The notes under the pieces are model-generated. The model ran no database searches, was not told where the DNA came from, and saw only the letters and a program-made list of their open reading frames with translations. Position numbers and translations under genes: made by a program. DNA of 64,000 bases from Zanthoxylum bungeanum. Taxonomy: Eukaryota; Streptophyta; Magnoliopsida; Sapindales; Rutaceae. The DNA is taken from NCBI GenBank assembly GCA_019454045.1, contig SKCR01006527.1, positions 62,001 through 126,000 on the forward strand. The letters are read 5' to 3'. Numbering within the stretch: position 1 is the stretch's first letter; each line of letters opens with the position of its first letter. Below are positions 1-64,000 of this stretch, piece after piece.

Positions 1-619
1 CCGTTGACGAACAATTAAAGACTGTATATATGAAAAAGAGTTAGCCCTTAGCCTCAGTGGGTAAGTATGCAGTTGATGAATAGAGCTAAACAATTTCTAG
101 AAATGAATTAGAGAGTTTCCGTGTATGCATTGTGAATCAGATAAGTAGGTATAAGAACGAATAAATTTCGTGAATGAAATTTTATAACGCGGGGAGAATT
201 ATAATATTCAGAAATTTGGAAACTATTTCGAAAGGATTTTGTATTACAGATCAGGTCTCGAAATGAGATTATATTGGAGAATAAGAGTTTAAGTGTTGAA
301 ATATAACTCGAAATATTTTAAAATAGAGACTTGATGCATTGAAAATCGTCTGATATTAAAGAACCGCTTACGCGATTTATGTATATTATTCTATACGAAT
401 AAAGTTTGTTGGTTCAGCTATAGAGATAGCAAACAAACTCCGATTGAGTTGATTCTTAAACCATCGGAATCATTTTTCCGAGACGAACAACTTTTATGTT
501 GAACACGTTTCGAAATTTACATCAAAAGGTCTTCAAAAATGAGAATTTCCATGAAAAACCCATGATAGGGACCTGATTACAATTTCACGGGGGTCAAAAC
601 GCAAATTTCCAAAACTTTT

Positions 620-759
620 CTATATATACCTTGAAGTTTCCATTATTTACAAAAATTTCAAAACATTTCAATCTCTTCAAAAATAACCATTTGTCTCCAA
701 AACTCGATCAGCGATGGCCTAGTCGCGCCGGCGGCCAGCCGGCCATGGTCGGCCATCGC
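620..759 (+). promoter_or_regulatory. Candidate LTR promoter: TATA-like box followed by GC-rich inverted repeat
   Basis: A TATATATA stretch at about 620-628 is followed 80-130 bp downstream by GCGATGGCC (711-719) and its exact reverse complement GGCCATCGC (751-759). The arm-to-arm interval is very GC-rich within AT-rich surroundings. The layout fits a TATA box with a structured 5' leader inside an LTR; the function is inferred. Confidence 0.3.
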
Positions 760-2317
760 GATGACACATGAGCAACGCCTGGCCACTATGCATCCAACGG
801 TGGTCAGCGGCGACACAAAAACACCAAAAATGGTGACAAATAGAGGAGAAATGCACGAGCTTCAACTTTTCGATATCGGCTCGTCGCTTCGTTTCACGGC
901 ACGAGACACCCGCTACTATAAGACGGCGGTGATGATTTTTCTGATCTGTACTCAGTTGCACGCAAATGAGGAGAAAAGAGGCAATGCACAGTAACCTTTA
1001 TGTGAAGAGTAACTTAGATTTGAATTTTGTCGATTCCAGCGCGTTCGTGGGATCGTTTAGAGTCCGTTCATGGTCTCGAAATCTCGATAAGGCATCCCGA
1101 TAAAAATTCGCTAATTTCAAGTTTTCCGCTAAATATTCGGATGTTTCCAGTAGTTTCGTAGAGTTTCTTAAATATATAAATTGAATTGTTTGGGTATTAG
1201 TATATTGAATATGTGTATATGGTAGAATCCGAGAGAAATCAGAGCGAATTTGAACAATATGATAAGTAAAGCGAGTTTCCGATAAAATCGGGTTTTGCAT
1301 GCATCTGTGCTTTGATGAACGTAATTAAGGATATATATTAATTATGATGATACAATATTATTTGAGTAATTCCAGAGAGGTTCGGAGGGCTTGGGTTCCT
1401 TCCATATCATTTTCGGAAACTTTTCAGAAGATTTTGCGGAAACACGTAATTTGCATATTTGAGCTACCAGATTGATATAGAATAATATATAATGATGTAA
1501 TATGAGTATTGGATGTATTATGAGTAATTAAACTGAAAACATTTTTAACTTGGGTTTGCTCGGAAGGTTGGGGATTTTATGATATCAGTAAGTTTTCCAT
1601 AATTAACGACCTTACCGTCTATATTTTGTGTTAGATGGGGATAACAAAAGGATAGCATGGACCCCAGGTAAGTACCTCACTGTGAACTTGTCTTAGATAG
1701 ACAAGGTACGATAGATGATTTTGTGTTTATATATGCATATAGTTATGTGTATAGATTGCATACTTGAGAAATATGTAACAGTGGTTGTGGAATCTTAGAA
1801 AGCATGAAATGAGAGTTATTAGAGGTACAGTCAATGAGATTCGTAAAGAGCACATATAGAAACAGATTGTCTGAAAGTATACATCGTGTCAGGTTTCTAG
1901 ATAGCAAGCTATAAGAGGAACATATACAAAATCGGCACTTGACTTCTAGTTATAGATGTACCAGCATCGATGTGTGTCTTGGACAACCTCGATGTCACAG
2001 TGATGTGTATCTCGGTATTGAAGATTAGAAACAAATACAACTGATGTTTCCGTAGTTAGATCTTTAAGGGTTATAGTCAGCAACTCATGTAGTCAAACTC
2101 GATACCGGAATTATGCTTTCCAGTTATGCGTTGATGATTGTTTGGTGATGACATAACGTTTGATTGATTTTGTTTGATGTGTTTAATGACACGCGCGAGC
2201 ATTTTTTTATATGGAAGTGTTTGTTGAAATAGGGCACGAGCCCACTTTGTATGTATTAGATGAGTGAGATGTCATCATCTCGTAATTGACTGTGCTGATG
2301 AGTATATAGATAATGAC

Positions 2318-2340
2318 ATTGCATTGCATTGCATTGCATC
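2318..2340. repeat. Short TTGCA pentanucleotide microsatellite
   Basis: About four and a half perfect copies of the 5-bp unit stand in a row, ending in 'gcatcacatg'. Confidence 0.6.
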
Positions 2341-2413
2341 ACATGACTAACATGTTCATATGGTTGCTATGATGATGCATATGTATTTTGCATACCTAGA
2401 GAGACACAGTGCA

Positions 2414-2707
2414 CACGGATAGAGACAGATTCGGGACTAGGGGACGGCGATACTTAATGCCCCTATATCTCAGCCTCAGTTTCGTGGGAGACGGTGATAT
2501 ATAACGCCTCATGGCATTAGTTAGGTGTTTAGGGGGACAGCGATATGTAACACCCTAAACATCATATTTTACAGAGGATTCAAATACAGATTCAGGACTA
2601 GGGGGACAACGATATGTAACGCCCATGGATCCTTGTTACAGTGACATGGACAGATACAGATTTGGGGCTAAGGGGACGGCAATTCGTAACGCCCTTAGAC
2701 TCCAGTT
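2414..2707. repeat. Imperfect tandem repeats with ACGGCGATATGTAACGCC core, left part
   Basis: Units of roughly 65-90 bp each contain a 'gggggacggcgatatgtaacgcc' type core followed by the reverse of its leading bases (for example 'tttaggggg ... ccctaaa'), so each unit could fold as a small stem. At least four units precede the solo LTR insertion. Confidence 0.55.
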
Positions 2708-4627
2708 TGTTAGTGTTCCTAGAACATGCCAAAGATCTCTAAGTAGATTTAGTGTGTGAATAATCAAAATAAGATTGCGGAATTAAACTTACATTGATTG
2801 GCTTGGATGATGGATTTCAAAAAACTTTGATGTATGTTGAGAGCTCCAAGATTTTCTTTGTGTTCCAAACTCAATGAATTGGTTTCCCTATCACCTTGAT
2901 TCACTCTTTGAAGTGCTAGCTCACTTGAAATTTTGCAACAAAAATTCTAAGGGAGAGGGAGAAGCTCTCGGCTTTTGCAAGAAGAAAGGGGAAGAGATAT
3001 GTTTGTTTTTGGTGTGTTTGATTTTCTAAAACATCTATTACCATTTACCAAATCCAAGTTGGTATATGTCATTCCAAATGATTAAAATAAAACAAATTGT
3101 GTTGGACTTTGATTGAGTGTATAAAAAGCAATCCAAGATTTCACTCAATCATCAACTACTTCCATCACTAGTCAAACTAGTTGATGTAAGTCAAGTGGGT
3201 CCCACCACTTGTAAATTCCGAATTTAAGTCGAACAATCCAACACGTAACTTCGCTCGGGGCCGAGTTTGTTTAATTCCGAATTAACGAATTTGCCGTTGT
3301 GACATAATTAAATCCAATTTAATTAAATAATTATGCCTTGCAAAATTATTATTAAAGTCGCTTAAGAATTAATTCTAAATTAATTCATTTGCCCGAATTA
3401 AAATCCAATTTTAATTCCGCATTGAAATCTAATTTCAATTAATATATCGAATATATTATTTAATCGATTAATTCCAAATTAATCGTTCTCTCACTTATAA
3501 TAGAATTTTATCCTAGATAATTCTTGCCGCAATTAATCCTAGATTAATTTTCCCTCTCTCATAATTAATCCCAGATTAATTCTGTTCGAGTCAAATGTCA
3601 TCGGTGAATCTTTGGGAAGTGACCCATGAGATTCCTGGATATGTTGGCAGTAAATCCAGTCGTCGGACTATCCGAACACGTGCGTACCCCGTACCACGTT
3701 CTTACCGATTTACAAGACATGATTGGCTTCTAGCAAAACACCGTGCCTACCCAATTCTCCAGAAATATTCTTTTAAGGAATACATAATCTTTATCAAGCG
3801 TAGTATACTAAGTATTGCGTATTACGATCCAGTATCAGATGTCACATGCTAGGCATGGGGCTGGAATTGTGTCTGCCCCGTACGAAGCATATATCAGATC
3901 ACTAGCAACTAGTCTCTTTAATCTGATAATCATGACCTTGTCATATTATCCCGATAGTTGCAACATATTAGAGTATCAGTTCTGTATCCTACGTGATCAT
4001 CATCTCCATATGACTGAAGTGACACTTCCATCTTGACATCACACCCAATACACTACGATTCTCAATAAACCCAGAAGAGGCATACACAGAACCTGTTAAA
4101 GTCCCGGACGACCAAAACCAAAGCGTACTGATTGTCGCAAGTATTAGCGATGCAAGTCTCAAGTTAAGACCAAATACACCTACCCTGATTCGGATTCTCA
4201 TAGACACATAGTTATACTACCAATGAGATTCCGAGGGGTCTATCCAAAGCGAAGCTGTTTCCGTACCATCGGCAAATAGATCCTCCTATTACACTTGCAT
4301 GAGTATCCAATACCCAAATATATGAGAACTATGCTGTTACGCTTCCATAACGCGCACAAGTGCAATACTAGTCTATTCTGCATTATAGATGTCCAGTCTC
4401 AATAATACTACGACTATGGATATTTAATGATTAAACCTTTCATGGATTGATACTGTCTCATATCTTATTTATCCAGAACTAATCATAAATACTTTTATCA
4501 TTTATATATTCAAGTAATCTAATTACAAAATGATAAAATAGCAATTTCCTTTGTCACATAGTTAATTTGTTCAAAAACCACAATGTCTTTTAGAAATAGT
4601 GATGCTATGGGTCATAATTGTCCAACA
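2708..4627 (-). mobile_element. Solo Copia LTR, same family as the LTR at 6730-8663
   Basis: The insert runs TGTTAG...CCAACA on the plus strand and is the reverse complement of the 1.93-kb LTR at 6730-8663: its minus strand starts TGTTGGACAATTATGACCCAT. It is flanked by a perfect 5-bp target-site duplication, CAGTT at 2703-2707 and 4628-4632. No internal domain is present, so it is a solo LTR left by LTR-LTR recombination. Length is 1920 bp, full size for the family. Short ORFs inside it are not genes. Confidence 0.9.
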
Positions 4628-4632
4628 CAGTT

Positions 4633-4860
4633 CATATCCAGATTCGGGACTAGGGGTAAAATGATGTATAAAGCCCCTAGATCTCAGCCTCAGTGTCGTG
4701 GGGGACGGCGATACATAATGCCCATTGGCACTAGTTAGGTGTTTAGGGGGACAGCGATATATAACGCCCATAAACATCAGATTTTACAGAGGATTTCATA
4801 CATGTGATTAGAGGGACGACAATATGTAATTCCCCTAATCACCAAGTTATTACAGTGACT
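4633..4860. repeat. Imperfect tandem repeats with ACGGCGATATGTAACGCC core, right part
   Basis: This continues the 2414-2707 array on the other side of the solo LTR. Three further units are visible ('gggacggcgatacataatgcc', 'ggggacagcgatatataacgcc', 'gggacgacaatatgtaattcc'). Removing 2708-4627 and one TSD copy restores a continuous array. Confidence 0.55.
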
Positions 4861-6004
4861 CTAAAATTTTTCAGATAAAAGGATTTAGAAAGTTTTATGT
4901 GATTTCTAACTATAAGGATTCAAAAGTTTACACAAGAGTTTTATAATTTTATAGAGTACGTGAGTTTTGATTTCACTAATTATGGAATCCGTTGATTTGA
5001 ATTTGATTTCATATGTTATATGGAGATTTTCATGATGATTATTTTTGCATAACTTTATTTTTATGAAAGAATTGATTTCTAACAGATTACCAAATTGGAA
5101 ATTTCATATATTGAATTTTGCACTACTTGATCTTGTATACCATCACAGATTTTGAATTCGATTTTACTCTCAGCTGACTTTGATATTTTCTAACATATGG
5201 GATTTCTTGTTTTACAATTCTATACAGTTTTCAAAGTTTGTTTTAAAGTTTTACGATTTTCAGATATAGAAATTCTAGCTTTTGTATATAGTTTGTTCTA
5301 CAGGGCTAGATGCAGTTGTTATTCTATCATAATGTGATTTCAAAATTTGGACTCTGCACAGTTGGTTCCCCTATTTGGTGAGATATTTTTCTTTGATAAG
5401 AAAGTTCAGTTATATCTAGTTCAGATTCGATGAGTAAGATGTTAGTATGTTATAAGTATGTACCATGTATAAATTGTATGTTGAAATGCATGGTCGATTT
5501 GTGATATTAATGTAAGGACTGAATGTTGAGTGTTTACTACATTCAGAATGTAGTTTGTGAAGATTCCAATGGATTGAATCAACTGTCAGTATATTATGTT
5601 GTATAGAGGTATGAGGTTTCAGCTCAGTGTTTCAGCAAACGTTTTATAGCTCATAGTTAGATAATGCTTACGTTTTAGCTCATGTAACCCATATGAAGTA
5701 ACCAACCATAATTTAAGCTGACTAAACCACCACGGGTTTGGGATAGCCTTAGCCACGAGTTTGGGTGGTTTGTTAGATAATAAGTTAATTCTGGTTGATG
5801 AGAAATTTAATGTCGCTAGTATATAAAGTATAGCTACAATGCGGAAAAAGAGTATGTTTGTGGTTGAGGACTTCCAGATTTGTGTATGAGATATGCCAGA
5901 ATTCCGTAGATATGTAGTATAGTGTGGAATTGAGAAGATAAGTTTACTACAATATTACATTCAGTGCAGTGAGTGGGTTATCAATGTATAATATACGTAA
6001 ACAG

Positions 6005-6540
6005 TAGGGGTGTTCGCGGTTCGGGTCGGTTTTTTCGTTTTTCACTTCAAACCGCGCGGGTTGGCGGTTTGAGAAATTAGAAAATGAAACGGTAAATTTG
6101 ATAAGGAAGACCGCGACGGTTCGGATTGACGATTTACCGGTTTTAGCGGTTCGGGTCGGCGGTTTGGATTATAAATTTTTTAAGGAAATTTTGTTTGTTT
6201 TCACATAATAATTGAAGAGAAAAAATACCTAATTTTCATTTATACATTACATATTGTTATATGATCATTAAATATCTTAAATTTCATGGTTAAAAAAGAA
6301 GAAAAATATAAAATAATATCTATTTTGAATGTAGGTCGGTGGTTTAGGCGGTTCGGGTCACGGTTTGAGTCAAAATTTACAGTTTTGGGCGGTTCGGGTT
6401 ACAGTTGGGTCAAAACAGCACACCGATCCGAAATTTACGGTTCGGTTCCGATTGACCCAAAATCATTTTTAACTTTTTACAAACCGCGCGGTGCGGTTCG
6501 TGTCGAGTTGCGGTTTGACCCGAAACCGTGATCCCCATTA
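6005..6540. mobile_element. hAT-type MITE
   Basis: The element is flanked by a perfect 8-bp duplication, GTAAACAG at 5997-6004 and 6541-6548. It begins TAGGGGTGTTCGCGG and ends with an imperfect inverted copy (…CGTGATCCCCATTA). The interior is rich in 'gcggttcgggt' and 'aaccgc' motifs, as subterminal repeats. At 536 bp it has no transposase. An 81-codon open frame inside is a by-product of the repeats. Confidence 0.9.
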
Positions 6541-6729
6541 GTAAACAGTCATCCAATAAAGATGAGATTTATAAGTTTGTATATATTTATAGATATATGA
6601 TTACTATTTAAGTTCTTATTATTACTTGATCTATTTACATAAGACGTTAGTTACTTACTGAGCTTTATAGCTCACACCCCAACAGTTTGCTAGTTTTGCA
6701 GGTTCACATTGGACTTAAGGAGCTAGTAG

Positions 6730-8663
6730 TGTTGGACAATTATGACCCATATCGTCACTATTTGTAAAAGACATTGTGGTTTTGTACAAATTAACTGTGT
6801 GATAATGGAAATTGCTATTTTATCATTTTGTAATTAGATTACTTGTATATATAAATGATAAAAGTCCTTATGATTAGTTCCGGATTAATAAGATATGAGA
6901 CAATATCAATCCGCAAAGGTTTAATCATTAAATATCCTTAGTCGTAGTATTATCGAGATTGGACATCGATAATGTGGAATATACTTGTATTTCACTTGTG
7001 CGTGTTATGGAAGCGTAACAACATAGTTCTCATATATTTAAGTATTGGATACTTATGTAAGTGTGATAAGAGGTTGTGTTTGTCGATGGTACGGAAACAG
7101 CTTCGCTCTGGATAGATCCCTCAGAATCCCATTGGTAGTATGACTATGTGTCTATGGGAATCCGATTCAGGGTAGATGTATTTGGTCTTAACCTGAGACT
7201 TGCATCGCTAGTACTTGCGACAATCAATACGCTTTGGTTTTGGTCGTCCGGGACTTTAACAGGTTCTGTGTACGCCTCTTCTGGGTTTATTGAGAATCGT
7301 AGTGTATTGGGTGTGATGTCAAGACAGAAGTATCACTTCAGTCATATGGAGATGATGATCACGCATGGATACAGAACCGGTTCTTTATTATGTTGCAACT
7401 ATCGGGATAATATGACAAGGTCATGATTATCCGATTATAGAGACCAGTTGCTTGTGATCCGATATATGCTTCGTACGGGGCAGACACTATTCCAGCCTCA
7501 TGCCTTGCATGTGACATCTGATACTGGATCGTAATACGCAATACTACGTATACTACGCCTGACAAAGATTATATATTCATTTAAGAATATTTCTGGAGAA
7601 TTGGGTAGGCACGGCGCTTTGCTAGAAGCCAACCATGTCTAGTAAATCGGTAAGAACGTGGTACGAGGTACGCACATGTTTGGATAGTCCGAAGACCGGA
7701 TTTACTGCCAACATATCCAGGGATCTCATGGATCGCTTCCCGAAGATTCACCGATGACGTATGACTCGAACATAATTAATCTGGGATTAATTGGAAGTGA
7801 GAGAAAATTAATCTAGGATTAATTACGGCGAGATTTTATCTGGGATAAAATTCAAATAGAAGAGAGAGAACGATTAATTTGGAATTAATCAATTAAATAA
7901 TATATTCGATATATTAAATGAAATTAGATTTCATAACAGAATTAAAATTGGATTTTAATTTGGCGAACGAATTAATTTAGAATTAATTCGCGAGCAACTT
8001 TAATAGTAATTTTGCTATGCATAATTATTTAATTAAATTTGATTTAATTACGTCGCAACGGAAAATTCGTTAATTCGGAATTAACGAACCCGAGCCCGGA
8101 AGTGTTTGCGGGCCCACTCGGATTTTGAATTCGAGTGGGGCCCACAAGTCACATAACTTGTCATTCACATCACTTTTTGGTGATGGAAGTTAGTGATGAG
8201 ATGATGGTTGCTTGTAAGACACACTTTGTTTTAATAATGAAAAAGCTTGAGTGACATTTACTAAATTCGGATTTGGTATATGTTTTTGGTTTTTGGAAAA
8301 TCAATTCACTTTTACATTAAAAACAAAAATTGAAAATTTCTCTCTCTCTCCCAACCCTCCATTGCCGTGAGCTTCATAGAGCCAAATGAAGAATTGTTGC
8401 AATTTTTCAAGTGCTAGTACACATCAAAGAATCATACTAAGGTGTTAGTGAAACTTTTCCCATTGAGCTTGGAATCAAAGATAAAGCTTGGAGCTTGATA
8501 CACAACTTTGGAGGAGCTTGGAACAACTTCAAAGAGAGCAAAATTTTTGAACTCTAGACATCCTACAACCGATCTTTTTAAGTATATTTCCGCTATACTT
8601 CTTTTTCGTATTAACATGATTTCATGCTTAAAATGATCTTTGTTTGACCTTAGAAACCCAACA
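6730..8663 (+). repeat. 5' LTR of the Copia element
   Basis: The 1934-bp LTR starts TGTTGGACAATTATGACC and ends GAAACCCAACA, one base before a primer binding site. The same start recurs at 18923 (3' LTR) and, inverted, at 4627 and 17426. Confidence 0.9.
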
Positions 8664-8664
8664 A

Positions 8665-8676
8665 TGGTATCATAAG
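8665..8676 (+). promoter_or_regulatory. Primer binding site (tRNA-iMet type)
   Basis: TGGTATCATAAG follows the LTR end after one base. It resembles the TGGTATCAGAGC site that plant Copia elements use to prime on initiator methionine tRNA, with two or so mismatches. Confidence 0.7.
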
Positions 8677-10090
8677 TCAATTTTGAGCATGAAATGAACT
8701 TAGTGTTTATATACTTGAATTTGGGTATTTTTGATTTGAGCCTGATTTGATCAAATTGTTTGAGTATGCTTACATAATGATAACTAAGTGTTATGCATGA
8801 TCAATTTGATGAAAAATTAATTGGATTAATTTTCCCCAAATACTTAGGCTTGGCCGAATATATGGACCTTTGTAGATCATGGTAATTTTTTGTTTTTTAG
8901 ACCATTGGATGTGTTTAAAGACATGATATATATTGATTTGTGATTTAATTGGATTGAAATCAAAATCGGATATAAAAATATCATATTGTCGTGACCTTGG
9001 GAGCATGTTAATGACTTGATTTTGTTTCAATAATGTTGGACTAGTATTGAATATAATAAAGCATGATTAATTGATTAAATTGGTATTTTAGAAATGTTAA
9101 TTTAAATAATTAATCATGGCTAAACACTTTAATTAATTAAATTGTGAAATTTGGAATATTAGAATTTAATTAATTAGACTTAATTTGGAATTGGGCTAAA
9201 ATTGTTGTATTTGGGCCTAATGGGCTTGGTTGGGCCAAATTGGTTTATGACAATTGGATTGGATCCAAATTGGGCCTAAAACCATTCCATTAAGTCCAAA
9301 TATAATAAATGGGCCTTTAAATAATTAATTGGGCCTAATGGGCCAAAATTAATTTTGTGGCAAAGAGTGATTCCTTATTGGGCTTTGGTTGCCAAAGTTC
9401 ATGCCTTAATAAATTAATTGAAAGCTCATTGGACTTTAATTAATTGACATTGGATGTTAATTGGGCTTTGAGACCCATTAAGATTAGATTTAGAATTAAG
9501 TCGTAAAGGCACATTGTTAAAGTGTAATTATTTAATTTGGAATTAAATAAGGAATTAGTATTGAATACAAATTAAATCGGATTTAAAATTGTAGTTCGAT
9601 ATAATTCAAGAATTCGTACTTTGAGTACTTATTCTTAAACGAGATGGACTCGCGCAAATCAAATCGTTGTATGAACATTGGATGATCACTTAATTCAAAG
9701 ATTAATTAATTGGATTAGATTGATTGAATAATATGCTTTGTGTGAATACATGGATGTGTTGTATGAATAATGTATATCAGATGGATATTAGATGGGTGAG
9801 GGCAATTTTGGAAATTGATGTAATAAATTTAGAATTTATTAAATTGGACCTGCGTGTCCAGCCTTTATCTCTCGATTCTTTGTAATTCTTTTCTCACCAA
9901 TTCCCCTCAATGTAATGAGGTTTCTTTGATATATTATGTAATTGGGTAGAAGTTAGAATAGTGCTAGCCGGGGAGAGGAAAGTGAGTGATTTGTTCTAGG
10001 AACAATTTGTGAGATATCCATCCGCATATCATTATTAATTTATTTATCGCGCCTTATTATGCTTTTAGAATGCATGCTTAAGGGTGTATG
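8677..10090 (+). other. Untranslated leader of the Copia element, first part
   Basis: AT-rich, no credible ORF. Between about 9190 and 9480 many 'gggcctaa/tgggcc' motifs recur. It ends at the target site of the solo LTR. Confidence 0.6.
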
Positions 10091-12169
10091 TGTTGGGGTT
10101 GGTGCTCAGAGCGCCAATTCCCGGTTGTATTTCTGTTAAATACTTCTGTAAAACATTATTATTATGAATAATATATGCAGTTTCTATAATATAATCTATC
10201 TTTCTATATGGTAAAAACGTATTGACCCGAGAATGATTAGTCATGATACAGTTGCAAAAGCGTCGCAACGGACATTGAGAAGTATCATGACGTTGTCATT
10301 CTCAGACAGTTCCTGGTCAAGGTTTACACTACTTGGTCAGTATAGTAAACCCGTTGAGACCGGTACATGTCGTATACTGGAATATATGATTCCAATGGTT
10401 TCTCAATGAACCATTAGTCTTGGAGACTAGTATAGACGTGTAGGTGTTTATAACGGATAAACACTGAACGACTCACCGAAGATTCTTAATGGATGGTACA
10501 CCAGCGTCAATAAGAATCTTCTTGGGTTGAGTAGCACTTGTGATTCTTAGACTTGAGATGCCATTGTGGGCACATGAGACATCTTCTACACTTAGACGGC
10601 AGTCACGTCACCGATCTATTTAGATCAGACCTCCGCCTGTTCGTTGGGTGTAGACAGATCCTCAGGGTGTCATATGTGTATCAAGATAGGATCCGTCAGT
10701 TCTGTGTATCAGAGCATAGGTAGTCCATATGATTAGTAATCAGATAAAACCATGGGCCCATGGTAAAGTTTAGAAGCTAGTTCTAAACATTCTTTTTGAG
10801 ATTGCTAATGGAATAGTCGACTGGATAATCCGGATAGAGATTTGACGTTTACATCTATATCTCTGGGATTTATCCGGATACCTGTGACGGAGGAATTATA
10901 CATTTGCCATGACCTCGACCTGTATGGTTCAGCGAGATTATTCGTGATCGTCATAATCTACGGGTGGATAGATTATGGACACGAAATTTGATTTCGTGAC
11001 GGATATACCTGAATCTAGAGAGTCTCAATAATGAAACATACTCGTAGAGCACTAGAGCAACATTAATAAATAATATTGATTATTTATAAAGTCGTTTAAA
11101 GGTTAAACGCAATATACGTGCTAAAAGGACTAGATAGTCATTTGCCTAATTATTGTGTATTTACATTTAATACTTGATTAATTTAAATACACATTAATTA
11201 ATAGTCAAAATGAGTTATTTGACTTATATCCTAAATAAATATATGTTTTTAATATTTAATGTAAATATTATATATATATTTAATATATTTGTATTTGATT
11301 AATTAATTGATTATTTAATTGTTAAATGATTAAATTAATTAAAATATAAATATCTTACATTAGGATATTTAAAGTAAATGATGTTAGTTGCTTTTGTTGA
11401 CTTAAATAAATATCTAATAAAGTTGTATTAAGATATTTATGCAAGTTGATTACATAAGTTTGAAATGAAATTGAAATTAATTGACTTGTATTTGGCTTGG
11501 TCATTTTCGGCCAAAGGCAAAATGGAACAAGTATATATTGATTTTCATTTCACTTTCATAATAACCTAATACACTTTACAAGAAACACCATTAAAGAAAA
11601 CAAAGAAAGCAAGTGAAGGAGAAAAGGAAAAACTTAAAGAAAAGCTTGGATTTTGTAAGTTTTTCAAACTTACTATTAGAAAGGAATTTGTTCCTTAGGA
11701 TCTAGCCAACATCTTGTGATGTTATTAAGTTATTCTTTTCATTATTTCTTGTGTTTTTGATGATGGAAATTTGGTTGAAAGTGTTGAACATGTGTGATGA
11801 AGAAAGCTTGTAACTATTGTAGTTATAATCATTCTTTTAAGGTTTTTGAAACCATGTTGCTAATCTAGAGTTATTGACCCACTCTTAAATGACCTAGATT
11901 TTATCTTGAGTTGTTTCATTGTGTTGAGACTTGGATTGGATGGAAGAATGATGATTGAAGTAATTGATTTAATGTATTTGGTCTAATTTGTCCAATTTGT
12001 GAAAATTGAAAAATTAGGGTTCATGACTAATTCCAAATTTCCCTCACAAGGCCGAGAGCCTCCTTTAGGTTCCATTTTGTGCATTTTGCACTTTCATGCT
12101 TTAGGGGTTTTTTAGGGGTGAATCCGGTAACGCAGCGGAAGTGGTTTCACCCCCTAAAAAACCCCTACA
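10091..12169 (+). mobile_element. Solo LTR of a second LTR family, inserted in the Copia leader
   Basis: This 2079-bp TGTTGG...CTACA segment is flanked by a perfect 5-bp duplication, GTATG at 10086-10090 and 12170-12174. Its start, TGTTGGGGTTGGTGCTCAGA, closely resembles the inverted end of the solo LTR at 52022-54505. No internal domain is present. The strand is inferred from the position of the 'cgcagcggaag' motif near one end. A strong hairpin lies at its end (12103-12166). Confidence 0.85.
12103..12166 (+). repeat. Long hairpin at the LTR terminus
   Basis: AGGGGTTTTTTAGGGG at 12103-12118 pairs perfectly with CCCCTAAAAAACCCCT at 12151-12166. Pairing continues past a one-base bulge through TGAA/TTCA. 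The loop carries 'ggtaacgcagcgg'. Confidence 0.8.
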
Positions 12170-12174
12170 GTATG

Positions 12175-12937
12175 ATGAGACCTAATCAAAGATAATTAAT
12201 TAGTTGCCAATTACGCGAAAAACCCTCAATCAAATATTAAGTGTTTTCCTTCCATTGAATGATTCATTCTCAAGATCCAAGATTGGCATTGGTTTGTTGG
12301 CCAAATTCAAGACCTTTGTCCATCGCGGATGTGTTTGAATCATGAAGGCTTTGTTCCATATCGTATGTCTTACCCAAGTTGTGATTTGTTGGCCAAAGTC
12401 AAGATCACTTCTTGTTCATCGACATCGATTACGAAGCTTTCCAAGGTCAATGGGTCCCGCTTAACTGGAATCATTAAGCTTGTTGAGCCAAAGCCAATGC
12501 TTAGTTGATTCAGAGGAAAAAAGTTAGGAAAATATATTGGATATATTGGCATATATATTGTATATATGTTTCGGACTTGGAGGTCCACCTACCGGATCTA
12601 GGAGTTGGATGAGATCCAATTGATCTTAGAGATCTACCTAGTTAAATATCATACAGCTTGTTGGCCAAAGTCAAGGTTGTGTGTTACTTAACGGGATCCT
12701 AGCCCACTAGGAAACTAGGTTTCCTGAGTACTCAACAGAGGGTTAGAGGCTTGCAGAAAAATAGTGGGAGGCCAGTATTGAATTTGTAATTTCGTTCAAA
12801 TACTTGGCTTTACGCGCTTTCAAATTATTTCGTCAATTATATATTTATTAGTTGGACTAATATTTTATTATTTTTCTTGTAACAGTTGGACTGTACCCAA
12901 ATATCGTTAATTGAATAGTTTGACTATTGCAATTAAA
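12175..12937 (+). other. Copia leader, second part, with recurring TTGGCCAAAGTCAAG motif
   Basis: The motif 'ttgttggccaaa(g/t)tcaag' occurs near 12295, 12387 and 12660, with a degenerate copy near 12480. No ORF of coding character was found before gag. Confidence 0.55.
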
Positions 12938-13204
12938 ATGATTGGAAAGATCGGAGTTAGAGACATTATCATGGGCGAAAATGTCTTAAATGGCGCGAAC
13001 TCTCCTGATTGGAATATGACCCTCAGGATTGTCCTGGAGGCTGAGAGGATGCTCTATACGATAGAGAGACCTCTCGGGCCTAAGCCCGGAAATGAGCAGC
13101 CGCTTGAGCTTGAGCTTTGGAAGACTCATAGCAATAAAAACTCAACTGCTCAGTCCGTCATGCTCGCTGCGATGACCCCTCTCAATGATGGCAAAATTGA
13201 ATGA
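12938..13204 (+). pseudogene. Copia gag, N-terminal fragment (frameshifted)
   Basis: From the ATG at 12938 the frame encodes about 88 residues (MIGKIGVRDIIMGENVLNG...). It contains the gag-type segment DWNMTLRIVLEAERMLYTIE, then 'QSVMLAAMTPLN', where Copia gags of the UBN2/Retrotran_gag_2 family continue into a helical domain. Here the frame is lost and the rest of gag continues in the overlapping frame from 13185, probably after a small deletion. The product would be capsid/nucleocapsid; this copy cannot make the normal protein without frameshifting. Confidence 0.75.
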
Positions 13205-15391
13205 CCTTCATCGATCTAACCTTAGATCGCAAATGTATGAATTGCAGAAAAAGCTCTTTCGCTCTCGAATGTCAAATGGTACATCTGTTGAGCACCATGT
13301 GTCACAGATGATTGTTGACATTGAACAACTGGGTCAGCTAGGCATAACCTTTGAGGCTGAGACTTCTATAGATTTGATCTTGCAGTCTATTCCTGACAGT
13401 TGGAGCGGGTCCATCATGAACTACAATATGATGAACCAAGACCATACTCTTGGAGAGCTGATGGTAATGCTGCGTGAAGCAGAAAAAGAGCTGATGAAGG
13501 GCAAAAAGAGCGAGGTGCACTTCGCTTCAACATCTCAGTCTCCGAGGGCTTGGCCTAAGGCAACTAGAGGTGTAAAGAAGAAGAAGAAAAAGAAGAAGAA
13601 GGGCAAAACCAAATCGTCAAAGTCTTCTGGGAAGGCTAAGGACAAATCCCAAGATGTATGCCTGCAGTGTGGCAAACAGGGTCACTGGAAGCGTGACTGC
13701 CGTGAGTACAAGACGCACATGAAGGAAATCAAAGCGGGCAAGACACCGACTTCAGATATGTTTGTTATAGAAATAAACATGTCTACTTCTAGTTTTAAAA
13801 ATTGGATTTTTGATTCTTGTTGTGGTACTCATATATGTACTGATGTGCAGGATCTGCGGATTAGCAGGAGACTGGCCTCAGGAGAGATTGACCTCCGCGT
13901 TGGAAATGGGACCCGAGTCACCGTTTTGGCCGTTGGGACTTATATTTTGGAACTGCCCTCGGGGCATGTACTTAATCTTTCAGACTGTTATTATGTACCT
14001 AGTTTGACTATGAATATTATATCTGTATCTTTATTGGCCCAATGTGGCTATACTTTTATTTTTAGAAACACATGGTGTTTTATGTATAAAAATGATATGG
14101 AGATATGCAGTGCTCATGTAAATAATGGTCTTGATATTTTAAATATAAATCAATCTCAAACATATAATGTAACAAACAAAAGGCTTAAATTAAGTAACAA
14201 AGATGAAACTTATATGTGGCATTGTCGTCTGGGACTCATTAACAAGACTCGCATATCCATACTTTCGAAGAATGGGTACTTGGACGGATTTGATCCAAAT
14301 TCATATGACGTCTGCGAATCTTGTTTATTAGGCAAAATGCCTAAAACACATTTTAGCTGTAAAGGTGCACGTGCTACCGAACTGTTTGCCCTCGTTCATA
14401 GTGACGTATGTGGGCCCATGTCTAGCCAGGCTAGAGGTGGATATGAATACGTCGTAACCTTTACAGATGATGCATCGCGTTATGGTTATGTGTATCTTAT
14501 GAGACACAAGTCGGAAACCTTTGAGAAATTCAAAGAATTTCGACATGAAGTTGAAAAACAGACTGGCAAAAGTATTAAAACATTACGGTCGGACCGTGGT
14601 GGAGAATACTTGAGCAATGAGTTTCTTGATTACTTGAAAGAGTATGGTATTCTTTCACAGTGGACTCCTCCCGGAACACCTCAATTAAACGGTGTGTCCG
14701 AACGGAGAAACCGAACTTTGTTGGACATGGTAAGGTCTATGATGACTCGCACAGAGCTACCTATTTCCTTATGGGGATATGCATTGAACAGTGCAATACT
14801 TATTTTGAATAAGGTTCCGTCAAAGTCTGTTCAACAGACTCCGTATGAAATATGGACAGGAAAGAAATCGGGTTTCTCATTCCTGAAGATTTGGGGATGC
14901 TGGGCATACGTCAAACGTTTGGAAGGTACCAAACTAGAACCCAAATCGGATAAATGCCTATTTATAGGATATCCTAGGGAAACCAAAAGATATTACTTCT
15001 ATCACCCACAAGAGAACAAAGTATTTGTTTCTCTACATGTGGTTTTCCTTGAGAAGGAATTCCTAAATGCAGTGGTAAGTGGGAGGAAAGTAAAACTCGA
15101 TGAAAATCGAAGTGATACTGTTCCTGGCACAGAATCCTTAACGGAACAAGAACAATTCATCAGGGATGAGACTGTACCACAATCTTCGAATACACAAGAA
15201 CCACGTAGATCAGAGAGAGTCAGAAAACAACCTGAGAGGTATGGGTTTCTGATCTCACCTCATGTAGATATTAATCTTATTGAGGAAGACGAACCAGTTA
15301 CGTATGAGGAAGCGATACAAGGTATCGACTCCGGTTTATGGCAAGATGTCATGAAGTCCGAAATGGATTCCGTGTACACCAACCAAGTTTT
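13185..15391 (+). pseudogene. Copia gag-pol: gag C-terminus, zinc knuckle, protease, GAG-pre-integrase, integrase, start of RT
   Basis: A single frame of about 735 element-derived codons. Domains by residue from 13185: gag helical domain 1-110; lysine-rich tract near 128-150; zinc knuckle CLQCGKQGHWKRDC 159-172; protease at 210, reading DSCCGTH; GAG-pre-integrase with WHCRLGLINK and CESCLLGK; integrase with D407, D470 and E506 (D-X35-E intact); then the pre-RT segment ending ...MDSVYTNQV. The protease active site normally reads D-[ST]-G; the glycine is replaced by Cys212. The second zinc His in 'GHIN' is Leu. The frame then runs into the solo LTR at 15392 and stops at 15458. Polyprotein of a retroelement, now severed from its RT. 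Confidence 0.9.
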
Positions 15392-17426
15392 TGTTGGTTT
15401 CTATTTAGGTCCCAAGATCATAACAAGCATGAAAATAATGTGTGAATACATCAAATGAGATAGCGGAATACTCACATCGATCGGTTGAGACGATTGAAGA
15501 GGCAACAAAACAATTTTCTCCCCTTCAAAGTGACGCCCAAACAGTGCAGATTTTTCTGCCCACTGTTTCAGTTTTGGATCTAAGATTTGGAGCTCCAAGC
15601 TTCGTCGTTTGATTCCCGGCTCGTGGGTGAGTTTCCCTAACACCTTCGTATGTCTCCTAGGAGTGTGCTAGCACTTGGATCTTGCCATAAAATCCACATA
15701 TTCTTGCTTCCATGGACGCCATTTTCAGGCAGTGAGCAGCCCCTCAATGGGCGTGAGAAAGAAAGAAGATGGGAGAGAGAGAGAGAGTTCTCTAGGATTT
15801 TCAAATTTTCATCTAATGAAATAATAATATTCCTTACCAAAAAGTGTAGAGAACCCTTTTGTTATTCACCTTTTGGTAAAACCATTTCACTTTTACCCTA
15901 AACTTGGTAGGTGTGGGTAAATGGTTTTTTCAAAAAGCAAAACAAGGTAGTTGGATGGTAGGTACACCTACTACACATGGCCCCCACATATTTGAATTCA
16001 AAATTCAAATATCTCTACGAACATTTGCCGCGGCTCGGTTCCGTTTAATCCGATTAAACAAACTTCTGTCGTTAAATAATTAAATCTAATTTAATTAAAT
16101 TTCGATGCCTCGCAAATATATTACGAACGTCGTTTGCGACTTTAATTTCGTAATGAAATCCAATTCAAATTAATATATCCGACATATTAATTTTAGCCCA
16201 TTCGAATAAATTAAATAGAAAAATCAAATTTAACTATTAAATTCATTTTATCGATTAATTCCAAATTAATCGCGTTCTCTCTCTTTAGACGATATTTTAT
16301 CCCAGATAAAATATCTCCGTAATTAATCCTAGATTAATTTTCTCTCTCATCAAAATAATCCCAGATTAATTAAAGTGCGAGTCATACATCATCGGTGAAT
16401 CATTGGGAAGCGACCCATGAGATCCCCGGATATGTTGGCAGTAAATACGGTCGTCGGACTTTCCGAACACGTAAGTACCAAGTACTACGTTTTACCGATT
16501 CACAAGACAAGGTTGGCTTCTAGCAAAGCACCATGCCTACCCAATTCTCCGGAAATATCCTTACAGGAATGAAGGATCTGTATCAGGCGTAGTATACATC
16601 GTATAGTGCATATCGATCTAGTATCGGATGGTCACGTGCTAGGCCTGGGGCTGGAGTTGTGTCTGCCCCGTACGAAGCACATGTCGGATGTCTGGTAACT
16701 AGTCTCTATAATCGGATATACATGACCTAGTCATAATATCCCGATGGCCGCGCAGCACTTAAGAGCACTAATACCGTATCCTACGTGACACCATCTCCAC
16801 TATGACTGGAGTGATACTTCCGTCTTGACATCACACCCAATACTCTACGATTCTCAATATACCCAGTATTGGCGTACACAGAACCGGTTAAAGCCCTGGA
16901 CGACCTCAACCAAAGTATATTGATTGTCGTAAGTATTAGCGGTGCAAGTCTCAGGTTAAGACCAAATACACCTACCTTGATTTCGGACTCCCATAGACAC
17001 ACAGTCATACTACCAATGGGATTCCGATGGGGTCTATCCAGAGCGAAGCTGTTTCCTGTACCATCGGTGAAACACAACCTCCTATTACACTTGCAAGAGT
17101 ATCCAATACCCAAATATATAAGAACTATTCTGTTGTGCCCTCACAACACGCACAAGTACAATACTAGTCTTTTACGTATTTATCGATGTCCAATCTCGAT
17201 AATACTCATGACTAGGGATATTTAATGATTTATCCTACTTGGACTGATACTGTCTCATATCATTCTCCGTCCAGGAACAAATCATAGAGACCTCTCATCA
17301 TTTATACATCTAAGGTGATCTAATCACAAATGATAAGAGAGCAATCTCCTTTGTCACATAGTTAATTTGTACAACAACACCATGATCTGTACAAATAGTG
17401 ACGCTATGGGTCATAATTGTCCAACA
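15392..17426 (-). mobile_element. Solo LTR of the element's own family, inserted in its RT coding region
   Basis: The segment runs TGTTGGTTTC...CCAACA on the plus strand and is the reverse complement of the family LTR. Flanks are GTTTT (15387-15391) and GTTTA (17427-17431), four of five bases identical. It separates 'YTNQV' from 'TLVDAPEGVQPIGCKW', which are contiguous in Copia RTs. At 2035 bp it is about 100 bp longer than the other copies. Confidence 0.88.
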
Positions 17427-18890
17427 GTTTAGACACTGGTTGATGCACCAGAAGGCGTACAGCCTATTGGTTGCAAATGGGTCTTCAAGAAGAAGACCGA
17501 CATGGATGGAAACATACAAACGTACAAAGCTAGGCTTGTAGCGAAGGGGTATCGTCAACGACATGGTGTCGATTACGACGAAACTTTTTCACCCGTTGCC
17601 ATGATTAAATCCATTCGGATTATGCTTGATATTGCTGCATATTTCGATTACGAGATATGTCAGATAGACGTCAAAATCGCTTTCCTTAACGAAAACCTTT
17701 TGGAGGATGTTTATATGCAACAGCCTGACGGTTTTGTCGTACCAAAATATGCAAACAAGGTTTGCAAGTTAAATCGATCCATTTATGGATTGAAGCAAGC
17801 ATCGCGTTCTTGGAACCAACATTTTGATGAGATCATAAAAGAATATGATTTCATTCAAAACGAGGATGATCCTTGTGTATATAAGAAGGTTAGTGGGAGC
17901 GCACTGACATTCATTGTCCTTTATGTCGATGATGTATTGATTATTGGCAATGACATTCTCATGCTACAATCGGTGAAAGCTTGGCTTTCATTAAAATTCT
18001 CCATGAAAGATTTGGGAGAAGCAGCCTTTATTCTAGGAATAAAGATCTACCGGGATAGATCTAGAAAGCTGATTGGACTCTCCCAAATCACGTACATTGA
18101 TAAAGTTTTGAAGAGATTCAACATGGAACAGACTAAGAGGGGACTGTTGCCAGTGTCACATGACGTCACTCTATCTAAGGACATGTGTCTTAAAACTCAA
18201 GATGAGAGAGACAACATGAGTCAGATCACGTTCACTTCGGTAGTCGGATCAATCATGTATGTCATGATATGTATGCGACCTAATGTCTCGTATGCTTTGA
18301 GCATGTGTAGTCGATATCAGGCCGATCCAAGTGATGGTCACTGGATGGCGGTTAAGAATATCCTTAAGTATCGTAGACGAACTAAGAATGCTTTCTTAAT
18401 CTATGGAGATGGAGAACTTGAGGTAACTGGGTTTACCGATGCAAGTTTCCAAACCGATAAAGACGACTGTAAGTCGCAATCTGGGTACATATTTTGTTTG
18501 AACAACGGAGCAGTAAGCTGGAAATCTTCCAAGCAAGAGACTGTTGCTGATTCAACAACAGAAGCGGAGTATATTGCTGCAGCTGAAGCAGCAAAAGAGG
18601 CAGTTTGGATCCGTAAATTCCTAATTGGATTAGGAGTAGTTCCGTTAGCAGCTGAGCCCGTTCCATTGTATTGTGACAATAACGGGGCTATAGCGCAGGC
18701 TAAGGAACCGCGGTCTCATCAACGATCCAAGAATGTTCTTCAACGTTTCCATCTGATTCGTGAGATCATACATCGTGGCGATGTGAAGATCGAGAAGGTC
18801 GCATCAGAGGACAACATTGCAGATCCGCTGACAAAAGATATTCCTCAGCAAAAGTTTAAGCGACATGTACATAGTTCAGGTGTTAAATGA
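17427..18890 (+). pseudogene. Copia reverse transcriptase and RNase H
   Basis: After the solo LTR the RT frame resumes (…APEGVQPIGCKWVFKKKT…) and stays open to the stop at 18890; the codon at the junction reads TAG where Trp is expected. From Met 17502 there are 462 codons. RT motifs include DETFSPVA, QIDVKIAFLN, GLKQASRSWN and the catalytic LYVDDVLIIGND. RNase H shows TDASFQTD, TTEAEYIAA and YCDNNGAI, keeping the acidic residues. It ends ...ADPLTKDIPQQKF, as usual for Copia. RT and RNase H look intact but are cut off from gag, protease and integrase. Confidence 0.92.
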
Positions 18891-18908
18891 TTGAGTGACT
18901 GACTATAG

Positions 18909-18922
18909 GCAAAGTGGGAGAT
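18909..18922 (+). promoter_or_regulatory. Polypurine tract of the Copia element
   Basis: GCAAAGTGGGAGAT directly precedes the 3' LTR start, the position from which plus-strand DNA synthesis is primed. Confidence 0.75.
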
Positions 18923-19666
18923 TGTTGGACAATTATGACCCATAACGTCACTATTTGTAAAAGACATTGTGGTTTTTGTACAAAATAACTGTGTGACAAT
19001 GGAAATTGCTATTTTATCACTTTGTAATTAGATTACTTGTATATATAAATGATAAAAGTCCTTATGATTAGTTCCGAATTAATAAGATATGAGACAATAT
19101 CAATCCGTAAAGGTTTAATCATTAAATATCCATAGTCGTAGTATTATCGAGACTGGACATCGATAATGCGGAATAGACTAGTATTACACTTGTGCGTGTT
19201 ATGGAAGCGTAACAACATAGTTCTCATATATTTAAGTATTGGATACTTATGTAAGTGTGATAGGAGGTTGTGTTTGCCGATGGTACGGAAACAACTTCGC
19301 TCTGGATAGACCCATCGGAATCCCATTGGTAGTATGACTATATGTCTATGGGAATCCGATTCAGGGTAGGTGTATTTGGTCTTAACCTGAGATTTGAATC
19401 GCTAGTACTTGCGACAATTAATACGCTTTGGTTTTGGTCGTCCGGGACTTTAACAGGTTATGTGTACGCCTTTTCTGGGTTTACTGAGAATCGTAGTGTA
19501 TTGGGTGTGATGTCAAGACGGAAGTATCACTTCAGTCATATGTAGATGATGATCACGCATGGATACAGAACCGGTTGTCTATTATGTTGCAACTATCGGG
19601 ATAATATGACAATGTCATGATTATCCGATTATAGAGACTAGTTGCTTGTGATCCGATATATGCTTC
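18923..19666 (+). repeat. 3' LTR of the Copia element, truncated
   Basis: The first 744 bp of the family LTR are present, matching 6730-7473 with scattered differences. It breaks at 'gatatatgcttc', where the intact 5' copy continues 'gtacggggcagac' and here the sequence switches to TGATGAGCGG. Confidence 0.9.
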
Positions 19667-20604
19667 TGATGAGCGGAAAAATATATCAATATTTACCACC
19701 CCTTTTACTTAATATTTTGTTTAGTTTCTCGGGTTTGATGAACGTTTTGATGTGTTTTAGTTTATTTTGCAGATAAAATAATATTGGGACACAATGAAAT
19801 CATTTAGGACGAAATGTGGATCAAATAAGGGAAAAAATTGGACTTGACATATTAATTTTGGAGATTGGAAACTTGAAAGGGCGTTTTAACGAAGTGCAGT
19901 TTTAGAAATTCCAATTTTGCGCATCTGTCGTATTTTGGGTATAACGTTTTACTCTGATATCGTATTGAGCTGATTCAAGTTCCAAATTAAAGAAGAATCA
20001 AAGATCTACAACTTTGAAAGATAAAATAATTTCTAATTCTGAAGATTACATGCCCAAAATTGATGAACCATCCAGAGAAGTGTTGTGTGTAATTATTAAA
20101 GTCATTTTCAATCATTTTCAAAGCAAAAAATAAATTAATAAATAAATAATAAAAATTATCAAATCACCACCAAACATGATAAGAAATTAGTGGAGTAATT
20201 AATAATGGATTTGGTGGAGCAATTACTGGAGCAATTAGTGGAGCAATTAATAATTGATTTGGTGGATGATTTGATGGAGGTAAAATTTTGCCTAAAAATA
20301 CCAAGCCATTTCATTTGTAAATTCATACTTTCTTCTAAGGAATTCCTTAAGAATACTAAGAAGATTGTATCTTGTTTGTTTATTTACAGCTTTCAGTAAT
20401 TAATTTCCGCTTTCGCACTTTCTTTTCTTTACTTTTCAGTTTTTACTTTCCGCAATTTACTTTTACGCACAATACTTTTCTTTCTTTAATTTTCAGTTTT
20501 TACTTTTCAGTAATGAGGAGGTAACTCCCCTTTGCTGGGGTAAAATGTAAAACTTTTATTACTAATATTTAGATTAATCTCCCTTAATTATAATATATAA
20601 ACTA

Positions 20605-20768
20605 GTTAAAACCTGACTTAACGAGGATACCGCCATATTGGTCGGTTGGTAATTATTTAAATTGGTTTTAACCTGACTAAATTGGATACCGCCTGATTGG
20701 TCGGTTGGTAATTAATTATTAATTTGACTTAATCTGGATACCGCCTATATGGCTGGTTGGTAATTATC
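20605..20768. repeat. Three tandem ~60-bp repeats in the Athila-like LTR
   Basis: Each unit reads approximately 'cctgact(t)aa...ggataccgcc(t)..tggtcggttggtaatta'. Three units follow one another with small length differences. Confidence 0.75.
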
Positions 20769-21001
20769 ATGCAAAGTTAATATATTATATTAATGGAGAT
20801 ATCTAAAATAGAAGTAATAAAAGTGAATCTTTTTACCTCAGCATTTTCTTTTATTGTAATTTTACTTTATTTACTTTTCAGCAATTTACTTTCAGCAATT
20901 ACTTTTCAGCATTTAATTTTCAGTATTTAATTTTCAGTATTTTACTTTATGTCTTTTATTTTATTTAAGTTTTTTTACTACTCGTAAATATGTGTCGTAA
21001 C

Positions 21002-22425
21002 TAGGGATGGCAATTTTACCCGCCTACCCGCAAACCCGCAAAAACCCGCCCGTAATGGGTAGGGTTTGGTAAATATATTAGTGGGTATGGTGCGGGTTTG
21101 GTATTTGAAAATAGAACCCGCTGCGGGTGCGGTGCGGGTTTGGTATTTTAGTAAAATAGCCGGGTACCCGCAACGGGTACCCGCATACCCGCAAAATTTT
21201 TTTTTAATTAATCTCATGAGTAATGACTCACGTAATTGTATCCATAATCATTTTAATAATAAAAATAAATAAATGAGATGATAGAAACTAGAAAGAAGCA
21301 AAATGTTATGGGCCTATGGCCTATGGCCCGTGAGTCACTGGCTCACTGCCAGTGCTGTGCGCCTGTGCCTCATTCCTCATTTAAATTCAACAAATAAAAT
21401 TTACAAAACCCTAGCCGCAGCAACAAAAGCATCACTGCCTCACTGGTCCTCCACTCCTCCTCAATCTCCTCACGAGTCACGGGCCACTGCCACTGCCACT
21501 GGTATATCAACTCGACTCCTCAACTCCTCATATTGATGCAGCAATCTGGTCACTGCCACTGGTATATCATTTCATTTTTTTATATTTTAATGGTTAGTGC
21601 TTTTGACTTACAGAACTCAAGTTATGAGTAAATCTCTTCAGGCTCTTCATTTTTTTTTATTTTTAATGGTTAGTGCTTTACGATGTTTCTAACAGAAGTC
21701 TAAAATCCATATTAGAATCGAAATAAGACTACCTGTTCAGAGAATCAGAATGCACCTTAATCCAATTCAATAAACCAAATTCACTTGTTCGATGCCTTAG
21801 TATATCATTCCAACAACTCTCATAGATTTTTCAGTACTTTAACTACTTATTATAATACACCAAAACTTATTAATTTCTTGATCTAATTGAGGTTGGTATT
21901 TTGTCAAGCACCTAGTGCGCACAATGAATGTACAATGCTTATACTTATGATTGTTTACTCTTTGTTTGCATTAACATTACATCTCCATATACCTTACTCC
22001 CTCATCAACCAACCAAAACAGCCTCACTTCCTCTCTAACCAGAACATATTGTAATGTTACTGATTTGTTATTGGTCCATAGAAAATAAATTTTTGTCCTC
22101 TTTTATTTTATTTATTATTGTTTGTTATTTGTTATTATCATTGATGGGTTGATGATGAATCAACGAAAGAATCCTTAGATGACCAAACCCGCAAAAAATA
22201 GTTCTTGAATACAAACTCGCTAGAATCCTGAGATGACCAAACCCGCAAAAATCCGTTGGGTACCAATGCGGGTTTGGTAGTTTGTTCACATATGCGGGTG
22301 TGGGTTTGGTAATGAAAATTAAAACCCGCAGCGGGTATGGTGCGGGTTTGGTAATTTGTTCACATATGCGGGTGCGGGTTTGGTAATGGCAAACCCGCAC
22401 CAAACCCTACCCGCTGCCATCCCTA
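21002..22425. mobile_element. Non-autonomous hAT transposon
   Basis: Perfect 8-bp target duplication GTCGTAAC at 20994-21001 and 22426-22433. Terminal inverted repeat TAGGGATGGCA at the left and TGCCATCCCTA at the right, perfect over 11 bp. Both ends are rich in 'gcgggtttggta' repeats. At 1424 bp there is no transposase; the interior (for example 21303-21536) holds filler or captured DNA with no recognised product. Confidence 0.93.
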
Positions 22426-23169
22426 GTCGTAACTAAGCCAGTTATCTGGGGTTGTGATGAAATCCAATATCACCGGTTTATAAGGGGTTAAATTATAGTT
22501 TGGGTAATTTAAAGGTTTGCTTATTAAGTCTTAAGCTTAATACGTTTTGTTAATTGGCCACTAATAAGATTGATGTGGTAAATCTAAAATAAACTTGACA
22601 AATGAATTTTAGGTTTCAGCCTTAGACTTAATAGCCCACGATCTTCCTTGAGGATAAATAACCCTTTAATAGATTTCCTTACAGGATAGACATATACCTG
22701 TCGGGGGGGGGTAGCCATATGGTTAGCCATAATGGAACTTAAACTTAATGAATCCAGATAATTTGGTTGACATAGACATATGGTTCAATTGGGTTAAACT
22801 GGGTATTTGCGTCTGACCATCGACAGAGGCTGTTGCATAATTTAGTGTTCCAGGTTAGTAAACCGATTTATTACACAAACATAAAATAACCACTTCATCT
22901 TTAAAATGATATTGGAAGAAATCACAACCCTAGATAGTTTTTAATATTGAATTTTCTTAAACCTACTTTCGAAAAAATTTTATTTACTTTTTTAAATTAA
23001 AACCTCATCATTTCAAATCAATCAATCAACCTGTTAGATACTAGTAATCATTTGACCTCAAAAATTAATAGATTAGGTATTAAGTCCTCGTGGGATCGAT
23101 ACTTTTTATACTACTTGAACGATACGTACGCTTGCGTTATACGTGTGTGTTTACGCCCGGTCAAGTTTT

Positions 23170-23187
23170 TGGCGCCGTTGTCGGGGA
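23170..23187 (+). promoter_or_regulatory. Primer binding site, Athila type
   Basis: TGGCGCCGTTGTCGGGGA lies six bases after the LTR end. It differs at about one base from the TGGCGCCGTTGCCGGGGA site of Athila elements (tRNA-Asp). Confidence 0.9.
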
Positions 23188-23254
23188 CTTATTTATCTTT
23201 CACTATTAATTTTGGGGTTAGATACGTTACTTGTATCTAATTTCTTTTTAATTA

Positions 23255-23280
23255 TTGTTTTTGTTTTTTTTGTGTTTCAG
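23255..23280 (+). promoter_or_regulatory. Candidate splice acceptor upstream of gag
   Basis: A long T-rich tract ends in TTTCAG|G just before the gag region. Leader splicing is known for several plant gypsy elements; use here is not shown. Confidence 0.35.
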
Positions 23281-23304
23281 GTTCTCAGAAACTACATGAG
23301 ATGA

Positions 23305-24735
23305 ACCGGAAGCTTTGAACTCCGATCGCTTGACCCAGAAATTGAAAGAACCATCAGACAGTTGAGAAGGGAAAGGCGAGAAGGCCAAGAAGCAATTATT
23401 AACATGGAACCTGAACCATTGAACGTTGCACCACCGATTCCCATTCGAGACCGAACCATTCCGGTGGTTGACAGACTCATTTCTTGTATTGTACTTCCTC
23501 CATTGCCAGCAAATGCAGGTGACATCAAAACATGCATCCAGATGATTCAGCAGTCAGTACAGTTTGGGGGGAATGCAACTGAAGATCCTAATGCCCACAT
23601 CAGCAACTTCCTGGAAGTTTGCGATACTTTCAATTACAACCGAGCAGCTGAAGAAGCAATGAGACTGCGGGTTTTTCCATTTTCCCTGAAAGACAGAGCT
23701 AAAGCTTGGCTACATTCACTACCAGTAGGTTCCATCACAACTTGGAACACTCTAGCCACAAAATTCCTTGCAAAGTACTTTCCACCAGCAAAAACTGCAA
23801 AGTTGAGGAATGACATCACATCTTTGTACAACAAGATTCAGAATCCCTTTGCGAAGCTGGGAAAGATTCAAAGATTTACTCCGGAAATGTCCTCATCATG
23901 AGATCGCAAAGTGGCTACAAGTCCAAACCTTCTAATGGACTTTCTGGAATAATGAGAACCACAATTGATGCTGCTGCTGGAGGAGCTTTGATGGCAAAAG
24001 GAGAAGATCAGGCCTGGGACTTAATTGAAGAAATGGCCAACAACAATTCTTTATGGCCAACAAAAAGGAGCATGATCAAAAGAATTGCAGGAATTTATGA
24101 AGTTGGAGCCAACACAGCACTAAATCCAAGCTGGATGTGATATACAAATGTCTAGAAACACTTAGCACGCAAGTTGTGAACATCGTTGGAACCACAAGTT
24201 CACCATATGAAGGAGCACCAGAACCAATTCAACATAAAGAAACAGTGAACTACGTCAACAATTTCAACAGACAGGGGAATAATCCATATTCCAACACCTA
24301 CAACCCAGGGTGGAGGAATCATCCCAATTTTTCATGGAGCAACAATTCAGGGCAAATGAAAAAACCCACCACCCGGATTCCAGCAACAGAACAAAGGCCA
24401 GGAGCATGAAAAAGAACCAGGAATAAAGAAGTACTGGCCCAGTTGAAGAAGCAAGAAGCAAAATATGATGCTTTAGCAGCTATGGTTCAAAATCAAGTAG
24501 CATTGAATCAAAGCCATTCAGCCTCTATTAAAGCACTGGAAAATCAAATGGGACAACTGGCCAATGCTCAGAGTTACAGACCGCCAGGTACCCTTCCTAG
24601 CAACACTGAACCAAATCCGAGGAACATGGAAAAGAAGCAATGTCATGCCATCATGTTAAAAAGCGGTACTGAAATCAACAAAGATATTGGAATCAAGGCA
24701 ACAATTGAAGATATTCCAAAAGAAAAAAGCAACAG
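23305..24735 (+). pseudogene. Athila-like gag
   Basis: Retrotransposon gag domain read in at least four frames: an open piece to 23901 with the segment RVFPFSLKDRAKAWLHSLP and 'TTWNTLATKFLAKYFPPAKT', then pieces ending at 24140 and 24409 and one from 24443. These segments are typical Athila capsid sequence. Frameshifts near 23860-23900, 24137 and 24410-24440, plus a stop-rich start, prevent one product. It would have formed the virus-like particle. A second copy of its 3' part lies at 28381-29335. Confidence 0.85.
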
Positions 24736-25612
24736 ATGGAGGAGGAAAAAGAAGCAAAGGAAAAAGAACAGATCACTCCACCTCCACCTTTTCCTCAGCG
24801 TCTTCAGAAAAACAAAATGGACAAGGAGTTTGCTCGTTTCCTGGAGGTGTTCAAAAAGCTGCATATCAACATTCCATTTGCAGAAGCGTTGGAACAAATG
24901 CCCAGCTATGCCAAATTTATGAAAGACATTCTTTCACGAAAGCGGAGATTGGGAGATTACGAGACAGTAGCATTGACAAAAGAATGCAGCGCCATCATTC
25001 AGAGGAAACTTCCTCCAAAGTTGAAAGATCCTGGCAGTTTCACCATTCTATGCATCATAGGAGAACATGACTTTGGTAAGGCTTTATGTGATTTAGGTGC
25101 AAGTGTTAACTTGATGCCTTTTTCTATTTTCAGGAAACTGCAAGATTGGAGAGAACAATGCCCACTTCAGTCTCTCTACAACTTGCTGATAGAACGCTCG
25201 TATTTCCAAGAGGCGTAGTTGAGGATGTGCTGGTCAAGGTTGACAAATTCATTTTCCCAGCAGATTTTATTGTCCTTGATATGGAGGAAGACGAGACGTG
25301 CCAATCATCTGGGAGACCATTCTTGGCTACAGGTCGAACCATTATTGATGTACAAAAAGGAGAATTAACCATGAGGGTACATGACCAAGAAGTAACATTC
25401 AATGTTTTCAAGGCCATGAATTTCCCAGATGATGAAAAGAAAGAGGAATGTTTCAGACTTGATGTGATACACAGTACCATTCAGAACTCCAATGCAATGC
25501 AAAGTTCTACTGACAAACTTAAAACATGTCAATTGCCTGTGGAGCCTGAAGATAAAGCGTCTTTTGCACTGAAAAAGCCAATTCTTGCACTACAAGCAAC
25601 AAAAGAGAAAAA
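24736..25612 (+). pseudogene. Athila-like gag-protease junction and aspartic protease
   Basis: The stretch 'LHINIPFAEALEQMPSYAKF' is the conserved segment upstream of protease in Athila polyproteins. The protease core reads [18 protein letters not shown], with D-L-G in place of the retroviral D-T-G as is usual in Athila. It continues through '[20 protein letters not shown]' and '[14 protein letters not shown]' to '[19 protein letters not shown]'. A frameshift near 25140 splits the protease and another lesion disturbs 'DETCQSS', where the second copy reads an intact D-V-P-I-I-L-type stretch. After about 25560 the sequence jumps to integrase without any RT. Confidence 0.85.
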
Positions 25613-25963
25613 GTTCCACCAGCTCAACGAATTGGAGGAATTTCACAATCAGCCTTTTGAGGATGCCAAATTGTACAAAGAAAAGGCCAAGAAGAGACAG
25701 ATGAGAAGTTAGTGCGCATACAACTGGAACCAGGGCAGAAGGTACTGTTAAACAAATCAAGGGTGAAATTCTTCCCATGGAAGCCAAAATCACGGTGGTC
25801 AGGTCCATTTGTGATCACCAAGGTTTTACCAGACAGAGCCGTTGAGATACATGATCCTGACTCCAACAAAACTTTCAAGGTTAAAAACAAGCGTGTTAAG
25901 CACTACTGGGGAGAATCATTTGAGCGACAAAAAGAAAGTGTCACACTTTCAGATCCAGCATAA
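25613..25963 (+). pseudogene. C-terminal end of Athila-like integrase
   Basis: 'QLNELEEFHNQPFEDAKLYK' followed, after a frameshift near 25712, by 'LEPGQKVLLNKSRVKFFPWK' and 'RWSGPFVITKVLPDRAVEI'. This is the end of the integrase core and the C-terminal GPY-like domain of Athila integrases. The DDE catalytic residues, RNase H and RT are missing, removed by an internal deletion of several kb between about 25560 and 25613. The stop at 25963 is the normal end. The following 'gcttgcagggaggcaaccc' tract is typical of the region after Athila pol. Confidence 0.85.
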
Positions 25964-26074
25964 ACGTTCGAGCAGTCACGTCTAGCTGACGACTTTAAAC
26001 TTAGCGCTTGCAGGGAGGCAACCCATGCAATTTTGTATATATTGTGATTTGGTGTGATTAAATTTGGTGTGTTT

Positions 26075-26100
26075 AGTTTTTGCAGATTAAGACATTTCAG
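26075..26100 (+). promoter_or_regulatory. Candidate splice acceptors in front of the cysteine-rich ORF
   Basis: 'gtttagtttttgcag' ends at 26085 and a second 'tttcag' ends at 26100, one base before the ATG at 26102. Either could join a subgenomic RNA to a leader donor. This is inferred from sequence form only. Confidence 0.35.
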
Positions 26101-26101
26101 G

Positions 26102-26455
26102 ATGGAAGAAGTTCTCGCAAATCTTCACAAGCAATTTCCTTCTCTCCCTCAAAACTCTCTGATGAAAGTCTACAAAGCTCGCTTGGAACGGATGAGACTA
26201 CTAACAATCCATGGTGTTCCTAATGACATTCGTTGGGTAATTGAAGCACGAGTCCGATTGGCAGGTGAGTCTTCTGACTCTTTTATTTCACATCTGCCTG
26301 GTTTTGGAAGAAGCACCTATGCAAAGAAACGTAGAGCTAAGCAAATGGGTGTTTGTTACAAATGTGCACGCTGGAATTGCAATACTCGTTGTCGTTCTTT
26401 AGGAATGGTGTCTGATAATCGCGAAGACAAAATTAAATCATTAGGGATGGCTTGA
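26102..26455 (+). CDS. Carlavirus-CRP-like cysteine-rich nucleic-acid-binding protein
   Basis: Intact 117-codon ORF. I place the start at the ATG at 26102 because an AG acceptor lies directly before it; the frame is open upstream to 26054 but lacks a good context. Residues 1-68 form a helical, partly basic region. Residues 69-80 read GRSTYAKKRRAK, a basic nuclear-localisation-like stretch. The cluster C85-x2-C88-x4-C93-x3-C97 (MGVCYKCARWNCNTRC) could bind one zinc. A basic stretch directly ahead of such a cluster is the hallmark of the C-terminal cysteine-rich proteins of carlaviruses (Carla_C4 family), which bind nucleic acid and, in some species, enter the nucleus and affect transcription or silencing. 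The spacing between cysteine pairs is shorter than in the viral family, so kinship is likely but distant. It lies on the element's strand after integrase, 436 bp before LOG. A generic zinc-knuckle of plant origin is the main alternative. Confidence 0.7.
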   Translation: MEEVLANLHKQFPSLPQNSLMKVYKARLERMRLLTIHGVPNDIRWVIEARVRLAGESSDSFISHLPGFGRSTYAKKRRAKQMGVCYKCARWNCNTRCRSLGMVSDNREDKIKSLGMA

Positions 26456-26502
26456 GTAAGGAGTCTTTAGATGATATATCTTAACTCTTGAGACGCATCC
26501 CA
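26450..26502 (+). repeat. GAGTAAGGAGT...TGAGACG motif, copy 1 (left of LOG)
   Basis: 'ttgagtaaggagt' followed by 'actcttgagacgcatccca'. The cysteine-rich ORF's TGA stop lies inside it. A related copy occurs at 27794-27830, so the LOG ORF sits between two direct copies. 'GTAAGG' at 26456 is also a good donor-like hexamer. Confidence 0.5.
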
Positions 26503-26648
26503 GTGGATATGTTCACATAGCCATTCGCAAATTACATACACAATTCCAAAAAGAAAGACAACAATTAAGTCTTGGGAATCTGACTCAAAAAGACCCTGTT
26601 TGCCAGTTTATAAGAAAATTGGATGGGAAGCTTGTCCCTGACGCATAG
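26475..26648 (+). other. 57-codon open frame without ATG between the two cargo ORFs
   Basis: An uninterrupted frame from 26475 to the TAG at 26646-26648 reads coding-like text such as IRKLHTQFQKERQQLSLGNL and 'DPVCQFIRKLDGKLVPDA'. It has no ATG and is in a different frame from the ORF before it. It may be a remnant of a third cargo gene or chance; I do not recognise it. Confidence 0.25.
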
Positions 26649-26719
26649 ACGTCAATCAAACCGCTACTTTTCTTGTACATATTATATCTCTTTGTCTTTT
26701 CCTAATAATTGTAAATTAT

Positions 26720-26749
26720 TTTGTTGTTTTCTTTTATTTTCTCCGACAG
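26720..26749 (+). promoter_or_regulatory. Candidate splice acceptor upstream of LOG
   Basis: 'ttgttttcttttattttctccgacag|g' is a strong polypyrimidine tract with a terminal CAG, 143 bp before the LOG ATG. A further 'gacatccag' lies a few bases before the ATG. Confidence 0.4.
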
Positions 26750-26891
26750 GATCCAGACCTTTTTACTATCACGATTTTTTACTGTTAACTAATAATCGTC
26801 TTGGAAGATACTTGTGCTATTATTACTCACCCTTTTTAGGTTTTATAAATTCAACTCATCATTGCACTTTTGAAGACATCCAGAGTAAAAC

Positions 26892-27545
26892 ATGGAAGCC
26901 ACTTCAAGAAGACGAGTTGAAAACATCTGTGTGTTTTGCGGTACTAGTGTTGGTACTAAGCCACAATACGTAGAGGCAACACATGAATTGGGTCGAGTCT
27001 TAGCTGCAAGGAATATGCACTTAGTATATGGCGGAGGCAATCTTGGACTAATGGGAATCGTTTCAAAGGCCGTACAGGAAGGAGGCAGTCACGTTTTGGG
27101 AATCATCCCAAAACCCTTGGCAGAAGCAAATCTTATTGGACCATCAAACAGAGAAGAGCTAATTGTGCCAGGTATGTCTGAACGACTGGTAGAAATGATT
27201 AACCGAGCTGATGCTTTTATTGCTTTGCCAGGTGGCTTGGGTACATTGGAGGAAATTTTTATAGTGTTATCTTGGGCGAACTTGAACATACACCAGAAAC
27301 CAATTAGGCTGTTTAACGTTGATGAATTTTATGATTTTCTTTGTGTGTTTCTTGATGATGCCCGGAGAAATGGGTTCGTGCCAAAACCTTTAAAAGAACT
27401 CCTCTTCACTGCCAGAACTGCTCCGAATCTAATTGACCAAATCTTAGCCTATGAACCACAAATTGACCCTATCATTTCAAAGATAAATTGGTCTGATGAC
27501 GATCGTGGTAAGAGGCGTTGGATTAATCTGGATCTTAACCTTTAA
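26892..27545 (+). CDS. LOG: LONELY GUY-like cytokinin riboside 5'-monophosphate phosphoribohydrolase
   Basis: Intact 217-codon, intronless ORF starting at AAAACATGG. LOG enzymes release active cytokinin bases from their riboside monophosphates, giving ribose 5-phosphate, in the cytosol. Visible signatures: N-terminal ICVFCGTSVGTKPQY (residues 12-26); Rossmann-type LVYGGGNLGLMG (44-55); HVLGIIPKPL (67-76); the Arg of 'GMSERLVEM' (R98); and the signature PGGLGTLEE (113-121), with E121 as the family's catalytic acid. Length matches plant LOGs (about 210-230 aa). Differences: the usual M-H-x-R-K reads M-S-E-R-L, and PGGYGT reads PGGLGT. Host LOG genes normally have several introns, so this copy came through RNA or an intronless source. 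It lies on the retroelement's strand between the cysteine-rich ORF and the purine-rich tract. The tail ends LDLNL, an EAR-like pattern. The enzyme family is near certain; activity is untested. Confidence 0.93.
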   Translation: MEATSRRRVENICVFCGTSVGTKPQYVEATHELGRVLAARNMHLVYGGGNLGLMGIVSKAVQEGGSHVLGIIPKPLAEANLIGPSNREELIVPGMSERLVEMINRADAFIALPGGLGTLEEIFIVLSWANLNIHQKPIRLFNVDEFYDFLCVFLDDARRNGFVPKPLKELLFTARTAPNLIDQILAYEPQIDPIISKINWSDDDRGKRRWINLDLNL

Positions 27546-27590
27546 TTTCCTGTAGAATTTCAGCTAACCATGTACTATCTTCTACTGTTT

Positions 27591-27632
27591 AAGACATTGA
27601 GGACAATGTCTCATTTAGGTTTGGGGGAGGGA
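27591..27632 (+). promoter_or_regulatory. Athila-style hairpin and polypurine tract
   Basis: GACATTGAGGACAATGTC (27593-27610) is a 7-bp stem with a four-base loop, followed by 'tttaggtttgggggaggg'. In Athila and Tat relatives this combination marks the purine tract in the 3' non-coding region. Its position right after LOG argues that LOG is part of the element and not a host gene beside it. Confidence 0.65.
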
Positions 27633-27793
27633 ATTAGTTGATCAATACCTTATTTTTAGTTTGTGTGTGTTTTTTTTTTTAGTCCAAAATTTTTCGAAAA
27701 ATACAAAAAAATTGAAATTTTTTCAAAAATTACAAAAATATTTTGCGTTTTGTGTTTTTATTTTGACTAAAAAGTTGAAATTGGTAAGAGATA

Positions 27794-27830
27794 GCTGAGT
27801 AAGGAGTTTCCACTCCTGAGACGTATCTCA
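27794..27830 (+). repeat. GAGTAAGGAGT...TGAGACG motif, copy 2 (right of LOG)
   Basis: 'gctgagtaaggagtttccactcctgagacgtatctca' in pieces: AGGAGT-TTCC-ACTCCT is itself a perfect hairpin. Compare copy 1 at 26450-26502. Confidence 0.5.
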
Positions 27831-28041
27831 AACTATTCGGAACAAGTTAATTTTTGTTTATTTCCTTTGAATTATTTAATTTGTGAATTCTCCATAATAC
27901 TGACTAAAATGGATCTTCATATGCTCAGTTGGCAGGTATTATCAACATGCATAGTAACATACAGACATGAGTTGTAATTAAAAAGTTTATAATATTTAGT
28001 GCTCTAGTTTAATTGGAGAAACATCTCAAAAAGTGATGGAG

Positions 28042-28310
28042 TAAAAAAAAAAAAAAAAAAACTTTGAGATCCGAGTTATTAAGTCTGTAAGGGTTTTTAA
28101 CACCTAGTGCCCTAAAACCAACTAGTTTGGGAGTCACTGGCCCAAGCTCGCTACATGGATCAAGGATGTTACAAAATATATATATCTGAAGTTTGAGTAA
28201 TTAAGTCCGTGGGGGTGTCTTAACACCTGGTGCCCTAAAGCCAACTGGTTTGAGAGCCACCGACCCAACATTCGCTACATAGATGGAAGATATTGTATAT
28301 ACAAAAAATC
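28042..28310 (+). repeat. Poly-A run and two ~118-bp tandem repeats in the Athila-like 3' region
   Basis: A ~19-base A run at about 28044-28061 is followed by two copies of a unit containing 'ttaacacct(a/g)gtgccctaaa(a/g)ccaact(a/g)gttt' and 'ttcgctaca', starting near 28079 and 28194. Similar text occurs in the 3' untranslated part of Athila-type elements. The stretch 27831-28041 between the features shows nothing else. Confidence 0.6.
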
Positions 28311-28380
28311 AAAAATCAAAGAAAAAAAAATCAATAAAAAAAATCAGAAAAATTATTCCATTGCTGCAAAAATGATTTAG

Positions 28381-29335
28381 AAGCAAGAAGCAAAATATGA
28401 TGCTTTAGCAGCTATGGTTCAAAAATCAAGTAGCATTGAATCAAAGCCATTCAGCCTCTATTAAAGCACTGGAAAATCAAATGGGACAACTGGCCAATGC
28501 TCAGAGTTACAGACCGCCAGGGTACCCTCCTAGCAACACTAAACCAAATCCGAGGAACATGTGAAATGAGCAATGTCATGCCATCATGTTAAAAAGCAGT
28601 ACTGAAATCAACAAAGATATTGGAATCAAGGCAACAATTGAAGATATTCCAAAAGAAACAAAACAACAGATGGAGGAAAAAGAAGCAAAGGAAAAAGAAC
28701 AGATCACTCCACCTCCACCTTTTCCTCAGCGTCTTCAGAAAAACAAAATGGACAAGGAGTTTGCTCGTCTCCTGGAGGTGTTCAAAAAGCTGCATATCAA
28801 CATTCCATTTGCAGAAGCGTTGGAACAAATGCCCAGCTATGCCAAATTTATGAAAGACATTCTTTCACGAAAGCGGAGATTGGGAGATTACGAGACAGTA
28901 GCATTGACAGAAGAATGTAGCGCTATCATATAGAGGAAATTTCCTCCAAAGTTGAAAGATCCTGACAGTTTCACCATTCCATGCATCATATGAGAACATA
29001 ACTTTGGTAAGGCTTTATGTGATTTAGGTGCAAGTGTTAACTTGATGCCTTTTTCTATTTTCAGGAAACTGCAGATTGGAGAAACAATGCCCACTTCAGT
29101 CTCTCTACAACTTGCTGATAGAACGCTCGTATTTCCAAGAGGCGTAGTTGAGGATGTGCTGGTCAAGGTTTACAAATTCATTTTCCCAGCAGATTTTATT
29201 GTCCTTGATATGGAGGAAGACGAAGACGTGCCGATCATTCTCGGTAGACCATTCTTGGCTACAGGTCGAACCATTATTGATGTACAAAAATGAGAATTAA
29301 CGATGAGGGTACAGGACCAAGAAGTAACATTCAGT
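28381..29335 (+). pseudogene. Second, partial copy of the Athila-like gag/protease region
   Basis: Starts abruptly at 'aagcaagaagcaaaatatgatgc' and repeats 24450-25400 at roughly 95% identity by eye, with its own stops (for example TAG near 28931 and TGA near 29291). It includes 'HINIPFAEALEQMPSYAKF', [14 protein letters not shown] and '[16 protein letters not shown]'. In places it is the better copy. It breaks off after 'gaagtaacattcagtg'. It indicates a second element of the same family joined here by recombination or deletion. Confidence 0.85.
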
Positions 29336-29575
29336 GTAGCCAAGAATGGAGTGAAAGAACACAACCGAGCTCAATAGAGCTTGAGCTTGTTGGAAAAGGA
29401 TAACAAAGTCTCTTTTTCTGATAAGCCAAGGCCAGAAAGGGAGCTCTAATAGAAAAAGAAAAAACTAGTGAAAGGGAGAGGGAGGGAACAAATGAAACAA
29501 AGCACCAACAAAAAAGGAAAAATAAAATAAAAGAGATGATAAAATGAAAAATAAGAAGTGAACGAAACTAGGCAA
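29336..29575. other. Unassigned spacer, purine-rich
   Basis: A/G-rich sequence ('gaaagggagagggagggaac') between the gag fragment and the CACTA-like element. No ORF or known motif. Confidence 0.5.
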
Positions 29576-31711
29576 CACAACAAGAAATTACAGTTTTAGC
29601 GACGGAATTTAGCGATTGAATATTCTGTTTCAAAATTTAACGACGGAATTGAGACGGAATTGAAACGGATAATGAAATTAGGGACGAAATTTAGCGATAA
29701 AAAAATTTCCATCTCTAAATTAGAGACGGAAATAAAATTTCGTCGCTAATTAGAAACGGATTATTATTCCGTCTCTAATTTCATCTAGAAACGGAATTTT
29801 TCCGTCGCTAATTAGAAACAGAATCTCTATTCCGTCGTTAATTTTAAATTTTCATTTTAATTTTAAATTTTAATTTCTAATTTCCAAATTAGAAACAGAA
29901 TTTTTCCGTCTCTAATTAGAAACAGAATTAAAATTTCATCGCTAATTAGAAACGGAATTAAAATTCCGTCGCTAATTAGAAACAGATTATTATTCCGTCG
30001 CTAATTTTATTTAGAAACGTAATGTTTTCGTCGTTAATTAGAAACGGATTTAATATTTCGTCGCTAAATACAAAAAAAAAATTTATTCCGTCGCTAATTT
30101 TAAATTTTTATTTTTATTTCTAATTTCCAAAACTATTGATAATTAGAAACAGAATTTTTCCGTCCCTAATACGAAACAGAATTAAAATTCTCTCACTAAT
30201 TAGAATCGGAATTAAAATTTCATAGCTAATTTTAAGATTTTCAATCCCCCCAAAAATTTAATCCTTTCGGCGCCACTTTTTTTTTAAAAAAATAGAGACG
30301 GAATTAGAAACGGAATCTCTATTCCGTCGCTAACTAGAATTGGAATTTTTATTCCGTCGCTAAATAGAAACATAATTTATATTCCATCGCTAATTTTTAA
30401 AATTTTCAACCCCTCCAAAAATTTAGTTATTTCGGTGCCATTTTAAAAAAAATAGAGACGATTTTTTGTCGCTAATTAGAAACAGAATCTTATTTCGTCG
30501 CTAAATAGAAACGGAAACTTTATTCCATAACTAATTTTTAAAATTTTCAATCCCTCCAAAAATTTATTTATTTCGGTGCCACTTTTTTTTTAAAAAAAAA
30601 ATAGATACGGATTTTCCGTCGCTAATTAGAAACGGAATCTCTATTCCGTCGCTAATTTTTAAAATTTCCAATTTCTCCAATATTTTCAAAAATTTCCCGC
30701 CTTACGAAAATTTCAAATATCTACAAAATTTACAAATCTTCCCGCTTCTCTTATTTTTCCCTCTATATATGCACCAAAACTTTTTTAACTCTCAACTCCA
30801 AAATATCATCCAAAATTTTCCTACTCAATTCCATATACCATCAAATTTTTCATACCCCAACTCTCATTATCAATCTCTCATTTTTCTTATCTCCACTTTT
30901 AAAATTTCCTAAGAAAAAAACACTAATATTTTTTTCTTTGTTTTAAAGTGGCGTAAATGGATGGTGGTGTGTTGAAGCTTGCGGTGGACATTACGGTGTC
31001 TTGTGGAATTGAAGATTTATATATAACATTAAAAAAGTCAATTCTTTAAAATTTTCCACCATTCAAAAATTTTAAAATTTTCCTTTATCTAAAATTTAAA
31101 AATTTCCTCTCTCTACAATTTATAAATTTCTCACATCCATATAATTATAAAATTTCACATCTCTCTAAAATTTTAAAATTTTTTCCTTTCTAAAATTTTA
31201 AAACTTTCATGCATCTTTACAATTTTAAATTTCCAGCCTCTCTAAAATTTTAAAATTTTCGTTTTTTTTTTTTAAATATATGGTTATGGAATAGCTACGG
31301 AAATTCCGTCTCTAATTAGCAATGAAAATTATTTCGTCACTAAATAGTGACAGAAAATTGTGTTTCTATTTAGAGACATAAATAAATCCGCCGCTAAATA
31401 GAAACGGAATTTCCGTCACTAATTAGCGATGGAAATTATTCCGTCTCTAAATTGAAACGGAATTTTCTGTCACTATTTAGCGACAGAATAATTTATGTCG
31501 CTAATTAGAGATGGAATTTTCGTCGCTATATAGAAACGGAATAAAAATCCGTTGCTAATTTTAGCGACGGATGTAATATTTCCGTCGCTATTTTTTTGCG
31601 ACCAATAAAATAGAGACGAAATTTTTCCATCGCTATTTTGTTGCTAGTGTGCAGTTAGCGACGGATTAGCTATGAATTTTTTTGTCGCTATTTGACAATT
31701 TTCTTGTAGTG
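29576..31711. mobile_element. CACTA-like non-autonomous transposon with TAGCGACGGAA arrays
   Basis: The right end reads ...TTTTCTTGTAGTG, the reverse complement of the CACTACAAGAAAA terminus of plant CACTA elements. The left end, CACAACAAGAAATTACAG, is a mutated version. Both flanks of the interior hold dozens of subterminal repeats of the type 'attagcgacggaa' and 'ttccgtcgctaatt', in both orientations. The centre (about 30660-31280) is a non-repetitive AT-rich part with a TATA-like 'ctatatatgc'. No transposase is present. Flanking trinucleotides are CAA and GAA, so the 3-bp duplication is imperfect. Confidence 0.8.
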
Positions 31712-33200
31712 GAATAAGGGAGTGTTCAGAGGAAAGATGAAGAAAAAGGGCTTGGGGGAATAATTATCACTGTCGCAGACCACACAATGAGATGTGTGGC
31801 CGCAGTGCTCTAAGCTAAGGGTTTAGGGTTTTTGTTTCTGCATGAGCATATCCGGTTATACTTATATGGCTTAGATTCGAGAAAACATCATTTTTGATTT
31901 ATTTCAAAATAGAAACAAATAAATAAGTTCTAAAAACTCATGAATGACAATCTTTAAAAAAATAAATACATAATGTTTAGTTTATGTATATTTTTTATCA
32001 TCTTAAATGTAAAGAGTGACATAGTGTAGTCACCAGAAATTGATATAGGATAAATATATGATGTATTATGGAAGATGAAATTTTAGCTAATTATACCTAA
32101 ATAACCCAAAAGGTAGGTGAATTATGAATTAAAAATCTTAAAGTTAAATAATTTTAATTTCAATAAATTCAATCATAAAACTCCCAAATTCAACCAATCA
32201 ACAGTTCAAGCCATCAACTCCATTCACAACACAATCTCAACAATATGATATTTTCAATAGCCTCAACAATTCATGTAATTCAATTTTCATTATTCTCAAA
32301 TATCATTCAACTATGTATATAACAAATAACTCTAAATATGCAACAAATATGAATTCAAGATATAGGTTTAGAGAAATTATACACCTGATGATTTTTACAT
32401 GGTTCGCATTCTCGCCTACGTCCACACCTAAACCAACTCGCAAGAGGATTCACTACAACAAATGGTTTCCCGAGTGCCAATGAAACTCTCATATATTCTT
32501 CTTTATTGAGATTGAATATGACTTAATCTAACTTTCGGGTGTGGATCAAACCTCTTATAAATTCTTCTTTAAGGACTTGAAGACGACCCCATGTATTTGA
32601 TTTACAAATATTGTGGAGAACAAGGCTCCAACTAACAAAGAAGCTCCTAAGTGAGTAAATGATTCAAGTTTAAGTAATTGATTTGAGCTTGATTATGGAT
32701 AAGTAAATTTGAGCTCTTTGGTTAGTCAAAATATGATATATAAATTTTTTGAAAATGTTTGATAAAGAGAAAAATGACCACAAATAATTCAATTTATAGT
32801 TGGCACAAAAAATACCTATTTTGGCTTTTCTGACGTACTTCAGACTTCTATGGGATATGGAATCGGATATCCGGTCAATATAGTCGTTGCAATGTATTAC
32901 AACAATTTTCACCAGCACAAAACTTTCAATTTCAAGCTCCATTTTCATCCTAAAGAATTCTGATTTAGTATTCAATGTAGACTATAAATTGTAGAAATTT
33001 GAGTCTTATTTCCAACAAAACTTGAATCATCTCGATTGGATATCGTATGAGAAATTTATGACTAAAATACTGAAGACGGTACAAATTAAAAAATCATTGT
33101 GCATTCTGCCTTAGATTTAGATTTTATGGATCTAAATCTGCATTTGGTATAAAAATAATAATATGGATGCATGTATACCTGGCTGGATATCTGAATCTAG

Positions 33201-33201
<1 letters not shown>
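31712..33201. other. Unassigned AT-rich sequence
   Basis: No ORF with coding character on either strand, no recognisable transposon ends, and no repeat shared with the rest of the window. It ends in the TA microsatellite. Confidence 0.5.

Positions 33202-33245
<44 letters not shown>
33202..33245. repeat. (TA)n microsatellite, insertion site of the next element
   Basis: 44 bases of TA repeats abut TGTTGACGG of the gypsy element; the repeat resumes at 38843, so the element landed inside it. Confidence 0.9.
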
Positions 33246-33250
<5 letters not shown>

Positions 33251-34047
33251 ACGGCGGATTTTAGTTTCAGGGTAATATGGGAATATCACTCCCGAGGAAA
33301 TCCTCCTTCAATAGTGAATTTGTTTGGTTATGGGGGACCAAAGGCAAATTTAGCGAAAAACAGATAAACACACCAATCAACAAGAGATTTAACGTGGTTC
33401 GGTGGATTTGGATCCGACCTACGTCCACGGACACAAACGGGATGGTACTTTTATTACTTAAACACTCTTTTCGGGTCTCTTTTTGTTTTCTACAAGTCAG
33501 AGCTTGAAGATTCAGATCCCTATTTTTCATGCCTTTTACACATACTCTGCCCTCCTATTTATAATAGTGTAGAAATCATATTCCTTCTCCTATAAGAATT
33601 TCCTAGTTGAAACTATTCCCTTTTCCCATAAGGATTCCTAGTCAAAACAATTCCCTTTTCCCATAAGGATTCCTAATCAAAACTACATTTACTTTCTTTA
33701 TCATACTAGGACATGACTACTAGTTTACCCCATGAAAGTAGGATAACTTATTATCTTATCTTGTATGGATAGAATGCTTTATTTTCCCGAACATGTCTTG
33801 CCATATGCTCGGTCTTCATGTGGTCGGTCATAATAGTCTTTTGTACTGAGAATGCTGCTGTCGACCTGATAATTGCCCGGTCATCTTGAACTCAAGTGCT
33901 CGGTCACTAACCGTAAAGTTCCCGGCCTCTTACTGTTGACTCTTTAGTGGTCGGGTCGGCATTAATAATCTCGACTGAGAAGTGAATTACCTTTTTACCC
34001 CTGTCGTGCTGCTTTAAATAACATAGTGCCTGAAAACACCATCAACA
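33246..34047 (-). repeat. 3' LTR of the rearranged gypsy element
   Basis: 802 bp, TGTTGACGG...CCATCAACA on the plus strand. Its outer 660 bp recur inverted at 38182-38842, and its first ~386 bp recur in direct orientation at 37655-38040. Confidence 0.8.
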
Positions 34048-34470
34048 TTTATCCCCTAGTTCTCGGTTCCAACGAGTATGCAAGTTGGTGCCGGGAACTA
34101 TATAAAGATGGTGTGTTGATCGCCTTGCTGGTGGTCGCTCCAGAAATCACAGAGAAATTACCTTCGCCATCAACTAAGTCTTCTGTTTCTATCTTCATAT
34201 CCTCGGTTATTGGAGATGCTGATTCTATTCAGAACGATTCTCCACCTCAAAGCAAATTGCTTACTTGGGTCGTTCCATCAGGAGATGAAGTTCCTCTTTG
34301 TGTCCAAACTAGGAATGACTCCTCCTCTGTAATATCTGTACCAGAGATTTAGAGGTCTTGACCTCTAACTGATCCAATCTTGATTGTGAGGAGAAAATTT
34401 TGCCTCTGAGCTAACGATGATGTGCTCGGTGGCATGTGATCCTGTCTTGAGCTGTGAGAGATGCTCGGTC
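34048..34470 (-). promoter_or_regulatory. Polypurine tract and adjoining 3' untranslated region
   Basis: On the minus strand 'ctaggggataaa' directly precedes the LTR start TGTTGATGG, as expected of a polypurine tract (34048-34060). The remainder to the tandem array has no recognised function; a plus-strand open frame at 34026-34352 is antisense and without similarity I know. Confidence 0.6.
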
Positions 34471-35455
34471 CTGGGGGAATGTTACGTCCCCAGTTCGAAG
34501 GGCTGACTCGGTGGGACGTACCCCGACCCCGAGCTGAGAAAGACACTTGGACCTGGGGGAATGTTACGTCCCCAGACCGAAGAGGCTGACTCGGTGGGAC
34601 GTAACCTGACCTCGAGTGAAGAGAGGCACTTGGACCTGGGGGAATGTTACGTCCCCAGACCGAAGAGGTAGACTCGGTGGGACGTAACCCGACCCCGAGT
34701 GAAGAGAGGCACTTGGACCTGGGGGAATGTTACGTCCCCAGTCGGAGGGCTGACTCGGTGGGACGTACCCCGACCCCGAACTGAGAAAGACACTTGGACC
34801 TGGGGGAATGTTACGTCCCCAGTCCGAAGAGGTAGACTCGGTGGGACGTAACCCGACCCCGAGTGAAGAGAGGCACTTGGACCTGGGGGAATGTTACGTC
34901 CCCAGTCCGAAGGGCTGACTCGGTGAGACGTACCCCGACCCCGAGCTGAGAAAAACACTTGGACCTGGGGGAATGTTACGTCCCCAGTCCGAAGAGGTAG
35001 ACTCGGTGGGACGTAACCCGACCCCGAGTGAAGAGATGCACTTGGACCTGGGGGAATGTTACGTCCCCAGTCCGAAGGGCCGACTCGGTGGGACGTACCC
35101 TGACCCCGAGCTGAGAAAGACACTTGGACCTGGGGGAATGTTACGTCCCCAGTCCGAAGGGCTGACTCGGTGGGACGTACCCCGACCCCGAGCTGAGAAA
35201 GACACTTGGACCTGGGGGAATGTTACGTCCCCAGTCCGAAGGGCTGACTCGGTGGGACGTACCCCGACCCCGAGCTGAGAAAGACACTTGGACCTGGGGG
35301 AATGTTACGTCCCCAGTCCGAAGGGCTGACTCGGTGGGACGTACCCTGACCCCGAGCTGAGAAAGACACTTAGACCTGGGGGAATGTTACGTCCCCAGTC
35401 CGAAGGGCTGACTCGGTGGGACATAACCCGACCCCGAGTCGAATAACTAAGTGGC
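34471..35455. repeat. 82-bp tandem array, 12 units
   Basis: Unit starts are at about 34471, 34553, 34636, 34719, 34800, 34883, 34965, 35048, 35130, 35212, 35294 and 35376, a spacing of 80-84 bp. Each unit contains CTGGGGGAATGTTACGTCCC with CTGGGG/CCCCAG arms and a second 'gggacgtac/aaccc' segment. Two subtypes (with 'gaagaggtag' or 'gaagggctg') alternate in part of the array, hinting at a 164-bp higher-order unit. Long open frames through it are artefacts. Confidence 0.92.
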
Positions 35456-36219
35456 CTCGGCGGAACGCATCCAGCTTCGAGCCGATTAATCAGGTGGGAT
35501 TTACCCAGAAGGGAAGTGAATCAACCTTTTGAAACCCTACCGAATCTGGCATGGGCGTCCCTCTGCCAGATCGGCGAAAAACAAAAACAAGATTCTGGAA
35601 AATAAAAATAAAAGGTGGGGGTGACTTAGCACCTATCCCAAAAACGTTTTTGCAAGCATAAACAACAACATGGATGCCTCAAAACAGCGTCCCGTCTGAG
35701 GTCTCCAAAACATAATTCTGAATCTTTCAATTCGGTGTCCCGGCGAACCAGGATTCGGATCAGAAGAGCGTTTGATTGGTAAGGGCACATCCTCTACACG
35801 TCGGTTCACTGGGGAGCCTGTGTATTGTATGAGGGCTCCTCCTTACCACGCTGGAGTAGGCACACGCTACAGGGGCACAACGCATCCCCGTGCTGCGTCT
35901 CTCGCGGATCCGGATGACGAATGGATCAAAGAGTGTCCGGGATACTAAGGGCACATTCCTCCTTAAGTCCGGCATCACTGGAGCTAGCAATCGTCATGGG
36001 GGCATCATTATCCCCCGTGCTATGCTTTCCCACGGATCCATTACATCGGGTAAGTGAGGATCAAAGAGTGTTCGACACATTAAGGGCATATTCCTCCTTA
36101 TGTTCGGTAACACTGGAGTAAGCAATCGCCACGGGGGTATCATCCCTCCCCGTGCTATGCTTCTCACGGATCATATGCATCGAGTATGTCCCTGAGGACC
36201 CCGAGCCAAGAGAGATACT
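35456..36219. repeat. Second repeat family: about three ~120-bp units
   Basis: From about 35755 the sequence repeats 'gtgctatgctt...cacggatc' and 'ggatcaaagagtgt(c/t)cg...taagggca' three times (around 35760-35915, 35920-36050, 36055-36175). 35456-35755 holds no recognised feature beyond 'ggcctcggcggaac'-type text. Confidence 0.6.
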
Positions 36220-36545
36220 TGGTTCTAGGGAATGTTACGTCCCCAGTCCGAATGGCTGACTCGGTGGGACGTACCCCGATCCCGAGCTGAAAAAGGCACT
36301 TGGACTTGGGGGAATGTTACGTCCCCAGTCCAAAGAAGCCGACTCGGTGGGACGTAACCCGACCCCGAGCTAAAAGAAAGACTTGGCTCTGGGGGAATGT
36401 TACGTCCCCAGTCCAAAGAAGCCGACTCGGTGGGACGTAACCCGACCCCGAGCTGTAAGAAAGACTTGGCTCTGGGGGAATGTTACGTCCCCAGTCCAAA
36501 GAGCTGACTCGGTGGGACGTAACCCGACCCCGAGCTGAAACAAAC
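36220..36545. repeat. 82-bp tandem array, second block of four units
   Basis: Four more copies of the 34471-35455 unit begin near 36223, 36308, 36390 and 36473, separated from the main array by the ~120-bp repeat family. Confidence 0.85.
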
Positions 36546-36689
36546 ATCGATCTCGGCGATACAGAGCAGACCCGAGCCGGAAAGAAAAAAGTGGCCATGG
36601 CGGAACGAACTCCAGCCTCGAGCCGATTGTTGAAGGGGTCTCGGCGGAACGAACTCCAGCCCCGAGCCGATTGTTGAAGGGGTCTCGGC

Positions 36690-36987
36690 GCCAACTGTCC
36701 TCTGTAATGGGCGTTGAGTATGTCTCCCGTGCGAAGATGTCCGGATACTCTTTTAGACATTCTAGTAGGCTATGTCTCAGGGTTTTGTCCAAGCCTCCCC
36801 CTATTTTTATGTTTTTTTCCGGTCCGAAGAGTTCTATCCCTTCTAATTCCTCAGCCGCCGCTAGCCGGGCTATTCTGTTTGGCCGAGGACTAGGATCTCC
36901 ACTCCACTGCTTTTCCTCCGTCTTCATTCCTTTGCCGTTTTTTTGTACCCTCCTAAATGCAGAGGGTTTCTCGTGAGAGAGTTGCAA
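36690..36987 (-). pseudogene. Ty3-gypsy pol fragment (just upstream of RT)
   Basis: On the minus strand an open frame from 36987 encodes '...GLDKTLRHSLLECLKEYPDIFARE', the segment just before the RT domain in Ty3-gypsy polyproteins. The RT itself is replaced by repeats ('SWRRDPFNNRLGAG' is repeat-encoded). A minor duplication of 'cggcggaacgaactccagc' lies at 36600-36690. Confidence 0.6.
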
Positions 36988-37338
36988 AGCAGCTGCGGGC
37001 TGCCTTCTGACTCTGCATGCGATCCCGATCCCTTACCGGGTGGTGTCCCTGTATCTGTTTTGAGATTTGTCCTCCACTTGGCCATCTTTTTTTTTTTTTA
37101 ACCAAGATTTTACCTCGCTATTTGGGCTGCCATGTCGCCTTCTGTGATCTTCTTCATGTCTGTTGCGCCGGGTGCGATATTCCTTACGCCTTGGAATCTC
37201 CCGCACAGTTTCTTCGTACTCTGTGTCTCCTCTTCTAGTGTAGCGGAGACTATCTTAAGAGGAATTTGTTGAAAGTCTCTCTTCTCTTCTTCCCATGTGT
37301 CCTCTGCTTGTGTGAATCTTTTTCCACAACTATGGATT
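36988..37338 (-). other. Degenerate internal sequence of the gypsy element
   Basis: It lies between the gag start and the pol fragment on the minus strand. No continuous frame was found, and most of gag and protease appears deleted. Confidence 0.45.
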
Positions 37339-37602
37339 TTATCCCGTAAGGCCCCCTCCTCCTAGGTCCATCGTCCTCACTTGTATCCACAACCCTCTTT
37401 CCATCTGCCATCTCTCTCCTCTTTGATTAGCTCTGGTTTCAGGCTTCTCGCGGTTCCCCCCTTCCATTCTCTCCAGTAGGTCCATCATGGTTTTTAGGAG
37501 GGCCTGGCTATCCTCCATGTCCTTCCTCATGCTTTCTTCTACCTTATTCATCCAATCTGTGGCCGGATTTCCTGATGATTGGTGGTTTCCGCTTTCCGCC
37601 AT
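37339..37602 (-). pseudogene. Start of Ty3-gypsy gag
   Basis: The minus-strand ATG at 37602 lies shortly after the PBS and opens 87 codons (MAESGNHQSSGNPATDWMNK...), rich in charged residues and predicted helical (EESMRKDMEDSQALLKTMMD). Position and composition fit a gag N-terminus. It ends prematurely at 37339. Confidence 0.5.
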
Positions 37603-37636
37603 TGTCTTACTAAACGAGTTGCTTTTTGTCCAGTTC

Positions 37637-37652
37637 CCCACAGACGGCGCCA
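37637..37652 (-). promoter_or_regulatory. Primer binding site of the gypsy element
   Basis: On the minus strand TTGGCGCCGTCTGTGG follows ...GTCAACAG of the LTR end. It is of the TGGCGCCGTCTGTGGG type common in Ty3-gypsy Tat-like elements, and fixes the element's orientation. Confidence 0.8.
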
Positions 37653-37654
37653 AC

Positions 37655-38040
37655 TGTTGACGGCGGATTTTAGTTTCAGGGTAATATGGGAATATCACTC
37701 CCGAGGAAATCCTCCTTCAATAGTGAATTTGTTTGGTTATGGGGGACCAAAGGCAATTTAGCGAAAAACAGATAAACACACCAATCAACAAAGAGATTTA
37801 ACGTGATTCGGTGGATTTGGATCCGACCTACGTCCACGGACACAAACGGGATGGTACTTTTATTACTTAAACACTCTTTTCGGGTCTCTTTTTGTTTTCT
37901 ACAAGTCAGAGCTTGAAGATTCAGATCCCTTATTTTTCATGTCTTTTACACATACTCTGCCCTCCTATTTATAATAGTGTAGAAATCATATTCCTTCTCC
38001 TATAAGAATTTCCTAGTTGAAACTATTCCCTTTTCCCATA
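37655..38040 (-). repeat. 5' LTR fragment of the gypsy element
   Basis: 386 bp nearly identical to 33246-33630, stopping inside 'cccttttcccata', where the intact LTR continues 'aggattcctag'. Confidence 0.85.
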
Positions 38041-38181
38041 ACCTGGGGGAATGTTACGTCCCCAGTCCGAAGGGCTGACTCGGTGGGACGTACCCCGACC
38101 CCGAGCTGAGAAAGACACTTGGACCTGGGGGAATGTTACGTCCCCAGTCCGAAGGGCTGACTCGGTGGGACGTACCCTGAC
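38041..38181. repeat. Two 82-bp array units lodged between LTR fragments
   Basis: Two copies of the array unit, joined directly to the broken LTR on both sides. Confidence 0.88.
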
Positions 38182-38842
38182 CGAGCACTTGAGTTCAAGA
38201 TGACCGGGCAATTATCAGGTCGACAGCAGCATTCTCAGTACAAAAGACTATTATGACCGACCACATGAAGACCGAGCATATGGCAAGACATGTTCGGGAA
38301 AATAAAGCATTCTATCCATACAAGATAAGATAATAAGTTATCCTACTTTCATGGGGTAAACTAGTAAGTCAATGTCCTAGTATGATAAAGAAAGTAAAGG
38401 TAGTTTTGATTAGGAATCCTTATGGGAAAAGTGAATTGTTTTGACTAGGAATCCTTATGGGAAAAGGGAATAGTTTCAACTAGGAAATTCTTATAGGAGA
38501 AGGAATATGATTTCTACACTATTATAAATAGGAGGGCAGAGTATGTGTAAAAGGCATGAAAAATAAGGGATCTGAATCTTCAAGCTCTGACTTGTAGAAA
38601 ACAAAAAGAGACCCGAAAAGAGTGTTTAAGTAATAAAAGTATCATCCCGTTTGTGTCCGTGGACGTAGGTCGGATCCAAATCCACCGAACCACGTTAAAT
38701 CTCTTTGTTGATTGGTGTGTTTATCTGTTTTTCGCTAAATTTGCCTTTGGTCCCCCATAACCAAACAAATTCACTATTGAAGGAGGATTTCCTCGGGAGT
38801 GATATTCCCATATTACCCTGAAACTAAAATCCGCCGTCAACA
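38182..38842 (+). repeat. Inverted LTR copy forming the right end of the gypsy element
   Basis: Reverse complement of about 33246-33905, ending ...CCGCCGTCAACA before TA repeats. With 37655-38040 it forms an inverted repeat of about 386 bp per arm around a ~415-bp centre. Confidence 0.88.
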
Positions 38843-39477
38843 TATATATATATATTCTTCTTTTAAAAATATGGAGCTTGATCCAAATTCGATTTTTACC
38901 ATATATTTGTATTTTTTATTATGAATCCGATTAACTAAAATAAATAATTATATTATTTAAGAAATATAAATTTATATAATATTAAATATTGACTTATCTC
39001 TCTGTAAATATTATTAAATTATTTTAAATCAAACACATATTTAATAAGTTATTTGATAAATTATTTTTACATAATCAAACTTTATTCAACATTTTAACAG
39101 ATTATTTTCAAAATTAATCATTTCAACGTCTATGTTAGAATCAACATTTTAACAAATTATTTTCAAAATTGATTATTTCAAAATCTATGTTAGACTGATT
39201 TTTTTAACAAGCAAATACAATCCTAAATGATGATAGCAACGAGCTATGTATGGTATGAGATATCAATAGTCGTATTTGTTTCGTTTAATTAATGGATACA
39301 GAAAATTGTCTTTTTATCCTAAAGTGTAAGGCCCTTGCGAGCCCCCTATAGGTTCTCATTCACATATGGATTTTACCTCTATTTAACAGGATACCAAAAG
39401 TCGTACCCGACCCATCCAAACAACAGGTATATAAAATTATTCTTTTATCTACTCCTAAGATATCGGGCCCTCATCTC
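38843..39477. other. AT-rich spacer with a 55-bp tandem duplication
   Basis: No gene. 'caacattttaaca(g/a)attattttcaaaatt' begins at 39087 and again at 39142, giving two ~55-bp units. Confidence 0.5.
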
Positions 39478-40057
39478 TGTAGTAAATTTCCTAAATATGA
39501 AAATGTATATATATATATGCATGATCTTCTTTTAGGAAATGACATGACCCTTAGAGTTGAAATGCTTCATTAGAGGGTCATGACTCCTAAAAGAGTGTAC
39601 ACTTTAACATAAGGGTACCTTTAGAAGCAATCCTCCATGTCTATAAATAAAAGGCATAGAGTTCTCATTTTAGTCATTGAATTTACTCCATTGATTCGCT
39701 CATAAAAAGTCATATTAGAAAGTCTAATATTCTTCCATATTTGAGAGATCTAGTTTCACCATTTTGTCCAAGTTCAAGTTCTTGAAGAAATGAGTGCCCC
39801 TTCTACAAGAAACAACTAAGTTATCCTGGGAGAATGTTAACCACAAGAAATCCGTAGAGCACTGAGGCAGAGCTAATATGTTCTTAAGAATAGAGAAACA
39901 ACTTGGCTTGATATAATTTACATCTTCTACAAAATATTTTACAGATTTTTATAAATCTTTAAGTATGTATTAATTCTAGAATTGCATGTTTATTATTTAT
40001 TAGTTTTGTTTGAATTATGCATGTTAGAAAAATGAATTACAACACATACCATCAACG
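39478..40057 (+). repeat. 5' LTR of the split Copia element
   Basis: Matches 55395-55970 along its whole length with scattered substitutions. Contains 'tctataaataaaaggc', a plausible TATA region, near 39640. Confidence 0.85.
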
Positions 40058-41306
40058 ATCTTAAGAACTTATCAATCTTTATGTTGTAAAAATTTTATTT
40101 TTGCATGATTCACGTATAGAATATACATCCCTAATAGATAATTCTAGAACGTTTTTTTAAATGAAAAAAATAATAATTTCTAGTGTAGTCTGCATCCAAC
40201 GAATCTTTTCATTCCATCAAATTTGTCAAGTTTCCATAATGAATTCATTCAGAGCCGAAATAGTCAAAGTCTTTGACATATCACCATGGCAAAATAAATA
40301 TCACACTTTAAGATTGTTAGTAAAAGATTCGATAGAGAAAGTTTTTCCATTTCTAATATATTTTTCACTCTCTTTTATTAAATACATATGTGGTTGTGGT
40401 TGAATTTCAAAATTTATTTGGTATGACTAGAGGGAATCCGCTTCATATCATATACATGCTTTGGTTGGATTTGTTGCTGTAATTTTTATTTTTCTTATTT
40501 GGTGTGATGAAACAAAGCCATACGTGCATGTTGCATGTTTTGTGAGATCAAAGGGTGTGAGAAAAGTTATGCCTTTTTAGATTTTATGAAAGTTATTAAT
40601 TCAACAACCACAAATGAAATTATATATAGTAATAATCATAATAATAATAATAAAATAATTATTATTGCAGAATATTTTTTATTGTATAAATACATAAAAA
40701 TTATTTAAGTACAATAACAGAAAACACTTTGATTCTTATACATTATGACTTGTAACTTACTGATTTTAGGATTTATTATTTAAGTAGCTTAGGAAAATCA
40801 TATAATGAAATTGTAAACTTGGTTATTATAGATTTAACATAATTAAAGTATTTTCAATTATCACATATTAATACAACAATTTGTAAGTGATTAAAGTTGA
40901 TGTTTGTATCTTTTAAAAAAATATATATTATATTATTTATATTTTGTTTGTTTATTGTACTTTGGATTGAGAATTAAAGTGTAACACTAAGAATGAATGC
41001 CTAAGATTTTCTATTGAAAAGTGATTAAGGAAATTTTATCACCAATGCGAGAAGAGCCTAAGTGGCCATAGACTTAAGTGGTTACACCAGACCCCCTCGT
41101 CCTCTGTGAATTTTCCTTTGTTCACCTATCATAAGAAATTTTAGTCACAAATTTGAGAACTTATATTATTTGGTGTAATTTTTTATTACTATCCAAAATA
41201 ATAACATGTGTTTTCTTAGTGTAATACTTAAACGAGATCATATAGTTGATCTTAGTGTGATTTGTCTTTTGTAGACTTAATGGTAATTGTTTAATTTCAA
41301 TTACAT
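40058..41306 (+). other. Untranslated leader of the split Copia element
   Basis: AT-rich, with a short AAT-repeat near 40630-40660. No credible ORF and no clear TGGTATCA-type primer site was found. Confidence 0.5.
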
Positions 41307-41739
41307 ATGGTTAGTGGAAATATCACAGTACCAGTTGCTCATGGAGAGAACCCGGATAAGTTTGGTGGAGCAAACTTTAAACAATGGCATAGCAAAATGT
41401 TGTTCTACCTGACAACACTACAGTTGGCTAAGTATCTCAAAGATCATCCGGGTCTCATGGAGGGAGAAACGGAAACAACCAAGCAACTACGAGATGAGAC
41501 ATGGTCGTTAGACGACTTCTTGTGCTTGTGCAAGAACTATTTTTTGGGAGAGCTTGACAATATCATGTACAATGTGTACCAAGGCATGACTTCTGCGAAG
41601 ATTCTCTGGGAATCTATCGAAAAGAAATACAAAACAGTGGATGTCGGACAAAAGAAATTTATCGTGGGTAGGTCACTGGACTATAAAATGATAGATTCAA
41701 GAACAATAATGTCTCAGTTGGGTGAGCTACAGTTGATCA
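41307..41739 (+). pseudogene. Copia gag, N-terminal part
   Basis: The ATG at 41307 opens a gag frame (GGANFKQWHSKMLFYLTTLQ, 'LWESIEKKYKTVDVGQKKF', 'LDYKMIDSRTIMSQLGELQ') of the UBN2/Retrotran_gag_2 family. It is cut after 144 codons by the insertion at 41740 and resumes at 51499. Confidence 0.88.
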
Positions 41740-43672
41740 TGTAGGAAACGACTTTCCTTAGCATAGCGGAAGTTGCTAATGTGGGCACCGGCTCCGGTAT
41801 GGACCTTTAAAAAAAAATTTTTGCCTTCTTCTTTTGTTGTAGCCGAAATCCTCCAACTCTTGGAGAATGGATTTTGCTCCTTTGATGTAGATAAGTTTCC
41901 TTTGATGTCCAACACTTGAATCAATCACCCGATCTTCCAAGCTATATCTCGAAACCAACAAACCGAAATGTGGGCTTCACTCACAAAAATCAACCTTTAA
42001 ACTTTTTAGAGAAGTATAAAATCAAACTCTAAACAATTTAGAGAATAAAGTTGTCACAAATTGTGTTTAGGCTCTTAGAATTTTCTTTCAAATACTTTCA
42101 CAACAATTGTGAATGTTTGAACTCTTTTTTTTTTCTCCTTAGCACTTGTGTGAATGAATGGAAAATGGTAACCCATGCAAATGAGTGGAGATGGTAGAGA
42201 TTATATTCTCTTACACAAGCCAACAATTCTTATCACAAATCCTCCACATGTCATTGAATGGTAATGGCAGACATAAAGGAATGGAGTGTCATCCAAAGAC
42301 ATGTGAAATGGACAAATAAAAGCAATTAGGTCATACCTAATCTTAGACATAAATTGTTGGAGAGCATTGGGTTTTGTCTCCAATTTAAAAATCATTATTT
42401 TAATAATGATATCATAAGCTTAATTGTGATGTAATAATTATCTCATAATTATTACTAACTGGATTATCTTATAATCATGATTTGATTATCTCATAATCAA
42501 AGAATTCTAGAAAACATTAAGTTAAACTAATTTAACATAGTTTTCATTTGTGACAAAATATATTATTAATCTTATTAATAATATATAAATATAATTATGA
42601 ACATATTATTAGACAATCTAATTATATTATGTTTTCTACAGATAATCGAGCTAGCACGGAGACCAAATGGACCTACGGTTCCGAGATCCAATAATTCTAA
42701 AATATTAATTAAACTCTTTAATCAAATATTACGAATTATTAACTTCGCGTTATTCCACTAAAAACTCGAAGTTGAACTCGCGTTACCGTAGATGGAAAAT
42801 ATAAACCGAACAACTTCGGTGTCCATCGATATAATCATTACATATAAATATATCATTCACAAATATCTCATAAATAGAGTTGGGTCATAAGTCTATTATA
42901 CCCTTCTAAATATTTTATCTCTTAAGCACCATTGATTTTATAATGAATAATTAATTCATAACAATTATGAATATTAAACTTTATATTCGTAATGGAAGAT
43001 TTGAGCGCTCAAATTGTTCAAGGCCCGAATCAACTCTTAAAAGAGATATTCTTCCACTTCTATTAAGAATGAGTGAATTTCATATCTATGTAAAATGTTC
43101 TCAGCTACACACCAAACCATATCCACAAAATACATAGTTATTGATTGAGAATGCAACACCAACCTCACCTTAACAAATCAAAAGACATAGCCTGCCATGC
43201 AGGAGTTCGTAGTACACTCAGGATTAAGATCGAATCCATATATGACCATCTATTAGATAAAATAAATTTCTTCGATTAACAGATATTAAAAGAAATTCAT
43301 ATTTATCTGAGTTCAGTCCTATATGATCTCATCATACAAGATACCTTCATTCTCATGTCACTACATGAACGATCCCGGATCAAGGTCGTCATACAAGTAT
43401 GGAATGAACTGCAGCTATAAAAAAACCACAAACAAAGTACCTTATTTGTTTGCTCTCTATGGACTATTTAGATTACTAACTTTAGACTTAAATCCTCATG
43501 TGCATCAAACATATATTAAGTCTAAAAGTACAAGAGTAATCAAGGTAAACAAGACAATTGGACAATATGTGATTTAAATCAAACACTATGATAAATGAAT
43601 AATGCATTTATTATTATTACAATAATCAACTCCATTTACAATACATGAAGCTCTAGGGCATATATCACAACA
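41740..43672 (-). repeat. 3' LTR of the minus-strand Copia
   Basis: TGTAGG...CACAACA on the plus strand. The polypurine tract GTTCAAGTGGGAGAT adjoins it on the minus strand at 43673-43687. Confidence 0.92.
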
Positions 43673-43713
43673 ATCTCCCACTTGAACTAGAGAAAATGAG
43701 ACATGTCATGTAA

Positions 43714-44424
43714 TCATAAACCCTTTAGGTAACCTTCAAAAACTTTAGCCGATAAGGTTTTTGTAAACGGATCAGCCAGGTTGTCTGTGGATGGAATCTG
43801 CGTGACAACGACATCTCCTCTTTGTACTATCTCCCTGATGAGGTGATATTTTCTCTCAATATGCTTACCCCGTTTGTGGCTTCTTGGTTCTTTGGAATTC
43901 ACCACTGCACCACTATTATCGCAATAAAGTATGAGTGGTTTATCCATATCTGGAACAACTTCCAAATCTGCCAAGAACTTACGGAGCCAAACTGCTTCCT
44001 TAGCTGCTTCACAGACTGCTACATATTCAGCCTCCATGGTGGAGTCAGCAATACAAGATTGTTTTATGCTCCTCCATACAATAGCCTCATCATCTAGGGT
44101 TAACACTGGTCCAGATGTTGATTTCCTAGAATCTACATCCGTCTAAAAATCAGAGTCAGTATATCCTCTCAGGATCATATCCTGACTAGAATATACAAGC
44201 ATATAATTTCTCGTTCTCCTAAGATACTTGAGAATATGTTTCACCGCCACCCAATGATCTAATCCTGGGTTGGATTGAAACCTACTGACTATTCCCACTG
44301 CAAAGCAGATGTCCGGTCTTGTGTATAACATAACATACATAAGACTTCCAACTGCTAAGGCATATGGAATATGTCTCATCTCCTCAACTAATTGAGGTGT
44401 CTTATGAGACTGTTTCTTATACAA
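43714..44424 (-). pseudogene. Copia RNase H
   Basis: Two minus-strand frames, 44424-44143 (GSLMYVMLYTRPDICFAVGI, 'LKYLRRTRNYMLVYSSQDM') and 44106-43714 (STMEAEYVAVCEAAKEAVWL, 'LILYCDNSGAVVNSKEPRSH', 'STDNLADPFTK'). The acidic residues TDSDF, EAEY and YCDN are present. A stop between the frames breaks the product. Confidence 0.88.
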
Positions 44425-44466
44425 ATGAATTTCATGTCTGAAAGGTAAATTACTTTTCTTGGAATT

Positions 44467-45494
44467 TTACATACCAAATCGCACAAGAATATTATCGATA
44501 TAGGATGCTTGAGACATTGCTAACAGTTGTTTCTTGATATCCCGAATGATCTGGATCCATAGTATATAACTTGCATCTCCCAAATCTTTCATTTGGAATT
44601 GGTTAGCTAGCCAGATTTTCACGTCCAATAATATTTTTACATCATTCCCAATGAGTAAAATATCATCGACGTATAACACTAGGAAAACCACCTTACCATC
44701 AATGATGCGCTTGTAGACACAAGGCTCATCGATGTTCTGCTCAAAGTTATAAGATTTGATCATAGTATCAAACTTTATGTTCCAAGATCTAGATGCTTGC
44801 TTAAGCCCATAAATGGACCTTTGCAACTTGTAAACTTTTTGCTATTGACCTTGGGTTATGAACCCCTCTGGTTGTACCATATAGATACTTTCATCAAGAT
44901 TGACATTCAAGAATGCAGTCTTGACGTCCATTTGTCAAATCTCATAGTCGTAATATGCGGCAATGGAAAGAATAATCCAGATGGATTTAAGCATGGCTAC
45001 TGGCGAGAAAGATTTTTCATGGTCAACTCCCTCTTTCTGGATGTAACCTTTTGTCACTAGTCTAGCCTTGAAAATCTATAATTTCCCAATTATTCCTTTT
45101 TTCTCTTGTAGATCCACTTGCCTATGGGTTTTACTCCATCAGGTTGGTCTACAGGTTCCCAGACTGAGTTAGAGTGCATAGACTCCATCCCAAGGTTCAT
45201 GGCTTTGAGTCATTAATCTTTATCAGTATCTTCCATTGCACTACGATAGGTCAATGGATCATCTATACCATCACAAGATGCAACAACTTGCACATCTCTA
45301 TTTCCTAGATAGCGTTCAAATTGTCTTAAAATCCTCCCACTATGTCTAGGTGGTATGATATCCTGATAAACTTGCATATGACTTTCAGATGTAGAATGTG
45401 TTATGTATTTGTCAACATTTGACAATGGCGTACTAGTCATACCAGCAAGTAACTCCTCAAGTAACACTTTACTTCGAGGTTTGAACTCTCTCAT
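44467..45494 (-). pseudogene. Copia integrase C-terminus and reverse transcriptase
   Basis: The best-preserved part, 44826-44467, has YGLKQASRSWNIKFDTMI and LVLYVDDILLIGND with the catalytic YVDD. 'LWIQ' replaces the usual LGIK-type tetrad. Upstream pieces (45494-45213 with 'RHSGRILRQFERYL') belong to the linker between integrase and RT. Several frameshifts lie between 44830 and 45210. Confidence 0.85.
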
Positions 45495-45503
45495 ATAATC
45501 CTT

Positions 45504-46606
45504 CTAAAAAAATATAGCATTTGCCGACACAAATATTTTATTATCTTCTGGACTATAAAAGAATCCACTCATAGTTTCCTTAGGATAGCCTACAAATAGG
45601 CACACATGTGAACGTGGTTCCAACTTAGTAGTCTTGTTCTTTAGCACATGTGTTGGACACCCCCATATGCGGAAATGTCGCAGACTAGCTTTACGACCAT
45701 TCCACAACTCTAAGGGAGTCTTAGGAACAGACTTAGAATGAACTACATTCAGGATATACATTGTTGTTTCCAATGCATACCCCATAATGAACTAGGTAGA
45801 GTGCTATAATTAAATATTGATCTCATCATGTCTAGTAGGGTCCAATTTCTCTTTTCTGCAACACCGTTTTGTTGTGGTGTCCCAGGTGCTGTGAGTTGTG
45901 AAATAATTTCATGCTCAACTAAGAATTCCTCGAAATCTCTATCAAGGTATTCTCCTCCACGATCTGATCGTAGAATTTTGATGCTTTTACCTAACTGGTT
46001 CTCAACCTCAGCACGATACTCTTTGAACTTTTCAAAAGTATCTGACTTATGCTGCATTAGGTAAACATACCCATATCTTGAATAATCGTCAATAAAAGTG
46101 ACGAAGTATTCATAACCACCTCGGGCTTTTACATTCATCGGTCCGTAAATATCTGAATGTATTAGCTCAAATATTTCTTTGGCTCTTATCATTTTTTCAG
46201 TAAAATGTCTCTTAGTCATTTAGCCTTCTAAATAGGATTCGCAAACAGGTAAAGTACCAAGTTTTAACTGATTTAAAACTCCGTTCTTAATTAGTCTATC
46301 TATCCGGTCAAGGTTGATATGTCCAAGTCTAAAATTCCATAGATATGTGTCATCTTGAGAAATCTTTTGCCATTTTGTTTTAGATTTTTCAATCTTAAAA
46401 ATTTCAGTATTAAGCAGTGCTTCATGCATTAACAGCCTTAATACATATAGATTATTCTCGGAGTTTCTTGTGCATATTGTTAATCCATTTCTACTAATAA
46501 TAACTGATTTATAATTAAATGAAATAGAGAAACCAATTTCCATGAGTTTTGTTACAGAAATCAAATTCCTATGAAAACCATGAATATAAAGCACATCATT
46601 CAACAT
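45504..46606 (-). pseudogene. Copia GAG-pre-integrase and integrase
   Basis: 46606-46220 carries 'DDTYLWNFRLGHINLDRIDR' and CESYLEG. 46219-45749 carries HSDIYGPM, FVTFIDDYSRYGYVYL, RSDRGGEYLD and 'NGVAEKRNWTLLDMMRS'. 45785-45504 carries 'SKSVPKTPLELWNGRK'. The catalytic D, D and E are visible, but one zinc Cys (CESC reads CESY) and one His are changed and the domain is split. Confidence 0.88.
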
Positions 46607-46864
46607 AAATAGCTTTAATTAAAATTGAAATTTGAAACTCTCACCGCTCTAGCTGAAACAACATCACATGTCTCAACTCACATGGTAAAGCTACCTTCAG
46701 CAAGGTCCTTCCATGAATCAAGTAGCTATAAAGAACAGCAAACATGGTTAGTGGTACCAGAATCAACAATCCAAGCAGATTTATTATCTTCCACTAAAAG
46801 AGACTCAATGACAAGTAAATCATATTTACCTGTATTCTTCTTTCTTTAAGCTCAGGTAGGTATT
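46607..46864 (-). pseudogene. Copia aspartic protease
   Basis: On the minus strand 'SAWIVDSGTTNHVC' near 46740-46785 shows an intact D-S-G active site, followed directly by an in-frame TAG. Confidence 0.75.
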
Positions 46865-47647
46865 TCAGACAATTCCTTTTCCAATGCCCTTGTTGTTCAC
46901 AATGGAAACATTTTCCTTTAGCATCTTTAGAGCCTTTGTTGTTTTCTTCTTTTTCATTAGTTTTGTCTTAACCTTCCAATTGCCGTTCGTCTTATTCTTT
47001 TCAGATTTAGAAGATTCGGCAACATTTACCTCAGTATTGGACCTACGAGGACCCATCATGACGGACTCATAATTAGTGAGCTCATTTAGCAGTTCAGTCA
47101 ACGTAAAAGTCAACTTGTTCATAGAACATTTGCTTTTAAACTGCAGGAAACTCTTCGGAAGGGTTTCCATGATCATTGTCACCTGGTTTTGCATATTGAT
47201 ACGTGCAACATGGGGTTCAACCATATTAAGATGAGACATCATCCTTAACAAATGGTCTCAGACTGATGTTCTTTCCTTCATTCTATGATCAATAACAGAG
47301 ACTATTGCCTCATGTTGTTGCCGGTCTGAAGGCTGCCCAAACATGTTCTGTAAAGACTCCATAATCAATGATGTTGTCGCCATAAGATCATGTTGTTCAG
47401 CAAGAACCTCATACATAGATGCTATCAAATAGCTATGAGCTTTCTCATCGGCCTTAATCTAGTTATTATAGGCATTACGTGCAGCTCTACCAGCATTTGG
47501 GGCTGGCTGAGGAGGACATTCCTCCATTAGGACAAACTTAATGTCTTCACAGATCGAAATAACATTCATGTCACTTTTCCATTTAACATAATTTTCCCCA
47601 TTTAATTTTTCTTGTTGTTTGAGAATTAAGATAATTGCAGATGTCAT
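46865..47647 (-). pseudogene. Copia gag with zinc knuckle
   Basis: From the ATG at 47647 (MTSAIILILKQQEKLNGENY) the frame stops after about 60 codons. It resumes at 47251-46865 with 'QVTMIMETLPKSFLQFKSKC', and a frameshifted zinc knuckle reads CFHCEQQGHWKRNC near 46875-46915. Confidence 0.85.
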
Positions 47648-49552
47648 GGCTGAAAAATAATAAACGCGCATTCAATCATTCATTCATTACATATTTGAAT
47701 TGTCAAACTTTAAGGCATAAAATTAAACATGATGCATGATCAATGTATAATGAATTAGAAACCTAAAAGAATTATTATGCCACGGTTATCTATCATCCCA
47801 CCGATAAGTGCCGCCGTAGGGTAGGTCAAGTATTCGCATGATAGATTGAGACATTCTCAATTGATTAATATATCTGAAACAACTCTTATTCCTATATTAA
47901 TCAACTACCATTATTTTGATCAAGGAATCATTGATTAACAACTTAATCATTCATTTGTAAGTGTGACGCATTATTTCGGAACCGTAGGGTAGGTCAAATC
48001 ACCAGATATATCTAGATTCCTTATCCTCACGGAATTTAAATCTCATATTGACTAAAAATGGACACCATCCGTAGGGGGACGAAAGCAAAACCGTCTCGAG
48101 GTGCCTTTTGAATCTCACATTTCTTAATAACAATGGAGATCGCGGGATATATTGTGGTATACCCCTCTCCCACTCGCTATTTTGAAGTGTAAGGTTTCCA
48201 TCTCACTAGTTTCTAATGTATTAAGATTATGCTCGGCTAAAAATATATCTTTAATACTAGTGGATTATTAGTGATCTAACCAATTTTAACTTTTAAAATT
48301 TTATTCACTAATCCCGATTAGTCTCTACTAATCTTAATTAAATTAATTTAATCAAGTTGTTATAGTGATCTAATCAATTTAACTATTAAGTTATTAGTCC
48401 ACTATTAGGTTCTAAAATTAGAATTCAACGAACGAACCAAATGTCATAAATCATTTAATTGATAAAAGCACATTATTTATTCCAAAGGTACGTGGTATTG
48501 TATCCCGAGTGCAGACCATATTACCGTCCATTCGAAATCGGCTATGGAATTTGCGTCCGGGTTTCCATCCGATATACCAAGGAAAATAATGTACTCATAA
48601 GACCCATTTCTATTAAAACTTGAATTCGTAATTTTAAAACCTTTAAACCAATTAATCTTATTAATCCGGTTGCATGCATCTCATATTCTAATTTAACTTT
48701 TAAATTACATAAAATCATATTTTATTATTAGAATATCATGCATGTTATCATGTTATGGCATATGAAAATGCAAGAGTAAGCACCATCAGCTATATGACAT
48801 GTTATTAAACTATTTAACATACATTCATAAACGCAGGTTGGGTGTCGCGTCTCCCAAATTGGCATCGCGACGCTTCCCATACCAGTAGCCAAAAATGCAT
48901 CAGGTCTGGTGCACGTCGCGAAGCAGACTGATGTGCGTCCCGATGCAGATTATTGCGTATCGCGACGCGAATGATTCCAGTAGTTATCCAGTAGCTTAAA
49001 ATGTGCAGCGTCGCGACGCACGAAGGTTCACGTCGCGATACGCGCCTGTTTCCAGGGGCAGTAATTTCAAAAATCATACACATTACAAATTGCGTTAACC
49101 GGGCTCTTATTTTTCTATACTAATCTAACTAGTACAATAAATCCAAGGAATCATTTGGTCTTCAAATATTACTTCATGGTGTGTTGTTGAGTTCTTCGCG
49201 GAATTACTTCGTCATAAGTCCTTCGAGGCATCGGCTCCTCCAAGTTACAAATAGGGTTACGAAATGGACTTATTACAAAAGAAATGAACTTACAACACTT
49301 GAAAGAATATAACCTTATGGTCTTACATTCCTAATACTAAAAATTAAGAGTCGGAAAATTTAATGATCAACGCAATACATTCATCACATGAATCAAAGTA
49401 AACATTAATCACATGAACATTAAAAACCATCAATCTCATGAATCTAATTGTGCATACTCATCACAACATGCATTCTAATAATCTATATCTCATATAAATT
49501 ATTAAAACTAAAAAATTTAAAGGAGAAGGGTTAAGAACACTTTTCAATCTTA
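47648..49552 (-). other. Leader of the minus-strand Copia, with CpG palindromes
   Basis: Non-coding. 48840-49060 is a GC-rich island holding several 'cgtcgcgacg'-like palindromes. Repeated 'ccgtagggtaggtcaa' text occurs at about 47812 and 47983. Confidence 0.6.
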
Positions 49553-49568
49553 AGCTCTTGATTCCAAT

Positions 49569-51498
49569 TGTAGGAAATGACTTTCCTTAGAGTAGCGAAA
49601 GTTGCTAATGTGGGCACCGACTCCGGTATGGACCTTGAAAATTTTTCTTTGCCTTCTCCTTTTGTTGTAGCCGAAATCCTCCAACTCTTAGAGAATGGAT
49701 TTTGCTCCTTTGATGTAGATGAGTTTCATTTGATGTCTAACGCTTGAATCAACCACTTGATCTTTCGAGCTATGTCTCGAAACCAACAAACCAAAGTATG
49801 GACTTCACTCACAAAAATCAACCTTAAAATATTTTAGAGAAGTATGAAATCAAACTCTAAACAATTTAGAGAATGAAGTTGTCACAAATTATGTTTAGGC
49901 TTTTAGATTTTTCTTTCAAACACTCTCACAACAATTGTGAATGTTTGAACTCTCTCTATTTTCTCTCCTTAGCACTTGTATGAATGAATGGAAAATGCTA
50001 ACCCATTCAAATGAGTGGTGATGGTAGAGATTATATTCTCTTACACAAGCCAACAATTCTTATCACAAATCCTTCACATGCCATTGAATGTAATGACAAA
50101 CACAAATGAATGGAGTGCCATCCAAAGACATATGAAATGGACAAATAAAAGCAATTAGGTCATACCTATTCTTAGACATAAATTGTTGAAGAGCATTGGG
50201 TTTTGTCTCTAATTTAAAAATCATTATCTTAATAATGATGTCATAAGCTTAATTGTGATGTAATAATTATCTCATAATTATTACTAACTTGATTATCTTA
50301 TAACTATGATTTAATTATCTCATAATGAAAGAATTCTAGAAAACATTAAGTTAAACTAATTTAACATAGTTTTCATTTGTGAAAAAATATATTATTAATC
50401 TTATTAATAATATATAAATATAATGTGAGCATATTATTAGACAATCTAATTATATTAGGTTTGCTACAGTTAATCGAGCTAGCACTGGGACCATATGGAC
50501 CTACGGTTCCGAGCTCTAATAATTACCAAATATTAATTAAATTATTTAATCAAATATTACGAATTATTAACTCCGCGTTATTCCACTAAAAACTAGAAGT
50601 TAAACTCTCGTTACCGTAGATGAAAAATATAAGTCGAACAACTTCAGTGTCCATCGATATATTCATTACATATAGATATAGCCATTTACAAATATCTCAT
50701 AAATAGAGCAGAGTCATAAGTCAGTTAGACCCCTCTAAATATTTTGTCTCTTAAGCATCATTGATTCTATAATGAATAATTAATTCATAATAATTATGAA
50801 TATTAAACTTTATATTCATAATAGAATAGTTGAGCGCTCAAATTGTTCAAGTCTCGAATCAACTCTTAAAAAGATATTCTTCTATTTCTATTAAGAACGA
50901 GTGAATTCCATATCTATGTAAAATGTTCCCAGCTACATACCAAACCATATCCCCAAAATACGTAGTTATTGTTTGAAAATGCAACACGAACCTCACCTTA
51001 GTAAATCAAAGGACATAGCCTGCCATGCAGGAGTTCGTAGGACACTCATGATTAAGATCGAATCCATATATGACCATCTATTAGATAAAATAAATTTTTT
51101 CGGTAAACGGATATTAAAAGAAATTCATATTTATCTGAGTCCAGTCCTATATGATCTTATCATATAAGGTGTCTCTATTCTCATGTCACTACAAGAACGA
51201 TCCCGGATCAAGGTCCTCATACAAGTATAGAATGGACCACAGCTATAGATAAATCACAACAAAATACCATATTGTTTGCTCTCTATGGACTATTTAAATT
51301 ACTAACTTCAGACTTAAATCCTTTTGTGCATCAAACATACATTAAGTCTGAAAGTACAAGAGTAATCAAGGTAAACAAGACAATTGAACAATATGCGATT
51401 TAAATCAAACACTTTGATAAATGAATAATGCATTTATTATTATTACAATAATAAATTCCATTTATAATACATGAAGCTCTAGGACATATATCCCAACA
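49569..51498 (-). repeat. 5' LTR of the minus-strand Copia
   Basis: Pairs with 41740-43672. The primer site (minus strand, TTGGAATCAAGAGC at about 49554-49567) adjoins it and is a variant of TGGTATCAGAGC. Confidence 0.9.
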
Positions 51499-51835
51499 GA
51501 TCATTCATGAAATACTAGATGAAGGAATGAAACTCCGCGAGACGTTTCAAGTTGCCACAATCATTGAAAAGTTACCTCCATCATGGAAGGACCTCAGGAG
51601 CTATCTGAAACACAAAAAGAAGCAGATGAGTTTGAGGATCGAAGAGGAAAATATGAAGTCCGAGAAACTTCAAAATATGGTCAATCATTGAAAAGTTTCA
51701 TCCATCATGGAAGGACTTCAAGAGCAATCTGAAACAAAAAAAGAAGTAGATGATTCTTGAAGATCTTGGAGTTCAATTGAGGATCGAATATGACAACAGG
51801 AAGTCCTAGAAACTTCAAAATATGGTCTTCATTAT
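51499..51835 (+). pseudogene. Copia gag, C-terminal part with internal duplication
   Basis: Continues the gag begun at 41307: 'QVATIIEKLPPSWKDLRSYL', 'RIEEENMKSEKLQNM', then a stop. A ~120-bp imperfect tandem duplication repeats 'tcattgaaaagtt(t/a)c' and 'tccatcatggaagga' at about 51563 and 51685. Confidence 0.8.
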
Positions 51836-51860
51836 ACTAGATATCCTGCTATTTTAAAAA

Positions 51861-52021
51861 GGATACAACGATGCCAACTGGATATCTGATACAGTGGATT
51901 CCAAATCCACGAGTAGATTTATTCTCACACTTGGTGGTGCAGCTGTGTCATGGAAATCCTCGAGGAAAACATGTATTGCTCGGTCTACGATGGAATCTGA
52001 GTTCATAACATTGGACAAATC
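51861..52021 (+). pseudogene. Copia RNase H, first part
   Basis: [20 protein letters not shown], '[20 protein letters not shown]' and ESEFITLDK, cut by the solo LTR. It directly follows gag, so protease, integrase and RT have been deleted. Confidence 0.85.
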
Positions 52022-54505
52022 TGTTGGGCCAGATGTGGAACCCCTAGGGTCGGATCGGTGTCCCGCGCAGCGAAAATGGATCTAACCCATAGATATAAGG
52101 TATGGGTGTAATTTTAAAATATTTAATGAAATAATATATTTCATTACGAGTGTATAGAAAAAATCGGGGCTGATAGGAGTTTGGAAACTCAAAAACGGAG
52201 AAAAACAAAATTTGGTGCGCGTAGCACGTGATGTGCGCGCACACACTGTAGCGTCCAGCTCAAGGAATTAGGGTTTTCAACCCTAAATCCTTCCAACCTT
52301 CCCTAAACACTTCCAAAACACACAAAATTAATTTTTAACATCAAAACCAACATCAACACATGTTATAGAATAAAATTTAAGTTTTTCAAAATATCAAATT
52401 TTTTACAAAAATATAAATTTATTCTAAATACGCACTTGCATAAATTTTAAATCTAAAACACAAATCAAATTTGAATCCCACAATAAAGTGACTCGTGATC
52501 AATTCTAGGTCACCCAAGGTGGTCAAGTGATTCTAGAATGGTACCATTAGCTCTAAGCTATTATCTAAAGTTCCAAACTCTAATTTTATATCTATGTCTA
52601 ACATAAATATTTTGGCCCAATTACAAGCATATTGTGTTTATACTTCCAAAGCATCCTAACACAATTAATTAGCCTAATTTCAATATTATGTATCTAATAC
52701 ATAATTCATCACTATATGTCTCACTAATGAAAAAATCACTAATGAAAAACATAGCTTTTGGAGAAGATCAAACTTACCTAACAAGGTTGATTCAAAGATC
52801 CATTCTACTTCTCCTTGTTGAAATGTTGTAGAGAAATTCCAAAGTTAGCAAGCCTCACTCCAAAATCCAATCTTGATTCCAATGCTAGCAAGTTTCACTC
52901 CAAGATCCAATCTTGATTTCTCTTAATTGAAATGTTGTAGAGATCTCAAAAAGCTTCTCTAAATACTTCTCTAACTTAGGCTAATTTCTCTAATTCTTGC
53001 TTGTATTTAGCTTTCTCAAGTTTTTACTTTTCTTAATTAAAACCTTCCTAAAGCTTGCTATTTATAGCAAAACTTAGATGATTTTTAATTATAAAAGTTG
53101 TAATCAACTTTATGTGGGCTTAATCTATTTTATCCAAATTTATATAATTAGGTGTGACTAATCTCCAATATCTACCACTTTGATTTAATCCAATTAAATC
53201 AAGACAAAGATTAGGAAATGAATTAGTTCAATATTTTCCACTTTGATTTTATCCAATTAAATCGAGCCAAAACCACATATTATTACATACTTGCAATTAC
53301 CATAATATCCTCAAATGGTAGAGATAATTTGATTTTACAATTAAGCCATTGTGTAATTATTGAATTAAACCAATTAATCCAATTAGGTCAAAGTAAATAA
53401 TCAATGTTATCCAATAACACTTGATTATCTTGGTTGATAATTATAATATCAAATATTATCTTTTATCAAGATTAATCGGCTACCCAAGTGCTCAACGAGT
53501 ACACTTCATAATGTGGGACTCTCTAAGTCCAGACACGTTTGTCATATAAGCCTAGCTAATATGTAGGCAATTCGGCCACCTCCGACTTCGCGAAGAACAC
53601 GGACGACCTTTCTGAACTTTACAAGTCGATGTCATCACATATGTTTAACAATCCCACCGTCATAGGCTATCCGAATTGTGTTTAGGAAATATAGAATAAC
53701 CGTCAAGTTTCCAAGGCGCACATCTCATGTCGATATGTCAACGATTCTTTACAACTGATGTGATGCACCCTAGGTGATCGACTTTGGCCAAAGTCTTAAG
53801 AACCGTGACTTACTCACATGGATACCTAAACCCTTTATGGTACACATACGGGCCGACAGATTCTATCTTACTTCGCACTTGATTACTGAGTGCATCGATC
53901 CATGCCCAACGAACATCTAAAGGCCAGACCATGAAAGGTTTCTGACATACATGGCATCAAAGTGTGAATGATCTCACACAAAATCAATGTTATCCTATAG
54001 TCAAATGATTACATATGCTACTCGACTCGATGAGATTTCTATTGACGCTGGTATGTACTTCCAACTATTAGGAATCACCTGTGAGTCATTTAGTATTCGG
54101 TCCAACCAATACCCACCCGTCTATACGAGTTTCCAAAACTCATGGTATATCGGTTAAACCATTGGAACTCCAATTCCAATATACAACATGTGCTAGTCTT
54201 CTAGGTTATAGGAATTCAACTGTATTCCAAAACCAACGACTAGAAATATATATATATATATACTTTAAGAATAGTTTATAATAGTAATATTTATCCCAAT
54301 ATCGGACAACCTAGTGTCCAATATTAATAAATAACTATTCTAAGGTCGATGTCATTCTTAACATATTTATACATCAGTCTAATATGTATAATGACAATAC
54401 CATTAATAAGGTTTGAAATGAAAATATAGTTATTTTATTAATAAATAATAAAATATAATATATTATATATTATTCGGATTGGCGCTCCAAGCACCAACTC
54501 CAACA
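52022..54505 (-). mobile_element. Solo LTR inserted in the Copia RNase H
   Basis: TGTTGGGCC...CTCCAACA, 2484 bp. Flanks AAATC (52017-52021) and AAATA (54506-54510), four of five bases alike. Its inverted start resembles the solo LTR at 10091, so the two are one superfamily of LTRs. No coding region. A (TA)n stretch lies near 54247-54262. Confidence 0.8.
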
Positions 54506-54820
54506 AAATAGCGGAAGAAGCAGAATGGCTTCGAAATCTCTTAGAGGATATTCCAAATTGGCCAAAGCCAGTGCCAGCTATAAGCAAACATTGTGATAGT
54601 CAATCGGCTATTGGGAGCGCCCAAAACATAATGTATAATGGTAAGTCTCGACACATACGTCGAAGACACAATACCATAAGGCAACTACTCTCAAGCGACA
54701 TAATTTCAATAGATTATGTCAAGTCATAGGAAAACCTAGCGGATCCACTTACTAAAGGTTTACCAAAAGAGCAAGCTGAGAAATCATCTAGGGGAATGGG
54801 CTTGAAGCCTATAAATTAAG
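54506..54820 (+). pseudogene. Copia RNase H, last part
   Basis: AEEAEWLRNLLEDIPNWPKP, 'HCDSQSAIGSAQNIMYNGKS' and 'ENLADPLTKGLPKEQAEKSS', one in-frame TAG before ENLADP. Ends ...GLKPIN. Confidence 0.88.
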
Positions 54821-55394
54821 AATTGTCACTGTAGAAACCTAACCTAGCTGATTGGAGATCTCAAGATCTAGGTTCAAATGGGACAACTGAAACTTTGTGC
54901 AATTCAAAATAAGCACTGTAGAGTTGTATACTATTTCTCATTCATGTAATGACGCAGAGTGGTGTCTGTCAAGGTTATGATAAGCTAAGGCTTTTAATGA
55001 TCATTATATTAGGAGAATGATCCTAATGGGGTAAAGACATATATTTTTTTTTATAGTATATCACATATTTCAAGTAAGAAGTGATGTCGCTTCCATGGGA
55101 ATTTTAAAGGTTGAATTCTCTAAAGTACTTGATGAATCCAAGACTGATGTTCATGGTCGAATTGAACACAACCATATAACGAGAAATGGTCGAAGTGAAG
55201 CTGTGTGTTGGCAATTGTTTTGGTTTACATCAACAGCGGAACAACTCAAGACTATGGGTCACTGGTTCGCCAAGTAAATCTGATTGTCATTCACTAAGAA
55301 AGGTTCAAGGCGAAAGCTACCTATTTCGATGCAGCTTTATTTCACGGAAACTCTCTCAAGTGTCTACATTGATATTTAGAAAATTGTGGGGGAT
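54821..55394 (+). other. 3' untranslated region of the split Copia
   Basis: Between the RNase H stop and the 3' LTR. Typical Copia text, 'gatgtcgcttccatgggaattttaaagg', and a purine-rich 'attgtgggggat' directly before the LTR. The 60-codon frame at 55095-55277 is not convincing as a gene. Confidence 0.65.
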
Positions 55395-55970
55395 TGTAGT
55401 AAATTTCCTAAATATGAATATGTACATATATATAGGCATGATCCTTTTTTAGGAAAAGACATAACCCTTAGGGTTGAAAGGTCTCCTTGGAGGGTCATAA
55501 CTCCTGAATGGGTGTACACTTTGACATAAGGGTACCTTTAGAAGGCAACCATATCCATGTTTATAAATAAAGACATAGGGTTCTCATTTTAGTCATTGAA
55601 TTTACTCCATTAATTCTCTTATAGAAAGTCATATTATAAAGTCTAAGGTTCTTCCATATTTGAGAGAATTCCACCATTTTGTCAAGTTCAAGTTCTTGAA
55701 GAAATGATTGTCCCTTCTACAAGAATGAACCAACTTATCCTGGGAGAACATTAGCCACAAGAAATCCGTAGAGCACCGAGGCGGGGCTAATAAGTTCTTA
55801 AAGACAGAGAAACAACTCGGCTTTGTATAATCTACATCTTCTACAAAATATTTTACAGGTTTTTCTAAATCATTGAGTATGTATTGATTCTATAATTGCA
55901 TGTTATTATTTATTAATTTACTTGAATTATGCATCTCAAGAAAAATGAATTACAACACATACTATCAACA
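55395..55970 (+). repeat. 3' LTR of the split Copia element
   Basis: 576 bp, partner of 39478-40057. Confidence 0.87.
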
Positions 55971-55975
55971 ATCTT

Positions 55976-56379
55976 CACATAAATTTTTACCATACCTGAT
56001 CTCAAACATACCCTAAACCTTAAAAAATAATTTTTGTTTCTTAACAAAAATCAGCTTGACCGTTGTGCTTGAAATGCTCGTAAAAGATGGAACTATTTCG
56101 AAACCCTAAGAAAAAGGTAGAAAAAATAAAGAGGGGGGAAATTTAAAGTCACTCAATTTGAGTGCATTTTCTTACTCTCTATTAATCAACAATATCTTCC
56201 CTTTATATTTATATTGTATTTCATTTTAAGTTTGTTCGAATGTATTATTTTAATTTTTGTATTTGAAATTTACTAATCCGTTAAAATTCACAGTTTGATA
56301 ATTTAATTTTTATGGTGGTGTGTATTTTAGTAAGGACAGAGACACCAAATTCTCTATTGGTTGCGAACCCTACTAAAAC

Positions 56380-56415
<36 letters not shown>

Positions 56416-57881
56416 GAATTAAAAATGGAAGAACAAATAATTCTAAGATATTCGACAGCAATAGTGGGGCTCAATATTCTTCTTCAATTCCATTCAATGT
56501 GAATTACATGTAGATTCTATCAAACATTTATTAGAGTATATTTTCAAGCTTGATATGTGTGTGTGTACACATAATAGACAATAGATTCTAATAATGGTAG
56601 ATTGTAATATTTTAATAAATAAATATATTTAGACTCACACACACATATGGTGGTATCATGATTACGTCTAAAAATCTTATTGAGGTTAAGGGTTCGAGTC
56701 ACAATCAGGGCCTATATATCACTTAATTATTTTCGATGTTCTGTGAAATTAGGGTGAGAGTCGGATATATGAGCCCACAACCCGCTACATGCACGTGGAT
56801 GATGCACCTTGCGAAGATAAAACTGTGCGGGATCAGGAGATCAAGACCCTAGGTGCAACCTAGGGTACCTCCGTCGATCTAAGGACTGCTCAAGAAAGAG
56901 CCCCCGGCAAAAATCCCCAGGGTACCTCCATCGATCTAAAGACCGCTCAGGAAAGGGCCCCCGACAAAGCCCTCGGGCACACCTCCGTTGAAGATCCCAA
57001 AGCGGACAAATGACCTCGTTGGAAGGGGGTGGAGAAAAGCACATTCACCATCAATTTTAAATCTTGGATAAAAAACAGTTGCAACAAGATAAAATAATGA
57101 TATATTTTGGAAATAATTAAGACATATTTAATACAATCTTTCAAAATTGAATTTTCATCAGTTTCCTCTCTTCTTCACTCATGTAAAGTCCCGATAATGT
57201 TAAGAGCTTTAAGTATGAAAATGTTAGAAGTAGGATAATAAACACCGCTTAAATTATTAGTTGTATCATTAACAACTTTTAAGATATTCAAAATTTTATC
57301 ACAAACATCACAATTACTAGGATACAAAAAATTTCATGATGAACCGGTGGTGTCCGATTCAGTTACAATTTATCCAAATTTAAGTTAACCGTAACCAAAC
57401 CGGTGGTGTCCGATTCAGTTATGGTTTACCCTAATCGAACCGGTTAAATCAATTCAGTACTGTGGCCGGATCTAGCTATGCTCTGGATCGCTCTCTAAAT
57501 TTATCAAAAAATAATATCACTTTTAATTTAGGAAATTTTGTAAAAATTTGTTCTAACAATCTTCTTACATATTTCCTACTTAATATGAAACATTATATTT
57601 ATATAAATAATATAATATTAATTGATTGGTTTTATGGTAGCAACATTTTTATTCTTAAATTTAATGAATGTGACAGTCAAAAAAACAAGTAGGATAAAAA
57701 TAGAGAGTATTGTTGGAGATTAAAATTAAATTTTTTCAACCCATAAGAAATGATTTATGGGTTTTAAACTGGCATTAATTGTTTTTTCGTTAATATATGA
57801 TGTTTGCTTGTTCTTGCATTTAAATAAATTTATTTATTAGACGAAGGCTTTAATAAGTACTGCACAAACCCATTTTGCGAT

Positions 57882-57928
<47 letters not shown>

Positions 57929-58080
57929 GTCAGTTGATAATTTGATATGAGAGCAAGACAGTTGTTAGTGAAGTTGAAGTTCCAACTCATTTTCGTTGAC
58001 CAAACAAGACAAAATTTATTTACGATTACTTGAACCAGTTCACAATTTTTATTCAGAATCAAGAGGTAAATTTACTCATG
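55976..58080. other. Intergenic AT-rich region with A-runs and minor duplications
   Basis: No gene recognised. It contains an A run of about 32 (56383-56414), a pol III B-box-like 'ggttcgagtc' near 56690, two to three ~67-bp GC-rich tandem units ('gggtacctcc(g/a)tcgatctaa') at 56862-56995, a duplicated 'accggtggtgtccgattcagtta' at about 57345 and 57400, and an A run of 42 (57884-57925). Confidence 0.5.
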
Positions 58081-58622
58081 GCACAAGACCATAAACTAAC
58101 CAGATGCAAATTTGGTGAAAGCGGGAGGAAAAAAATTGGTTAGAATTTAAATAACGATAATAATCAAGATAAAATTTCACAAGCCTAGAGAAATTTCTGA
58201 GTTAAAATGATACAAGATTTCAATGAGCATTGATGCACCTGACAGCTCCATCCCAAAGTTTCAGGTTAACACCCCGGAAGTCTAAAATCCAGCAGCACCG
58301 AAGCAAAGTATTTATAAGGCTCCGACTGTCTCCAACATAGGCTAGCGACCATCGCATTTTCTGTCCTAAGCAAGAGACAATAAGGATAATTATATCTGTT
58401 CTTACGAAAGAATATATCAGAGAGTATAGCCTTCTTAAGCTTTTTCTTGATAATTCCCCGGTTGTGTTGGAGGATTTATGCCAATGGATTGCCAGAAGTC
58501 AGATAATTGGCGGCACAACTTTCACATTATTGTTGGTTCTGGAAGAGTGAAGCAGCTTTCACCAAACCCGACCACAAAAGCTTTGCCGGGGAAAAACAAG
58601 TCATGATCTTCCCAGACCAACT
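58081..58622 (-). other. Probable 3' UTR of the B55 gene
   Basis: Downstream of the TAA on the minus strand. No competing ORF. The polyadenylation site cannot be fixed from sequence; the 42-bp A/T run at 57884-57925 is a likely outer limit. Confidence 0.45.
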
Positions 58623-61600
58623 TTATGCATAATACATGTAAAGGCTGTTTGAAGCAGCACAAGCAATTGAGTTTTCAGACGGATGCCATGCCAAGTGTAA
58701 CAACTTCATGGAGAAATCAAAAGCATTTCCATTTGCATCAACTCCAGAGTTATCCGCTCCTTTTACTGTCAAAACAAAAAAGAGGACATGCAGGCACAAA
58801 TTATAATAGGGTATAAACTCAGCATAGAAACAAAAATAGCTAGATATTAGTTTCTGGATGGATTTAGAATTGTTCCAAGTTCCAACCTAAATGTTCATCT
58901 CATGATAAAAGTAAATATATCTACTTCGTCACAAAATAGTGAAAACCAAAACCAAAATTAGCAAGTCAACCATACAATATTATGAGGAAATCATGAACTG
59001 ATTGCATAAAAAGCTGTCTAATTCATTTTTTATTCATATATTACCATATCCTTACAATCAGAATGTAATATGTAAAATAATTCCTAATCAAGCCTAGTTG
59101 AAAAAACAGTTTTCAACCAACAGATATCAATTTCGGGAGTTTGTGCAACAAAGCACAAATCTGTGAGTAAACATACCTCGCCTTACAACACCAGAAAGAC
59201 TTCCTAGAGGTCTAGAAGGCCTTGATGGGGTTTGAACTTGTCTCCTGTAAACACATGAAATAGAAAAATTACACTAGGATGAAGGCAATAAAGTCAGCAC
59301 ACTATTTCTTCAAACAATTTGATACAAAACTCAGTAAACCTAGAAATATGTTGAGGACTCTTTTATAGCCGCTTAAATCCTTTTAACACTGTCGATCATA
59401 TTCCACACTGTTACAACATACCTCATGGGATTTTTGCTGGCTTCCAATGTTGTTGCTTCAGAATTGCCTTCAGAACAACCAAACACACGAAACAGATTGC
59501 TGGAATCACATAAAAAGAAAGAGATTACACATCCAGGTGCAAGCATTATGGTTATGGAGAGGGATGATGATGTAATAAATATCAATCAATTATGTAGCAG
59601 ACCTGTAGGAACCTGTAGCCAACCGACTCCCGTCTCCGCTTAGACAACACTCAAATTTGTCGAAGATAGAATCATTTTCATATAAATCACAAAGCTGAAA
59701 AAGGTCAAAACAAAGAGTTTTCATGTTATGTAAAATAATGCACCAACTATGTATATAGAAAATTATGAGAGAAGCAATAAAAAGAGAAGTGAAGTTGAAA
59801 TTTATTTAGTACCAACTCTTACTCATAATTTATCTATCTATCTAAAAATTAAATTGGGATAGTAAAATGTAATTCTCTTAAATTCCTCTCTTGCTGAAGC
59901 AAACTCATGAGTGTGCTCAGAGATGTGTGACCTATTTTCCTTCCCCTCAATTCACCCATATTAAGCACCCATAAAAAGCTTCTTAGAGGAATATATCACC
60001 TTAGGTCTTAGATGTTCATGAACCTGGAAAGTTGCAACAGGACCAGAATCCATATTTATGTCCCATAACTGTCAACCAGATAATTGGAACCATGTTAGAT
60101 ATCAGAACCAAGTGTGATCTAAAGAGAAATAGATTATAAATAAACTTCCAAAAGAAAACAGGTATAAAATTTTACAGGACAGTTTCTGTTTTCTAGCATC
60201 CAAATCCATATTATTCCAAATTGAAAACAGAAAATTCAACACAAAGTTCTCAAAGAAGTTGAATTCAGTTAACGTATTCAACTATTCATGACTCTGCACT
60301 CCGTAGTTTAATTTCCACCTATGAGGCAATTGCAATTTCTTTAAAAAAGGATTTGCAGAATCTCATTGAAAACGAGACATTTAACATCACAAATGAACCT
60401 TAAGGGTCATGTAGTCACGACTTAGTATATGTCTTCCATTCTTAGCAAACTTGATATCTGAAACTGAGGCAATTATCTCCGTGAAAAAAGACCCCGAACC
60501 TGGTGCTTCCTTTTCCTCAAACCTGTTACATAAGAAAGCTTGTACAAACATTAATGGGAAAAAAAGACTACAATAATGTGCTTCAAGTTGCTCAAACTGA
60601 AATAGAGAAATGAAAATGAAAGTAAATCCAATACAAATATCAAAAGTTGTATAATAGTTCCATAAATAAAAGGATTATGTGTAAAAAAATGCAACAAAAT
60701 CCACTTACAATTTGCTATGAGTATCACATAAAGCTGACTGCCGCATATCAATAAGACGAATAGAACCCTTTGAACTACTGTATGCCAACATATTACAGTG
60801 GGTGGGGTGAAATTCCGCGGAAGTTATCACCTCTGCAACAATGAAATCGAGCACATGAATAATCATATATATCAAATATTACATACTCTATTTTGATAAG
60901 AATAACAATATAAATGAAGTCCAGGTTAAAGTTCACCAAGTTATGCATTCTTTTTAGTTTTTATACATCTATTTGATTAAAATTCTTTTACACATCTCAA
61001 AATTTTAGCAATAATTATGATCAAACAGTTAAAAAATCATATAATGTGTTATTGCCACTCAAATTTCTAAGTCCCACCAGTCAGATCCTCCATGTTTGCA
61101 GGTTTCACATCTACGATATTAAAACTCTGATTGCTAACTTCCAAATTCCAGAGATTTATTCGCAGGTCATCGGCTGATATAAAAGTTTCACCATCACTAT
61201 AAACCAAAAACATAAACGAATAATCAGAAATTAGTAAAATTCAAAAGTGCCATTGAGGAACAAAACGGTGGAGACTTATTCACAGGTAATTACCTGTTAT
61301 TTGAAATGGAGTTAATATGATAGTCATGCGCATGTGCGTATATTCTTCGACATCCAGCAACAAGACTTGTCTCCTGACTGGTAACCTAATTATGAAATTC
61401 GACCCAGCCACCAGGTATTAGAGCTGCAAATAATATTTATATCCTACCCAGGTTGTTCTGCTCATGCCTGTCTCGCATGACTAGCATAACATACTTGATC
61501 CAGAAATAAACATTTCTAACACTATAATATGAATTGATAGTAGGAAAAAGTAGATTAGATTGAGTACAACTACCACAGGCAAATGTAGAGATGAAACACC

Positions 61601-63556
61601 CCCGGTGGGGAATGAAAAGTCATTGCTTTCACATCCAACGGTCCTCTCTGTGCATCCCCCATTTGCCATATAAGATTTGGGAATTGTTGAAATATTTGAA
61701 CCAACAATTGGGCCATTTCCTCCAGCTTTTTCAGGGTGTACATTCAAGTCGCACACTTTCTTAACCTTTTTCTCTTGAACCTGCCCAACATAAAAGCATA
61801 CACATCACTAGTACCGAGAGTTAAGGAGCTTTTGATATGGACTAACAAATTGCAATGTTTTAAAAACCTACTAACTCCTAAGGACGATATTGTAATGAAA
61901 GCTACTAGCGCACTCAACATCTTTTTTAACTCAAATACACAAATCTTTAAGAAAAAACTGAGTTCTAAGTAGTTCCATTACAAAAATTGACTAAAAGCAT
62001 GAAAGCTACAATGATTGCTTTCAATAGATTTTCTACCTTCCACAGTTTAATAGTCTTGTCATTAGTGGACAGAAGGTACAAGGCACTATTAGCTGACTGG
62101 CACCATCTAATCTTGTTGATTTTCTCTTCAATCTCCAAGCTCTTTAGATAATCAAACTGGATCAGACAGATAAAAATGCATGTTATTAAAATTACAAGAA
62201 CAACAGTGCACCAATTATAAACTCAAGTACTCAACAAATCCAAACAGGCATAGAAAAACAATTACCTCAGGTTCATGGCTCTGAAACTCTGTTTTATACC
62301 GGAACTCAGGATGTCTGCTCATTGAATAATCCATCATCTCTAGATCTCTTCGATGTCCACCATGCTACATATTATAGTTTATCCCATAAAAATATATACT
62401 ACACTAACAGCTTGAAAAACTAAACAATATGGAAAAATACAAAAAACAAATAGCATAAATGATAAAAACAAGTATGCAATCAATTGGCTTACATCTCGTG
62501 TGTCAGTTCTCTCAAATAAAACCACTCGGCCCCCACGATCTCCAGTAGCAAGGTGGTCACCAGATTTATCGAATTCAATAGCAGATATGATATCAACTGC
62601 AATATAAAGTCCATAAATAAATCAAAGCATGGGAGGAATAGCATACACAACACAACTCTCATCATTTAAAAAAAAATTACAAAAGGCCTTATGTCTTCAA
62701 GTCAAGTCCCCCCTGCGGGTGAGATCTATTCAAGGGGGAACAACTAGAGGAACAAAATTGAACCCAAAAAAAAAAAAACAAACCACCCCGTACATCAACG
62801 ATAAACATCCAGCCCAACCAAAGATAGCGGTTTAAGTTTTGAGAATTTGATTAGTCCACTGGAGTCCAGAATCAACACAAACACAATGTGACTCAATTTA
62901 TTGCATAAAAGATACTAATTATCAAATTCTCAGTGCTAGTGAGGTGCAAGCATGACAAACCAAATTTTTGCTCCCACTAGTTGATCTAGTGACTCGGGAA
63001 ATCAATTCATTGACTAGACTGATACCCAACATAGATCCAATACATTCGCCTTGATGTTCCCATAACGCATTCCAAGATAACACCAACAAGTACTAATCCT
63101 CTGACAAGTTCATAGAACAAGCAATTCTTAAGCTACTAGCACCCAGAGCAAGTACAATAAATAAGCTCCAAGAAAAGCTATATGATAAGGCATTTTCTTC
63201 AATAAAAAGTTAAGCAGTAACAAAGTAACTCATTCAAGCAACATCAAGATAAAAACTACTAACTTAATTACTATAAATAATGTAGACGCATATTTATCAT
63301 CACAGTAACGCCCGTACTAACTATGAAATCCAATCTACATATCTTAGATCTCTCAAGTCTCTGTACATATCAATAATTTATAAAAATTAATTAATTAAAA
63401 AATAAAAGCAGAACCCTAGGAAGAATCAGATAAAATGAAATTGAAGATTGTACCATCCTGCACTTCCTCTCCAGCAGTCCGTTCTCCAAACACTTGCGAG
63501 AATTTCCACTCAAGCGGCTCAGCCGCGGCTTCGGAGGAGCCGCCGCCGTTGTTCAT
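58623..63556 (-). CDS. PP2A 55-kDa regulatory subunit B (B55, WD40 propeller), 14 exons
   Basis: Exons, high to low: 63556-63454, 62596-62493, 62364-62266, 62156-62037, 61780-61574, 61385-61294, 61196-61078, 60832-60709, 60522-60399, 60068-60000, 59694-59603, 59499-59422, 59244-59177, 58759-58623. All introns are GT-AG and the frames join without a break into 511 residues plus stop, the size of Arabidopsis ATB alpha/beta. It opens [20 protein letters not shown], then [13 protein letters not shown] and [20 protein letters not shown]. The B55 hallmark '[20 protein letters not shown]' spans exons 3-4; '[11 protein letters not shown]' and [20 protein letters not shown] follow; it ends LYMYYA. The product is the seven-bladed WD40 subunit that directs PP2A to substrates; in Arabidopsis B55 has been linked to nitrate reductase activation and brassinosteroid signalling. 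A 6-nt upstream acceptor for exon 14 would add two residues. The gene looks fully functional. Confidence 0.96.
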
Positions 63557-64000
63557 TTCTTCACAACAATAGAAATCCAGAAGCACAAAAAAAAAAAAAA
63601 AAAAAACCAGCTCAATTTTTAATGCATCCAAACAGAATCGATCTGAAATCCTTCAAAATTCACATCACCGATTCCTCGATTAATCGAACCGCAATCAAAC
63701 CGTAAATACAAGCACTGTAGAGAGCCAGATTTCAACGACACGAACACTCACTCAACTCTCTCTCTCTCTCTATAAAATGAAAAATTGATGAGATTTTTCA
63801 CACGAATATATCGTAATTCGTACGCTTGCTCTGTAGAGAGAGCATGGATTGAAACGTCGATCGAAAGTTTCACACACACTCTCTGTGATAGTAATTTTAT
63901 TTTTTTATTAATTTTATTTAGGAGAGGAAAAAAATGGAGATTGGAAGATAATCACGGAGCAGGAAATGCCATTGCAACGTAGCTTTTTGGCTTTTATCAT
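63557..64000 (-). promoter_or_regulatory. 5' UTR and proximal promoter of the B55 gene
   Basis: On the minus strand the leader contains a GA-repeat (plus-strand CT at 63756-63770) and a T run (63587-63606) just before the ATG. GA/CT-rich leaders are common in plant housekeeping genes. 'TTTTATAGAGAG' at the repeat edge is a weak TATA candidate. The frame is open upstream of the ATG, but those residues come from the T run and are not family sequence. Confidence 0.5.

What the first reader, a model, noticed from the sequence alone, without database searches (positions are those of the whole stretch)
26892..27545. Intact LOG cytokinin-activating enzyme carried inside an Athila-like retroelement
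The 217-codon ORF has the LOG signatures (VYGGGNLGLMG, PGGLGTLEE, conserved Arg98). It is intronless and lies on the element's strand between integrase and the Athila purine tract, where relatives carry an env-like or extra ORF. Host LOG genes have several introns. A retroelement that makes active cytokinin could push the cells it replicates in towards division or meristem identity. The capture is read from context; the role is inference.
Basis: partly seen in the sequence, partly recalled or inferred. Interest (0 to 1): 0.92.

Follow-up and report, generated by a model that had tools for sequence, protein, structure and literature searches.

The report
Retrotransposon carrying a cytokinin-enzyme-like gene
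A large family of jumping genes in a prickly-ash-like tree carries, and has kept under selection, an intron-free copy of a plant hormone-activating enzyme whose binding pocket is altered, next to a gene that resembles a plant-virus protein; what the two do for the element is not yet known.

Summary
In detail: 26892-27545 is an open 217-codon LOG-type ORF. It belongs to an LTR retrotransposon family. In the same genome (matK fragment nearest Zanthoxylum), one search scored 150 intronless copies, the window's included; LOG also lies in 23 of 37 stretches chosen by LTR end and primer site and downstream in 3 of 4 copies that keep RNase H/integrase. Twelve host LOG loci are split by introns. Variants shared between copies are depleted in amino-acid changes (N/S 64/59) against private ones (149/48; p=2e-5), as in gag. 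Canonical cytokinin activation is therefore doubtful; I favour a phosphoribohydrolase of shifted specificity. LOG/YgdH domains in Citrus and Populus LTR elements are already in print, in one sentence. The window copy lacks most of pol; no second LTR lies in the window.

The parts
19667..23163 (+). 5' LTR (TGATGAG...GGTCA), about 2.07 kb without the insertion at 21002-22425
   Evidence: Aligns with LTRs of the six other copies, most pieces at 83-95%; edges as in copies with target-site duplications; only one copy in the window
23170..23187 (+). primer-binding site TGGCGCCGTTGTCGGGGA
   Evidence: Position; 3 of the 4 copies displayed have TGGCGCCGTTGCCGGGGA just after the 5' LTR (L009 does not). 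That this is the Athila/Tat type is recalled
23362..24440 (+). gag, frame broken
   Evidence: PF03732 on the open part 23362-23898, E 5.3e-11; indels against other copies
24443..25412 (+). late gag / protease region, open in pieces
   Evidence: ORFs; most of it repeated at 28379-29337 at 96%; protease assignment is by position and recalled motifs, no Pfam match
25590..25960 (+). integrase C-terminal remnant after a deletion of RT, RNase H and integrase core
   Evidence: Read from the frames (recalled motif); continuous or near-continuous alignment with L009, L011, L017, L019 shows the same gap there; copies that keep RNase H/integrase exist
26102..26648 (+). CRP: carlavirus-type cysteine-rich nucleic-acid-binding protein ORF, frame broken in this copy (open, 182 aa, in L085)
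   Evidence: PF01623 28.7 bits on window 26102-26455, cut-off 20.9; L085 copy 23.4 bits; frameshifts
26828..26839 (+). possible 3' splice acceptor (CACCCTTTTTAG) 52 bases before the LOG start
   Evidence: A kept in 21 of 21 and G in 19 of 21 aligned sample copies, 3 of 24 not aligned there; function is inference
26892..27545 (+). LOG-type ORF, 217 aa, intact, intronless
27546..28372 (+). 3' non-coding region shared with other copies
27618..27631 (+). internal purine tract GGTTTGGGGGAGGG
   Evidence: not next to an LTR
28379..29337 (+). second gag-pro fragment joined after the 3' region (rearrangement), 96% to 24447-25405

Best explanation
An Athila-like Ty3/gypsy retrotransposon lineage took up a spliced plant LOG transcript and has kept it, beside a virus-type cysteine-rich protein (CRP), as an accessory gene between integrase and the 3' LTR. 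Shown: position, many copies, absence of introns, past purifying selection, LOG fold (model), catalytic Arg98/Glu121 kept, altered base/prenyl pocket. Inferred: uptake through an mRNA; LOG is translated from an LTR-driven, perhaps spliced, RNA; the protein is a nucleotide 5'-monophosphate phosphoribohydrolase whose preferred base has shifted away from the prenyl-adenine of host LOGs; its action on the host nucleotide or cytokinin pool, together with an RNA-binding CRP, makes the host cell a better place for the element's expression or transmission. Pol-deleted derivatives such as the window copy keep LOG and spread with proteins supplied by full copies.
Against: No transcript, protein or enzyme data. 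The pocket reading rests on one bacterial LOG study and on sequence. Ten of 116 relatives have Gln and one Cys instead of the catalytic Arg, so catalysis may not be what is conserved everywhere. In the LTR/PBS sample only 3 of 23 LOG copies are fully open with ATG (2 more are open but begin ATA), so most copies make nothing. Shared variants include some stops (2 in LOG, 9 in gag, 1 in CRP). CRP is open over its whole length in only 1 of the 7 copies that cover it (L085). LOG in elements of other species was not seen directly: a weak gag-pro-like piece in a Xanthoceras protein (E 0.18) and one shared contig length (4511; P0101, P0259) are only hints.
Confidence: 0.5

Rival explanations
1. The element's LOG is an ordinary cytokinin-activating enzyme: it releases active cytokinin in the cell in which the element is expressed.
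For: Type-I LOG fold, catalytic pair and PGGxGTxxE motif kept; constrained. Five of 116 relatives, one of them from Xanthoceras (P0098), keep all the pocket residues.
Against: His97, Lys100 and Glu125 (CgLOG numbers), placed at the prenyl/adenine site in PMC4979012, are Ser, Leu, Ile here; Lys and Glu are lost in 111 of 116 relatives scanned but kept in the host LOG loci examined.
Confidence: 0.2
2. A LOG-fold protein without enzyme activity in most lineages, used as a nucleotide sensor or by binding a partner (SLOG-like use).
Against: Arg is kept in 105 and Glu122 in 112 of 116 relatives, and in 21 and 22 of 24 own copies.
Confidence: 0.2
3. A passenger: a LOG cDNA was caught by chance and amplified without being of use.
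For: Most sampled copies are broken.
Against: Shared variants depleted in amino-acid changes, as in gag; full-length relatives down to 47% identity among the 120 listed.
Confidence: 0.05
4. A host LOG gene or processed pseudogene that happens to lie among repeats.
For: The window alone cannot exclude it.
Against: 150 scored copies, with the same flanks in those read; host LOG loci are separate, intron-split and score well above the element rows against AtLOG3.
Confidence: 0.01

Closest known systems
LTR-retrotransposon consensus sequences with a YgdH (LOG) domain in Citrus and Populus (Alvarado-Marchena et al. 2022, PMC9289625; abstract, passages and section 12 seen; citing Steinbauerova et al. 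2011, not held, not read)
   Same: Gypsy-type element with a LOG-family domain; Citrus is in the same plant family, Rutaceae (recalled), as the host indicated by matK
   Different: One sentence there; no analysis of position, selection, pocket or a CRP neighbour in the section read
Phalaenopsis Ty3/gypsy elements with an AlkB-type RNA demethylase (same paper, abstract and section 12)
   Same: Host-type enzyme taken up by a Gypsy element and kept
   Different: Other enzyme; activity was assayed there, not here
Type-I LOG, cytokinin riboside 5'-monophosphate phosphoribohydrolase (AtLOG3 2a33, CgLOG 5its)
   Same: Fold, PGGxGTxxE motif, catalytic Arg/Glu
   Different: His97, Lys100, Glu125 (CgLOG numbers) replaced; no introns; carried by a retroelement
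Carlavirus cysteine-rich protein (Pfam PF01623; silencing suppressor and pathogenicity determinant per passages of PMC8742542 and PMC12172455)
   Same: Basic stretch followed by a cysteine cluster; Pfam match over the cut-off
   Different: 182 aa and encoded by a retrotransposon; no function shown
[quoted passage not shown] passages of the review PMC7264820 seen)
   Same: Place and strand
   Different: CRP and LOG occupy the place here; I made no search for env-like features

Membership tests
LOG family (type I) | Whole-length match to the family profile | tested here: met
   TIGR00730 159.6 bits, cut-off 96.35; PF03641 120.5 bits. The stricter equivalog NF058542 is below its cut-off (108.9 vs 300)
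LOG family (type I) | PGGxGTxxE motif and catalytic Arg/Glu | tested here: met
   Arg98, Glu121 in the window; roles from PMC4979012
LOG family (type I) | Type-I LOG fold | tested here: met
Cytokinin-activating LOG (functional class) | Prenyl/adenine pocket Met, His, Lys, Glu, Trp | tested here: not met
   Met and Trp kept; His to Ser, Lys to Leu, Glu to Ile
Cytokinin-activating LOG (functional class) | Phosphoribohydrolase activity on cytokinin ribotides | not testable with these tools
   needs an enzyme assay
LTR retrotransposon | Paired LTRs, PBS, purine tract, target-site duplication | tested here: met
   In other copies: duplications ATGAG (L017/L018), CCTCT (L015/L016), ATATG (L019/L020). 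The window copy has one LTR only
Ty3/gypsy | RNase H before integrase in pol | tested here: met
   RT_RNaseH, Integrase_H2C2, rve in that order in one copy, L059
Athila lineage | Placement of RT/INT in the Athila clade | not tested
   No reference pol sequences were fetched; Athila-like by PBS and layout, recalled
Carlavirus CRP (PF01623) | Profile match over the curated cut-off | tested here: met
   23.4-28.7 bits vs 20.9 in 3 of 5 pieces scanned: L085, L084, window; L087 fragment 16.1, L044 fragment none
Carlavirus CRP (PF01623) | Nucleic-acid binding / silencing suppression | not testable with these tools
   needs bench work; CRP model was poor (pLDDT 61.8)

The most novel reading that the evidence does not exclude
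A plant retrotransposon lineage carries a two-gene host-handling module, a virus-derived silencing-suppressor-type CRP plus a captured LOG that has been turned into an enzyme of new base specificity. The module is held under selection across several eudicot families, its LOG outlives the loss of pol in derivatives, and it acts on the nucleotide or hormone state of dividing host cells.
Probability: 0.3. Interest if true: 0.9.

Novelty: new variant of a known kind. Interest (0 to 1): 0.7.

Why it matters
Few plant retroelements are known (to my knowledge, recalled) to keep a host metabolic or hormone-pathway gene. Here a LOG-family gene shows the same mark of selection as gag, beside a virus-type protein, and with a pocket change that the host LOG loci examined in the same genome lack. 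That gives a directly testable case for whether retroelements manipulate host hormone or nucleotide metabolism. It may also matter for annotation: LOG-like proteins of poplar, Reevesia and Paulownia that fall on the changed-pocket side of the tree may belong to elements rather than to the cytokinin gene set; their gene structures and surroundings were not seen here.

Tried and rejected
Viral contig collection: no relative of the LOG ORF found (one scan). Single host gene or processed pseudogene: rejected by copy number, LTR context and introns in host LOGs. Neutral passenger: rejected by the private/shared N/S contrast. Copy number: not estimable; the tool scores at most 150 and its first-look count (70,245) is not a copy count. 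Intact fraction is biased by protein score, so an LTR/PBS-chosen sample was drawn (40 rows scored of 399; the window's row dropped, one row not asked because it lies too near the contig start, one stretch not available, 37 read). Its 14 stretches without a LOG match of score 300: RNase H/integrase in L032, L039, L051, L059; a LOG piece of 82 bases in L044; only gag-pro, upstream or downstream parts in L049, L050, L062, L058; nothing assigned in L037, L040, L045, L057; another internal region in L043. Second internal type: L013 and L015 share LTR and LOG but have a short internal region with almost no blastn match to the window's. One of the four RNase H/integrase copies (L051, follow-up L086) showed no LOG; its stretch runs into another copy. 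N/S on the protein-chosen set (private 36/27, shared 15/31) and on all 34 rows together (151/54, 76/67) were also computed; the first is biased. Xanthoceras link by a gag-pro-like piece: too weak. CRP structure: poor model, not searched. Papers: 10 searches; none in the held library joins carlavirus plus nucleic acid binding protein, or Carla_C4, with retrotransposon; Steinbauerova 2011 and PMC3634699 (title seen in a reference list) are not held. Host: matK fragment nearest Zanthoxylum calcicola, 86% over 63% of the query, probably a nuclear plastid copy, so genus is likely, not proven. LTR ages: from the longest LTR-to-LTR pieces (94.7-98.0%) and a recalled rate of 1.3e-8 per site per year, roughly 0.8-2 million years.

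Full report

The element. Around it lie a 5' LTR (19667-23163, split by an insertion at 21002-22425), PBS (23170-23187), broken gag (PF03732), a protease region, a C-terminal integrase remnant, a second ORF (CRP), LOG and a 3' non-coding region. RT, RNase H and the integrase core are absent; L009, L011, L017 and L019 align with the window across the same junction, so the deletion is inherited. No second LTR copy is in the window. In six other places the stretches before and after LOG share LTR sequence, longest pieces 94.7-98.0% identical; L013/L014 has a further piece at 89.6%, and its downstream LTR is followed by internal sequence again, so that pair may not be the two ends of one insertion. 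Three copies show 5-bp target duplications, and their 3' LTR is preceded by GTTAGGTTTGGGGGT(G). Two of these three (L017, L019) have the window's layout (gag-pro, integrase remnant, CRP, LOG); the third (L015) has the short other internal region before LOG.

Copies. One search scored 150 rows in G000, the window's own at 100%, the others at 90-95%; 136 list no stop (my count). Because these were chosen by protein score, I drew a second sample by LTR end + PBS and read 37 stretches at the distance where LOG lies in the window type: 23 hold LOG, 3 of them fully open with ATG and 2 more open but with ATA. Four of the 14 others hold RNase H/integrase sequence (by motif; Pfam on one, L059); 3 of these 4 have LOG further downstream. 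So copies with pol also carry LOG. L013 and L015 share LTR and LOG but have another, short internal region.

Selection. In 24 mapped sample copies plus the window, variants seen once have N/S 149/48 and variants shared by two or more 64/59 (Fisher p=1.8e-5). Second codon positions carry 25 shared alleles, third positions 62, while private ones are even (66 and 62). The contrast holds with a threshold of three copies (149/48 vs 37/47) and, more weakly, without C-to-T/G-to-A changes (91/30 vs 29/22, p=0.019). The gag part shows the same (225/80 vs 130/127; 20 copies plus window), and CRP too (76/24 vs 51/44, p=0.0015; 12 loci plus window, not an unbiased set). Some shared variants are stops (LOG 2, gag 9, CRP 1), so some broken copies have relatives with the same break or the same mutation arose twice. 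The reading is that all three are genes of the element lineage, and that copies decay after insertion.

Origin. The host's own LOG genes were sought with the C-terminal 67 residues of AtLOG3: 28 rows of 58.6-88.1 bits (61-90% identity), then a drop to 53.4 bits and below, where rows of 39-45% begin that run uninterrupted through the query, as the element copies do (of these I checked only that one, on C45664, lies inside an element LOG). Twelve host-type loci match AtLOG3 in pieces with breaks near residues 35, 69-77, 111, 135 and 182 (not every locus shows every break): introns. The element's LOG has none, as expected if an mRNA was taken up. The protein search lists 120 of 7670 hits: first ORFs at 55-88%, many of 217 aa, mostly on unnamed contigs of about 1 kb, then annotated proteins from Populus, Reevesia, Paulownia, Xanthoceras and Diplodiscus among them. 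Such sets probably favour intronless frames (inference), so the list is not a fair sample of LOGs, and the gene structures of the annotated ones were not seen.

Pocket. CgLOG's catalytic residues are Arg99 and Glu122; Met96, Lys100 and Glu121 hold adenine; Met96, His97, Lys100, Glu125 and Trp129 are proposed for the prenyl group and are said to be identical in AtLOG3, OsLOG and CpLOG; alanine at 'these crucial residues' nearly abolished activity, Ser19 excepted (PMC4979012, section 6 read; the figure was not seen). The window has Arg98, Glu121, Met95 and Trp128, but Ser96, Leu99 and Ile124 at the His, Lys and Glu places. Of 116 relatives of at most 260 aa (4 longer ones of the 120 dropped) Lys is kept in 5 and Glu125 in the same 5; His in 24; Arg is Arg in 105, Gln in 10, Cys in 1. 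In the tree of 79 rows (of 102 collected, near-identical ones dropped) the 73 changed-pocket rows lie on one side of a branch with support 97/87; AtLOG3, AtLOG8 and the four rows that keep the pocket lie on the other; the root is not known. In 7 of the 12 host loci that I looked at, the pocket residues covered are canonical: Met, His, Arg, Lys in 6 of 6 that cover them, Glu, Glu, Glu, Trp in 7 of 7; at L093 and L095 a second, overlapping match runs past an exon edge and shows other letters there. So the change looks old, single and kept; a shift of specificity or loss of the cytokinin reaction is the natural inference, unproven.

The neighbour. The ORF before LOG is 182 aa and open in L085, broken in the window. 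It matches Pfam Carla_C4 (23.4 bits; window part 28.7; cut-off 20.9) and Viral_NABP. The 120 listed of 210 homologues carry PF01623 and include Populus, Xanthoceras and Acer proteins; in an alignment of 30, two cysteines are invariant and two nearly so (CxxC, then CxxxC), and the KKRRAK stretch is nearly invariant. Of the 7 copies that cover its whole length only L085 is open; two more (L056, L060) are open over the 153 codons covered; the breaks lie at different places, as in separate decay. Carlavirus CRPs are described as silencing suppressors and pathogenicity determinants (PMC8742542, PMC12172455; passages); [quoted passage not shown] Function in the element is inference.

Known before. 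PMC9289625 (section 12 read) says a YgdH domain, found in LONELY GUY proteins, occurs in LTR-element consensus sequences of two Citrus species and, without a filter, Populus trichocarpa, in line with Steinbauerova et al. 2011 (not held). As far as the listings of ten searches show, the held library has nothing more on LOG in retroelements or on carlavirus proteins in them.

Verdict. The claim of cytokinin production is weakened by the pocket.

Noticed in passing
window 21002-22425: hAT-like insertion inside the 5' LTR: inverted ends TAGGGATGGC / GCCATCCCTA flanked by the 8-base repeat GTCGTAAC (read).
   Followed up: partly
window 28372-29337: A second gag-pro fragment (96% to 24447-25405) is joined almost directly to the 3' non-coding region, with no LTR between: a rearranged or recombinant element end.
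   Followed up: partly
L013, L015, L043: A second element type with the same LTRs, and in L013 and L015 LOG, but a short different internal region with other ORFs, one with a zinc-knuckle-like motif by eye in L043.
   Followed up: partly
window 33246-38842: Large inverted repeats (arms within 33246-33906 and 38178-38842, 98-100% complementary) around 82-base tandem repeats at about 34341-36616 and 37995-38269.
   Followed up: no
window 13185-18890: Ty1/copia-like ORFs left of the element (by motif, not by a family search).
   Followed up: no
L091, L092: A host-type LOG, 61% to AtLOG3 in the last 66 residues, whose C-terminal part (AtLOG3 106-198) is not split, unlike in the other host loci.
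   Followed up: no
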